Of a DNA stretch of 64,000 nucleotides, positions 1 through 64,000 are shown one piece after another. Source of the stretch: Pratylenchus scribneri (lineage: Eukaryota > Nematoda > Chromadorea > Rhabditida > Pratylenchidae); NCBI GenBank assembly GCA_030063045.1, contig JAQSEB010000041.1:62001-126000 (forward strand), written 5' to 3'. The translations under genes and the position numbers were made by a program. Each line of letters starts with the position of its first letter. The first letter of the stretch is position 1. The notes beneath the pieces were generated by a model, which saw only the letters and a list, made by a program, of their open reading frames with translations, did no database searches and was not told where the DNA came from.

Positions 1-65
1 TTAAAATAAAAAGTTACAATTATTGAAAATTTTTATAAATGAAATTGAAAAATGAAAAGATTGAA

Positions 66-1415
66 TTAAATAGTGGTATCACTAGAAATTGTTCGATTCT
101 TATCGAGCATAATCAATGAATCAGCCTCACCCATCACTATCAACATTAAACCGCCATCTGGAACAGGTGACGCAAATTTAATGTTAACAGCTGTTGTACC
201 ATTTTTGATCAGATCAAAAAGACCGCCTTGATCCTCGCCGCTATTAGTCATATTGAAAACATATATGCAATGCGTTTTACCGAATTGTACACGAGTTATT
301 CCATTACCATTATTCGTATTTGTAAATCCAATTGCCTCATTCATGTCATTGAATGGGCGAGAAAATTTTCCTTTATTATAATCCAGATCATAAGGAACTT
401 GTGGGTATGTCCGGCCATTTGCAATAATACTAATTTCTCGCACATCAAAAGGTTGAAAATTGAAAGGACTTTTCTTAATATGTCCTAGATAGTCTTCGTT
501 AGACACCAATCCAAGTATAATTCTCCTTGGTATTTGATCCATAAAGAGATTTGCATTAAATTCAAATCTTCCTTGGCTAATGAATAAAGATTTCATCATT
601 GATTTTCGTACGGCATATCTAGCTGGTTTCATTTCTAGTTTACGGGCAATATCTAAAGAGAGTCCATCCATCAAATCTACTTTTTTGACATAGAGTTTAC
701 AATTCATTACTTCAAATTCATATTCGTCTGTATCCTCAGCATTTGGGGCAATTATTAAAAATTTTGTTGAATTAGGCAAAATTTCAATATCTATTTCACA
801 ATGGGAAATCAGATAGAGCGGCTGATTAAATAAATCCGCATCAATTTTTGAAATGAATTGGATTGTTCTACTCTTTTCGAATAATTTTGTTCGTAAATCA
901 AAACCGGCTCCTCCTTCTAAGGTATCTCCATTGTCCCCATGATATCCCGCCGCATTCAAATGACTATTCTTTGCTTCCATACTATAAGATAGTTCATGAG
1001 AAAAATAGGATTTATAGGCCATTAAAGAATTTGAATTGAATATTTCCCGCCCATTTATGCTAATTCTCATATTATTGATAAATGTGTTTCCAATTAATTG
1101 AATTGGAGCTACTTTCTCATTTGCTGGAAGATTTGCCCACACGCCGCCAATCTTTTTTCGTATACGAAACTCCGTGAGCAAATAACATTTTGAAAGGTCA
1201 ATATAATTCTGTGATGAATGGATTTTAAAATGATACGGAGTATCGGTTAAGGGATTGCTGGTTAAAATTTCAAAAACTTTAGCCGATGAGACACTGACAT
1301 TGGTTGGTGGAATTTGAAAAAAATCCAATGCATTTGTAATTGAGTTTATACTATCGTTGTCAATTTTATGATAAGTCATGTTTAAGAATTTTAAAATTTT
1401 TGATAAAATTTCCAT
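66..1415 (-). CDS. Polinton major capsid protein (F54H12.2-like)
   Basis: A 449-aa intact frame. The pattern of a 'YIDLSKCYLLTEFRI' segment (near residue 71), an 'INGREIF' strand region and many beta-rich blocks matches the animal Polinton hexon family, known from the C. elegans protein F54H12.2. Family knowledge: this is the double jelly-roll capsid subunit that builds the icosahedral shell. The start is uncertain. ATG at 1415 leaves only 28 bases to the TATA-like box; the second in-frame ATG at 1379 (437 aa, protein beginning MTYHKIDN) has an upstream context like the neighbouring genes and a 64-base spacing that matches them. No stop or frameshift interrupts it, so it may still be functional. 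It is the last gene before the left window edge. Confidence 0.82.
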   Translation of the reverse strand: MEILSKILKFLNMTYHKIDNDSINSITNALDFFQIPPTNVSVSSAKVFEILTSNPLTDTPYHFKIHSSQNYIDLSKCYLLTEFRIRKKIGGVWANLPANEKVAPIQLIGNTFINNMRISINGREIFNSNSLMAYKSYFSHELSYSMEAKNSHLNAAGYHGDNGDTLEGGAGFDLRTKLFEKSRTIQFISKIDADLFNQPLYLISHCEIDIEILPNSTKFLIIAPNAEDTDEYEFEVMNCKLYVKKVDLMDGLSLDIARKLEMKPARYAVRKSMMKSLFISQGRFEFNANLFMDQIPRRIILGLVSNEDYLGHIKKSPFNFQPFDVREISIIANGRTYPQVPYDLDYNKGKFSRPFNDMNEAIGFTNTNNGNGITRVQFGKTHCIYVFNMTNSGEDQGGLFDLIKNGTTAVNIKFASPVPDGGLMLIVMGEADSLIMLDKNRTISSDTTI

Positions 1416-1442
1416 GAATGATTTTTGAAAATTAATGGAAGT

Positions 1443-1455
1443 TATTTATATACAC
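1443..1455 (-). promoter_or_regulatory. TATA-like late promoter of the capsid gene
   Basis: On the minus strand this reads GTGTATATAAATA, 28 bases upstream of ATG 1415 and 64 bases upstream of ATG 1379. The same GTGTATAAATA core precedes the 182-aa gene (8616-8629). Confidence 0.45.
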
Positions 1456-1460
1456 AATTT

Positions 1461-1976
1461 TTAATAGAGACCAAAAGCATCTGAGCGCAATCGTTTTTTC
1501 GAATGCGCCAGAGGCTTAGTGATTGTACTTCCAATTATAGTTTGATGATTTGGAATAAGAGCGGGTTTTTTCCGTGTGGCTCTTCTTTTCCTAGGAAATC
1601 CGCTTCCAAATTGTTTTGGAAAACCTCCTTGTTCCAAAACTGTATCGATTCCTTTCTTTCCTTCACTCAATACCGAGCTCTTTAACGGTTCTCCTTCTTT
1701 GATTTTATCTAAAATTCTTTGACCGGTGTTCAACGCTTCCGCACTAATAGCTGTTCCAGCTTTACTTAATATTGGTAAGAAAAATCTCCATAATCCACGA
1801 AATACATCACCGACTCCGGCTCCTCCTTGTATTCCATAACCCCGTTGAAATGGGGGTGAGCCACGAAAATAGCTAAAACCACCACTATCATTGGGTTCAG
1901 TAGGTAATATACCTCCACCCGTTTGGATAAAATCATCGTAACCTACTGTAGAAGTATCGAAAATTACATGAACCAT
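1461..1976 (-). CDS. Adenovirus pVI/pX-like minor virion protein
   Basis: A 171-aa protein from ATG 1976 (ten further codons if ATG 2003 is used). I prefer 1976 because it follows the TTTAAAAATG context shared by the other genes of the element. A glycine-rich N-terminal part with 'FRGSPPFQRGYG' is followed by an amphipathic helix region (GDVFRGLWRFFLPILSKAG) and a strongly basic C-terminus (RKRRATRKK). This matches the small capsid-lining protein found beside the capsid gene in Polintons. The 'IQGGA' just before the helix fits the adenain consensus (M/I/L)xGG-x, so cleavage by a virus protease would free the amphipathic segment. That suggests a membrane-active, DNA-binding inner capsid role (inference). 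Confidence 0.68.
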   Translation of the reverse strand: MVHVIFDTSTVGYDDFIQTGGGILPTEPNDSGGFSYFRGSPPFQRGYGIQGGAGVGDVFRGLWRFFLPILSKAGTAISAEALNTGQRILDKIKEGEPLKSSVLSEGKKGIDTVLEQGGFPKQFGSGFPRKRRATRKKPALIPNHQTIIGSTITKPLAHSKKRLRSDAFGLY

Positions 1977-2057
1977 TTTTAAATTATAATAATATTTATT
2001 CAATGATAATTTTAGATTTATGAAAAATGAAAATTGATAAAAAGTACAATTTAATAT

Positions 2058-4304
2058 TCAAATGTTAAATACTTTTTTAAATAATAAGACAATCATCACC
2101 GTTCCCCACGAGAATGGAACTGGTCTTCCATCGTCCATAGTTTGTAACTCTATTTCAATCTCGTTTACTTCTTTTGGTAATACCCGAGCGAAAATTGGCG
2201 AATCGTAGATCTTTTCATAATATTCTCCTGGTTTAGCACCAGATATTGAAACAACGCGAAGAAGTGAGCTCAGTGCATTTCCAATAATCATATTTTCGGT
2301 TAAGCCTTTTGTATAAACAGCAAAACTGGAAATCCCACCACGAAGATCTGTAACATATTTTGCGATTTCACCGTTTTTCACCAAATTTACATTCTCAAAA
2401 CCTAATACATAACCAAGTTGATGAGTGAAAGAGATATGTGTTATGTTAGGATTGTCAAAGATTACCATAAAACGTTCAAATTCAGTATGATAGATTATTT
2501 CAAGTGAATCGATTAATTGCTTAGCATAGGACACATTTATATTATCGTTTTTCCATTGAGGTCCAAAAAATACTTGCATCACATCCTTGTTCTTATCTCG
2601 TTTACCAAGTCCCATCGATGCGATTATATCCCGATTTCTGTCTCTTGGGCGGAATCCAAATACTTTTTGCATAAATGGTTTCTCCTCATCTGTATGTATT
2701 GTCTGGGTTTCCATGTCATTTCTGTTCTCGCTAAATGTCTCCTCTCTCTCTTCTTGCTCAAGTTTATTTTCATTCTCATTCGTGGAATCATCATTGGGTA
2801 ATGTTTTTGGTATTGTCTCTTCATCTTTATTCTCCGCTTCTTGTTTATCATTTTTATTTTCTTCTACTTTCTCTTTCGGTCTTATACCAAATCCTTTTTG
2901 CATAAAATCATTTTCTTTATTTCTTGGACGCAATCCAAAGGTATTTTGCATAAAATTTCCTTTTCTAGCTTGGGCTTCGGGGATTTCTGGGATAGGGGTC
3001 AATGCTTCACCAAGGACACCGTAAAAACCAATCTGCCCTAATAATTTCATTTGTTCATATTCTTTTTTATAATTTTCTTCATCTCTTCTTTTACCTTCAT
3101 ATTCTAATGCGGAGAATCGATTTCGGCGATAAGCAATCAATCCGGAGAGTTGATTGATTTCATTAGTCAATTGTGTTTTTCTTTCTTCATCTGTTTCCAA
3201 ATTCAAAATTTCCCTTTTTTCTCTAAGTTCGATATATGATTTTTGCAATTCGTGTAATTTTTTATTTATAGCATTCCAATAATTAATAGGATTTTTTATA
3301 AAGAAGTCATTGACATATGCCGAATTTCGTTCCCAATTATCTTTTTCATATTCTTCTTTAGTTTTTTGTTGCTCCTTCTCAATTATTCCTTTCATGATAA
3401 TATTCAAATTATTACGTAAATGTCTTTGTTTTACTCTCAATCTGTTCAATTCATGTGCGATTTCTTGAATTTGTTTAGGGTCTTTTGCATCTCTATACTT
3501 TTCCAAATTTTCTTTTATTTTTGTATAATAATCTACCAAGCGAATTCGTTCTTCTCCAATCTTTTCCCAGTAATTTGTGGGAAAGACTTGTAAATATTGT
3601 TCGACAATTGTTTTATTGCTCTCTTCAGTTGAATCATCTCGTTTTTTTGCTTCTTCTTCTAATTTTTCAATTTTAGCTTTCATTTCACGAGAACTTCTCA
3701 TTTGTTGCTGCATTTTATGCCAGAGTCTTTGTTTTTCAGTTATATTTTCATTGCTTATATTTTTATATTCATCAGCTTTTTCTTTTAATTCCTTTTCCAT
3801 TTCTTCTATCTCATTTTTCTTGTCATTAATTACATCCCAATAATCATCGGGATGTTCATGGAAAAATGTAATTATATAATTCATTAATTCCTCAGTGGTT
3901 TGCTCCATATTTTCTACATTCCTTCTTTTACGGGTCGAACTAATTATTGTTGGCGAATCAATGAATCCTTTTCTTATTGATTCTAATGCTTGACTTTGAT
4001 ATTTAAGTACTGCTTGAAGAAAGTCATGCAAATCTTCCACGGAATTATTGGAGGAAGATGGAACAGGTATCCAAAGTGTATAATTTTTTCCTTTATCATC
4101 TTTATAATGAATAAAAATTGCTTGATCATCGAGAGTGCCAATAGTAGAATGCCAGCTATAAGGAAAACTTATACTGTGCAATCCACATACCCAATCTCCA
4201 TTAAATTTTAATGGCTTGGGTAGACGCATTCGAAATTTATTTGATGTATTATCGGGATAATCTTTAATATTGCTGGGAACATAAACAAAGAAACTGTTTG
4301 ACAT
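2058..4304 (-). CDS. Polinton capsid/fibre-like protein with a repeat insertion
   Basis: A 748-aa intact frame. The N-terminus (about residues 1-110; 'KFRMRLPKPLKFNGDWVCGL') and C-terminus (about 600-748; 'LGYVLGFE', 'DLRGGISSFAVYTKGL', 'GRPVPFSWG') match a conserved Polinton virion protein usually encoded next to the integrase and capsid genes. Between them lies about 490 residues that the family does not need. It holds three charged coiled-coil units, each opened by a 'PxxYW' motif (YW at 155, 245 and 342), then four copies of a short FMQKxFGxRPR-like motif near 451, 467, 544 and 576, set in acidic linkers. The insertion could form a projecting spike or fibre (inference). The family is firm; its exact virion position (penton, fibre or other) is not. 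Confidence 0.72.
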   Translation of the reverse strand: MSNSFFVYVPSNIKDYPDNTSNKFRMRLPKPLKFNGDWVCGLHSISFPYSWHSTIGTLDDQAIFIHYKDDKGKNYTLWIPVPSSSNNSVEDLHDFLQAVLKYQSQALESIRKGFIDSPTIISSTRKRRNVENMEQTTEELMNYIITFFHEHPDDYWDVINDKKNEIEEMEKELKEKADEYKNISNENITEKQRLWHKMQQQMRSSREMKAKIEKLEEEAKKRDDSTEESNKTIVEQYLQVFPTNYWEKIGEERIRLVDYYTKIKENLEKYRDAKDPKQIQEIAHELNRLRVKQRHLRNNLNIIMKGIIEKEQQKTKEEYEKDNWERNSAYVNDFFIKNPINYWNAINKKLHELQKSYIELREKREILNLETDEERKTQLTNEINQLSGLIAYRRNRFSALEYEGKRRDEENYKKEYEQMKLLGQIGFYGVLGEALTPIPEIPEAQARKGNFMQNTFGLRPRNKENDFMQKGFGIRPKEKVEENKNDKQEAENKDEETIPKTLPNDDSTNENENKLEQEEREETFSENRNDMETQTIHTDEEKPFMQKVFGFRPRDRNRDIIASMGLGKRDKNKDVMQVFFGPQWKNDNINVSYAKQLIDSLEIIYHTEFERFMVIFDNPNITHISFTHQLGYVLGFENVNLVKNGEIAKYVTDLRGGISSFAVYTKGLTENMIIGNALSSLLRVVSISGAKPGEYYEKIYDSPIFARVLPKEVNEIEIELQTMDDGRPVPFSWGTVMIVLLFKKVFNI

Positions 4305-4364
4305 TTTTAAAGTTTTTTTTTATTCAATTAAAATTTTACAAATGATTTTGAAAAAATAAAATGA

Positions 4365-4377
4365 ATATATTTATATC
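4365..4377 (-). promoter_or_regulatory. TATA-like promoter of the 748-aa gene
   Basis: Minus strand GATATAAATATAT, 61 bases upstream of ATG 4304. This spacing equals that of the 182-aa gene. Confidence 0.45.
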
Positions 4378-4386
4378 AATTCTGAT

Positions 4387-5478
4387 TTATGTATCTGTTC
4401 CAAATAGTTGAGATTGATGTATCCATTCAGGTTCTTGATAACCAATAAACTTTACTAAATAGTCCATGGTTCCATCTCTTCTCTTTTTCGTTTTCAAAAT
4501 TTCTTGAATCCGATATGATGTCTCTTCATCCTTCCGTACTTTCGATAATTCTTCCGTATAGAAATTTTCTTTGAACGGTTCACCTTTCTCATCTTTAACC
4601 TTATACACAACTGGATTAGAATGCTTCTTGATTTTATCAATTTCCAATATTTCATCTCCCCAGTTTGTATAATATCCTTTTTCAAATTTACCTTTACCTC
4701 GACTCATTCTTACAAAGTCACCCTCTTTGAATTTTATTTTTGATTTTTTGTCATTTATGCTCAATGCATTTCCATAAATTTTCTTCCATACTCGTTGAGC
4801 ATTCCTAAAATTGACATCCACTGGTCTCATGCCATGCACTCTACTTTTTGAAAGATTAATTGCATTAACAATTTTCGGTAGAACATCTATCCATTTTTGG
4901 GTTTGTTTTTCAGCAAAATATCTATAAAGACGTTGTTTTAAATTTTGGATAGCTCTTTCCGCTACTGCAGCTTTTTGATAAGTGGAACTTGCTTCATACT
5001 TTTGTATATCCTCATTTTTAAACCAATTATTCATTAGACGATTTTTGAATTCCGTTCCCAAATCTGAATAGATAACCATAGGTTTCATCGGCATTTGTTT
5101 AATCAGTTCTTCAAATGCTTTAACCATATCCTCGGCTTTTTTAGTTTTAAGTGGAACGGCAAATACTCTTTTTGAAAGTACATCAATTCCAACTAGTATA
5201 TATCGATTTCCCTGATTATCCTTGGCCAAAGCTTGCATATCAGCTAAATCCACTTGAACATGGGTCATAAAACCAGAAGCAATTGTCTTAACTCTAGGAA
5301 AATGTATTCTCCTAGGTCGCATAAGAGTATATGTACGATGACCCTGCAAAAAGTGTTCTACATCCTCTTTTTTAATAGTAGGATTCACTTTTTGTGCTTC
5401 CTTAAGTAATGATTCTTGACCAGCAAAGCCGGCAGGATTTGAAGGATTATTGTAAATATTTTTCAAAATTTTATCCAT
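4387..5478 (-). CDS. Polinton DDE integrase with chromodomain-like tail (F54H12.3-like)
   Basis: A 363-aa retroviral-type integrase. The acidic triad is visible as D77 (VQVDLAD), D139 (IYSDLGTEF) and E174 (VAERAIQNL); the last two are 35 apart, the DD35E spacing. An N-terminal helical region (1-60) carries the 'NPSNPAGFAG' block typical of Polinton integrases. The last 45 residues ('MDYLVKFIGYQEPEWIHQSQL') resemble a chromodomain. Known role: cutting element ends and joining them to host DNA, with the chromodomain steering to histone marks. It is intact with all catalytic residues present. It ends 83 bases before the start of the 748-aa gene and is read in the same direction. Confidence 0.92.
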   Translation of the reverse strand: MDKILKNIYNNPSNPAGFAGQESLLKEAQKVNPTIKKEDVEHFLQGHRTYTLMRPRRIHFPRVKTIASGFMTHVQVDLADMQALAKDNQGNRYILVGIDVLSKRVFAVPLKTKKAEDMVKAFEELIKQMPMKPMVIYSDLGTEFKNRLMNNWFKNEDIQKYEASSTYQKAAVAERAIQNLKQRLYRYFAEKQTQKWIDVLPKIVNAINLSKSRVHGMRPVDVNFRNAQRVWKKIYGNALSINDKKSKIKFKEGDFVRMSRGKGKFEKGYYTNWGDEILEIDKIKKHSNPVVYKVKDEKGEPFKENFYTEELSKVRKDEETSYRIQEILKTKKRRDGTMDYLVKFIGYQEPEWIHQSQLFGTDT

Positions 5479-5512
5479 TTTAATAAAATTAATAATGATT
5501 ACAATATGAATA

Positions 5513-5527
5513 TTGAATATATATTAT
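5513..5527 (-). promoter_or_regulatory. TATA-like sequence before the integrase
   Basis: Minus strand CATAATATATATTCA, 35 bases upstream of ATG 5478 and touching the stop of the upstream gene. It is weaker than the TATAAATA boxes of the virion genes. Confidence 0.3.
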
Positions 5528-5529
5528 GA

Positions 5530-6936
5530 TTAATCTTGATTTTTATATTTTGCAACTCTCTTTTGTAATGCTTCCAATCTTTCTTTATTTGTCATTTTAG
5601 GAAGTCGTCTACTCGTAGAATATAATACTGAATCAATTTCATCTTGGGTCGGCTTCCTGGATGCCCAATTTCGTTTAACTCTCATTCCAACTTCAGCTCT
5701 TTCTGGTATTCCTCTTCGTGTCTTTTTTTCTATTCCTGGAGCCTGAAGACCTTCTAATGGTTTTCTCTTCCTCTCTCTCCTTACGCCCGTAGTAACTACT
5801 TCAATTAAATCCGGATCTCGTCTATATTTTACTCCGGGTCTTCCATACAACTCCATAGATGTTTGAGGTCTAGATTCAGGTAATGGGGCTTCCAAAGCTA
5901 ATTGAATTGAGGATGAAGGTAATGCTGATTTAGTTGATGGACCTTCCAATTCTTCATTGATTTTATGATAATTTCTTATGACGGATGGACGAGAAAGCAA
6001 TGATACAGTGCCCTTTTGTCTATTTGATTTGACAATCTTCTTTCTCTCTGACGTTTCCTTAGGGTATGCGGTTACTCTATTTTTATTCTTCTTTACCAAA
6101 GCCTTTGAATTTAGTTTATCTTTTGTGGAAGGGGTATCTAATATAGCCAATTGTTCTCGACTTGGAGGCGGTAATGTTATAGGTAATAGAGGTGAAGGTG
6201 GAGGAGAATCACCAAATTCATTATCATTTTCAGTTTCTATAGGTTTTTCATGTCTTTGTATAATTTCAATTTGTTTTCCCTTCTTTCTTTTTGTTTCATA
6301 TTGTTTTTTAGTGGATTCTCTAAAAACGGGTTCAATTTCAATCGATTGTTTTTTCAAAGGCCACATTCTAGGAAGAAATTCATCAGTTTCTGGTTTTCTT
6401 TTAATTCCTTTATGCATTGGTTCTTCATCTTTTTGTTCCACAAAAACATCATCCACATCATTTCTTTCTTCCTGATTATTATTTGTAGTTTCATTATTGT
6501 TTAAAGAATTATCATTATTCTCATTAAAATTTGAAACATTTCCTTCCGTATTATTTTGAGGTGTATTTCTGGTTCGTTTAATTTTAGTTATTCTCCTTCT
6601 GTTCGAAGGGATTAAAGGAGGAGGCGGATGTTCTTGAGTATTCGAAAGTTCAATTTTTGGTTGGGGTACAATTGATTCATTGAATAATGCTCCTGAAAGT
6701 GCATCGGCATTACTAACGGCAACATTAATAGGTTTATGTTCTTTTTCATTTCTTAGAAAAAGATAGCGACGTAATTCTTGATTATAATTTACATTTTTGG
6801 CAGAATTTGAAATTTTTTGTCTCTTAGTATTTTCTAGTAGATTTTTTGTAAAATCCAAGTTTATGTCACCACTATCATTAAAGGAAGTTAATCCTCGATA
6901 AATTTCATCAGGTAATAGAATAAATTTATTTGCCAT
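5530..6936 (-). CDS. Disordered basic protein of the Polinton, function unknown
   Basis: A 468-aa intact frame that I do not recognise. The N-terminus (MANKFILLPDEIYRGL) looks folded; the rest is polar and probably disordered. It contains Asn-rich linkers near 130-155, proline runs (PPPPLIP near 105; PPPSPLLPITLPPPS near 245) and many Lys/Arg clusters, with a very basic C-terminus (RRERKRKPLEG, KKTRRGIPERAEVGMRVKRN). It sits between the integrase and the small core protein, a place held in other Polintons by rapidly changing proteins. The charge suggests DNA binding or a virion core role, but this is inference. No catalytic motif is visible. Confidence 0.75.
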   Translation of the reverse strand: MANKFILLPDEIYRGLTSFNDSGDINLDFTKNLLENTKRQKISNSAKNVNYNQELRRYLFLRNEKEHKPINVAVSNADALSGALFNESIVPQPKIELSNTQEHPPPPLIPSNRRRITKIKRTRNTPQNNTEGNVSNFNENNDNSLNNNETTNNNQEERNDVDDVFVEQKDEEPMHKGIKRKPETDEFLPRMWPLKKQSIEIEPVFRESTKKQYETKRKKGKQIEIIQRHEKPIETENDNEFGDSPPPSPLLPITLPPPSREQLAILDTPSTKDKLNSKALVKKNKNRVTAYPKETSERKKIVKSNRQKGTVSLLSRPSVIRNYHKINEELEGPSTKSALPSSSIQLALEAPLPESRPQTSMELYGRPGVKYRRDPDLIEVVTTGVRRERKRKPLEGLQAPGIEKKTRRGIPERAEVGMRVKRNWASRKPTQDEIDSVLYSTSRRLPKMTNKERLEALQKRVAKYKNQD

Positions 6937-6950
6937 TTTTTAAAAATGAT

Positions 6951-7325
6951 TTAAACTTTATCTTTTATATATAATGATTTGGCCAATTCTATAAGAATGG
7001 GAGTTAAAAGTGATGAGAATAATCCGGCTGCTCCACCACCTTTTTGTATAATTAATTTCTTTGCACCCTTTTGGCTTCTCAATCTACTCATTTGACGAAC
7101 AATATTTGCATATGGTATAAGTTTTTGTTTTTGACATTTTGTCAAAGGAAAACGAGATTTTACAATGTTTAATGAAATCTCTGCAATTGCCAATAATTGC
7201 TCTTTTGTAGCATTTTTTAATAATTTATGTCGTTTATTAGATGATTTTGTTTTGGATAATTTTTTTAAAAAATCTTTATTCTCACAAATAATTGGATTAA
7301 TTTGACAATAATTTTTATGAACCAT
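6951..7325 (-). CDS. Small basic virion core protein of Polinton type
   Basis: A 124-aa protein with a Lys-rich helical N-terminal domain ('NKRHKLLKNATKEQLLAIAEI') and a middle region of basic residues. A triple-glycine linker (residues 96-98, after IIQK) precedes a hydrophobic tail (GLFSSLLTPILIELA). This layout is common to a small protein found in many animal Polintons and adintoviruses and compared with adenovirus core proteins. The glycine linker resembles sites cut by virus-type proteases, although it is not a perfect consensus. Its first 11 bases overlap the end of the ATPase frame, so the two are tightly coupled. Confidence 0.66.
   Translation of the reverse strand: MVHKNYCQINPIICENKDFLKKLSKTKSSNKRHKLLKNATKEQLLAIAEISLNIVKSRFPLTKCQKQKLIPYANIVRQMSRLRSQKGAKKLIIQKGGGAAGLFSSLLTPILIELAKSLYIKDKV
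6962..6976 (-). promoter_or_regulatory. TATA-like box before the 468-aa gene
   Basis: Minus strand CATTATATATAAAAG, 26 bases upstream of ATG 6936. It lies inside the last codons of the upstream gene. Confidence 0.4.
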
Positions 7326-7974
7326 TTTTTGGAATGAATATAATTTTTTCTTCGTCTCGTTTAAATATATTTGTTCTTAAACGTAATAAGGAATCAGAAG
7401 AAGCATGCATATCAATAAGCAAATAACCATATCGTTCTTTTGTCGCCTGTTTGTAGGCATCCAAAAAGTAATCGAGCTGTTTCGGAAATAGTTGTACACC
7501 AATATTCCTTATAGATAGAGCCGAATTAGGCGAACGCATCAATACCAAATACTGAGCATTCTGTCTAGCAACTTTGATCTTCTTCTCGAATAGATTTTGT
7601 GTAACAAAAATTATACCAAAATTTTGATGATGACTTTTTGCCGTAAACAAAGATGAGAGATAGGATTCTGGCGTAGAAAGTAATAAATCATCAAGAATAA
7701 GTAATAAAGGTTTTGGCTGCTGTTTTATTATCTCTTCTGGCGGAACGCCAGAATAGATACCAACACCAGCTTTTTGAAAAATTGGTATTAATTGATTCAT
7801 TTCACCATAACAATAGAGTACAGATGCTGGTTTTGGATCAATAAGTTCATCAGATTCAGCAATAAACTTTAGAAGAAAGCTACTTTTCCCACTAGATGTA
7901 GGGCCAGAAACTATCATTCCAAATGGTAATTTGAATTTTAAATCTTTATCTTCAAATAAATGTTGATCAAACAT
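7315..7974 (-). CDS. Genome-packaging ATPase (FtsK/A32 type)
   Basis: A 219-aa P-loop ATPase. Walker A is GPTSSGKS (24-31). Walker B is LLLILDD (about 89-95) with the acidic pair D94/D95. A 'FVTQN' sensor-like motif follows at about 122-126. Length and motif spacing fit the packaging ATPases of Polintons, adintoviruses and poxvirus A32. Known role: pumping the genome into the preformed capsid. It is intact. Its end overlaps the start of the 124-aa core protein gene, and a TATA-like box lies 28 bases upstream. Confidence 0.9.
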   Translation of the reverse strand: MFDQHLFEDKDLKFKLPFGMIVSGPTSSGKSSFLLKFIAESDELIDPKPASVLYCYGEMNQLIPIFQKAGVGIYSGVPPEEIIKQQPKPLLLILDDLLLSTPESYLSSLFTAKSHHQNFGIIFVTQNLFEKKIKVARQNAQYLVLMRSPNSALSIRNIGVQLFPKQLDYFLDAYKQATKERYGYLLIDMHASSDSLLRLRTNIFKRDEEKIIFIPKNGS

Positions 7975-8001
7975 TTTAAAAATAAAAAATAAAAATAATA
8001 A

Positions 8002-8015
8002 ATATATTTATAATG
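8002..8015 (-). promoter_or_regulatory. TATA-like box before the ATPase gene
   Basis: Minus strand CATTATAAATATAT, 28 bases upstream of ATG 7974. It overlaps the stop codon of the 182-aa gene. Confidence 0.42.
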
Positions 8016-8556
8016 ATTGATTTAATGGAATATCTGGTTTAAGAAATTCTTCAATGATTTTTATATCTTCATTTTCATTAGTTTTTTTATTTTGTTTTTG
8101 GATTTGTGAATTCATCGGATATCCCAAAGCATTCAAATGCCCAAGAAATTGTTCAAAGTCCGGTTTTGAAATCATATTTGGAGGAGGAATATTTGAGTAA
8201 GGTGGAATATTAGTTTGCAAATTTTTTGGAGCTGGCATTTCTCCATGTGGGATATTGAAAACCCGTCCTTTATTTTTAATTCGAAAGAAACAATATCCAG
8301 GAAGTTCGTATGTCTGGTCAAATGCAACAAATTTTGGTCCTTTAATTCGACTACAATAAACTGTCACTCCATCCTTAGTCACGATAAAATCCAATTCCAC
8401 TTCTGTTGCTTTGCATTCCCTACAACGACCACATTGATCGAAAGGAATGAAGCGAGGAGTAGAAAGTCGTTCATTGGAATTAATAGTAATTCCGGTTGAA
8501 AGAATATTGAAATCGATTTCCGGTAGAATTTGAGAAGTTAATGTCGGTAATGACAT
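8008..8556 (-). CDS. Polinton protein with a CxxCxxC cluster, function unknown
   Basis: A 182-aa intact frame. After a short N-terminal part it has 'CGRCRECKATE' (about residues 42-52), a cysteine knuckle able to bind a metal, then beta-like stretches ('VTVYCSRIKGPKFVAFDQ', 'YCFFRIKNKGRVF') and a proline-rich C-terminus ending in acidic and polar residues. I do not recognise the family. Its position between the FLYWCH-like gene and the ATPase, and its own TATA-like box, show that it is a separate gene of the element. Confidence 0.68.
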   Translation of the reverse strand: MSLPTLTSQILPEIDFNILSTGITINSNERLSTPRFIPFDQCGRCRECKATEVELDFIVTKDGVTVYCSRIKGPKFVAFDQTYELPGYCFFRIKNKGRVFNIPHGEMPAPKNLQTNIPPYSNIPPPNMISKPDFEQFLGHLNALGYPMNSQIQKQNKKTNENEDIKIIEEFLKPDIPLNQSL

Positions 8557-8615
8557 TTTTGATTTTTAAAATTTTAAATGATTTTGAAAAATGAATGATT
8601 TAAATAAAAAACTCC

Positions 8616-8629
8616 GATATTTATACACG
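8616..8629 (-). promoter_or_regulatory. TATA-like promoter of the 182-aa gene
   Basis: Minus strand CGTGTATAAATATC, 60 bases upstream of ATG 8556. Its core is nearly the same as the capsid gene's box. Confidence 0.45.
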
Positions 8630-8676
8630 TTTTTGTCGAATCAATATTCATCAAATATTTTAATCCGGATGGAATA

Positions 8677-9150
8677 TCATTGAAAGAAAAGAGGAAAATG
8701 TATAGATTCATCTTTGGGGATCTCTTGAATATTACTGGTAGGAAAATCATCTTCATCTAAATAGACACAATCAGGGTGGGGAAAATGATCACAATCGTCT
8801 TCTGGTATATCTGGAATATCCCCCCAGTCAAAATCTAGATGAGGATATTGATCGTTATCATCTTGCCAATCATAGAGCAAACCATAATAAGGTTCCCATG
8901 CTTCTATAAGTGCATGTTCATGTTTTCCATAAGTTCTAATTTTATCTTCATCAACATTCCAATCATCTCGTATGATATATGCTCTGCATTTGTAAGCCGT
9001 ATCGGCTAAATCACAATTCCATCTTTCATATTGATCTGTCCTTATCCACTCTCTGGGATTGTAAATTAGACATTTATATAAATATCTATATCCCTTGTGT
9101 ATAATTCCAAATCTTTCGTATTTTTTATTGAAATTATTTTCTGAAGACAT
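8677..9150 (-). CDS. FLYWCH-like zinc-finger protein with acidic tail
   Basis: A 157-aa frame. Residues 20-85 follow the FLYWCH pattern: aromatic strand (GYRYLYKC), 'RWNC', then 'KCRAYI' and a closing 'HEHA', giving a possible C2H2 metal site. The C-terminal half is very acidic and aromatic (YDWQDDNDQYPHLDFDWGD), with further Cys/His residues (DDCDHFPHPDC). FLYWCH domains are known from insect and nematode transcription factors and are often carried by mobile elements. It may regulate the element or bind its ends (inference). It is the first gene from the right edge of the element. Confidence 0.55.
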   Translation of the reverse strand: MSSENNFNKKYERFGIIHKGYRYLYKCLIYNPREWIRTDQYERWNCDLADTAYKCRAYIIRDDWNVDEDKIRTYGKHEHALIEAWEPYYGLLYDWQDDNDQYPHLDFDWGDIPDIPEDDCDHFPHPDCVYLDEDDFPTSNIQEIPKDESIHFPLFFQ

Positions 9151-9759
9151 TTTTAAATAATTTTAGAATGAATTTTTAAATTTGAATAAATGTATATGTA
9201 TTTTGGTTATAGATATTTTAATTATATATATATATATTTTTATAGAGCTTAGATATTTTTGAATATAGATATTTTAGTTATAGATATTTTTGTTATAGAT
9301 ATTTTGATTATAGATATTTTGTTTTTAGTTATTTTGTTTTTAGATATTTTGGTTATAGATATTTCGGTTATAGATATTTCATATGTAGTATTTTGATTAT
9401 AGATATTTTGTTTTTAGTTATTTTGTTTTTAGATATTTTGGTTATAGATATTGTAGAAATGTATTGAAACTAATAATGTTTACGAAAGGTTATTTGCAAA
9501 TTTATTTAAAAATTAAATTTTTGGCATTATGTATTCTTATTTTTTCACTTTCCATCAATATCATTATTATGAAATCAAATGCATTCACCAGCTTATAATC
9601 GTCATTCCATAAATCAATCATTCACATAATTTTAGTAGACTAGAAGTATTTCATTTTATTTTATAAAATCATTAATCAATAATTTCATAATATAAACTTT
9701 CAATTTTTAGCAAAGCAAATCTCAATTAAAATCTTTTTTTTTAACAATTCAACCAAAAA
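9151..9759. other. Right flank of the Polinton, no gene
   Basis: AT-rich sequence holding the tandem array at 9181-9460, followed by about 300 bases without coding signal. The boundary between element and host lies somewhere here. I see no clear inverted repeat within the window to define it. Confidence 0.6.
9181..9460. repeat. Degenerate AT tandem array at the Polinton edge
   Basis: About 18 imperfect copies of a unit near 14 bases, such as TATAGATATTTTGG, with variants GATT, GTTT and AGTT. It starts 30 bases outside the first gene of the element. Polinton ends often carry short tandem repeats, so this could be the subterminal part of the inverted repeat. Confidence 0.7.
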
Positions 9760-10103
9760 ATGGGAAATTATTTGCAAGTTGGAGGAGGAAATGATGATGA
9801 AATTGAGGCAGGAGGAAATGGAGAAGATGGCCAACAAAATGGAGGAGGAAATTTGGGCATTGCCCTTTGGAAAGGTTTATTTTTATTTTAAAATAAATTT
9901 CACTAATTTAAAAATTTTAGAAAGAATTTTTCTTGCGCTTTGCGCAATCATTATGCTGTTGATGACCAACGTCATGTTGTTCATTATTGGTTTGGCCCGT
10001 CAAGGTTTTTTTAACTTTACAAAATCAAAATTTTAATTATTATTTTAAAGGCAAAAATGTTCCAAAAATATCTTTCCTATTATCGAATATTCCATGCCAA
10101 TAA
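9760..10103 (+). CDS. Small single-span membrane protein, three exons
   Basis: Exons 9760-9874, 9921-10004 and 10051-10103 join in phase (115+84+53 bases) to an 83-aa protein. Both introns are 46 bases with GT/AG ends. The N-terminus is Gly/Asn/Asp-rich (MGNYLQVGGGNDDEIE). Then one hydrophobic stretch, FLALCAIIMLLMTNVMLFII, forms a likely membrane span, followed by a short polar tail. No family is recognised. It resembles in size and layout the two small membrane proteins at 56.7 and 62.4 kb, but I see no clear sequence match. It lies between the Polinton and the truncated helicase gene. Confidence 0.55.
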
Positions 10104-11108
10104 ATTGAGCGGCAGAACATTTTCAAGCTGGCAAAATTCACTATTCATCTTTTTATAAATTAATCAGTTTTATGATTGAGGTTTTTTTCAATAAATAAAA
10201 GAAATCTTAAAAATAATTTACAGGAAAAGCCGCTTATTTTACAAATTACAAAGATGATTTTTAATACAAAACAATCCATACAATTTTTTGTAAACTTTTT
10301 TTACATTTTCGTTTTGATAAAAATATTTATTAATTTGTATTGAAATTGAATGGGGCGGAATATGAGAGATGAGAGAATTGGAAGAAGAAAGATTTGGGGA
10401 GGGATGGGATGGGCTTTTGGGATAATGGTAAATTAAAAAGAAATTAATTTCCAATTAGAAAATAGAATTTGTGGATTAATTGAAGAGGGGGAAATTAAAT
10501 TTGGTAATTTAAGTCTATAAGTAGCTGCTTAGTTCGTATTCCCTCCCATTCGCTTCAATAATTTATTTTTCGCCATAAGATAAATATTTTGGGTTTCGTG
10601 TCAGTTTTTTTAAACTCTAATTACTAATTTACTGGAAATGTTTCAAAAGATGGTCAAAATAAGGTTTACAAAATTTATAAATGGTTCAAAACCGGTTTAA
10701 AAAATCTTCTGAAATGGTTCAAAACCGGTTTAAAATTATCTGAATCGTTTAAAAACGTTTAAAAAATTGTCTGAAATGGTTCAAAAACCGGTTTAAATAT
10801 TATCTACAAAAACGGCTTAAAAAATCTTCTGAAATGATTCAAAACCAAAACCGGTTTCAAATTTTTTGAAATAGTTCAAAAACAGGTTTAAAAAATTGTC
10901 TGAAATGGTTCGAAAACCGGTTTAAAAATTCTCAAAACTGGTACAAAAACCGGTTTCAACATTTTCTGAAATTTTCTAAAATCGGTTTTAATATTTTCTT
11001 CCACTATAATAGGCATTTTAAGGGCAAAAAAAGTAGAATAAAATTTATTAATTTAGAAAAATGAGGTAAGAAGACTAGGATATATATATATAAAAAACGC
11101 CAACCCCA
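10104..11108. other. Spacer with tandem repeats, no gene
   Basis: Contains the 3' flank of the small membrane gene, a purine-rich stretch near 10370-10410 and the tandem repeat at 10630-10990. No exon of the missing helicase C-terminus is visible. AATAAA on the minus strand near 11045 could serve as the poly(A) signal of the helicase transcript. Confidence 0.55.
10630..10990. repeat. Tandem repeat with AAACCGGTTT core
   Basis: About ten degenerate copies of a unit near 28-32 bases built on 'GAAATGGTTCAAAACCGG' followed by TTTAAAA. Each copy contains the palindrome AAACCGGTTT or a variant. Confidence 0.7.
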
Positions 11109-14100
11109 CTACCCACCTTTAATGAAATCGCCGGCCTCATAATCTGCTGGCGGTGGCACAACAGGTGAAATGGCCCCAGTCAATGTTCGTAAAAGCACAT
11201 CCAACGCTTCACGCCCATAATTCGTGTCCAAATTGAATTGGTTTAGGTCACGCGATTCGGCTGCCCTTCGATCCCCTTGAGTCAATGCGCCCAAACATTC
11301 AAGGCGTTTGGCCACAATTGAGGCAAACCGCTTTTCGCCGGCCAACTCAGAAATGAGAAACAGATATTCCGGTGCACTTTCTTGGTTGGAACGGTGTGTT
11401 CGGCCTATGTGAAAAATATTTAAAAATATATTTCAAAAATGTTCAATTAAAAAAAATTAAATGAAATTTAAATTAAAAATATTAAAAAAATCTAATTAAA
11501 AAATTTTCCAACCAAATTGTTGAATTGCTTTATCCGCCGACCATGGCAATTCCAATGTGATGTGAACTCGCCTTCTTGTGTTCAATGCTCGTTTGTCCGA
11601 CTTAAAAATATGAATAATTAAATTAAATTTATTGCAAAAAAATTGAAACTTGAATAAGTAAAATATTATTTTAAAAAATTTCCTATAAGAACCTAACCCC
11701 CTTCCTGAGAATTAATTTGTAAATTAAAAAAAAAAATTAAAAATTATTTACTTTTTATGGGAATTAAAACTTTCGCCCCTTTCCAATTCAATTCATAAGC
11801 AAAACAAAGACTACCACTATCCACTACACTACAAAAAAGTTTAACTGTCCCAGAAAGGGTTCCCGGAAAACTGGTCAGTGAGGAAAGCTCTGGTCAGCGA
11901 GGAAAAATGGTCAGTGGAAGACTGGTCAGTACGGAAAGCTGGTCAGTGGGGAAAACTGGTCAGTACGGTAAACTGGTCAGTGGAAAAGTGGTCAGTAAAG
12001 AAATGAGTCTAAAAATGCTCTAACTTGTATATTTTCGAGCCATTTAGGAAATTAAGGTTTGATTCATGCATAGCTCTTCGAATTACATCGATTTAAGCAT
12101 AATACTTACGGTTTGTCTACCGAAAAAAGAAATTACCCACTGACCACTTTTCCACTGACCAATTTACCGTACTGACCAGTTTTCCTCATTGACCAATTTT
12201 CCGTACTGACCAGTCTTCCACTGACCATTTTTCCTCACTGACAAGCTTTCCTCACTGACCAGTTTTCCGAACACGCCCAGAAAGAATTATTTTTTTTTTC
12301 AAAAATCAGACAATGAGATTTGGGAGTCAAAATATGTTTTTTAAATAAGTAGTTTAAAACAATTGAATTCAATTAAAATTTCCGAGCTTTTTTGCTGAGT
12401 TCTATAGGAAAAATGCCGGCCAAAAATTGGCCAGATAGGAAAATTTTCTTCTTCAGTGAAAATTTATAATAGAAAGTCAGCAATTGGCAAATGGCAACCC
12501 TTCATTGTTCTATGATTTAAAATATTATTTTCTACCTGAAGTGATATTCCAGAACTGGCCGCTTCCGAAATGATGGCCACCAATTTTTCGCCTCGCATGA
12601 ACTTTTCCTATAACAAAAATTTAATTCCAATTAAATATTTAAAAATGCACCTTTTCGGCCATATTCATCAACTCCAATGTGATATCCGAATCCACCGTGC
12701 GCAGTTCATATTCCACATCGCCGGTGCCTTCTCGGGCTACAATTCGTCCCTTCCTCCCGGTCATTTCGGCCACAAATTGGGGGCCACCCAACAAATTTAT
12801 GAGGCTATCCAGCGTGTTGGCTGGCAACAATTTTCCGAGGCGTTCAATGGCGGCCAACAAATTTGTTTTGATTTCAGTCAAATTCACACAGCCATCATCG
12901 TCTTGGCACGAGTCACCGATGATGTTTGAGGAGGCAATGAATTCTTCGGCAGTTGTTGTGCACTGAAAAGTAAAAAAAACATTGAAATTATCGAAAAAGA
13001 GTTATAATGCAATAAACGGTTTAATGGTTTGTCCCACACATTTACAAACCAAATATACCAAAAATTGGATAGAGATGGTCAAGACGCATTGAATGATATA
13101 TAATTTGGTTTTGGCTTGGTCAACAATATTAAAGGGTTTTAAACGCCACATTTTGGTTTAATGGTACAAAACTAAGTTTAAAATTGGTTAAACCATACAT
13201 GCGCTGGGGGGGGGGGGCAACTGTTGCACCCACGGGTAGTAGTATTTGAAAATTTTGGAAGTGGGTAGTATTGGGGACCGGAGAATTGAAAAATTTTATT
13301 CGTTTTTTGCCAATTACTACCCTTTTTTGGCTTTTTTCCTCCTAAAAATGAGTAAAAATCTTAAAATTTTTCTTCTGCGGCGCCAATCGGCACCGTAGAA
13401 TTTTTTTTCTCCTATTATTTGGCAAAAAATGCAAAATTTTGAAGGTTTTTTACCAAAGAATATCAAAATCTTCTCAGAAACTACCCACTTTTTCCAAAAT
13501 AAAGGTTCCTTGTTTTCGGTGGATGGTATCGGAAAAAATTTTTTCGACTTTTTTTTAAGTGGGCATCGGACCCAAATGTTGCCTCCGCCAAGCGCATGTA
13601 TGGGTTACCCAAAGCCAAAACATAATCTAATGATGCATATTGACGAGATCTATCGATTGGACAAAAGTTTTGGGTTTGGGATTCAAAAAACCGTTTTTCC
13701 TTTTATATTCCTTCAAAATGGACCCACCTTAACATTGGAAGCCACCGCTTTCAGCAATAAATTTTGCTTCTTCTTCATCTTTTGCTGATCTTCACGCGAC
13801 TTTTTTGCTGCTGGTTTTTTTATTGGACGTTTTGGTGGCATAATTTTCTTCTTCTCTTCCTCAATGTTAATTTCCGGTAAGCCAAAGCTGTCGTCTTCTT
13901 CTTCCACCGCCTCTTGAATATTATTCGCCCATGGATCCTAAATAGAAATTCAATTTTAAATAAAAAAAATTATTAAATTGAATTTTAAATAAAAAATTAT
14001 TAAAATGAATTCTAAATAAAAAAAATTAATAAATTGAATTTTAAAAATAAAAAATATTAAATTGAATTTTAAAAAAAATATTAAATTGAATTTTAATAAA

Positions 14101-17100
14101 AAAATTATTAAAATGAATTTTAAATAAAAAAAAATTAATAAATTGAATTTTAAAAATAAAAAATATTAAATTGAATTTTAAAAAAAAATATTAAATTGAA
14201 TTTTATTAAAAAAATTAAATTGAATTTTAAAAAATAAAAATAATTTTTTTTGCCCTACCTCTTGAGTCAAATCACACGAAAATGGATTGATTTCGGCAGT
14301 GTTGGAAGCAACCATTTTCGGCTTTTTTGCTGATGTTGCCTTTACTTGGGAAGAAGAACAAATAAGTCGCTCCAATTCCTCCTCATCACTGTCGTCAATT
14401 GCATCATCTGATAAAAATAATAATATTAAATTAACAAATCAAATTATTAAATTTTATCTATAAATTTTCATGTTGAAAAATCAATATTTTGGGCCATAAA
14501 ACTTGGCATTAATAAAATTTGGGGGCATATTAGTGCCAAATTTTAGGCAAGATAATATGACTTAAAACGGAATCGATTTGGTCAAGTTATTTTTTGACAA
14601 GAAAATTTTTGATTAACTTGGACTTGGCAATGAAGAAACGGAGTTTTAGGTTTTAAACTAATTTTGTTATTATGCATCAAATTTGATGAGGAAAGAATAT
14701 AAAAATAATGTTTTTGAGTATTTATTTCATATGTTTGACGTATTTTTTGCAAATTTTTACCTATTTTGGCACATTTTTAAGGGAAATTTTATCAATAAAA
14801 TGCAATTAAAACCGAAAAATTAAATATTTTGAATGACATTAAGGAAATATTTTTCAAATTTCAAGAAAAAAAAATTTATAGACATCTATTTTATGACCTA
14901 AAAATGTGTTCCCTAATAATGACATCGAAAATGAATAAAAAATTTACCTTCAGAAGTTGCATCAACATTTTCCTCTTCTGTATCATCTTCTTCTTCCTCA
15001 TCCGAGCTTTCCTCAACATTTGAATCATTTTCTTCATATTCTTCCTCATCTTCCTCCTCTTTGTTCTCTTCAAATTCCGAATTGCCGCCACTTTCCCTTT
15101 CGGCCGTCAATTTGTCATGATAACTTTGGTGGCATTGGCTGCTTCTTTTCGGCTTTTTCAACAATGGACCACCATCGCTGCTTGCGAATGAATTTAATTC
15201 TCCTATAAATTTTAAAAATTATTTAATAATTTTCTCAAAAATTAAAAAAAAATTTAATAATTTTCTCAAAAATTAAAATTAGTTTTGACTAGCTCGATGG
15301 TAGGAATTTTTTTACTCTAATTACCGTATTTCGTCTATAAATGTATTGTAAAATACTGTATATAAAAATGTCCCAAAAATATGTACAATGCATGAAAAAT
15401 AATTTCCTGATTCGTAGTTCGAACCCTAACTCCCAAATTTTGTAAAACTGAATTCCCTCCCCCATATTTTCACAGGTAAACTTAATTTTCAAACTTAAGA
15501 TTGAAGGCTAGGTTTAAATTTAAAGGCTGGGCTTTGGGCAGGGTTTCAAGAGAAAATTTTTAAAAATATTTGAAAATTTTCAACCCATAAGGGAGATCCT
15601 CCTTTCTCCTCTTTTGCAAAATTTAGGTCTTGTGTTCGAATCCACTCTAGAGGAAAATTTTTTTCTCACATTTTATGCATTTAACAAATTCTAAAATAAA
15701 TATCTAGAAGACGATAAAAATTCCGAAAATTTTGAATGACACCGTAGTTATTGCAAAATTCAGGGGTCTCGGGTTCGAATCCACTCAAAGGTAAATATTT
15801 TTTCTCGGACATTATGCCGACTTTTATGCATATTTACACATTCTAGAGTATATTTCTAGAAGAAATACAGTAATTCGAACAAAAACTTAACCATCAACCC
15901 ACTAATATTCCCCCAAAAATATATTTTTAAAAAATTTACTTTTTCTGCTGTTTGCATTTCCCTCCATAGTCAAAAACATCCGTTGAAAATCATCAATTCC
16001 ACTGCTATCATTGTGAGTGGGGAAATAATTCTCCACCAGTGATTGAATGACGGATTTTGCAGTGCTAACGAATTCAGTGACTTCACCATTCTCTTCGAGG
16101 AAATCCAAAATGTGCGATTCCCCAGTGGACTGGAGGCCAATTACAACGCATTTCTTCGCATTTATGGCTTCCATTGCAATTCGAACGCAGGCATCCACTT
16201 TGGCCGAAATGCACAAATATTTGAAGAATCGTTGGTGGGCCGCCCAAAAGCGGGCCCAAACATTTTGTGCTCGACCTCCACCCGGTTTTTGCTCGGGCAT
16301 GTGTTTCAGTGCTTTCTGAAAAAAGAACAAATTATAAATTTGTAAAAAATGGATGTAAATTAATTTACGCATAAAATCCTAATCCTTATCCTTCGAAATT
16401 GGTTGGTCTCGAAATTTTTTTAAATTTTCATTAAAATTTTCAAAAATTATATTTTAATTTGAAAATAGTATTGGTGTCCATCTTATCATTTTCTTGGTAA
16501 AAGTTGACATTCTCTTATCAATTTGGTAAGAAATGACGAAAAGGATTCAAATTCTCTGCGTAACCAAAAGTCCTAGAAAATAATTTTTGATAATTAAAAA
16601 TTTTTTCAGGACCAATTCCGAAAGATTGCCCATAAAATCATTGGGAATTCAATGAAAAATTTTCTGCTGAAAAATTAGGCCTTTTAAGGCTATTTAACTT
16701 GGCTATTTTCTGCCTAAAATCTTGCCCTAATCCTAAACTCCAACATTTTTTTGAGTGGCTATTAAGTTTTAAGGCCTCAATTCTCAATCTTCAAAAAATA
16801 TTGAATTTTTTACAAAAATTTATTGGTAAATTAATTCAAAAATTTTATAGAAATTAATATTATTTTCTAATAAAAAATTCAAACCGCAAATTGACGTCTG
16901 CATTCCATCCACAGTTTGACAGATTCATCATAAATGTTGATAAAGTCACGGGTCAGCTGAACTTCCTCAACAAAGAAATCGGCTCCTTTGAATGAAAGTT
17001 GTCGGGACAAATAAAGACCGCGAAGCTTAAAATAAGGAAATTAATTAGGTAAAAAATTGGTAAATAATTGGATATGCCCTTTGCCCTAACTTGGCACCAT

Positions 17101-20100
17101 TTAAAATAACTCATCAAGAACTGAACCAATTTTGATGATTTTGGTATCAAATTAAAGAGCAGACTTTTGGCTATCTAATGAAATTAATTTTGTTTAAATT
17201 GGTTCAGAATTAATGGAATTATGTTCAAAAAAACCGTTGAAAATTTTGCTAATCTATAGTAAATGTCATTTTAATTGGTTTTTTGGTCACAATTTCATTA
17301 ATTCTGAACCAATTTAAATAAAATTAATTTCATTTGATAGCCAAAAGTCTGCTCTTTAATTTGATACTAAAATCATTAAAATTGATTCCGTTTTTGCTGA
17401 GTTATTAAATAAAAAATATAAAAAAACCTTCATATCCATTGCCACCATTTCCATTGCGCCAACTCCACGATTTTCGACGGCATGAATAAAATCGCCAAAT
17501 GTCAAGAAAGTCAGTCCTCTTCCCCAAAGCCCCAAACGCGTCATGTAGGCCATGTTTCGTGGTTCTGTTCAAATGAATTATTTTAAAAATGATTAAAAAA
17601 TTCAAAATGTAAACCGGTTCAGAAATTTGTGCTAAACCCATAAATCTTATACCCAAAAGCCAAAATCCAATCGATAGTTCCCAATCAAGACGCATCATTT
17701 GACTGTGTTTTGGTTTCGGTTTAACCAATTCTAATTCAGTTTTGAACCAAAAACCAAAATGTGGTTTAAACCGTTTAAAACCCTTTAATTGTTGACCAAA
17801 CCAAAATGTGGTTTAAACCGTTTAAAACCCTTTAATTGTTGACCAAACCAAAATGTGGTTTAAACCGTTTAAAACCCTTTAATTGTTGACCAAACCAAAA
17901 TGTGGTTTAAACCGTTTAAAACCCTTTAATTGTTGACCAAACCATAACCAAATTATATACCATTCAATGTGTTTTGACCAGCTCTATCCAATTTTAGGTA
18001 TATTTGGTTTATGAATGTGTTGGACAAACCCTTCTTAAACCATTATAATTTTGGCATTTTTCGGCAAATTATAAATTTATTTTGTCGGTTACCTGTTGCA
18101 CCCGTTGCCGAAGCATAAACAATCCGTGCGCCCAAAAGGGCCTGTTGCAATTCCAAAACCACCCGACCCGTCTTGGTTGGCTTTGAGCCGGCAGTTGGGC
18201 AAAGATTTTTGGCCCGGTGGCATTCATCGAACACAATGACCCCGTCAAAATCTTTCCCGCACCATTGGAGCAGTTGCTTTAAACGAGTATGGCATTTTTG
18301 GTCGTCGCCCTGCCGACTTTCGCCAATCAACGATGAATATGTGGCAAAAATGACGCCTTTGTTGATTGAACCTGAGCATTGAATGGAAAGATGAGAATTG
18401 GAAATGATGAGAAAAATAATTCTTTTACTGTCTAAAAGGAAATGGAATTTATCCCAAAATCCTAAGAACCAACCTTGGTCCTTGGAGTCCCTAAAGTTTA
18501 TAGTCAACTTAATTAAGCTTAAATTTTCTCCCTTGATATTTCCTATTGTGGGTGTTGAAATTGGATTTTGGGGTCCACAACCACAAGGATGGAACTCTGA
18601 TTGTGAGTCAGTTGTTGAGAATACTTTGATTTTCTCAAAAATGAACCTGGTTTGTCTTGGGAGGCAACCGGCTACCGGCATATCAAAATTACCTATACCT
18701 TCAGAAAACCATCCAAAATATCCGAAAAAGCCTTATACACGCCTTAAGATGCCCCACTGAGACAAAACTTAGTCTTTGATTTTACTCTGATTCTTTGTTT
18801 TTAAGAAACATTACATTTACATTAATCCGAAACCCGAGCGGCTAAAGCCTTAAAGTTAATCCCGCATTTTTCTCTATAGATCTCTGAGTGTAGGTAATTC
18901 CTCTAAAAAGTGAGGGTTGATAGATGATTGATCTGGCACATCTAATACATTTAAACATTTTGAAAATTCAAATAAAATTTTTTTGTCTCAATTTTATTTC
19001 ATATAGAAATTAATATGATTGATGATTCTAATTCTCTAATAAACAAACCATTGCTTGGATGATTGATTTTGTTGTAGCGCATTTTGTTGAGGGCATGCAC
19101 TGGAATTTTTGAGGCGCCAATGTCCCGGAGATCACGTTCCGCGTCGTATTTCAAATCGGCCGAAACGCTGAGCCAAATTGTTTTACGGCGGCCGCGCAAA
19201 TAGTTCTCATAGATGATTGTGGCAATTGTTCGGCCTTTTCCAACACCGGCGCCGTCACCTGAAAATTTAATATTATGAGAAAAAGAATTTTGGGATAAAT
19301 TAGGGGGGCTAGTTTAGGGTTGGCTAGTTTTTATAGTCTTTATCAAAAACAAATCAAATTGTTGAAAAATGTTCGACCCAAATCCCAAACGGGGGATCTT
19401 TCACTTTAGTAGGCAAAATTTAGGTCACAGATTTTGGTTTCAAACCCGAAACCTGTTCAGATAAAATTTTTGCTCGATGTAATGTACATCACACCACTAT
19501 GTATTTTTAGAAATTCTAAGTTACATTTTTTAGTCGAAAAAGAACCAAAAAATGAGATGGGAAATAGGGAAATGCGTTGAACTAATACAAAAAAATAAAG
19601 ATTAGACCCTTATTTTTTGCAGCGTGCACAGTGCAGCCTAACCTTTTTTAAGGTTGTTAAGGCTTATAATTAAGACTAGGCTAGTCCTAGCGACTAGGTA
19701 CTAGGTTTTAGGCTGACTAGAGTTTACAAAAAAAAATATTCCGATTTCCGAAATTGTGGAATGAAGGATCCCCTTTTCCTTTGCTTTTGCAAATTTCGGA
19801 CTTAAAAGTAAATAAGTTCCAAAAGGCGATCATTTTTAGCCGAATAAACCAAAAAACAAACCAATCAAATATCCGACTCGCTCTCCGGATGGCAAAAACT
19901 TTTGATGCGCCTGACAAGCATAAAGGGCTGCCTCCAATTGCAAATCCGAGATCTTTCCGGAATCAACCTGTAAAAATAACAAAATTAATTGAATTAAATT
20001 AAATATAAAAATGAAACCATTTCATCGGGGATTGCCATTGTGTAGCGAATGTCCGGCGGTGAGACGCTGTTCAGGGAAAGTGTTTCAACGACTTCATCTG

Positions 20101-20650
20101 GATGTGGCAATCCGGAAAGTTTGGCCGGTTTATAACAAATGAATGTGTCTATGTTGAGTTGGGTGACCGCGTCATTCTGCAAAAATAATTGGGATGAGAT
20201 TATGATCTAATAAAATGTTAAAATAATTAAAAGGGTTTAAGGGTTTATCCCACACATCACATTCACAAACCAAATATACCCAAAATTGGATAGAGTTGGT
20301 CAAGACGCATTGAATGGTATATAATTGGTTTTAAACGTTTAAACTACATTTTGATTTTTGGTTAAAAAGCAAGTTAGAATTGGTTAAACCCAACCAAAAC
20401 ATAATCAAATGATGCGTATGGTATTTAGGAGATCTAACGATTGGGAAATGGTTTTGGGGTCTAGCGTCTATGTTCTAGGATAAATTTTTAAACTGTTAAA
20501 CTTCTTGAAAATTAAATACTTTATTCAAAACATTTCTAAATATTTCCATTTTATTTATTAAAAGCTTACCTCTTCCGGAGAAGCATTTTCCCATTGCCGT
20601 CCATCAAATGATTCATAATTTGTCCCAATATTTTCATTTCTTGAGGACAT
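11109..20650 (-). CDS. sbno-1: Strawberry notch-type helicase (SBNO/let-765), C-terminus missing
   Basis: Fifteen exons join in phase to 956 aa: 20650-20570, 20176-20018, 19967-19862, 19258-19049, 18371-18093, 17564-17428, 17025-16885, 16315-15940, 15202-14948, 14407-14259, 13937-13728, 12962-12651, 12607-12536, 11600-11513, 11404-11109. The DExH helicase core is clear: Walker [10 protein letters not shown] (118-126), DECH (234-237), 'YASATGA', then an acidic Ser/Glu linker, '[10 protein letters not shown]' and the C-terminal helicase motif [10 protein letters not shown] (near 859). Known role: a nuclear co-regulator in Notch and EGF signalling. The family normally has about 300 more residues after this point. 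Here the frame stops at TAG 11109, right after AAAG|GTGGGT, which looks like a splice donor, so the last exons are lost or lie outside. The first exon follows an acceptor-like site, so a further 5' exon or trans-splicing is possible. Confidence 0.9.
11858..12275. mobile_element. Fold-back element with 9-bp target duplication (MULE-like)
   Basis: Two arms of about 150 bases, each built of subrepeats around GGTCAGTACGGAAA, are inverted around a loop at about 12010-12120. The direct repeat CCCAGAAAG flanks the element at 11849-11857 and 12276-12284. A 9-base duplication is usual for Mutator-like elements. It lies in an intron of the helicase gene. Confidence 0.7.
13013..13690. repeat. MITE family M47 copy, split by a nested insertion
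   Basis: The two halves of the dispersed M47 repeat (bases 13013-13192 and 13606-13690) are separated by another element. It lies in the intron between helicase exons 12962 and 13728. Confidence 0.65.
13193..13605. mobile_element. Nested element with CATACATGCGCT inverted ends
   Basis: Starts with CATACATGCGCTGG and ends with CCAAGCGCATGTATG, a near-perfect inverted pair of 12 bases. Diverged 8-base flanks (GGTTAAAC and GGTTACCC) could be a target duplication. A run of 11 G follows the left end. It interrupts an M47 copy. Confidence 0.5.
13957..14245. repeat. AT tandem repeat in helicase intron
   Basis: About ten degenerate copies of a 20-25 base unit built on AAATTGAATTTTAAATAAAA, filling one intron. 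Confidence 0.75.
15590..15810 (+). repeat. Two tRNA-like SINE fragments
   Basis: Two copies of a tRNA T-arm-like pol III box B (GTGTTCGAATCC at about 15633 and GGGTTCGAATCC at about 15768). Each follows a GCAAAATT(T/C)AGG stretch and is followed within 20 bases by a T-run that could end pol III transcription. They lie in a helicase intron. Confidence 0.5.
17590..18050. repeat. MITE family M47 copy with four 47-bp units
   Basis: A member of the dispersed M47 family (first half ends near 17740) followed by four near-identical 47-base units starting near 17753, 17800, 17847 and 17894. Each unit includes AAAATGTGGTTTAAACC and CCCTTTAATTGTTGACC. It lies in a helicase intron. Confidence 0.85.
20222..20480. 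repeat. MITE family M47 copy, no minisatellite expansion
   Basis: A short member with both outer parts of the family but no repeated 47-base units, in the first intron of the helicase gene. Confidence 0.7.
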
Positions 20651-21275
20651 GGATTTGTTTGAATTCTGGAAAACAATAATTTATAGTCTGTATTCATTGC
20701 AAATTTATTAAAATGATGATGTTTGGTTTTCATTTTTTAAAAACCACTCTCGTCTGCGGAAAAGTTTAATCTTGAATGAACATTGGAGGGTCGGGAAAAA
20801 TGAGAAATGAATGAATGGGTTTTGCGTAGTGGAATGGGGAAGTGGATGGCGAATGGCGATGGATGGCGGGCGATGGCGAAATTTCCGACGAAGCCAAAAA
20901 TCGACGCCGCTTTTTTGGTTAGAGTTAAACAACAATTGATTTCATAGATAAGGAAAATAGAGAAATAGAATGGTAAAATGGACGAGATGAGATGAAAACA
21001 AAAGTGATAAAATTGGATAAATTGTCATCTTAGATATTTTATTTTTTGTGTTTTAGATGTTTCCAAAATATCTAACACTTTTACGCCTCGCTTCGCTTCG
21101 ATTTCGGTTTTTTGAAAACCTAAAAAGCTTCAAAAAAATTATGGGTTTATGGGTGGAAATCGGGTTTAAATTTACCTGTTATTTCGTGGATATTATTTTT
21201 AAGAATGATTTTGTTTATAATTTACAAAAAATCATCTTATTTATTCAACAAATTTACAGAAAAAAAAAGCAAAAA
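20651..21275. promoter_or_regulatory. Divergent promoter region between helicase and SET8 genes
   Basis: About 620 bases separate the two opposite starts. Includes a run of GGATGGCGAATGGCGATGG-like short repeats (20810-20890), which is G-rich against the AT background. No TATA box stands out. An acceptor-like TTTACAG occurs 17 bases before the SET8 ATG. Confidence 0.4.
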
Positions 21276-22411
21276 ATGCTCGGAAAAGTTGCAGAGAAAA
21301 AACTCCGTAAAGGTCGTCGTAGGTCCTCTTCCACACAATCACATCTTAAAGATACAAGGTTAACACAAACTTTTCAAATTAAAATGACCAATTATTTAGC
21401 AATATATCAAACAAGCACAGAAATTCCGCTGAAAATGTTGCGGAAGATCACAAAATCACTGAATACTTTTTGGTCCGCCGGAGCAAGCGAAAGACTGCCA
21501 AGGAAATTGAGGTCCAAAAATCAGATTTACATCCACCAATCCAATAATTTTAAGGATGACAACATGAAATATATTCAACATTTGATTAAAACCGGCTCAA
21601 CCGAGGAATTTTTGGAAATTTACACGGATGAGGTCAAAGGTCGGGGCATTCGAGCGTTGAAGCCTTTTCGAAAGGGCGAATTTGTTGTTGAGTACAAAGG
21701 TTTAAATTTAATTTATTAAATTAAAAATGCAAAATTTAGGCGAGATCATCCCATCAAAGAAGGCTCAAATTCGTGAGGAGGAATATTCAAAAAATGAGGC
21801 CATTGGCTCCTACATGTATTATTTCAAGCATCGCAATGTGGAATATTGTGTGGATGCCACCGAAGAAACACCGTTCAAGGGTCGTCTCATAAATCATAGC
21901 TATTTACGGCCAAACCTGAAGACACGGGTTTGTGATTTTAGCAATAAAATTTTTTGAAAATTTTGACCCGAAACTCAAGGTTTTTGACCAAAATTCATTA
22001 ATCTTAAGGTTTTTGGGCCAAAATAATTTAATCAAGGTTTTTTGACCAAATTTAATTAATCCTAAGGTTTTTTGGATAAAATTAATTAATCTTTAGGTTT
22101 TTGACCAAAATTAATTAATTTAAGGTTTAAATTCATTAATCTTTAGGTTTTTGGGCCTAAAATTCATCAATCTTTAGGTTTTTGACCAAAATTCATTAAT
22201 CTTAAGGTTTTTGACCAAAATTTATTCTAAATTATCGCAAAAAATGTTTAAAAAATTTACTTAAAATTTTCAGATCCTCGACTTTGGAAGGAGTTTCCAC
22301 CTTGTGCTTGTGGCCAAGAGGGACATTGAAATTGGCGAAGAGTTATTGTATGATTATGGCGAACGACGCCCGGATGTGGTTGCCCAAAATCCATGGCTAC
22401 TCAGCTCATAA
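21276..22411 (+). CDS. set-1: Histone H4K20 monomethyltransferase, SET8/PR-Set7 type
   Basis: Exons 21276-21699, 21740-21927 and 22274-22411 join in phase to 249 aa. The SET domain fills the C-terminal half: 'GRGIRALKPFRKGEFVVEY', then 'GSYMYYFKHRNVEYCVDAT', the pseudoknot motif RLINHS, and ELLYDYGERR with the catalytic tyrosines. It ends NPWLLSS, and the arrangement is that of SET8/KMT5A without a post-SET zinc site. Known role: monomethylation of lysine 20 of histone H4, for chromosome condensation and, in C. elegans, dosage compensation. The N-terminal 100 residues are basic and poorly conserved. The second intron (346 bases) holds a short tandem repeat of 'CTTAAGGTTTTTGACC' type. ATG 21276 was chosen since upstream codons in the same frame look random and AT-rich. 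Confidence 0.9.
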
Positions 22412-23114
22412 TTTTTTTTCCACCAAAGCCAATAGCCAAAACCAGCCTTTTAACCTTTCTTTCAATCCTCCACCAGCTACCACCGTTTTCCGAAAGATAC
22501 TCAACAATTCGCTTATATTTCCATTTTATTTATTTATAAATATTTGAATTTTGAACCTCATTTATGCTTCATTTTTTCGGATAAAATTTATTTTAACTTT
22601 TTTTTTCAATTTTCATTTATTGATTACATTTTTTATTTTTATACCTCATATTTTAAATATAATTTGCACTTTTAAATATTTATGAATAAATGAGAAATAT
22701 TTTTTACCTAAATAGTAGTTTTTGACTTCTAATAAATCAGAAAGCAGTTTTAAACTCTAAAAACCTTATACCATTTTGTAGGTCTCATCGAGATGCATCG
22801 AATGGTATAAAAAATGTCCAGGTTTTTTGACCCAAAATTAAAGAGTAAAACCAAATACTGGAAAAATGGTTTAAACGGTTTAATACCCTTTAATTTTGGG
22901 CCAAAACTTGACATTTTATATACCATTCGATGCGTCTCGATGAGATCTACAAAATTGTATAAAATTTGTAGGGTCTAAAACTGGTTTCTGATTTATTAGA
23001 AGTCAAAAGCTATTTTAAGATAAGTAAAATAGTAACCAACTAAAAATAGCAACAAATTTTAAATTAATTTATAAATTTTAAATAATTCCAGCAGAAAATT
23101 TTGTGCTAATAAAT
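22412..23114. other. Spacer between SET8 and LigD-like genes
   Basis: AT-rich; holds the fold-back at 22716-23015 and an acceptor-like AATTCCAG at 23084-23091, 23 bases before the LigD-like ATG. That site fits either a cis intron from an unseen 5' exon or trans-splicing. Confidence 0.5.
22716..23015. repeat. Fold-back element, family F2
   Basis: Arms starting with TTTTTGACTTCTAATAAATC and ending with its inverse (GATTTATTAGAAGTCAAAAG). Inner parts around GAGATGCATCGAATGG are also inverted. Relatives at 54652-54800 and 59666-59955. Confidence 0.75.
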
Positions 23115-26100
23115 ATGGAACATGATAAACGCGACGAAATTGCGGGCGTAAAATTAACAAATTCTGGCCGAATCTATTTCCAAGAAAATTCAATCACAAA
23201 AGCGGATTTGGCCGCCTATTATGAACGTGTTTCGGCCAAAATGTTACCATTGGTAAATTTTGATTTCATTAAAATGAAAAATTTATTGCATTGCAGGTGA
23301 ATAACCGGATTCTGAGCATGGTCCGTTGTCCAAGTGGTCTTCAAGGTCAAAAATTTTACGAAAAGCATGCAAAAAATTTTCCGCCGGCCATGAAAGTTGT
23401 TCAACTTGTTGAGAAGGGAGGACACAAAAAACCATTCGGTGGGTAAAATATTGGGAAATATTCCAAAAAATTTAATCGATTTATGTATTAAGCATGCGTC
23501 GATGGACTTGGCTCAATTGTTGCTGCAGTCCAAATGGGCACGCTGGAATTTCACATTTGGGGTTCACAATCGGATGATTTGGAAAGGCCCGATCGAATTG
23601 TGATGGGTGAGTTGCGGACCAAAAAAATAATCAATATTCTATATTATTAATTTTTCCATGAATTATTGAATTTAATTAGAGTAGTCCAAATTCATTTTGC
23701 AAAGGTATCTGTTTTAAAATCCAATTTTCGATTTTTAAAAATGTCGGTTTAGTTTTCTTTTAATCTATTTTTTATTTCATATATTTTCTGAAACCGGGAC
23801 CGTCTTTTGACTACACTTAAATTACTCAAAAATTTACATCTAAAATATCTTCATTCCTAGGCCTTATACTTTAAATATGAGAAAATATTAAAGCCTAAAT
23901 TTGGAGATAGAATTGGCTTATAAATTAGACGGAATTTTCAATTGTAATTTAGTGTAATTGTAATTGCGATTGTAATTGTAATTGAGATTGTAATTGTAAT
24001 TGCGATTGTAATTGTAATTGCGATTGTAATTGTAATTTGCGATTGTAATTGTAATTGCGATTGTAATTGCGATTGTAATTGTAATTGTAATTGCGATTGT
24101 AATTGTAATTTGCGATTGTATTGTAATTGGAATTTCGATTGTAATTGTAATTGCGATTGTAATTGTAATTGCGATTGTAATTGTAATTTGCGATTGTAAT
24201 TGTAATTTGCGATTGTAATTGTAATTGCGATTGTAATTGTAATTTGCGATTGTAATTGTAATTGTAATTTGCGATTGTAATTGTAATTGTAATTGCGATT
24301 GTATTGTAATTGGAATTTCGATTGTAATTGTAATTGTAATTTGCGATTGTAATTGTAATTGGAATTTCGATTGTAATTGTAATTGCGATTGTAATTGCGA
24401 TTGTAATTATAATTGTAATTGCGATTGTAATTGTAATTTGCGATTGTAATTGTAATTTGCGATTGTAATTGTAATTGCGATTGTAATTGTAATTTGCGAT
24501 TGTAATTGTAATCGAGATTGTAATTGTAATTGCGATTGTAATTGTAATTGCGTGTAATTGCGATTGTAATTGTAATTTACGATTATAATTGTAATTGCGA
24601 TTGTAATTGTAATTGCGATTGTAATTGTAATTGCGATTGTAATTGTAATTGCGATTGTAATTGTAATTGCGATTGTAATTGTAATTGCGATTGTAATTGT
24701 AATTGCGATTGTAATTGTAATTGCGATTGTAATCAGGGCTGCCAGATGGTTTTTCGCTTTGGGGGGCATTTTGGTATAAAAAAGGGGGCATTTTCGCTAA
24801 AAAGGGGGCATTTTGGGGGGCAGTTTTAAAAAGTGCCAAAATGCGAAAATTTTTGCCAATAATGGCCGCGCAGCGAAAAATTAGACCAAAAAATTGCCGC
24901 GCAGCGAAAAATTTTGAAGAAAATGACCCATTTGGGGAAAATTTTGAAGAAAAATGACCCATTTGGGGAAAATTTTAACAAAAAATCAAAAGGGGGCATT
25001 TGGGGGGCAACTCGGCTCGGGGGGCAAAAAAGGGGGCAAAATCCTAAAAAGGGGGCAAATGCCCCCCGTGGGTGGGTATTCTGGCAGCCCTGATTGTAAT
25101 TGTAATTGCGATTGTAATTGTAATTGCGATTGTAATTGTAATTTGCGATTGTAATTGTAATTTGCGATTGTAATTGTAATTTGCGATTGTAATTGTAATT
25201 TGCGATTGTAATTGTAATTTGCGATTGTAATTGTAATTGATATTGTATTTAAAAAGAGAACAATTTGGTGTTTAATGGTTTAAAAAATTACCAATTTTCG
25301 AAAAATAAAATTCTGGATAAAATCAATGATTTTACTTTTACATTTTATTGATTATAATTTCATTATTATTCCTTCACAGATATTGACCCAGGGGACGAAG
25401 TCACATTTGGCCAAGTGAAAGAGGCAGCATTCGAAATCCGTGACAAAATGTTGAAGTCATTGGGACTGAAGACTGTGCCATTGTTGACCGGCGGAAAAGG
25501 AATTCATGTGATTGCTCCATTGGTGATAAAAAAAAATACAAAAAATTAATTCTAATTTTGAATTAATTGTGAAAGGTGCCAAAAGCGAAATGGCCAGAAA
25601 TTACGGAAATAACGCGACGAATTGCAGTGGAAATGGAGAAGGAAAATCCCGAAAAATACATTTCAAAATCAGTGAAAGCAAAAAGGTGGGAATTTTTAAA
25701 TATTAAAAATTGAAGTATTAATTTGATTTAGGAAGGGTCTAATGTACATTGACTATTTGCGCAATGCTCGTGGGGCAACCGGTAATTTTTAATTATTTTT
25801 TTTTAAATTTTTAATTATTTTTAAAAATTTTTAAATAATTTTTCAAAATTTTTTCATTTATTTTTTAAATTAATTTTTTCAATTATTTTCTTCATTTTTT
25901 TTTATTTTTTCAAAATTTTTAAGATAATTTTTCAAATTTTTTCAATTGCTTTTTAAAATTTTTTAATTTAATTTTTAATAATTTTTTAAATTTTTTCATT
26001 TATTTTTTAAATTAATTTTTTCCATTATTTTCTTCATTTTTTTTTTATTTTTTCAAAATTTTTAAGATAATTTTTCAAATTTTTTTCAATTTTTTTTAAA

Positions 26101-26659
26101 AATTTTTTAATTTAATTTTTCAATTATTTTTAAAATTTTTGCAATTATTTTTAGTTATTTTTTAGTAATTTTTCAATTATTTTTTAAATTAATTTTTCCA
26201 TTTTTAGCAATCGCACCATATTCTACAAGAGCGCGAAATGGGGCTCCGGTGGCAGCGCCCGTGTCTTGGGATGAGTTGAAGAATATCGACGCACCAAATG
26301 TTTATAACATTCAGGTAGAAAAATGGAATATTATATTTGGGGAATAAAATTTGCTCAAAAATAAAATTTTAGTTTTTAAATTTAGTCGGGAAAAATTTAA
26401 ATGAAATAATTTTTATGAATGATTACCAAAAGCCACAAAATAGACAAAAATCAGCGGCAGTTTTTCGATTTTTTGGCCATAAATTTCTGGCCAATTTAAA
26501 CTGTGATCCAAACATTTTAATGTCAAAATTTTATATAAAAAAGGAAATTAATCAATTAATTAATTAATTAATTAATTTTATTCTTTTTAGAATATGATGG
26601 AACGAATCAAGGAGAAAGATCCATGGGAGGAAAGCTACAATTGGAAGCAGTCAATTTGA
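23115..26659 (+). CDS. Bacterial LigD-type polymerase/primase domain with seven introns
   Basis: Exons 23115-23252, 23297-23438, 23493-23606, 25380-25522, 25576-25685, 25732-25781, 26208-26314 and 26591-26659 join in phase to 290 aa. The protein matches the LigD polymerase domain from end to end: 'SITKADLAAYYERV' (26-39), 'VRCPSGLQGQKFYEKH' (55-70), 'QMGTLEFHIW' with H114, the metal motif DIDP (D132, D134), 'LTGGKGIHV' (167-175), 'YIDYLRNARGAT' with the third acidic residue D223, 'PYSTRARNGAPVAAP' and 'DPWE' near the end. Known role of the bacterial domain: adding nucleotides or ribonucleotides at breaks during end joining. No ligase or nuclease domain follows, so it is a stand-alone version. 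Seven spliceosomal introns and flanking animal genes exclude simple bacterial contamination. All active-site residues are kept, which suggests selection. Confidence 0.9.
23942..25250. repeat. 18-bp satellite array, interrupted by a hAT-like MITE
   Basis: About 50 copies of TGCGATTGTAATTGTAAT with small variants, in intron 3 of the LigD-like gene. It is split at 24734-25092. On the minus strand it reads as endless Asn-Tyr-Asn-Arg codons, which is not a real protein. Confidence 0.92.
24734..25092. mobile_element. Non-autonomous hAT-like MITE with 8-bp target duplication
   Basis: Perfect 13-base inverted ends: CAGGGCTGCCAGA at the left and TCTGGCAGCCCTG at the right. The direct repeat ATTGTAAT flanks at 24726-24733 and 25093-25100. 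Length 359 bases, no coding frame. The inside has GGGGGCATTTT repeats and the motif GCCGCGCAGCGAAAAATT, shared with the element at 55075. The 8-base duplication and CAGGG ends are hAT features. It inserted into the satellite. Confidence 0.9.
25790..26200. repeat. T-rich low-complexity stretch in LigD-like intron 6
   Basis: Repeating TTTTTAAATT-type sequence, with one block of about 130 bases present twice (near 25845 and 25990). No coding signal. Confidence 0.7.
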
Positions 26660-27470
26660 CGTCAAAATAAATAAACCACCAAAAAATTGGAAGAAATAAT
26701 TTATTCAAATATGAAAAATTGTTTTTCATTGAAATTGTATCAATTTTTGAAAACTTCTCAATATCATCCCAAAAATCTCATTCATTTTTTAAATCTTCCC
26801 AATATTTTGTCAACTTTTCATGTTTACCATGTAAACTATAAAATTCTCAATTTTCCAATGCATAAAATCTTTTCAATCGAATAAAATGAATGACACGACC
26901 AAAAATATGAACCTAATAGCTAATACTAGTTAGGTTTTGACACAATTAAAAAATAAAAATAAGTTCAAAATTCATCCTTGACGGATTTGTGAGTAAATTC
27001 AGGAATTTACTAGAGGGTACTTGTCAGTTATCTATAGGCATTGAAAAAAATGAAGGGTCCGAATTAAGGATGATTATGATTATAGGGTTAGGGATAGTGT
27101 TTAACGCTAGGGTTGCTGAGGATTATCCGAAATCCGATCCATAGATTTTTGCCCTACCAAAATCCGAAATTTATCATTTTTAGTTAATTTTTAGCCTAAA
27201 TTTTGCTTTATCATGGCCATTTTTAGCTTCACAATTTCACTCAGATAAAAAATGTCACTAATTCATTATTCGAATACATAGAAAAAAAGAATTCCCCCAA
27301 AGAGCCTAAAAGTTAAACGTTCTCCTAGCCAAAAAAAATCTGCGACTAGGATCCAAAAATAATTACTTTTTAATATTAAAATTTATAAACAGCCGAAATC
27401 TATTTTAGCTTTTATTCATTCATTAATTACAAATTAATTTGGGGCAGTATGAATTTTTCATTTCAATTTT
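26660..27470. other. Convergent intergenic spacer
   Basis: Between the stops of the LigD-like gene (+) and the TMEM131 gene (-). AATAAA at about 26669 is a likely poly(A) signal of the LigD-like gene. I see nothing else in it. Confidence 0.5.
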
Positions 27471-30400
27471 TCACATGTTAGAATTGTTTTGGGGCCAATC
27501 TTCTTCATCCTCAAATAATCCAATTGGCTTCCAAATGGGATCATTGATGTTGAAAAGAAATGTAGCTGCCGGCTGTGGTTGTACTTTTTGCTGCCTCATT
27601 TTTGACAATTCATGGCCTGGAGGCTTTTGATGTTGATGATGGCTTTTTTCGGGCGAAGGTGGTTTCCGTTCTGTCGGTGAAGAGGAATTCTGATCATTTT
27701 TTTCGAACCATTTTTCAATGTTTGGCGTCAAATCCGGTGGCATCGTGAGGATATCATCTTTTAAAAAAGCAAATTAAATATTTTTAAAAAATTATAATTA
27801 ATAGAGAAGAGGAAACGGATTTATTATAGGTTTTGACCTATTTTTGTATATTATATTTTGATTGGAAAAAGACAAAAATTATCTTTTTGAGTATTTATTT
27901 CATATTTTTGACATATTTTCTAAACCCTTTTTACCTATTTTTAGTACTTTTTGATGGAAAATTTCAATAGAAAAATACAATAAAAACCAAAAATTTGATA
28001 TTTTTAGGTTCCTGAGAAATATTTTGGCAAAATGGGAAAAAGGCAGCTATTTTGCAATCTAAAAATAAAGGTTTTGTTTACCTAACGTGTCGTACATTAA
28101 CACTTTTCTCAGTCTTTTCCGGTATTCGCATGTGAGCTGTTCAATGACTCGATCCAATTCAGATTGCTTCAAATAGGAAAAAAAATTGTTAATTTAATTT
28201 AATTCAAATTAAATAATTTATTTACTTCGCTTTCCACCACTATGCTCTTTTCCAAATTAGCCAACATTCCACCATTTCCATTCAATGGATCACCAAATAA
28301 TGTTGCTGAATTTTTAGCCAATTGATCGAACTCTTCATCCAAATTTCCTATAAAAAATTTATTGAAATTGTCGAAGATGCCAAAATGATTATAATGGTTA
28401 AAGAGGGTTTGGCCCACAAATTCACAAACCAAATATACCCAAAATTGGATAGAGCTGGTCAAAACGCATTGAATGGTATATAATTTGGTTATGGTTTGGT
28501 CAACAATTAATGGGTTTTAAACGGTTTAAACTGGTTTTGTTTTAGACCATTTAAACTGGTTTTGGTTTTAATTTATTTAAATTGGTTTTGCTTTTAATCT
28601 ATTTAACCGGTTTTAATCTTAAACCATTTAAATTTAAACTGGTTTTTAAATGGTTAAATCCGGTTTGGTTTTAAACAGTTTAATCCATTTTGGTTTTAAA
28701 CTATTTTTAAATTTTTATTTAAATCGGTTTGGTTTAAAACGGTTTAAACCCATTTTGATTTTTGGTTCAAAACTAAGTTAAAATTGATTAAACCCAGGCC
28801 AAAACCTAATCAAATGATGCGTCTTGACTCTTGATGCGATCTATCGATTGAATGATCTGGGATAAACCACTAAACCGCTTTTGGACATTCATTAAATTTA
28901 AGCCACACCTTTTTCCACAGTTTCATCCGCCCATTCCGGCAAATCACTGCTTTCACTTCCATCGCTCATCATCAATTCTTCCTCTTCTTCCTCCTCCTCT
29001 TCTTCTTTTGTTCCATTTTCATTATAGAACACTAATTTATCCTCTTCATCCCCGGCTAAACTGTATGAATTTTGCCAAGACGGCAATTTCTCATCGTCCG
29101 CATCTTCACTGTTTGTCCCACTTATTGTTTTGGTCACTTTGGCTTTAGGTTTGGGTGACGGTGGATGGAAAATTTCATCCTCTTCTTCTTCTTCCGCTTT
29201 GAATTTTCGTGAATTTTTCTGCTGCTTTTTAGTCCCATTTAAAGCCGAAAATGAGGGACTTGTTGTGGTAACTTTTTGAGATATTTCCAATGGATGATTG
29301 AAAATTTCATTCTCTTCTTCCTCTTCCGATTTTCTTTGATTTCCAATTTTCTGCTTTTTGGTCCCATTTAATGCCGAAATTGAAGAGGAGGAAGTCATTT
29401 CGGACGATGTACTTAAAGTGAATGGCAATTTTGTCTCCGTTTCAATGTAATTTGTCAATTTTCCTGGTGCCGTTTTTGCAATTTTCTCATTCTTTTGCTT
29501 TTCTTTTGAATCTTTTATTGTTTCATTGGCCAAAATTTGTTTAGTTTCCACTTTATTTGTTGTTTTTGCCGATGAAACATTTCGCATAAATAGTGGCAAA
29601 TTATTATTGCTCTCGATTTCTCCATCAAATTTCTTTTTGCGGCGTTGCTGCTGTTTCTTTCCACCATTCCCATTCAATATTTGTTGCTCACTAAATTAAA
29701 ATGAATTATTCAAATATTAAATTAAGGAAGCCCAAAACTCTAAAGATCTACAATCTCACAATCCTAAATATAAAAAACCAAAAGATTTAAACCAAAATAC
29801 TTACAGCCAAATATCTCAAAGTGGTTTTCCTCAGCAGATGTTCGATTTTTCATATGTTATGTTCCTGAGGATGGTAAATTCTAAGTTATACACCCCAGCA
29901 GGAGAAGTCGCCTAGGAGATCTACATCCAAAATGATCTACTACATTGGTTTTCTTGTTTTCCCAAATTTCCATTTTCGGAACTGTTCGATGTTTTTCAAT
30001 CCTCTGAATGTGCTATTCTAACCCCAAAACCTAAGCTAAACCTAAACAAAAATATTAGTTAGTCATTTGAGTCTTATTAGATCATTTGGGGTGAAGGTCT
30101 TCTCTGATTGGTACCAAAATGTAGACCAACCTGGATCGGGCAGCATAAACATCATCGCCAGTTGTGCTGCTACTCACCGAATCATCATTTAATGTTGTTG
30201 TTGATGAGGCATTTTGTTGATTCAAATCATAAATTCTATAAAAATAGACATTAAATTCAAAAAAAAAATAATTCCTATACCCAACAATATTTCTACAGAG
30301 AAAAATTTTGGGATTTTTGAGAAAAATTTCAAAAATTTTTTGAGAGAAAAAATTTTTTGCAATTTTTTGACGAAAAAAATTTTGAAATTTTTTGAGAGAA

Positions 30401-33400
30401 AAAAAGTTTTAAATTTTTTGAGTGAAAATTTTGAAATTTTTTGAGTAAAAATTTTGAAATTTTTTGAGAGAAAATTTTGAAATTTTTGAACGAAAAATTT
30501 TGAAATTTTTTGAAAGAAAAAAATTTGAAATTTTTTGAAAGAAAAATTTCAAATTTTTTGAGAGAAATTTTGAAATTTTTTGAGTGAAAATTTTGAAATT
30601 TTTTGACAGAAAAAATTTTGAAATTTTTTGAGCGAAAAATTTTGAAATTTTTTTTAGCTAAAATCTAAATTATATTCTTAAAGTTAGCCTTAAATTTTTC
30701 TCGGTAGGGTTTCGACTTTGGACTCTCACATTTGCGATTTTTTGATGTTCCAATTAATCGATTTTATTGCTGTTTGTGAACTATTTGGCTTCTTCGAAGA
30801 ATCAATTATAATGGCTGTAGATTCGCCTGGAAGAGGATTCTTTGATTTACCAGCAGTCGATTTTATTGATTTGGCTTGACTGTTGCCACCGCTATTTGCA
30901 CGAATAAGTGGCCAAATATGTGAAAATATTAGAAGAATAAAATTCATTATGCGCCAAAACAATCTGAAATTTGTGCATTTTTAAATCCAAAAATGCAAAA
31001 AAAATTGTTTACTTTTTTAAATTTCCATCATTTTCGGATATTTGCAAGAAATCGCCTCTTTTTTGAATGTTATTGCTTTTTCCAATTTGTTCTCGATTTT
31101 GGCTATTTTGAGTCATTTCCGCCGGAGGCGGGGCATTCAAATCAAAAACATCGCCGCCCAACAAAATTTGCTCTTGAATGAATTGTTCCTTCAGGGCATT
31201 CATCACCACGCGGTCACCCTCCAAATATGCACAAGAAATGACGCAAATTAGACAAAAACTAAAAGAAAAATATTTAAATTTATTCAATTTTAATTAGGAA
31301 AATATTTAATTTGTCGTTGAAAATGCCAAAAAGACTGTAAAACCGGTTCAATGGTTTATCCTAAACCCATAAACCTTATACCCAATCGATAGATCTCATT
31401 ACGACGCATCGTTTGATTAGTTTTGGATTGGTTTAATCAATTTTAACTTATAGTTTTGAATCATTAAAATAAAATGTGGTTTAAACCGTTTAAAAGCCTT
31501 TAATTGTTGACCAAACCAAAATGTGGTTTATAAACCGTTTAAAACCCTTTAATTGTTGACCAAACCAATATGTGGTTTAAACCGTTTAAAACCCTTTAAT
31601 TGTTGACCAAACCAAAATGTGGTTTAAACCGTTTAAAACCCTTTAATTGTTGACCAAACCAAAATGTGGTTTAAACCGTTTAAAACCCTTTAATTGTTGA
31701 CCAAACCATAACCAAATTATATACCATTCAAAGCGTTTTGACCAGCTCTATCCAATTTTGGGTATATTTGGTTTGTAACCATTAAACCATTCTCATTTTT
31801 CGGCAATTTCATTGTTTTTGACAAATTAAATAAAATCCAAATAATTCCCAAACTTACATTAAGGCCAAAACGCAAGTTTGATAGATGACCGCCTCAAATG
31901 GGGGCCGGGGGAGTGCATTATGGCAAACGGCCAACAAATGTTTTGGCACAATTGAGGCCATCTCAAAACTCCATGGCGTGCCATTCATGTGAATGTAAAT
32001 TTGTAGGGTGGCCTCACTGACGGAGAACAGAAAGTCGGGCGTGAAACTTAAAAAAAAAAGAATATTTTATTTGAATAAAATTCTGGGAAAAAACTCAACG
32101 CTAAATCCAAATATGTCGTCTCATTTGGTTCCAATCTGAGAGGGGGGAAATTTTAAAATTTTTTATTTACCTTTTTATAATTATTTTAATTAAATTTTTT
32201 ATTTAATTTTTTTCACTAAATTTTTTTTATTAATTTTTTTTATTAAATATTTTTTTATTATTTTTTTAAATTTAATTTATTTTTTTAAATTTAATTTATT
32301 TTGTGATATTCGGAAGGGAATTTGAAAGAAAGTTGGCGATATGACATTTCCCCCATAAATTGATACCTTTTGTCCTTATTCTTTTTCTTTGTTTTCTCCC
32401 CTCGCAATTTGTTTTAAAAATAGCTCCCCAATCCCCATTCTTAGTCACTTTTGGTGATTATTCACTTCGGTTTTTTATTAATTTTGTGTCGGAGTCCTCC
32501 GAAGAATAAAGTGTAGTTGACCCAACTTGTTAGTGTTTATTTATTTATTGGGGGAAAGAATCATCATAAGTTTTCACTATTTTTTAATTAAATTTTTTAA
32601 TTAAATTTTTAATTAAATTTTTAATTAAATTTTTAATAAATTTTTTAATAAATTTTTTAATAAATTTTTTTATTAAATTTTTTATTAATTTTTATTTATT
32701 TTTTATTAAATTTTTATTATTTTTTTTAAAAAATTTTTAAAATTAATCCATTTATTCCAATCTTGCCTGAATCGATCACAATTCAATATGCGAAAGCCTC
32801 GGTTTTGACAGGGCATTCCATTGATGGAAATGTTCTGCACACTGAATCCAATCTAAAAAACATTACATTTAATTTACTAAAAAAATAAAAATAATTTTAA
32901 AAAAATAAAATTTTTTATTTGCCCAAAAATCATTACTTTTTAACCCAAAATTTTCGTATCAATAAATCAACAATAATATTGGCAATAACAAAATTTTGGG
33001 CTTAGGGATTAGAGCTAGGCCTTAGGCAGGAAATAGGCTTTAAAAAATGAGCCAGATCTGCTGGCCAAGTGTTATGGCCTCAAAAAATATCGGATTTTTC
33101 ATTACCAAAAATAATGCTTAAATTCCATAATGTTTTGTGTGGGTAATAAAGTGCATTTCTGGTCAATTTCTATTTGTACAAATACTTCATTTTGTTTAGA
33201 AATGTATTGTATGTATAAAAAGACGGTATAAAAATGTTCCTTTGAGAGGATTCCAACTTGAGACTTAAAGTGAAGGGCCCCGTCTATAAAAAAAATGTTT
33301 TTTTTTTGTTAAAATCTTTGGTATCTTTAATATCAATCTTTTTAAAATAATTCCAAATTTAGCCCACCTCGCCAGTATTCCGAATCTGGAACGACCGCCG

Positions 33401-36400
33401 TACGGTCAATGTTGTGGGCATTCGATGCAATTGACGCCGTGGATTTGTGCAATCCGTTAAATGTGCACTTTCCAACTCAAACAGAAGAGGTTGGGTGCGT
33501 GCCGTTTTATTGTCAATTTCCATATTGCTTCAAGGAAATTTGATTAGAAAAAATTAAATAATTAAATTTGATTTACATTCTCGCCCCACGGCCATAAAGG
33601 ACAACGGATTCTGAAAATAAAAAATATTTAAGCATAAAATTTGAATTAAATATTAAAATCATTTAAATTTTTCCAAATTTTTCATAGGAAAAATCGGTAA
33701 TTTTTGAGACCATAAAATTGTCCCTAAGTAAATAAGCTTATTAAGGTTAAGAGTCAATTTAAAAAAGTAGACGGGTATATATGTTACGCCGAATATGGGG
33801 AATTGACGAGATTCCGCGGAATCGGCGTTGACGAATTTTGGGAATCTCGGCTTCTAGGCTTCATACAGACTCGAGAGTAGGCTCATTCGATCCGCCATAG
33901 TCGATTTACTATATGAAATTTCAATTACAGACCGAATTAGGGTCTAGGGTTAGGGTTATGGTTAAGGGCGGCATGGGTTTTAGGGGCTTTGGGCTAGGGT
34001 TTAGGGGCTAACATTATGGTTTAGGGGTCTGTAATTGAAATTTCATATAGTAAATCGATCATGCCGAATCGAATGAGTCTACTCTCGAGTTTGTACGACG
34101 CCTAGAAGCCGAGATTGCCGAAATTCGTCAACGCCGATTCCGCGGAATCTCGTCAATTCCCCATATCGTTGTAACATATGTAGGTCAATGTTCTCATTTT
34201 AGGGCCCCAAAATGTTGATCAAAAATTTTAGTTAAATTCAATTATTTTAGCGAAAAATAATATTTATTCAACATTGAAATTTAACTGAAACTTTCCATGT
34301 TGAAAAATTAATAATGTTTGGCCATAAAACTTGGCCATAAGGAAATTTTAAAACTTATTGGACTTAATTTGACAAATTACAAAGGCTTTGGGTAATTTAA
34401 GGTTTGTATAATTAAGTCTAATTTTGTGAGAAAGATGTTTGATTTTTATGATGAATCATCCAAAAGAAAAAGCCCTCAAAAAGATTCTACCAAAAAAGAT
34501 GAAATTTATTCGTTTTTTATTTCTTTTTCCACCAACTTTTAACCGAAAAGGAATAAAATAAAGCAAGCACATATTTTGAAATAACCCAAAGCAGAGAATT
34601 TGCCTTGTGGGCTTTCGGTCGGGTCTTGTCTTTATCCTTTTATGCTCGAATACCCTCATTTGCTGATTGGTTGTCCTCTCACAGATTTCGCTCTTATTTC
34701 CATTTAATACCCCAAAGCGGAAGGTGAATTTGATTAAATATTATTCACAAATTTGCCATCGTTTTATTGGCCAAAAAATTATTATTTTCGTCTTTTCTAA
34801 CGGAAATTTGTGGATTTCGGGTGGAAAGCTTGGGTGGAAAATTTAGGGTGTTGAAAAATTCAGATGACCCAAAAGTCTAATTTTCCAAATAAAATTTCGA
34901 TAAATTTGCATTTAATTAATTAATATTAAAGAAAAAAGCCCACCAAGTGCAGTCAAATTATTTCGAATAATCAACACGGATGAACGCAACGAATAATCCG
35001 AGGGAAGGAAGCCAATTCGAACACGCGTGTTGCTTCCAGGCCGTAACAAGAGGGATAATGTGAAACGTGGAAGAGGGCCTAAAAATTTATCGTGAAATTT
35101 TTAAATTTGGGAATATAAAAATTAATGGCAATACATTTTTAATTGATCATAAAAATGAGGGGCGGAGGGACCAGAATTTACCATATTTTATGGCTTTGAA
35201 AATTTTTGGACATAAAAGTTCAAAGTCCCATTTCAAAAAACCGTTTCATAATTTTTATTTGTTCAAATTAATTGTCTGGAGTTTGGGGGATTCGAACCCT
35301 AGACTCCTTTTCATGGAAAAAAACTATCATGTTCGCCAATCGACAAAAAGTTAACTAGAGATAAATTTTGACAAAATTGCATTTTTTGCCATTTTTAGCT
35401 TTTTTCTTATTCTCGTAGACCCCTCTAACCCTTATTATAGAGACCGAATTTTTAGAATCGAAAATAGGAGCCTATTTTTGTGTAATTTGCTAAAATAGAT
35501 AAATTTTGATTTTTATTGCATTTTTTTCTGATGAAAAAAATAGGTAAAAATAAAATAGGTCAAAAATAACATTTATTAAATGCTCAAAAATAATTATTTA
35601 TATAATTTTTTTATCATCAAATCTGATAAATATATAAAAATTTGCTGATTGCTTATAGTTTGTTGCCAAGTTAATTAAATTTTATTGAAGAATTAAAATA
35701 GCTTCAATATAAATTTTTACCTTCGATGAGTTGTTCAACCTCTTCTCTCAATTTTGGTACCTAAAAATTTGCACATTTTTCATCAAATATTAAAATGTTT
35801 AAATTATTCACCGGACTCCCAGGCTTCAGTGTGAATAATTCAGTGTCCCTCAATGAGAATGTCAAAGTTTCATTGATTTCAATGGGATCAATTAGGGGTG
35901 CCGGCAATTCATCTTGCAACAATTCAATCAGGGATTCCCCATCCGGATAGATGACAATTGGAAGAATTTGAACAATTATTGGGTGCTGAAATTATAAATA
36001 TTAAATTATAAACACCAAAATGATTAAAAGGATCTCGTTTCAACTGTATAATACCGTATTTTTTTCTAATAGAAGCCCATGGGCTATTATTTTTCCGATC
36101 TCAAGAGTCAAGACTGGGTTATTGACGTGATGTAAATTGGGGAATAGGTTTCATATTAGAAAGTGGGCCACTATTGGAGAGTGGGCTTCTATTAGAGAAA
36201 ATACAGTAATCTCAAAGATTTTGGCCCATATTTCAACGAATTAATCACCAATTTAGGAATACAATATACCATTTGAAAGCCCAAAGTGTCCTCTAAAAAG
36301 TGGCCCCTTTATATTTTATAAATTCAGGCTTTCAAAAAAGTTACATGTCTTTGAATGGAATAAACCCGAATATTTGTTTGTTGGAGGAAAAGCCGCTAAT

Positions 36401-39400
36401 TTTACAAATTATTTTAACATTTCAAAAAATCAATTAGAATTGGCCACTTTTTAGAGGACATTTAGGGCTTTCAAATGGCATATCGCCTTCCTGAATTGGT
36501 TGCTTCCTTCTCCAGATATGGCCAAAAGAATGGGTCCAGGTGTTAAAAAAGGTACGCGTTTCTTCCTTATAATTATGTAAATTAAAAAATAAATGAAAAA
36601 AATAAAAATTCACCCTCGAGGGATTTGTGATTGTCAAATTGACAATGCTAAAATTGCCAACGGCAGTCAGCGGGAAATGCACAACGGGATGGCTGAAAAG
36701 GCGTGGCCAAATTAAATGCTAAAATTATGGAAAAATTAAATTAAAAATTATAATTAATTAAAATTGACCCCTTCAATTGGCACTTCCAATCCCCGAATTC
36801 GGTCCGTATCCAAATTGACGGTGGCTTTTGCCACCCTTTGCTCCCTCATTTGAGCCCATTTCCTTCGCAGCCGGCCGTATAAATAGGAATCAATTTCGGC
36901 CAAATTCTGGGGCAATTTCATCCCGTAACTGAACCATTGGCCATCGGTTGTGGTCAGGGGGATGCCTAAATATAATTTTATTTATTTTATTGAGAATTTT
37001 TCATCCATTTTTAATGGCATTTTAATATTGCTTATTGCATTTTTTGCCAATATTTTTTTTAATTTTAAATAAACTTTTTTACATTTTTATTAAACTCTTT
37101 ATGGAAAGCATTTTGATTGATATTAAAATAAGATTAAGATCCGATATAAATATGATATGACTCAAAATTAATTTGAGAATTTTGCATTTTCAATTGGTAG
37201 GCGGTCAATATCAACTATCAAGTCAACTTTTAAGCTATCAATAAAATTTTTGCCACTGGAGATTGGATTAATCTGCTTTCTAGAGTACTTTTTTTTAATC
37301 CAAAAGATAATTGGCCAGAATATTATGGCCAAAAAAATATGAAAAAGCTATCTGAATTTGACCTATTTTGCCGTCTTTACGGACAAACTTTTTGTCGTCG
37401 GATTTTTAAAAAATCAATTCATCCTAATCATAATCAGAGCTAAACAATAGAAATCTATTTCCACTTTTTTGACTATAATTTTAACCAATTTTTATTCTAA
37501 TAAACTCATCCCTTCCAATCAGAGCTATAAAATGGCAATAAATTTACTAAAATTAAAATTAATAGTAATAAAATGGCTAAATTTGGCAATCAAAATTACA
37601 CCCACCTAAATAGCAATCATTTGAGCTGCAGGTTGGGGCAAAAGTGATATTCGCAATGTTCATTGACGCATTTGATTGAATAATTTGCGATTTGTTCGCT
37701 TCGAGGCTCAATGAAAAATGTTGCCGATGCGATTCATTTATGGTAATGGACAAAATTCGAAGTTCAAGGGGAAATTTATTCAAAATCTAAATAAAAATTA
37801 TTATATATTTTGTTTTTTATTAAATTTAATTCAAATTATTATTAAATTTTTATTTTTAATTCAATTAGAATAAATTTTTATTTAATTTTTATTATTAATT
37901 TAATTCAAATTAATATTTTTTTGCCTTCTTTAAATTTATTAAAATAAATAAATTTTTTTTTGTTTTTTAAATTTAATTTAAATTAAAAGTAAATAAATAT
38001 AATTTGGATTAAAATTAAAAATAATTTAATTAATTAAGAAGAAGGATTTAGTCCCGGGATTCCATAAGGATTTAGTCCCGGGATTCAAGAAGGATTTAGT
38101 CCCGGGATTTAATTAATTAAATTATTTTTAATTTAAATTAAAATTATTTATTTTCTTTTAATTTAAATATTAAATGTTTTATATTTTATTATTATTATTA
38201 ATTTTGTCTTTAAATTTACCATCAAAGGTTGTGTCAAAATTTTCCCGAGGAAAGCATCGTGGAATTGGATTTTCTTTGGCACCGTTAAAAATGTTGTTGA
38301 ATTGATCAAATTGAACATTATGGGAAATTGATATGTGGAAAATTGAGTTCTAATTTCAAATGAATGATTTCCATCATTGATTTGTTTATTTTTGTAGCCA
38401 AATGAAAGGCCCAATTTGAATGTTGCCGAAGAATGGGCAGGCAAACAAAAATTCGACTGAAATTTTGTGTGATAAATTAATTAATTTTTACAATGTATTT
38501 AAAATTAATTAAAAATTAAATAAAATTTGTTGAAAATTATTTAAAATTTTTTTAAAAAAAATTAATTAAAAAATTTAATTAAAAATTTAATTAAAAATTT
38601 ATTTAAAAATTTATTTAAAAATTATTAAAAAATTACAAAAAAATTATTATAAAAAATAATTAAAACTAATTAAAAATTATTTAAAAAATTATTTAAAAAT
38701 AATTTAAGAATTTATTTAAACATTTGTTTGAAAATTTATTTAAAAATTTAATTAAAAATTTAATTAAAAATTTATTTAAAAATTTAATTAAAAATTTAAT
38801 TAAAAATTTAATTAAAAATTTATTTAAAAATTTATTTAAAATTTATTTAAAATTTTTACCTGTTCATTTTTACATTTAATCAATTTTTGTGAGCCAATTA
38901 ATTCCACAGAAAGTTCTCTAAAAGGCGAATGAAATTTTTGAATAATCAACGGAATCGGATTTGGATTTGACAAAGTGAACTGCAAAAAAAATTATTTTTT
39001 TTAAACAATAAAAATTGGAGGATGATTTTTACTTGTATTGAGCGTTTTTCGCCATATTTTATGGCACGAAATTGGAAGCAATTTTGTTCAAGTGAATGCA
39101 CATTTATCTATAAAATATATTTAAATTTTATTTTTTAATAAATTGAATAAATCCAAAACGAATTTTTTATTTTACTGTGGAATTCACCCCCAATATTCTG
39201 ACAAATCCAAAATTCTAACAGAGAAAAATATTAACTTAATTAATCTTAAAATTAGCTCAAAATCCATAATTCAAGGTAAAGGTAAATTAATTTTAGAGGC
39301 ATTCAAGAATTAAGATTTTAAATTTTTGTTGACCGACAAACGAAAAAAATTTGTATTTTCAAATATCAAAAAATTTATTTTGTTCTTGTTTTTTATGAAA

Positions 39401-42400
39401 ATTTTGATTGAAAATTTAAAAAATAATTTCTCCAAGTGCAAAAATTTCGATCTAAAAGGAGAATCCAAAATTCGGAATCCTAGCCTTATTTTATAAGTCT
39501 CAAAATATTAAAAAATCAAAAAATTAAAATATATTTATTCACCTTTAAATTGCCTTCAAATACATTCAATGGAATTTGGAAAGTGGTCAAATTTGTTTGA
39601 ATAAAAATTGTGGAAGTAAAATTTGCAGTTGCCTTTTTCAAATAATTTAGGATGATCACTGGGAGCGATTGATCCGTGGAGAGAGTGATGGCTGATGAAA
39701 TCAGTGAAACCTAAAATTTATGATTAAAAAATATTAAAATACGAAAATTTTAAAAAATTTCACAAATTTTAAATTTTCAAAAATTTAAAAAATTTGAAAT
39801 TTTTTTATTTATTTATAATTTAAAAATGATTTTACGAATAAAAAAATAATTTTTAAAATTTTAAAAAATTTTAAAAATTTTTGAAATTTATGAAAATTTT
39901 CAAAAAATTTTGGAAAAAATTTTTTTATAAATTTTTGGAAAAATTTTTTTAAAAAATTAAAAAAACTTCTTTAATTTTGAAATTAAAAATTTCACCTTGA
40001 AAAAGTCCTTTGCATTTTTGGCAACCCCAACAGAATGAACAGTCAATGCATATGGATTTGTGTTTGTCAGTGTAATAATTCTGCTTAAGCTTGGCTGCTG
40101 ATCAGCGTGAAAGGAAACATCCATCGGATTGTGGAGTAATGCACTGAATTTATTAAAATTAAATTATAATAAAATTATTATAAATTAAAATTTTTCAAAA
40201 TTCTATAAAAATTTCAAATTAAAATAAATTTATGTAAAAATTTCATAAAATTTTTTAAAAAATTCATGTAAAAATTTCATAAAAATTCTATAGAAAATTC
40301 TATAAAAAAATTTTTAAAAATTCTAAAAATTCTATAAAAATATTTAAAAAATTCTATAAAAATTTTTAAAAAGTTCAATAAATTCTATAAAAATTTTTTT
40401 AAAAAAACCAAAAAAATAAATAAAAATCGAAAATCCCATAAAAATTCAAAAAAAAATCTATAAAATTTCTATCAAAATTTTAAAAAATTTATCGAAATTA
40501 TATTTATAATTAAATTAAAATTATAAAATTAATTAATTAAAATTTATAATAATTCGATTGGATTACCCTTTGTAAATGATAGCTTTGAATGGAATTGTAA
40601 TATTGTAATTTCCGCCTCGGCTTTCGGCAACAACAAAGCCCTCTCTTTTGATTAATCGCTCTTGTTGATTATTTTCTTCAATTCCACTATTTGTTTCCAA
40701 ATTTGTATCCACATTTATACTGGCAATATCCAATGGAGTGCCTAAATTATTAATAAATTTATTTTCAAAATAATATTAAAAAAACAATAATTGCTCAAAA
40801 AATTATGAATTATGGTTTATTCCAGCCGCATTAATCTTATAAACCAATCAATAGAACTTTTTAAAACGCATAAATAATGCAATCGTGCGCAGAATGGAAT
40901 TGTACTGACCCGAATTTATTCAAATTTAAATCCCACAATAATTATAAAGTCCAATAAATTTATTCCAATTAGAATTAAATTAATTAATCTTTTACAATTT
41001 TATATGAGGGAAGAAGTGTGTGTATTTTCGTGAGGAATTTTGGAAATGAAAATGAATGGACAAAGGAGTCAAATTTGAAATAGAATGACAATAAATAAAT
41101 TAAATTTAAATTCAATGGACAATTTTCAATTCTTTATCACAAAATTTGGTTATTTTTTTTGGCTAATTAGATTTATCAGTTATTATCTGAACCAAAGAAT
41201 TAAAAAATTGATTTAGGCGTTTAAAATCCATAAAAGGTTTAGATGGTTTAAAACCCAAAATTTGACTAGGTGGTTTAATTTAAATCCAAAAATGGTTTAG
41301 AAGATAGTTTAAATATAAAAAGTTTAGACGATTTAAATCCAAAAATGGTTTAGGTTCAGATGGTTTAAAACCTATAAAATGGTATGGAAGGTTTAAAACA
41401 AAAAATGGTTTAGAGTAGGTTTAAAACCCAAAAAAGTATCGCAGGTTTAAAACCAAAAAATGGCTTAGTCAATTTCAAACCCGAAAAAGGTTTAGATGGT
41501 TCCAAACCAAAAAAGGTTTAGACGGTTCCAAAATCCAAACCCAAAAAAGATTCAGAAAGTTTCAAACCCAAAATGATTTAGACGGTTTCAAACCCAAAAA
41601 AGGTTCAGATGGTTGCAAACCCAAAAAAGTTTAGATGGTTTAAAACCCCAAAATGGTTTAAAGTTTAGACGGTTGAATAATATCTTTAATTTTGATCATA
41701 AAATGATAAAAATTACTTGGTTGGCCCCGATTTGTGGGCTTTATGGAAATGGGTGGCCTCTGCTCAAATTGTAAATAAACTCCTCTGCTATTGCTGCTCG
41801 CTTTGCTGTCCACATTCACCGATTCAATTTCAATTCCCCGCTCCAATGTGCTAAAAACGCTGATTTTCAATGGGCTCATCGGATCGCCGGCTTTTAAAAG
41901 ATTAAAATCCAAAATTGGCGAAGTGGAGAAAAGGCCGCGTCTTCGGGTTACCTTCAATAAAAAATGATTAATTATGGTCTAAAATTCGAATAACTGACTT
42001 CAACTTCCAAAGGCACAATTAGCGTAAAACTTTGCTGATCATTGCCAATAACGCGATTCAAATTGACAAATTTCTTTCTTTTTTGTTCAAGTCGAAATTT
42101 TATAAAAATCTAATAAAAATTTGAGAATTAATTTTGGATATTACTATTTAATTTGCAGAAAAAATTGAAATTGCAAAAAAGTTTATAGTGGTTTAATGGT
42201 TTGTTCTAGAACTTCAAGCCCAAAATCCAATACCCATTCGATAGATCTCATGAAAAGCATCATTTGATATTGATTTGATTTAGGTTTAACCAATTCCAAC
42301 TTTTAGTTTTGAACTATTAAACCAAAATGTGGTTTAAACCGTTTAAAACCCTTTAATTGTTGACCAAACCATAACCAAATTATATACCATTCAATGCGTC

Positions 42401-43904
42401 TTGACCAGCTCTATCCAATTTTGGGTATATTTGGTTTGTGAATGTTTGGGACAAACCCTCCTTAAACCATTTTAATCTTTTCGGAATTTCTTCAATATTT
42501 TCAAAATTTTCTTTTTATTTATTCTTCCAAAAATCTAAAATTCGAGATATTAAACGCTTAAAATTTTTAATACTTTTAATATTACAAAAATACTAAATTT
42601 TGAGGAATTAAAAATGAAAGCTTTTTTATTAAATTAAATTACAAATGTCGTTGAATTCCTCTCGGTACCACCCAAAATTTTAGCAAATCCAATTTCTTTT
42701 GTTTCAAATGGTTCCAAAAGCTAAAAAAAGAGGATAAATTATTGAATTTAATTAATCAGCAGAAATAAACCAAATCTTCCGGTCCATCCATCATTATTTG
42801 GCGTTGATCGCTGAATGTGGTTGCGGTTTCCATTTGTAAATGACAATCGTTTGTATAAATTTCCAAAATTCGCATATATGCACTTGCATGTCGATTGTGT
42901 AATTGAATTGGTGCCGAAATTGTTGCATTCAATGGAACCGTAATGCCCAAGAAAGACCTATTATAAAATACAGGGGAAATGTTGTGTTTTCGACAATTTT
43001 TGATTAGAATACCCGAAAAAATTAACTTCTTCTAAGCGGATTCGAACCCATGACCCCTAGATTTTGCAAAGGCTTTTACCCACTAGGCTAAAATATTCAA
43101 AAAATTTTTTATTAAAATCTTCGATTATAATTGGAAAAACTGTGAAAAATCAATTTACCTAATTCTGTACGGGTTGCCAATGACCTCGCCGCGAACTTTA
43201 TGAATGAATTTGCCAATGGAAGTTTGCAAAACAATTAGCTCCTCTTTCACTCCAATATCATCGGCCAAAGGCAAAAAATAGACGAGAAAAGATGAATGTT
43301 GGTTTGGTGATAATGACTATAATTTAAACTAAATTTTATTAATATTTTAAATAGATTTTACTTTGTTCTCCATAAAACTTCCATGAAAGTTTCTTCCAAT
43401 TGTAAAAACCGTTTCAAAAATGACATCGGAATTTGTTGGATTGTTTACGGCAATCACTTTTTGTATTGGTATCTTTAATGGACGACATAATATTATAACT
43501 AATGCATAATAAATCAGAATTACCCCAAAAACCGTAGATCCAAAATCGGTGACTTCTTGATCAAAAATTTGGATATTTTTCTGGATTTTTTGTTTTGCTT
43601 CAGAACTGTGAAATATATTTCGAATTAAAAATTCCGTATTTTGTTAGATGAACCTTATTTCCTTGTTAAACTCTGTAGGTATTGGCAAAATCACATTGTC
43701 TTGATAAGATATATCTTTGAAATAGTACAGTTCGGAGCCAGTCTGGACATAGGCTTGATTAAAAATATCCGTATCGCCGCCGCCACCACCGCCATCACCA
43801 GTTAGTTCATTAATATCGAGCGTGAATTCTTCTGAGATAAAGGCCAAGATCAGGTGATTTATTGAGGTGAATATGAGCAGTAGAATAACATTTCCAAGGC
43901 ACAT
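27471..43904 (-). CDS. tmem-131: TMEM131-type ER membrane protein, 30 exons
   Basis: Thirty exons close in phase to 1749 aa: 43904-43654, 43605-43362, 43316-43159, 42957-42771, 42720-42643, 42109-41999, 41951-41717, 40741-40567, 40143-39996, 39710-39543, 39107-39033, 38979-38860, 38456-38220, 37786-37606, 36965-36769, 36718-36614, 35985-35812, 35760-35721, 33610-33577, 33527-33368, 32852-32767, 32135-32100, 32046-31858, 31258-31013, 30963-30730, 30235-30131, 29690-28909, 28347-28226, 28166-28082, 27757-27471. A signal peptide (VILLLIFTSINHLILA) leads into a long lumenal region with PapD-like blocks ('VTDFG', 'GNPYRI', 'NIANITFAP', 'CYLGG', 'LTDCTNP', 'FQIRNTGE', 'LPRPPFEAV'). The membrane span is near 1115-1140 (QTCVLALMIFCLICVISCAY) and the cytosolic tail is acidic. 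Known role: collagen binding through PapD-like domains and export with TRAPP. The intron after 32767 has a GC donor. The exon at 29690-28909 holds a tandem duplication of an 'ALNGTKKQ' plus poly-Glu unit. Confidence 0.9.
28385..28890. repeat. MITE family M47 copy, long diverged core
   Basis: Outer parts match the family; the middle is expanded into diverged AAACTGGTTTTGGTTTTAAA-like units instead of clean 47-base copies. It lies in a TMEM131 intron. Confidence 0.75.
30257..30660. repeat. Tandem repeat GAGAAAAATTTTGAAATTTTTT
   Basis: About 16 degenerate copies of a 20-26 base unit in a TMEM131 intron. Plus-strand frames through it encode only Lys/Phe/Glu low complexity. Confidence 0.8.
31320..31795. 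repeat. MITE family M47 copy with about five 47-bp units
   Basis: Same layout as the copy at 17590, in a TMEM131 intron. Units start near 31468, 31515, 31563, 31610 and 31657. Confidence 0.85.
33777..34186. repeat. Fold-back element, family F4
   Basis: About 170-base arms run inward from ATTGACGAGATTCCGCGGAA and AATCTCGGCTTCTAGGC. The arms meet around a G/T-rich loop (33950-34020) that has repeated GGGTTAGGGTT- and TTTAGGGGCT-like sequence. Related sequence occurs at 52000-52420 and 63645-63960. It lies in the TMEM131 intron between exons 33610 and 35721. Confidence 0.8.
36237..36530. repeat. Fold-back element, family F3, copy 1
   Basis: Inverted arms carry ATACCATTTGAAAGCCC with CCTCTAAAAAGTGGCC, and the reverse. 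The centre has GGAATAAACCCGAATATTTG and GGAGGAAAAGCCGCTAATTT. A near-identical copy lies at 57110-57405. Confidence 0.8.
38041..38110. repeat. Three copies of GGATTTAGTCCCGGGATT
   Basis: Three direct copies about 25 bases apart, each centred on CCCGGG. They are enclosed by inverted AT-rich arms (AAAATAATTTAATTAATTAA on the left and its inverse on the right), so the block would sit in the loop of a hairpin. It lies in a TMEM131 intron. Confidence 0.75.
38470..38860. repeat. AATTTATTTAAAA tandem repeat
   Basis: A simple array of 13-16 base AT units filling the intron between TMEM131 exons 38456 and 38860. Confidence 0.75.
41220..41690. repeat. Tandem repeat with GGTTTAGATGGTTTAAAACC units
   Basis: About 14 degenerate copies of a 28-32 base unit in a TMEM131 intron. 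Confidence 0.75.
42185..42475. repeat. MITE family M47 copy with a single 47-bp unit
   Basis: Holds one unit (near 42320-42366) between the two outer parts, so it may be near the ancestral form. It lies in a TMEM131 intron. Confidence 0.85.
43021..43095 (-). repeat. tRNA-like SINE with box A and box B
   Basis: The minus strand has TAGCCTAGTGGG (box A-like) followed about 35 bases on by GGGTTCGAATCC (box B), then GCTTAGAAGAAG and a T-run. It is too imperfect for a tRNA, since no acceptor stem pairs. Confidence 0.55.
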
Positions 43905-44279
43905 TTGACAATAACAACAATCAATTTAATGTACAAATAAATAAATTTCGAAGCTGCATGTTTTTGTGATGTAAATTCTGAAATAAAAATACACTTAGAG
44001 CTCTTATCAATCAATCAATCAATCAATTATAAAATAGGTTATCGTTGTTTTATGCTTTTTCTTTGTACGCGTGTTTTTGCGTGTTTTGTCGAAAAGTCGT
44101 CTATAACATTTCAATCAAATCATGTTTTTGTTATTTTAACTTTCCAATAAGGGTTTTCCAAGATGCTAAATCCGAAAACAGCATTTGTTTGTTGGTTTAT
44201 TCCCTGTAAATTGCCGAAAACCGGTTTGGATAAAATGTCTTAAGACGGGACTTTTTCGTTTCACATTTCACACTACAAC

Positions 44280-45400
44280 TGGGCGCATAGTCAAAATGAA
44301 GAATGATCAAAATGAAGAATGCTCAAAATCTAGAAAGTTCAAAATGAAGAATCCCCTAAAAACATTCAAAATCAAGAATCCTATATAAATGCTCAAAATG
44401 AAGAATGCTCAAAATGAAGAATCAGCTAAAAATGTTTATAATGAAGAATTTTTATATTTCCCATATAATTCAATAAAAAATTAGGCAATTAATATATGAA
44501 TCGATTCTTCTCGACAAGCTACATCCAAATTTGGCAAAATTAAATTAATATAAGCTCATTAAAATTTATTTGGCAAAAAAATATTTGACAGAATAAAATA
44601 ATGCCATCATCAACAATTTGTGCCAATAAATTGTGCAATCGCTTAACAAAAATATGCCATTGACGAAAATTTTACCAAAGTTGAATAACCTTGTCCAAAT
44701 TTGACATGCCACCCCCAAATTCGGTATGCCACCACCCAAGCTCGGCGTGCCATCACCCAAATACGAAGTGAAAATGACTAAAAGATGTGCCATTGTCAAT
44801 GAAGGTTGTGCCACTGTCAATAAAAGGGTGTGTCATCATGAAAAAGACATGCCACTATCAAGGGAAGCCGTGCCATCATTGATAAATGACCAGTAGTAAC
44901 CTCGATGACATGTGGTTTTTCGTTGGTGAAATTTCGTTTTTCGCTGCTGGCATGTGGTTTTTCTTTGATGGCATAAGGTTTTTCGCCGGTAGCACTTGGT
45001 TCCTCTTCGATTCCATCCCCTAATTCCTCATTAGTATCAATTAATTAGCCTACGGTAATTGATAATTCGAGAATAGCATAAAAATTTGTTTGGAAGGATA
45101 GATATAGCAAAATGGATGCTAAATTCGTGATCGGCGTCAAAAATTACCCCAGAAAACACTTTCTAAGCTTTTTTAATTATAATTTTAAAAATTCTTCATT
45201 TTGACCATTTTAAGGTATTCTTCATTTTGAGCATTTATATAGGATTCTTGATTTTGAACATTTTTAGGGGATTCTTCATTTTGAACTTTCTAGATTTTGA
45301 GCATTCTTCATTTTGAGCATTTATATAGGATTCTTGATTTTGAACGTTTTTAGGGGATTCTTCATTTTGAACATTCTTCATTTTGAATAGCCGCGCTACA
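44280..45400. repeat. Large fold-back with TCAAAATGAAGAAT arms
   Basis: The left arm (44280-44450) is built of TCAAAATGAAGAATGCTCAA units and variants; the right arm (45185-45400) is its inverse. The loop (44460-45180) includes GTGCCATCA-type repeats (44690-44880). Confidence 0.75.
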
Positions 45401-45504
45401 ACTGCACTGCAGCAGATCAGACATTCAGACTGCACTGATGAACGCTGAACTGAACTGCTGATGCTGAGCTGCGGTGGGGGTCTGTTCAGAGCCGACCGTT
45501 TCAG

Positions 45505-45840
45505 TGCCAGCGACTTTGGCGAGTCATAACTCAGCAAAGAAGAAACCGTTTGATGAAATCTTGGTATCATTGGATAGAGCTATTCAACCTCTATTGAATA
45601 GTAGATAAAACTTTTTTGATTAATCAAAATTTTAAAGACTTAAAGTGGAAAAAGTGAATAAGAGTTGTACATCTTTATTTAGAAGCTTGTAATTAAGTGG
45701 ATATTCCACTATTCACATAATGCTATATATCATTAAATAGAGCTTGAATAGCTCTATCCAATGATACCAAGATTGCATCAAATGGTTTCTTTATGGCTGA
45801 GATATGAGTCGTCAAAGTGGCTGGCACTGAAACGGCCGGC
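45505..45840. repeat. Fold-back with CTTGGTATCATTGGATAGAG arms
   Basis: Arms run from GTTTCAGTGCCAGCGACTTT inward and return as its inverse near 45805-45835. Each carries AAGAAACCGTTTGATG-like sequence. The centre has ATTCAACCTCTATTGAATAG. Confidence 0.75.
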
Positions 45841-46455
45841 ACTGAAACGTCCACCCGCGGCTGAGCTGATCTGCAGCTGATAGTTGAGAAGTGAAAGTGA
45901 GAACATTCTTTCTATTCTTATTTTTAAGTTTAGATTTAGAGTTAGACTTTAGATTTAGATGTAGATTTAGTTTATCGTTGCTTTTCATTTTTTTTTGTTC
46001 TGAGCACGTACTCGCTCGTGCCAAATTCATTAATTAATTTTTATTTTCCACTTTACTCTAAAACTATTCTATTCCGATATCCATATCCGGATTCCGAATT
46101 ATTAACAACCCCCGATTTAAATCTGATAGATGAACAATAAAAGACAGATATTTCCATTTCCAACCATAAAGCATAAATAAATTTATTTTTTATTGTATAT
46201 CTCGATGAATGGGTATTTCATTGTTTTGATGATGTAATATTGCATAAATGATTCATCAATTTTGTATTTTATAGTTTCTTTTTTTCACAATACATTATTT
46301 ATTAATGTTATTTACCTATACTATTGAATTCATTTTATAATTTCTAGTTAAGTTAGCGAGCGAAAGCGAATAGAAATGTTGAAACGCTTCACAAAACGTG
46401 GGAATTTATTTTTATTTACATTTTGGGATCAAAAACTGGTACAAATTCGATGTAA

Positions 46456-49940
<3,485 letters not shown>

Positions 49941-50568
49941 AGAGAAGAACACAACAATTTGAAGATTTGTACGGACAGCAGATTATTTGCAATTTTTTCA
50001 TTTTATGGAACTTATTTTTATTAAATCATCATTTTGAATTTCGTTATAATTAATTTGGTTTTTGTCGGAATAAAAACTTGGTCATCTTATTTTGTCTTTT
50101 AATATTCCACATTTCGATTTTATTCGATTAATATATTTCACTTTGAATCATTTTGCTTCATTTTGATGGGCTGGCTATTTTGAGAGGTTGTAGGTTTGGA
50201 AATGTGGGTTCAAACATGTTAAATCCGAAAAGAAGCATTGGTTTTTTCGGCTTAATCTTAACTTAATCCCTGTAAATACTAAATAGTGGAAAACCGGTTT
50301 GGAATCAAATGTCTTAAACCGGACGGGATTTTTTGTTTCGCCTTTCACTAAACTACGACTTGAGATTGAGACAACACAATCACAAAGCAAGCACGAAGGA
50401 AGGGCCTTCCTTCTTTAGATTAGCGTATAGGTTGTCGTTGCTTTTCCTTTTTTTTTGTCAAGCACGCACGCTCATGCCTCGTGCCATTAATTAATTAATT
50501 AATAATTTATTTTCCATTTTACTAAAACTATTTTAATCGAATTTTAACAAGCTTTAATTTGAGATAAA
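49941..50568. other. Spacer before mrpl-35, copy of sequence upstream of gsr-1
   Basis: Includes AATAAA near 50070 as a possible poly(A) signal. Bases 50210-50360 match 44165-44290 (CCCTGTAAAT, GAAAACCGGTTTGGA, AATGTCTTAA), and 50430-50530 match 45960-46065 (CTCGTGCC, ATTAATTAATT, TTTTCCA, TTTACT). No gene seen. Confidence 0.6.
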
Positions 50569-51689
50569 ATGCTACAAATTAATGATCGAAAATTGTTTAT
50601 CAAACTTCTAAACCGGACAATATTGCCATCCAGTAGAAATATTGTTAGAATTCCGGACTGGGAATATCATGTAAATATTTTCTTATTTACTAATTTGATC
50701 ATTTATTCTTTCCAGATCCGATTTGATCAAAGACAAGGCCGGAAACGACCAAACCAAGATGCGCTTGACCGCTTGAAACGATTAAACAATGGTTTCTTTT
50801 AACTAAATTTTTAAATAAAAATGATAATAAAGGGTATTATTTAAAAGGCGAAAAGACTTCAATGGTTTGTCCCATACACTCACAAACCAAATGTACCCAA
50901 AATTGGATTGAGCTGGTCAAAACCCATTGAATGGTAAATAATTTGGTTATGGTTTGGTCAACAATTAAAGGGTTTTAAACGGTTTAAACCACATTTTGGT
51001 TTGGTCAACAATTGAAGGGTTTTAAACGGTTTAAACCACATTTTGGTTTAATGGTTCAAAACTAAGTTAAAATTGGTTAAACCTAAGCCAAACCAAAACA
51101 TAATATGCTTCTTGACGAGATCTATCGATTGAGTATAAAGTTTATGGGTCTAGAATAAAACAATGAACCGTTATAAATCATTATAATCTTTTAATCATTT
51201 TCAATAATAAATTTATAGGAATGTGGATTCGGGCCAAACCGGGACGATACCATGGACATTATAAGAAGGATGAATATGATCAGAAATTGAATGATCAATG
51301 GGAAACATGCACAAAAGAGCAATGCGCAATGTTAGATGCGGTTTGTCGACAATTTTTGTAAATTTGCAGATTAAATTTTGGCAAATTTTCAGATGATGAC
51401 CCCATTCTGGCTTCGCCCCAAACATTATGTCAACGATCCGTTCGAACCTTACCACACCCGGTATGATATCCAATCGCCCCGTGTCAATGAGAAGAAGCGA
51501 TTTGTTCGAGAGAGGCCGAAAATTTTGTTGGACGATTTGACGGCCGACCGTTTCTTTGATCGGCTGTCACCGCACAAAACAAAATCCACTCTGTTGATTG
51601 AACAAGTGCGGTCGGATATGCCAAAATTACTGAAAAATGCTAGCAAGAAACAATTGTCTTTGCCCATTTCCATTGTTGAACAAGAATAA
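50569..51689 (+). CDS. mrpl-35: Mitochondrial ribosomal protein L35 (bL35m)
   Basis: Exons 50569-50670, 50716-50791, 51219-51340 and 51393-51689 join in phase to 198 aa. The core '[17 protein letters not shown]', '[20 protein letters not shown]' and '[12 protein letters not shown]' follows the animal MRPL35 pattern (W-R-K/P-G, then CxxxQxxxLDxMxTxFWxR and DPYxxYH). Known role: a protein of the large mitochondrial ribosomal subunit. The extra 80 residues at the C-terminus are basic and may be lineage-specific. The third exon follows a long intron that holds an M47 repeat. The stop codon overlaps the poly(A) signal AATAAA. Confidence 0.88.
50860..51180. repeat. MITE family M47 copy with two 47-bp units, inverted
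   Basis: Opposite orientation to the copies at 17590 and 31320. It fills most of mrpl-35 intron 2. Confidence 0.85.
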
Positions 51690-51797
51690 AATTTATTGAT
51701 TTTTTTTTGTTTTATTCAAAGAATTTTGTTTAATTTTCAAATAATATTTCCATTTAATATTGAATAATTTTTATCGATTTTTTCAATAAAATAGAAA
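51690..51797 (+). promoter_or_regulatory. Intercistronic region of a likely mrpl-35/ykt-6 operon
   Basis: Only 108 bases separate stop and start on the same strand. AATAAA lies at the mrpl-35 stop, then a T-rich stretch, then TTTTTTCAATAAAATAG just before the ykt-6 ATG, which fits a spliced-leader acceptor. This spacing is typical of nematode operons. Confidence 0.55.
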
Positions 51798-54255
51798 ATG
51801 AAATTGCTCGCCATTGTCATCTTGCACAAGAATCCAACAACCAACAAAGTGACCATTTTCAAGGGAGCATACGAACTGAACGGGTTCAGCTTCTTCACCA
51901 AGAAAAATGCACAGGTTTAATATTATAATTAAAAAATTTCAAGTGAATTATTCTCTATCTCCGAATATATATCTAGGATTTATGTTAGAATCATAGCTAC
52001 AGAATGTATGATTTATGTTGCGCGCAATCTTAGAAATTGGCATTTCAGAAATTGCCCCTAACCTTTAGCTGTGTAATCTTGGAAATCTCGACTTTTAGGT
52101 AACCGAAAGACTTAAGAATAGGTTCATTCGACTTGGCATAGTCGATTTAGCCTGTAAAATTTCAATTTCAAACCGATTTGAGCTTGTTTTGAAAATCTGA
52201 ACCGTTGTTTAAACCCAAACCGGTTTTGGTTTATAAACTTTTGTTTAAGCCCTAATACCAGTTTGAAATTAAAATTTCATAATGTAAATCGATCATGGCG
52301 AATCGAATGAGACTATTCTCGAGGTTTTGGGTGGCCTAGAACCCGAAATTTCCAAAATAGCCTAGCTAGAGGCCTGAGAGAGGGTAATTCCGGAAATAGA
52401 CAGATTTCCAAGATTTTCTTTTTTGCCTACCAAGGAAGATGGGGGGGGGGGAGGATTTGATAGGTTTGGGGTCGAAGGTTCGAATCCCGCCAGAGTCAAA
52501 TAATTTTTTACCTGAGCTAAAGTGAGGAAAAATGATTGTTTTTCTTGGATTTAATTATGTATAAATATTTTAATAGGAATTCATGCAATTCACGTCCACA
52601 TTGGTTGCACAGCGTTCGGCCACCCCAAGCCGGAGTTCAATAAAAGAGGGCGAATATTTTGTCCATTGCTATGCACGACATGACAATTTGGTTGGAGTTT
52701 GCATAACGGATGAGGAGTAAGTTGATGGTTAAAAATTGGATAGGAAGCGGATTTTTTATAATTTGAACTATTTAAAATCAGATTTTGAGAATTGAGAAAT
52801 GCACTTTTTTTGAGCATTTCATATTTTTGCATAAATTTTTTTAACTATTTTTACATATTTTTGTCATATTTGAAGGAAAATTCACTAGAAAAATGCAATA
52901 AAAACAGAATTTTCTATTTGGAAGTTCCCGAAACATATTTTTTTTTGCAAATTTTACAATAAAAACATGAATAAATAACCAATTTTATGAGACATAAACC
53001 CATGAATTTTTTTTATCTATTTACCTATTTTGGTATTTTTTGAAAGAAAATTTATTAGAAAAATGCTATAAAAAACCAAACCCATTCTTGAGGTTCTCGA
53101 AGCCTGTTTTGACACTTTTTCATAAAAGATTTCATTATAAAAATGAAAAAAATCAGCAATTTTTTTGAGGAAGCTTATTTTGGCACTTTTTTCAGGGGAA
53201 ATTTCATTACAAAAATCCAATAAAATATCAAAAATTATATATTTTGAGGTGCCCGAAATCTATGTTTGACAAAATTTGGTAAATTAGAAAAATGCAATAA
53301 AATTTTCAATTTTGATGTTCCATAAACCCTATTTTTGGCCGATTTTAGTTACTTATTTTGCAATTTTTTGCGACCTAAAAATCCGCTCCCTAGTGAGGGG
53401 GAAAATTTCGGATGACGGTGAATAAATTTGTCTATTTTCCTAAAGGTATCAATCGAGGGTGGCGTTCAGCCTGTTGAACAAAGTTTTGGGCGATTTCAGC
53501 GAACACATTCCACAAATGGAATGGCCAGCATTTTCCGGTGAAAATGACTGCACATATGACCGACTGCCAATGTTTCTGGCCAAATGGCAAAATCCACGAG
53601 AGGCGGATGCACTCACACGTGTTCAGGTAAATTACGGGGAAAATGGAAAAATTTAATGGAAAAAATTATGTAAAAATACCAAAAATTGTAATTTTAGCCA
53701 TTCAGAATTTACTCTAAATCCATTAACCATATATCCATTCAAAATATCTCGTCCAAACGCATCATTTGATTATGTTTTGATTAGGGTTTAACCAATCTTA
53801 ACTTAGTTTTGAACCAAACCAAATGTGGTTTAAAAAACCGTTTAAAACCCTAATTGGGGTTTGTGAATGTGCGGGACAAACTCTACTTAAACCATTAATA
53901 ATTATTTTGCCATTATTTGTACTCTTTTTCAGCAATTTTCGATATTTTGAAATTTTTTGACATTTTGAAAAATTTTCGGAATTTTAAATTTTTTTTTTCG
54001 AAATTTTAAAATTTTTTTTTTTCGAAATTTCAATGTTTTTCGACCAATTAAATATAATTAAAATTTATTTATTTCACTCATTTGCAGGACGAAGTGGAAG
54101 AGACCAAAGTTGTTTTGCACAACACAATGCAATCCGTGTTGGAGAGGGGCGAAAAATTGGATGATTTGATCAAGGCCAGCGAAAATTTGTCCGATCAAAG
54201 CAAAATGTTCTATACACAAGCGAAGAAGATGAACAAATGTTGCAATTATGTTTGA
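51798..54255 (+). CDS. ykt-6: YKT6 v-SNARE with longin domain and CAAX box
   Basis: Exons 51798-51914, 52577-52716, 53446-53626 and 54088-54255 join in phase to 201 aa. An N-terminal longin domain (about 1-130; 'EYFVHCYARHDNLVGVCITDEEY') is followed by an R-SNARE helix ('VLERGEKLDDLIKASENLSDQSKMFYTQAKKMN'). The protein ends in CCNYV: a palmitoylation-type Cys followed by a CAAX farnesylation box. Known role: a lipid-anchored SNARE acting in ER-Golgi, endosome and autophagosome fusion. The length equals that of other YKT6 proteins. It is probably transcribed with mrpl-35. Confidence 0.95.
52000..52420. repeat. Fold-back element, family F4, diverged copy
   Basis: Shares 'AATCTCGACTTTTAGG', 'ATAGGTTCATTCGACT' and 'ATTTCAATTTCAAACCG' with the copies at 33777 and 63645. 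The arms return after about 52260. It lies in ykt-6 intron 1. Confidence 0.65.
52445..52520 (+). repeat. tRNA-like SINE fragment
   Basis: Box B GGTTCGAATCCC at about 52479-52490, preceded by GATTTGATAGGTTTGGGG and followed within 20 bases by a T-run (AATAATTTTTT). It lies in ykt-6 intron 1. Confidence 0.5.
53690..53910. repeat. MITE family M47 copy, short
   Basis: Lies in ykt-6 intron 3, with one partial 47-base unit. Confidence 0.7.
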
Positions 54256-54651
54256 AAATGATGAATGAAATTTGAATGAATCTTTTTTCCTATTTTTTTT
54301 TTGTCTTCCAATTTAATCCTAAAATCCAACTAAATTTCTTGGACATTGAATTTCTCTCCAAAAAATTCATATTTCTTTTATTTCTAATTTCTTTCTATCG
54401 TATTCGAATTCCAATTCCATAAATATTCTTTGAAATCATCTCCAATTTTTTTTCACTAATTCGCTAAATGATGAATGTAGTAAAATTGGATAAATTCAAA
54501 TTTGAAGGAATTTTTTGGGTATTTCTTAATACTTCTAAATTATCCGGGTCCAGCAGATAATTTTTGAATGAACGGTTTCCTTTTTAGAGTTAAGGTTTAC
54601 TTAGGCAAGTGAGGTGCAAAGTCGTTTCCTGAATAGTGAAAATGTGGATTT

Positions 54652-54800
54652 TTCTACTTCTAATAAACCAGAAATCGGTTTTAGGTCTTACAAACTTTAC
54701 ACCATTTTGTATACCAATCGACGCGTTTTAATGAGATCTACTACAAAATGGTATAAAGTTAGTAATGTCTAAAACCGATTTCTGATTTATTATAATCAAA
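54652..54800. repeat. Fold-back element, family F2, short copy
   Basis: CTTCTAATAAACCAGAAATC at the left and GATTTCTGATTTATTATAAT at the right are inverted around GAGATCTACTACAAAATGG. Confidence 0.7.
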
Positions 54801-55074
54801 AATTGCCCACATTTGCACGACCCTTTGTCTCAGAAATCGACCTCGTACGGGCAAGTGATAACCTATCCCCTAAAGACCCTATACCGGATGACTCATGGCC
54901 ATGGGTGGTTACAGCTGTACACCTTGTCCAGTGCAGCTGACCCATAATAATTCTCACTGCTCGGATAATTAAGAATTAACTTTTTGTGTCAGTAGTGGAC
55001 AATTTCAATGGCTGGATCAGTTTTTTGCTCTAAGGCTCAAAGAGGAAATTGCCAATTTGGGGAGGCGATATACT

Positions 55075-55577
55075 CAGGGATGCCAAAATACCTTATTTAT
55101 ATGGCATTTGCCATATTTTTGAAGTTTTGCCTTATTTTTTGCCATATTTTTGTTTTGCCTTAAAAACTGCCATATTTTTAAAAATTTCATTAAATTGATG
55201 ATTTTTTGTCAAAATCTTTCGCTGCGCGGCCATTTTGGACTAAAATCTTTCGCTGCGCGGCCATTTTGGACTAAAATCTTTCGCTGCGCGGCCATTTTGG
55301 ACTAAAATCTTTTGCTGCGCGGCTATTTATGGTTCAATTTGATAACAAGGCATTTATCTTCATTTCCTGTCCGAAAATGGTCTTTTGAACAATGCAAAAT
55401 CGAATAATAATTACTAATTAATTAGCTTGGAATTGAAAAATAAAGCATATTTACATTATTTTAATGATAAAAATTGATGCCATAAAAAATGCCATATTTT
55501 TTTATATAAATTGCCATATTTTGCCATATTTTTTTTGGCTTTTGCCATATTTTTCACTTAGGGACTTGGCATCCCTG
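55075..55577. mobile_element. Non-autonomous hAT-like MITE with 8-bp target duplication
   Basis: Inverted ends CAGGGATGCCAA and TTGGCATCCCTG. The direct repeat GATATACT flanks at 55067-55074 and 55578-55585. It contains about four copies of a 33-base unit with TTCGCTGCGCGGCCATTTTG, related to a motif in the element at 24734, and TTTGCCATATTTT repeats near both ends. It has no coding frame. Confidence 0.9.
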
Positions 55578-56727
55578 GATATACTATTCGATGAATTAGA
55601 CCCCTCGGCCAGCATCTCACTAGACTAATTCCCATTAGAAGGCAAATGGTAAATGATCATGAAAATGGATGGAAATATTTTCCGGAAATTCTGCTCAATT
55701 TTTCGCTCATTTCGGCATTCAAATTGCAATATCCAATATGTTAAATTGACGGGGAAAAAGGCACCAAAAATGCAAAACAAAAAACGGAAAAATCGCCGTC
55801 AAGAAATATTTGATTAAAAAAAGCAAGAATTTCATTATATAAGTACGAGAAGAAAAGCAGCCAGAGAATTTGGCCATTAATTTGACAGGTAATGTGGCCA
55901 CACTGGTGGCCATGGTTTTACTTTTATATTGGACTCTATTACTTTTTTTTTTTAAATCTATATTCGTCATCCATTGATATTTAATTTGCTAGCTTATTAA
56001 ACGGTCTCAAAATTAAGCTGAGTGAATCATTTTTTGGAAATAAAATTTCACATTTGGGATGATTTTGTTCCAAATTTCTACTTTCTCCTACTAATAAATT
56101 TTATGGAGACTATAAAAAATGAAGGAAAATTGCCTAAATTTTGGATTAAATTTTTTAAAAATTTATTTTAATACCTACGGGCTTTTCCTATTTGTCCTAC
56201 TATATCGCCACTTTTTGATAATCCGCCTGTCACCCTATCAATCCAAATATTGCCTCAATCTGCCTTTATGAATCCACCCTTTTCATCTCCTAATAAGGCC
56301 TTTTTACCTTTCGCATTTTCCCGAACAATAAATAAAAAATTAGTTTAAAATCGAGTTCCCCTTATCCCTGTCCCATTCATTGGGCCACTGGGGGCTTATG
56401 CCTCCGGGCGAAAGATCACTTTAGCTCTGGATTAGTAGTCGGGCACCAGCAGTACTGTGCCTTTTGGATTTTATAGCCCGGCCCGGCTCCCAATTCCAAG
56501 CTCCGACCCTAAAATTTTTTAGCTCCGGCACCCCCCAAATTTCTCACTCCGACTCCACCCTTACAAATATTTTCAGCTCTGCTGCTGGGTTCCAGCTCCA
56601 CTCCGACCCTTTCAAAAATTTTTCGCTGGTTCCAATTCCAACTCGCTCATTTTATTCATTCCCTTTTACTTACATATATTATATTTGGCCATTTTGATTC
56701 TCTTTTTCATTCCATCAGATATCAATT

Positions 56728-56952
56728 ATGCCTTGTAAAGTCTTCTGGTTTGGCAAATTCGTTGGCAAGAAGAAATTAAAGAGGTTCGTCAACAGGAAAC
56801 GGAGCAACGGCGGCAAACAAAAGTCCAATCCACCGAAAGGGGCAGTGAGGGCCGCAATAATCGGAGCAGTCATTGTCATCGCACTGATCATTGTCCAGAT
56901 TAAGGCATTGTACATGTTCATGGCTAATGAGAGCAAAAAGGAAGATGAATAA
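56728..56952 (+). CDS. Small basic single-span membrane protein, paralogue 1
   Basis: A 74-aa single-exon frame. The N-terminal half is very basic (KKKLKRFVNRKRSNGGKQK), then one membrane span (AAIIGAVIVIALIIVQIKAL) and a short acidic tail ending KKEDE. The paralogue at 62388 has the same plan and shares KKK(L/F)K+, RKRS, VQI-A and MFM-N residues. An acceptor-like CCATCAG lies 9 bases before the ATG. The positive-inside rule places the basic part in the cytosol. No known family is recognised. Confidence 0.65.
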   Translation: MPCKVFWFGKFVGKKKLKRFVNRKRSNGGKQKSNPPKGAVRAAIIGAVIVIALIIVQIKALYMFMANESKKEDE

Positions 56953-58704
56953 AGGAAAGAACAAAAGAATAAATTTGAAGAAATGCAATAATATTTGTAA
57001 AAATGTTTCTTAAATTCAATTCAGTCAAATAAGATGAATTTTCCCCCATTTTGTCTTAAAGTTTATTTCTGATTTTGAAATTTTTTCTGATTTAGGTATA
57101 TATTTCAACGAGGAAATAACCAATTCGGAAAGGCAATATACCATTTTAAAGCCCAAAGTGTCCTCTAAAAAGTGGCCCATTTAAATTTTATAAAATCCTG
57201 GATTCCAAAAAGTTAAATGCCTTTGAGTGGAATAAACCCGAATATTTGTTTGTTGGAGGAAAAGCCGCTTATTTTGCAAAATATTTTAACATTTCAAAAA
57301 CAAATTAGAAATGGCCACTTTTTAGAGGACATTTAGTGCTTTCAAATGGCATATCGCCTTCCTGAATTGGTTGCTTCCTTCCCGAGATATGGCCAAAAGA
57401 ACTAGAGTTACTCAATCGGCGATACTCATCTCCCCCTTTTGGCCAATTTACCTTTCCTTTGCCCTTCACTGTTTACTACTGCCAACTCTGATTTCCTTCA
57501 GCCATTTAATTAATAATTAAAAAAAATTGTTAAGCCAAAAATGTTCTCAATCCACCCTTCCACCCATCGCCTAAATCTCATCAATTTCATGTCCATTTTT
57601 GAATGAATTCGCCGTTTTTGTTAAAATGTTTCCCTATTGATTTTTATCTGATTGAAAATGATTGGGCGAGTTGTTCAAAACAGAAAAAACCCCAATCCCA
57701 ACCCGCCAACCCTTGTTGATGGCGGCTTTGCTGGGTGGGAGAATTTAGAGGAAAAGCAGCCAACAGAAAATGTGGATGTGGGTGGCGGCGGCCTGCGCTG
57801 TAATGGCCAAAATGCAGGAAATTTGCTTTACTTACATTGGACTTATTTTTTCTAAATTTACATTCATCATTCACTCATCACTTTTCACATAATTTGGCTT
57901 TATTCATTTTTTTTTCTCTAAACCGCCTCAAAATTTAGAATCATTTTTTGCGGAATAAAATTTTATGGAAAGTGTGAAGACTATAAAATAATGAAGAAAA
58001 ATTGCCTAAAATATGGTTTAAATTATAAAGATGAAATTTTCTTTAAAAAAATTATTCTCAATGCCAATAAAAATGAAGAATAATGCCTTAATAAGTGCCT
58101 TCCTATTTGTCCAACTATACCCCCAGTTTTGCCTAATCACTCGTATCACCCTATCAATCGCATATTTCCCCGATCTGCCTTTATAAATCAACCTTTTTTC
58201 CTCCATAGAAGAGGCTTTTTAGTTTTTTTACCCTTTATTATTACACATTTTCCCGCACAATTAATAATGAATAATTTAAAGTCGCCGTTCATTGGGCCAT
58301 ACTGGGGGGGGGGGGGGGGGGGGGTTTAGGCCTTCGGGCTACAATAATAATAAGTGTCATTTTATTAGTTCTAGCCTTCTAGATTAATAGTTAGGACGCT
58401 TATTAGGACCAGAGTACTGTACCCCCTTTTTTTATAGCTCCGACTCCAATTCCGAATTTTTACCCCCAAATTTCTCACACCGGTTCCGGGCTCCATCCCT
58501 ACAAATTTTCAGCTCTGTTGGTTCCAGCCCAGCTCCGGCCCTCTTAAAATTTTTTTTGCTCCGGCTCCGATTCTTTCAAAAATTTTGCTCTGGTTCCATC
58601 ATATCCATGCCGATTTTTACCCTCAATTATGCACTTTTTTTCATGATTTTATTTTAGATTCCCTTTCTCACATTCATATCAGCGATCAGCCAAAGTTCTC
58701 CAAT
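56953..58704. other. Spacer with F3 fold-back, upstream block B and poly-G run
   Basis: Contains the F3 copy at 57110-57405, upstream block B (about 57830-58700) and an uninterrupted G run of about 20 bases near 58305-58324. The frame at 57652-57855 lies in block B and has no counterpart in blocks A or C, so I do not call it a gene. Confidence 0.5.
57110..57405. repeat. Fold-back element, family F3, copy 2
   Basis: Matches 36237-36530 over its full length, including GGAATAAACCCGAATATTTG and CCTGAATTGGTTGCTTCC. Confidence 0.85.
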
Positions 58705-60085
58705 ATGTGCCGTCGTCTTTTGGTGCTGCTGCTGGCCATCTTCGTTTTCGTCCTCGAGCCAAATTTGCTTGAAGGTGAAATATAGGAAAGAAAGAAGGGA
58801 AAAAAATGGGTGGGATATGGTAATAAAAAATAGGAAATATTTAATTGGAAAAATTATTGAAAATAATGGAAAGATTATACTGGGTTTAGTGGTTTTTCCT
58901 AGACCAACAGACAACCACATCCTATACCGTATATCCAATCGATAAATCTCGTCAAGATGCATCATTTGATAATGATTTTGTGTTTAACCAATTCTAATAA
59001 CTTAGTTTTGAATTAAACCGTTTAAAACCATTTAATTGCTGACCAAACCATAACCAAAATGTGGTTTAAACGGTTTAAAACCCTTTAATTGTTGACCAAA
59101 CAAAAATGTGGTTTAAACGGTTTAAAACCCTTTAATTGTTGACCAAACCAAAATGTGGTTTAAGCCGTTTAAAACCATTTAATTGTTGACCAAACCAAAA
59201 TGTGGTTTAAACCGTTTAAAACCCTTTAATTGTTGACCAAACCAAAATGTGATTTAAACCGTTTAAAACCCTTTAATTGTTGACCAAACCAAAATGTGAT
59301 TTAAACCGTTTAAAACCCTTTAATTGTTGACCAAACCAAAATGTGGTTTTTATAAGCAAAAGGCATTTTCCCCCTTTTATTCATTAGGCTGTTTTTTCAA
59401 TATTCATTTGATTTCCCTTTTCTTCATTGTCAGGCGATCAAAACATTGGCCAAACAACAAAGTTGGCGGTATCGATTTCCGAACTGATGGAGAAAAGCGA
59501 TACGGATTTGCGCGACCAAACGGAGGCGGAATTGGCGCATCATCGAGCTGAAGTGGCACGGCAACAAGCCGAGCTGGCAAGACAGCGGACCGCGCTGAGA
59601 GCTCAGAGGGCCGAGCTCGCAAAACAAATTGAAGGTTACTTTATTTTTTGGCACTAAAACAATTTGCGACTTCAAATAAATCAGAAAAACCGGTTTTAGA
59701 CCCCACAAACTTTATACAATTTTGTAGATCTCACCGAGACGCATCGATGGGTATATAAAATGTTATCCCAAAATTAAATTGGTTTAAAACCAAAAACTAG
59801 AAAATATGGTTTAAGCGGTTTAATATTTTTTTTAATTTTGACTAAACCATAACCAAATTATATACTATTCGATGCGTCTCGATGAGATCTACAAAATTAT
59901 ATATAAAGTTTGTGTGGTCTAAAACCGGGTTTCTAATTTAATAGAAGTCGAAAAATGGTGCCAAAAAAATATTTTCCCAAATTGAAGAGATCCGCGCGGA
60001 GGAAGATCGTCTCGAACAGCTGCGGCAACGTATTCAACGGCAAATTAATTGGCGCCGCAACATCAACAAACAGCGTCGTGGGTGA
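58705..60085 (+). CDS. Secreted coiled-coil protein, three exons
   Basis: Exons 58705-58774, 59434-59634 and 59988-60085 join in phase to 122 aa. A signal peptide (MCRRLLVLLLAIFVFVLEPN) leads into a mature protein that is nearly all charged coiled coil: 'AELAHHRAEVARQQAELARQ', then 'RTALRAQRAELAKQIEEI' and 'RAEEDRLEQLRQRIQRQI', with Leu, Ala and Ile at heptad positions. It ends in a basic tail (NKQRRG). There are no cysteines in the mature part. It lacks a known family. A short secreted protein with its own intron-borne repeats in a cluster of small genes would fit a secretion or effector role, but this is inference. Exon 2 is GC-rich compared with its surroundings. Confidence 0.68.
58870..59350. 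repeat. MITE family M47 copy with about seven 47-bp units
   Basis: The largest expansion in the window: units follow one another every 47 bases from about 59020 to 59345. It lies in intron 1 of the secreted coiled-coil gene. Confidence 0.88.
59666..59955. repeat. Fold-back element, family F2, copy 3
   Basis: Arms with CGACTTCAAATAAATCAGAA and the inverse near 59935-59955; inner parts around GAGACGCATCGATGGG. It lies in intron 2 of the secreted coiled-coil gene. Confidence 0.75.
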
Positions 60086-60469
60086 TTTGTGGATGTGGCC
60101 TTAAAGAATTTATTGTGTGTGAGAAGAGAACATAAATACAATTAATTGATCAAATACAATTTTTTGAAGGAAAAAACTATTTTAATTATTTATAAGTTTT
60201 TCATGAACAAATAAAAGTGTTTTCTGTTTTCTGATTTCTAATTATGATTTTTAAATAAATTTATTATTTGAGAATAAATTTTTGTATGGATAATAATGGG
60301 CATTTTATAATATCTGTGACGATTTTTGGTAATAAAAAAATTTGGAAAAATCACCCCGAAGGAAAATATCTTGATATAAACTTTTTTGTCAAAAAAAAAC
60401 ACTGATTTTGGCAAAAACTTTCGTGTCGAAAAATATTATATTTTTGAGGCCATATAACTTGGCCATAAC

Positions 60470-61119
60470 TAAGGCCCGGATAGTTATGCAAATGCATATT
60501 TTTTTCCTGGCATTGTAACGTGTTTATATGAATAAAAAAAATAGTTTTTAACTTTGTCTGGTGCCGAAAACGTGTATTTTAAGATGCATATTTTTGCATA
60601 TTTTCGACTTTTTATGCATATTTGCATATTTTGCATTTTTTCCGCATATTATGCATATTTTGTCATTTTTAGGGAAATTTTCAATCAAAAATGCAATAAA
60701 AATGAAAATTTTAGAATTGAGATTTAATAAATTGCATTAAATTTGTCAAAAAAATCTTGAAAAGATAAAAAAAATTTGCATTTTTGGTTTTCAATTGATA
60801 AAAATAGCCAATCTTGGCAGCTGAAAATTTTTGGCTGAATAGCGGAGAGAGTAGTCTTTCGAATGCAAACTTACGTGGGGTCTAGAGTTCGAATCCTGTC
60901 ACATATAAATATTTTTTTGGACGAAAAAACCTATTTAAAGCTATTTTAAGCATTTTTCTCTGAAAATGTAGTAAAATTGGTTTTGAAAAATTCAAAAAAT
61001 TGCTATAAAGGCAGAAAAATTCAATTTTATTTGCATATTTTTGTGCATATTTTTCATTTTTTGTGCATATTTTATGCGCATATTTTGCTGTTTTTAAATG
61101 CATAACTATCCGGGCCTTA
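60470..61119. mobile_element. Nested hAT-like MITE with 8-bp target duplication
   Basis: Inverted ends TAAGGCCCGGATAGTTATGC and the reverse (ATAACTATCCGGGCCTTA). The direct repeat GCCATAAC flanks at 60462-60469 and 61120-61127. Length 650 bases. The inside has TGCATATTTTTGCATATT repeats and a tRNA-like SINE near 60845-60905. Confidence 0.88.
60845..60905 (+). repeat. tRNA-like SINE inside the nested MITE
   Basis: AGAGTTCGAATCC (box B-like) near 60883 is followed by CATATAAATATTTTTTT, a possible pol III end. Confidence 0.45.
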
Positions 61120-61689
61120 GCCATAACTAGGTGTTTAGGATTAGGTTTAGGGCAGGCATGGGATTAGGGGCTAAAAGGTATCTTAAAGAAGTCTGATTTG
61201 GCCAAGTTATATGGCTTCAAAAATATAATATTTTTCGACACGAAAGATTTTTGCCAAATTCAGTGTTTTTTTTTTGCCAAATTAAATGACTGCCATTTGG
61301 AATAATGCAATAATATATTTATTTATTTTATTTGTTTCTTTAATTCAATTTCGGTTTTTTTTGGGAATAAAAATGTTTCTTTAATTTCAAATAAGAATAT
61401 ATTTTTACCCTTTGAATTGTGCGTCAAATACGATTAGATTTCCCACATTTTAATTTCAAAAAATTAATTCTGATTTTTAAATTTATTCTGATTTGTAATT
61501 CTGATTTTTGAAATAAATTTGGCATTTGAGAATAAATTTTTTTGTTTTTAATGAGCATTACAAATACCTATGTCAATTTTTTATCACAATAAAATTTGGA
61601 AAAATCACCCCGAAGGAAAAATATTTTGGCAAAAATAAATGCTGGTAGAAGAAAAGAAGTCAGAGGATTCGGCAATTAATAATTTTTGT

Positions 61690-62387
61690 GGGGTAATTAC
61701 TTACATTGGACTTTATTTTTTAAATCTAAATTCGTCATCCATTCATCACTTTCCACATAATTTGAGTATTTATTGCTTTTTAAACTGCTTCAAAATTATG
61801 CTAGGTGAATCATTTTTCGAAATAAAATTTTCATTTTGATAATTTTTGTTCCTAATTTCTACTTTTTCCTACTAATATTAATTTTATGGAGACATAAATT
61901 ATGTATTAAATTTTAAAATTATAAAGTTGTCATTTATTATTATGTCAATGCCAATAATGACGAATAATGTCTAAAGGCCTTTCCTATTTTTTTACTGTAC
62001 TACCCGCACTTTTTGCCTAATCAGTAATTATCCTACCTTGTAAATCAAACATTGCCCCCAATATGCCTCAATTGCCTTTAACTTAACCCACCCTTTTTCC
62101 TCCCTATCCCTCTTTTTTACCCTTCACTTTTTTTTCCACATTTGGCATTCCTACCGTATTGAGAACTTTTGGGTCCGGGAGTCTTGCGATATACACCATT
62201 CGACTCCTCTCGTTGAGCTGATTGCCCCATAATCACTTTAGCCCAAGATTAGGAAGGGTTTAGGGACTATATATGCCCCAACCATCTTTCCCTTTTTTAT
62301 AATCATTCCCTTTTATGCGCATTTGCCCATTTTTTTTTTTGAATCTCTTTCACTCATTCAGATATCAAAGCATTTTTTTTATTCAAA
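61690..62387 (+). promoter_or_regulatory. Upstream block C of the small-gene cluster
   Basis: Matches block A (55850-56727) and block B (57830-58704) over about 700 bases. Shared marks in order: 'TTTAAATCTAAATTCGTCAT', 'CATTTTTCGAAATAAAATTT', 'TACTTTTTCCTACTAATA', 'TTATGGAGAC', 'CCTAATCA', 'CACCCTTTTTCC' and an acceptor-like TTCAG or ATCAG just before the start. The repeat of the 5' region before unlike proteins suggests shared regulation. Confidence 0.6.
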
Positions 62388-62633
62388 ATGCCAAACTGGT
62401 ACATCAAGGGTGGTGGTGGGGTTTGGAAATGCTTGGCTAAGAAGAAATTCAAGAAGTCCATCAGCAGGAAACGGAGCAAAGGCAAACAACAAAAGTGCAA
62501 CCACCCAAACGTGATCATGTTCATCAAATCAATGATGGCCGTAATAATCGGAGGAATCATCGTCTGTGCAATTTTCAGCGTACAAATTTTGGCAATGTTC
62601 ATGTTTGGCAATATTGAAGACGACGAAGAATGA
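62388..62633 (+). CDS. Small basic single-span membrane protein, paralogue 2
   Basis: An 81-aa single-exon frame. Basic N-terminus with a GGGG run (KGGGGVWKCLAKKKFKKSIS, then RKRSKGKQQK), one membrane span (MAVIIGGIIVCAIFSVQILA), then MFMFGN and an acidic end (EDDEE). It shares layout and many residues with the protein at 56728, but it has a longer start and an extra Cys in the span. ATG follows an acceptor-like CATTCAG by about 27 bases. No known family. Confidence 0.66.
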   Translation: MPNWYIKGGGGVWKCLAKKKFKKSISRKRSKGKQQKCNHPNVIMFIKSMMAVIIGGIIVCAIFSVQILAMFMFGNIEDDEE

Positions 62634-64000
62634 ATGAATGAATGAATAAAGAGAGGGGAAAAGGACAAAAATATACAGAAGGAATGAATGAATAAAAGTG
62701 AGAAGGACAAAAGGGATAAATTTGGAACAAATGCAATAATTTTTGTAAAAAAATGTTTCTTTAATTCAATTTTATTTTTTTTGGTGGAATAAAAATATTT
62801 TATATTACTTATTAGGAATAATTGACCTTTAAATTGTATTTGTTCTGTTACCGCCAAAATTGGAAATTAAGCCAAAACCGGAAATTACAAACTATTTCGT
62901 TGTAAGAAACAGAGCACAAACCGGACCTTAATCCTTAGCCCTTACCCTTAAACCACTAACCTAAACTTAATTTTTGTTCCTCTGCTTCTTTCAGCAAGAT
63001 AGTGTTTCAAATTTTGGTAGTGTCATTGTCATAAGTATAAAATAAGATGATGTTTTTCGTTTTCCTTTTTCCATATTTTGGTTTCTAAAAATTTATTCTA
63101 ATTAGGAATTGATGTCTAATAAGTTTGATTCTGAATTCTGATTGTTCTTTTTTCAATTCTGATTTGTAATTTTGATTTTAAATTCTGATTTCTAGGTTCA
63201 TTCTGATTTATAGTTTCCATTGTTTATAAAGATGTTGTTCTTGGAAATGAAGTCAATTTTTAGATGTAAAATTTAACCAATCATTCAAATCAATCAAAAT
63301 TAAAATGATGCATAATTTGTGAGAACAAATCAACATCGTGGATGGGGATTTTTGCTTTTTATTCATCATCGTGGTCCATTCCATTTTTTGTGCTTGGGGG
63401 CTCCCTTTTTTGCTTGTTCAACGTCCAAAAATGCCACCATTGAATGGGACAGCGCGATTGGGGCGGCTGAGGATGAAGGAGGGTTCAGCAGCGACAAAGT
63501 GGCCTCCACCTCCATTATTGGTACTTCTTTTGCCATAAATGCCACCGGAATAGGGCAACATTGCTGCCGCCCGTTTGCCATAAATGCCGCCTAATTAATA
63601 ATTTTTGAATAAATTCATAAATGTAAGTGTTGCGGCCAATTTTAAAAATCGGCCAATTCTGGAAATGGCTGTAACTTTGGCCAATCAATTTCGGAAATCT
63701 CGACTTCTAGATATCCGAAAAACTTGAGAATAAGCTCATTCGACTCAGTATGGTCAATTTAATCTATGAAATTTCTAATTTTAAACCAATTTGAGATCAT
63801 TTTGAAAAAGTGAACCGTTATTTAAACCCAAACCGGTTTAGATTTATATAGCTCATCAACTTAGAGACTTGAAAATAGGCTCATTCGACTCAGCCTAGTC
63901 GAATTTATCTATGAAAGTTTAAAACCGGTTTGAGCTTGTTTTGGAAAAAGCTGAACCATTATTTAAAGCCAAACCGGTCTTAGTTTAATAACTTTCCCTA
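62634..64000. other. Right-end spacer, no firm gene
   Basis: AATAAA near 62645 and again near 62691 may end the small gene. Short open frames at 63319-63594 have no ATG start that leads to a plausible protein. A diverged F4 fold-back arm occupies 63645-64000 and runs out of the window. Confidence 0.5.
63645..64000. repeat. Family F4 repeat, cut by window edge
   Basis: Shares GGAAATCTCGACTTCTAG, 'AAGCTCATTCGACTC' and 'AACCCAAACCGGTTTAG' with the copy at 52000. A second partial arm begins at about 63855 (ACTTGAAAATAGGCTCATTC). Confidence 0.65.

Follow-up and report, generated by a model that had tools for sequence, protein, structure and literature searches.

The genome of Pratylenchus scribneri carries an intron-bearing gene for a stand-alone LigD-type primase-polymerase, which was probably acquired in one transfer from a Phyllobacteriaceae-type soil bacterium to a common ancestor of the lesion and the cyst nematodes. 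Its product is predicted to fill short gaps in damaged nuclear DNA; we put the probability of this reading as a whole at roughly 0.6. Polymerases of the LigD kind are familiar from prokaryotes, where they take part in end joining. The gene lies in what we call the window, the whole stretch of 64,000 nucleotides analysed here (bases 62001–126000 of contig C41, in a genome assembly of 227,248,964 bases and 276 contigs), where it is laid out as follows.

23086–23091, plus strand: TTCCAG in the upstream sequence, resembling a 3′ splice site
23115–26659, plus strand: LigD polymerase gene, eight exons (splice reconstruction)
23115–23252, plus strand: exon 1, residues 1–46 (splice reconstruction; 96% identity with the C10 and C71 copies)
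23297–23438, plus strand: exon 2 (splice reconstruction, copy comparison)
23493–23606, plus strand: exon 3, with H114 and the first base of the D132 codon (splice reconstruction, copy comparison)
23607–25379, plus strand: intron 3, 1773 nt, enlarged by tandem repeats and an insertion (sequence comparison of copies)
23953–24733, plus strand: tandem array of an 18-bp unit, about 43 copies, within intron 3
24734–25092, plus strand: MITE-like non-array insert within the array, with inverted ends GGGCTGCCAGA/TCTGGCAGCCC
25380–25522, plus strand: exon 4, with the remainder of D132, D134 and TGGKGIH (splice reconstruction, copy comparison)
25576–25685, plus strand: exon 5 (splice reconstruction, copy comparison)
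25732–25781, plus strand: exon 6, with D223, the third aspartate (splice reconstruction, copy comparison)
26208–26314, plus strand: exon 7, with R240 (splice reconstruction, copy comparison)
26591–26659, plus strand: exon 8, including the stop codon (splice reconstruction, copy comparison)

The spliced product of 873 nt encodes 290 amino acids and a stop codon, and the seven GT-AG introns measure 44, 54, 1773, 53, 46, 426 and 276 nt. An earlier sequence-only reading of this DNA had proposed these eight exons and seven introns, and we recovered them at the same places and again in two further copies of the gene, which is present on three syntenic contigs (C41, which holds the window, C10 and C71). 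The C10 and C71 copies have an identical layout with frames open throughout, so that chance joining of open frames does not account for the gene model. Exons of the window gene are 95.7–100% identical to those of the other two copies, and roughly 30 kb surrounding the gene is largely colinear with the C10 and C71 contigs. Intron lengths vary among the copies, both for intron 3 (1773 nt in the window, 1559 and 840 nt in the others) and for intron 6 (426 nt in the window, 217 and 66 nt in the others); the intron 3 array continues at 25092–25238 with a 19-bp unit, and the ends of its insert have no exact-string match in the C10 and C71 introns. The upstream TTCCAG stands 23 nt from the ATG in the window, 20 nt in C10 and 16 nt in C71, and is a possible spliced-leader or 5′-UTR acceptor. 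An ENA contig only 778 bp long encodes a protein (P0001) that shows 95% identity over residue 54 to the C-terminus and runs uninterrupted across the positions of introns 2 to 7; because these introns sum to at least 1.3 kb in each genomic copy, the contig derives from either a spliced message or an intronless gene, and we read it as a spliced transcript from a close relative.

The protein matches Pfam PF21686 (LigD_Prim-Pol) over the entire profile (residues 28–280 against positions 1–254 of 254; 281.3 bits, E = 1e-83, cut-off 27.4) as well as TIGR02778 (266.2 bits, cut-off 214.7), and has the LigD-Pol fold; its score of 294.8 bits against the complete DNA ligase D model TIGR02776 is below the equivalog cut-off of 373.2. 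That the ligase and nuclease parts are missing, as had been proposed, agrees with Pfam, which finds neither a ligase nor a LigD_N (nuclease) domain in the 290 residues, and a genome-wide search for LigD_N at E 0.001 was empty. D132, D134, D223, H114 and the TGGKGIH loop (residues 168–174) all fall where the sequence-only reading had placed them, and the three aspartates, H114 and H174 are present in all three copies and do not vary across the aligned nematode proteins. That reading had also named a long-established animal primase family as the competing assignment; the model of the eukaryotic replicative primase small subunit (DNA_primase_S) reached 22.4 bits, under its cut-off of 26.8, and the affinity is bacterial. 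We therefore reject identity as an animal primase or PrimPol on the basis of this score, the whole-profile LigD_Prim-Pol match and structural alignment.

Comparison with characterised relatives places the protein among compact polymerases of this type. Like the polymerase domain of Pseudomonas aeruginosa LigD (2fao), it has the whole-profile match, the fold, the aspartates, H114, H174, the GGKGxH loop and R240, but it is encoded by a nuclear, intron-bearing animal gene without a ligase or nuclease domain. It resembles the archaeal Methanocella paludicola NHEJ polymerase (5dmu) and mycobacterial Prim-PolC (6sa0) in being LigD-type, of similar size and free of a fused ligase. The 5′-phosphate pocket of Prim-PolC is kept as N16, R19, Y21, K29 and P58, with one lysine changed to arginine (R19 corresponds to K23 in Prim-PolC), whereas Loop 3 beyond residue 300 (P320, N321) is a Prim-PolC feature and the nematode protein stops at residue 290, its residue 289 aligning to Prim-PolC 297; Loop-1 S95 and R97 of Prim-PolC, together with its R77, Q234 and A242, are likewise not kept. 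According to published accounts (PMC5663958, PMC7442782, PMC4538821), Prim-PolC engages the 5′ phosphate over a short gap and fills one to three nucleotides with ribonucleotides in base-excision repair; for the NHEJ primase-polymerases, these accounts describe template-dependent synthesis, terminal transfer and gap filling.

The nematode enzyme retains much of this apparatus. It is predicted to bind a 5′ phosphate across a gap of one to a few nucleotides or at an aligned break, to hold two metal ions through D132, D134 and D223, and to add a few nucleotides, probably with a preference for ribonucleotides as in its relatives, leaving a nick for host ligase IV or ligase I. Because it has neither a ligase nor an end-trimming domain it would depend on host partners, which could be Ku70/Ku80 with ligase IV or the base-excision repair machinery, in a lineage where we found no polymerase beta, lambda or mu; the sequence fits both non-homologous end joining and base-excision repair and does not decide between them. 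The genome contains six Ku-domain matches, spread over four contigs and read by us as Ku70 exons on C41 and C10 (twice) and Ku80 exons on C59 (twice) and C23, and we read its ATP-dependent ligase exons as a ligase I set (C20, C114) and a ligase IV set (C124, C81, C201, C42). Family X, a polymerase family distinct from LigD-Pol, does short-gap filling in vertebrates. An exon-by-exon search of the genome, a method that is weak for split genes, gave no hits to the family-X palm and thumb models at E 0.001, nor to the palm at E 10. The control search with DNA polymerase family A, which to our knowledge is to be expected in every animal for mitochondrial DNA, returned nothing at E 0.001 and three 14-bit matches at E 10; since the control itself gave only 14-bit matches, the family-X result is weak evidence, and is suggestive only of a genome that has no such polymerase. 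Published studies describe polymerases beta, lambda and mu as filling short gaps in base-excision repair and end joining, with beta and lambda believed until recently to be missing from protostomes (PMC6264785), and report C. elegans to be without polymerase beta (PMC7744777). We offer tentatively, at rather less than even odds, the further proposal that in lesion and cyst nematodes lost family-X polymerases were replaced by this bacterial, ribonucleotide-favouring enzyme in a hybrid Ku70/Ku80–ligase IV or base-excision pathway.

Among the alternatives to gap filling, the one that survives best is that the same transferred gene serves mainly in PrimPol-like damage tolerance, repriming at stalled forks. 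We consider this unlikely, given that the 5′-phosphate pocket for binding gaps and ends is kept, that Pfam finds no zinc domain in the 290-residue protein, and that the genome seems to have a PrimPol already, as suggested by a UL52-type zinc domain match (29.9 bits, two contigs).

Somewhat less likely again is that the gene, although kept and translated, has come to serve a regulatory or structural function or is heading towards decay. This would accommodate the changes seen at 10 of 64 near-invariant bacterial sites in the nematode rows, including Q68, which is E or D in all seven nematode rows and Q in every one of 196 rows that we treat as bacterial, and D136, which is G or A in nematode rows and D in 190 of the 196; Q68 adjoins wedge residues F66/Y67, and D136 the DxD motif. 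It would also fit the result that no named Meloidogyne protein is found among the best 120 matches of either LigD search. Against it, D132, D134 and D223 are kept in the aligned nematode rows, there are three intact copies, orthologues at 57% identity exist in two cyst-nematode genera, and dN/dS among the three genomic copies is 0.06–0.12 by two methods (dN 0.006–0.008, dS 0.05–0.13), not near 1, in line with the selection that the sequence-only reading had suspected. The copies vary at 7 of 290 residues, and in three pairwise comparisons replacement changes numbered 4 among 15 differences against 11.7 expected, 5 among 27 against 21.1, and 5 among 22 against 17.2 (one-sided p for the deficit 3e-5, 8e-11 and 5e-8, in comparisons that share sequences and are not independent). 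The LigD polymerase gene is thus retained under purifying selection. The nematode-specific changes may instead mark adaptation to host partners, and, being shared and at near-invariant sites, may reflect a shifted substrate preference.

Four nematode-type proteins, two of them (P0001 and P0002) assigned to nematodes by tree alone, were recovered from the protein database among the best 120 of 1,350 matches to the LigD query and the best 120 of 2,169 to a nematode profile. In addition to P0001, these are P0002 (67% identity, from a 1,410-bp contig; 34% identical to 2fao in a structural alignment) and two orthologues at 57% identity, P0003 from Heterodera schachtii and P0004 from Globodera pallida. 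Orthologues carry database names referring to a ligase D polymerase domain or to an "ATP-dependent DNA ligase"; the latter is the name of P0004, for which the LigD polymerase domain is the only domain listed. As a control, the same type of search with the neighbouring SET-domain protein returned entries from Meloidogyne, Ditylenchus, Aphelenchoides, Bursaphelenchus, Steinernema, Brugia and Caenorhabditis, including C. elegans, among the best 120 of 339. No LigD entry was named for these genera among the best 120 of each LigD search, in which most entries are nameless and unannotated genes are missed, and the polymerase may be dispensable in the related genus Meloidogyne.

The genes on either side of the LigD polymerase gene are of animal type, and upstream they comprise the following.

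12639–18732, minus strand: strawberry-notch helicase exons (Pfam scan)
21435–22411, plus strand: SET-domain gene of KMT5A/set-1 type, three exons used (Pfam SET, 81 bits)

The best named matches of the SET-domain neighbour are nematode histone H4-K20 methyltransferases (protein search, best 120 of 339), and the strawberry-notch exons contain Helicase_C_4 at 12639–13001 and AAA_34 at 18043–18732. Downstream, a Pfam scan of 42 of 43 selected open frames between 27.0 and 64 kb, with domains placed by region only, found synaptobrevin (4e-13), pyridine-nucleotide oxidoreductase (5e-13) and TMEM131 Ig-like (7e-9) domains and weaker matches. The proposed animal genes on both flanks are therefore there, with SET and strawberry-notch upstream and synaptobrevin and TMEM131 domains downstream; tRNA and Rfam scans of the 64-kb window were empty. 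In H. schachtii the LigD gene (niasHS_010205) and a SET gene (niasHS_010385) are both listed with a longest contig of 2,954,855 bases; we take this to be a single contig, and the shared location to be a remnant of the adjacency found in the window.

To place the nematode proteins we constructed trees from 84 and 71 of 203 sequences collected. The nematode rows formed a clade in both (support 100/98 with seven rows in the 84-row tree, 100/100 with five rows in the 71-row tree), and a single branch separated them from all other rows in every one of 200 bootstrap trees in each case. In the 71-row tree, which we regard as the better one, and which is rooted on one Sphingobium row and excludes L111, near-duplicates such as P0001 and the C10 copy, and some further rows, the nematodes are nested in a clade of 46 LigD polymerase rows (96/95) that we label Phyllobacteriaceae-type and that also includes Rhizobiaceae, Chelatococcaceae and Notoacmeibacteraceae rows. 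In the midpoint-rooted 84-row tree they are not nested and stand beside L111, a long-branch Gemmatimonadetes row (67/60). AU tests rejected placement with the main fused clade (p 0.003), were borderline in rejecting the main stand-alone clade (p 0.048), and did not reject a position outside the Phyllobacteriaceae-type set (p 0.19), all p values being indicative only since the clades were named after viewing the tree. The protein search and phylogeny called for by the sequence-only reading thus bear out a clear bacterial affinity of the protein sequences and a single nematode clade, with nesting inside a bacterial clade in the 71-row tree only.

By path in the 71-row tree, the bacterial row closest to the nematodes comes from Mesorhizobium sp. 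J18, whose protein is stand-alone. The protein search covered proteins of 0.55–1.75 times the query length, which favours stand-alone bacterial proteins, and bacterial genome contigs were scanned without a protein-length limit; among the best 80 of 556 confirmed loci from the latter, the highest identities were 57% for the fused LigD of Chelativorans sp. ZYF759 and 56% for the stand-alone protein of Mesorhizobium sp. J18. These 80 comprise 56 fused loci (a ligase-like upstream part in frame, labelled by the motif K-x-DG-[YFV]-R, which we take to denote a ligase), 20 stand-alone loci (at most 90 residues of upstream frame) and 4 intermediate ones, with one fused and one stand-alone locus checked by Pfam. 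The closest bacterial group within this set of 80 is the stand-alone genes of Phyllobacteriaceae (Chelativorans, Nitratireductor and Mesorhizobium sp. J18), which encode 298–307 residues from the match start, are intronless, unlike the nematode gene, have a GC content of 60–64% (three measured) and adjoin a LysR regulator in 2 of 2 loci checked. Because some close bacterial relatives are stand-alone, the ligase and nuclease parts may already have been missing in the donor, and their loss need not post-date the transfer.

More than one independent transfer to the nematodes, or a route via another eukaryote, would be compatible with the long stem and with a donor placement that differs between analyses, yet we judge this improbable given the bootstrap unity of the nematode rows in both trees and that no other named eukaryote appears among the best 120 matches of either LigD search. 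Bacterial contamination of the assembly, which the bacterial kind of the protein might invite, we reject as having next to no chance of being correct, in view of the seven GT-AG introns, the animal-type genes on both sides, the colinear flank on three contigs with its three gene copies, a GC content of 44% here versus 60–67% in five bacterial relatives, and the orthologues in annotated nematode genomes. The introns, host flanks, bacterial-type family and selection together uphold the proposal that a bacterial gene was transferred and then kept as a nematode gene, and the sequences make it likely that this was one ancient, retained transfer from a Phyllobacteriaceae-type (Rhizobiales) donor to the ancestor of lesion and cyst nematodes.

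Among the titles and abstracts of open-access papers that our searches listed, none describes a nematode LigD gene, and the word "ligase" is absent from the main text of a 2026 compendium of metazoan transfers (PMC13342648). The enzyme family and the acquisition route are already known; what would be new is the LigD polymerase branch living as a conserved animal gene. The nearest likeness is ligase E of bdelloid rotifers (AvLigE, formerly LigK), which according to its description (PMC10665377) is also a repair enzyme of prokaryotic kind acquired and kept by an animal, but which is a ligase, has an uncertain donor and was tested in vivo. With that precedent, the polymerase described here would add to the few DNA-repair enzymes of foreign origin that animals have retained. 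For annotation, the name of the G. pallida orthologue is corrected from a ligase to a polymerase domain. For the biology of these animals, the gene suggests a testable explanation of short-gap filling in those nematodes that have no polymerase beta.

Two features of the contig JAQSEB010000041.1 window are considered here, one at its start and one in the third intron (23607-25379) of the LigD-type polymerase gene:

66-9162, minus strand, run of long open frames
23953-25238, LigD intron 3, tandem array with a unit of 18-19 bp, broken by an insert

The first run contains an integrase (Pfam rve, 34 bits), together with frames without family match that we read as capsid-like and packaging-ATPase-like, and we read the whole as a Polinton/Maverick-like element. 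The insert in the intron array is bounded by the inverted ends GGGCTGCCAGA/TCTGGCAGCCC, for which no exact string match was found in the copies on contigs C10 and C71; a 15-base unit, counted by exact match, occurs 41 times in the intron of the window copy (contig C41), 32 times in that of C10 and 7 times in that of C71.

Two bacteria, Mesorhizobium sp. J18 and Nitratireductor aquibiodomus, carry their stand-alone LigD polymerase (L033 and L047) next to a LysR regulator; of five neighbouring frames searched with Pfam at these loci, none showed a Ku or ligase domain. In the host genome, Herpes_UL52 zinc-domain exons (29.9 bits; C2:1075078-1075233 and C47:1301633-1301779) suggest that P. scribneri has a PrimPol, whose absence from C. 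elegans has been reported.

The three LigD copies (C41, C10 and C71) are syntenic, and ligase IV-like exons occur at four loci (C124, C81, C201 and C42). These numbers agree poorly with the diploid estimate given in the genome paper (PMC10138993); ploidy above diploid looks possible in P. scribneri.
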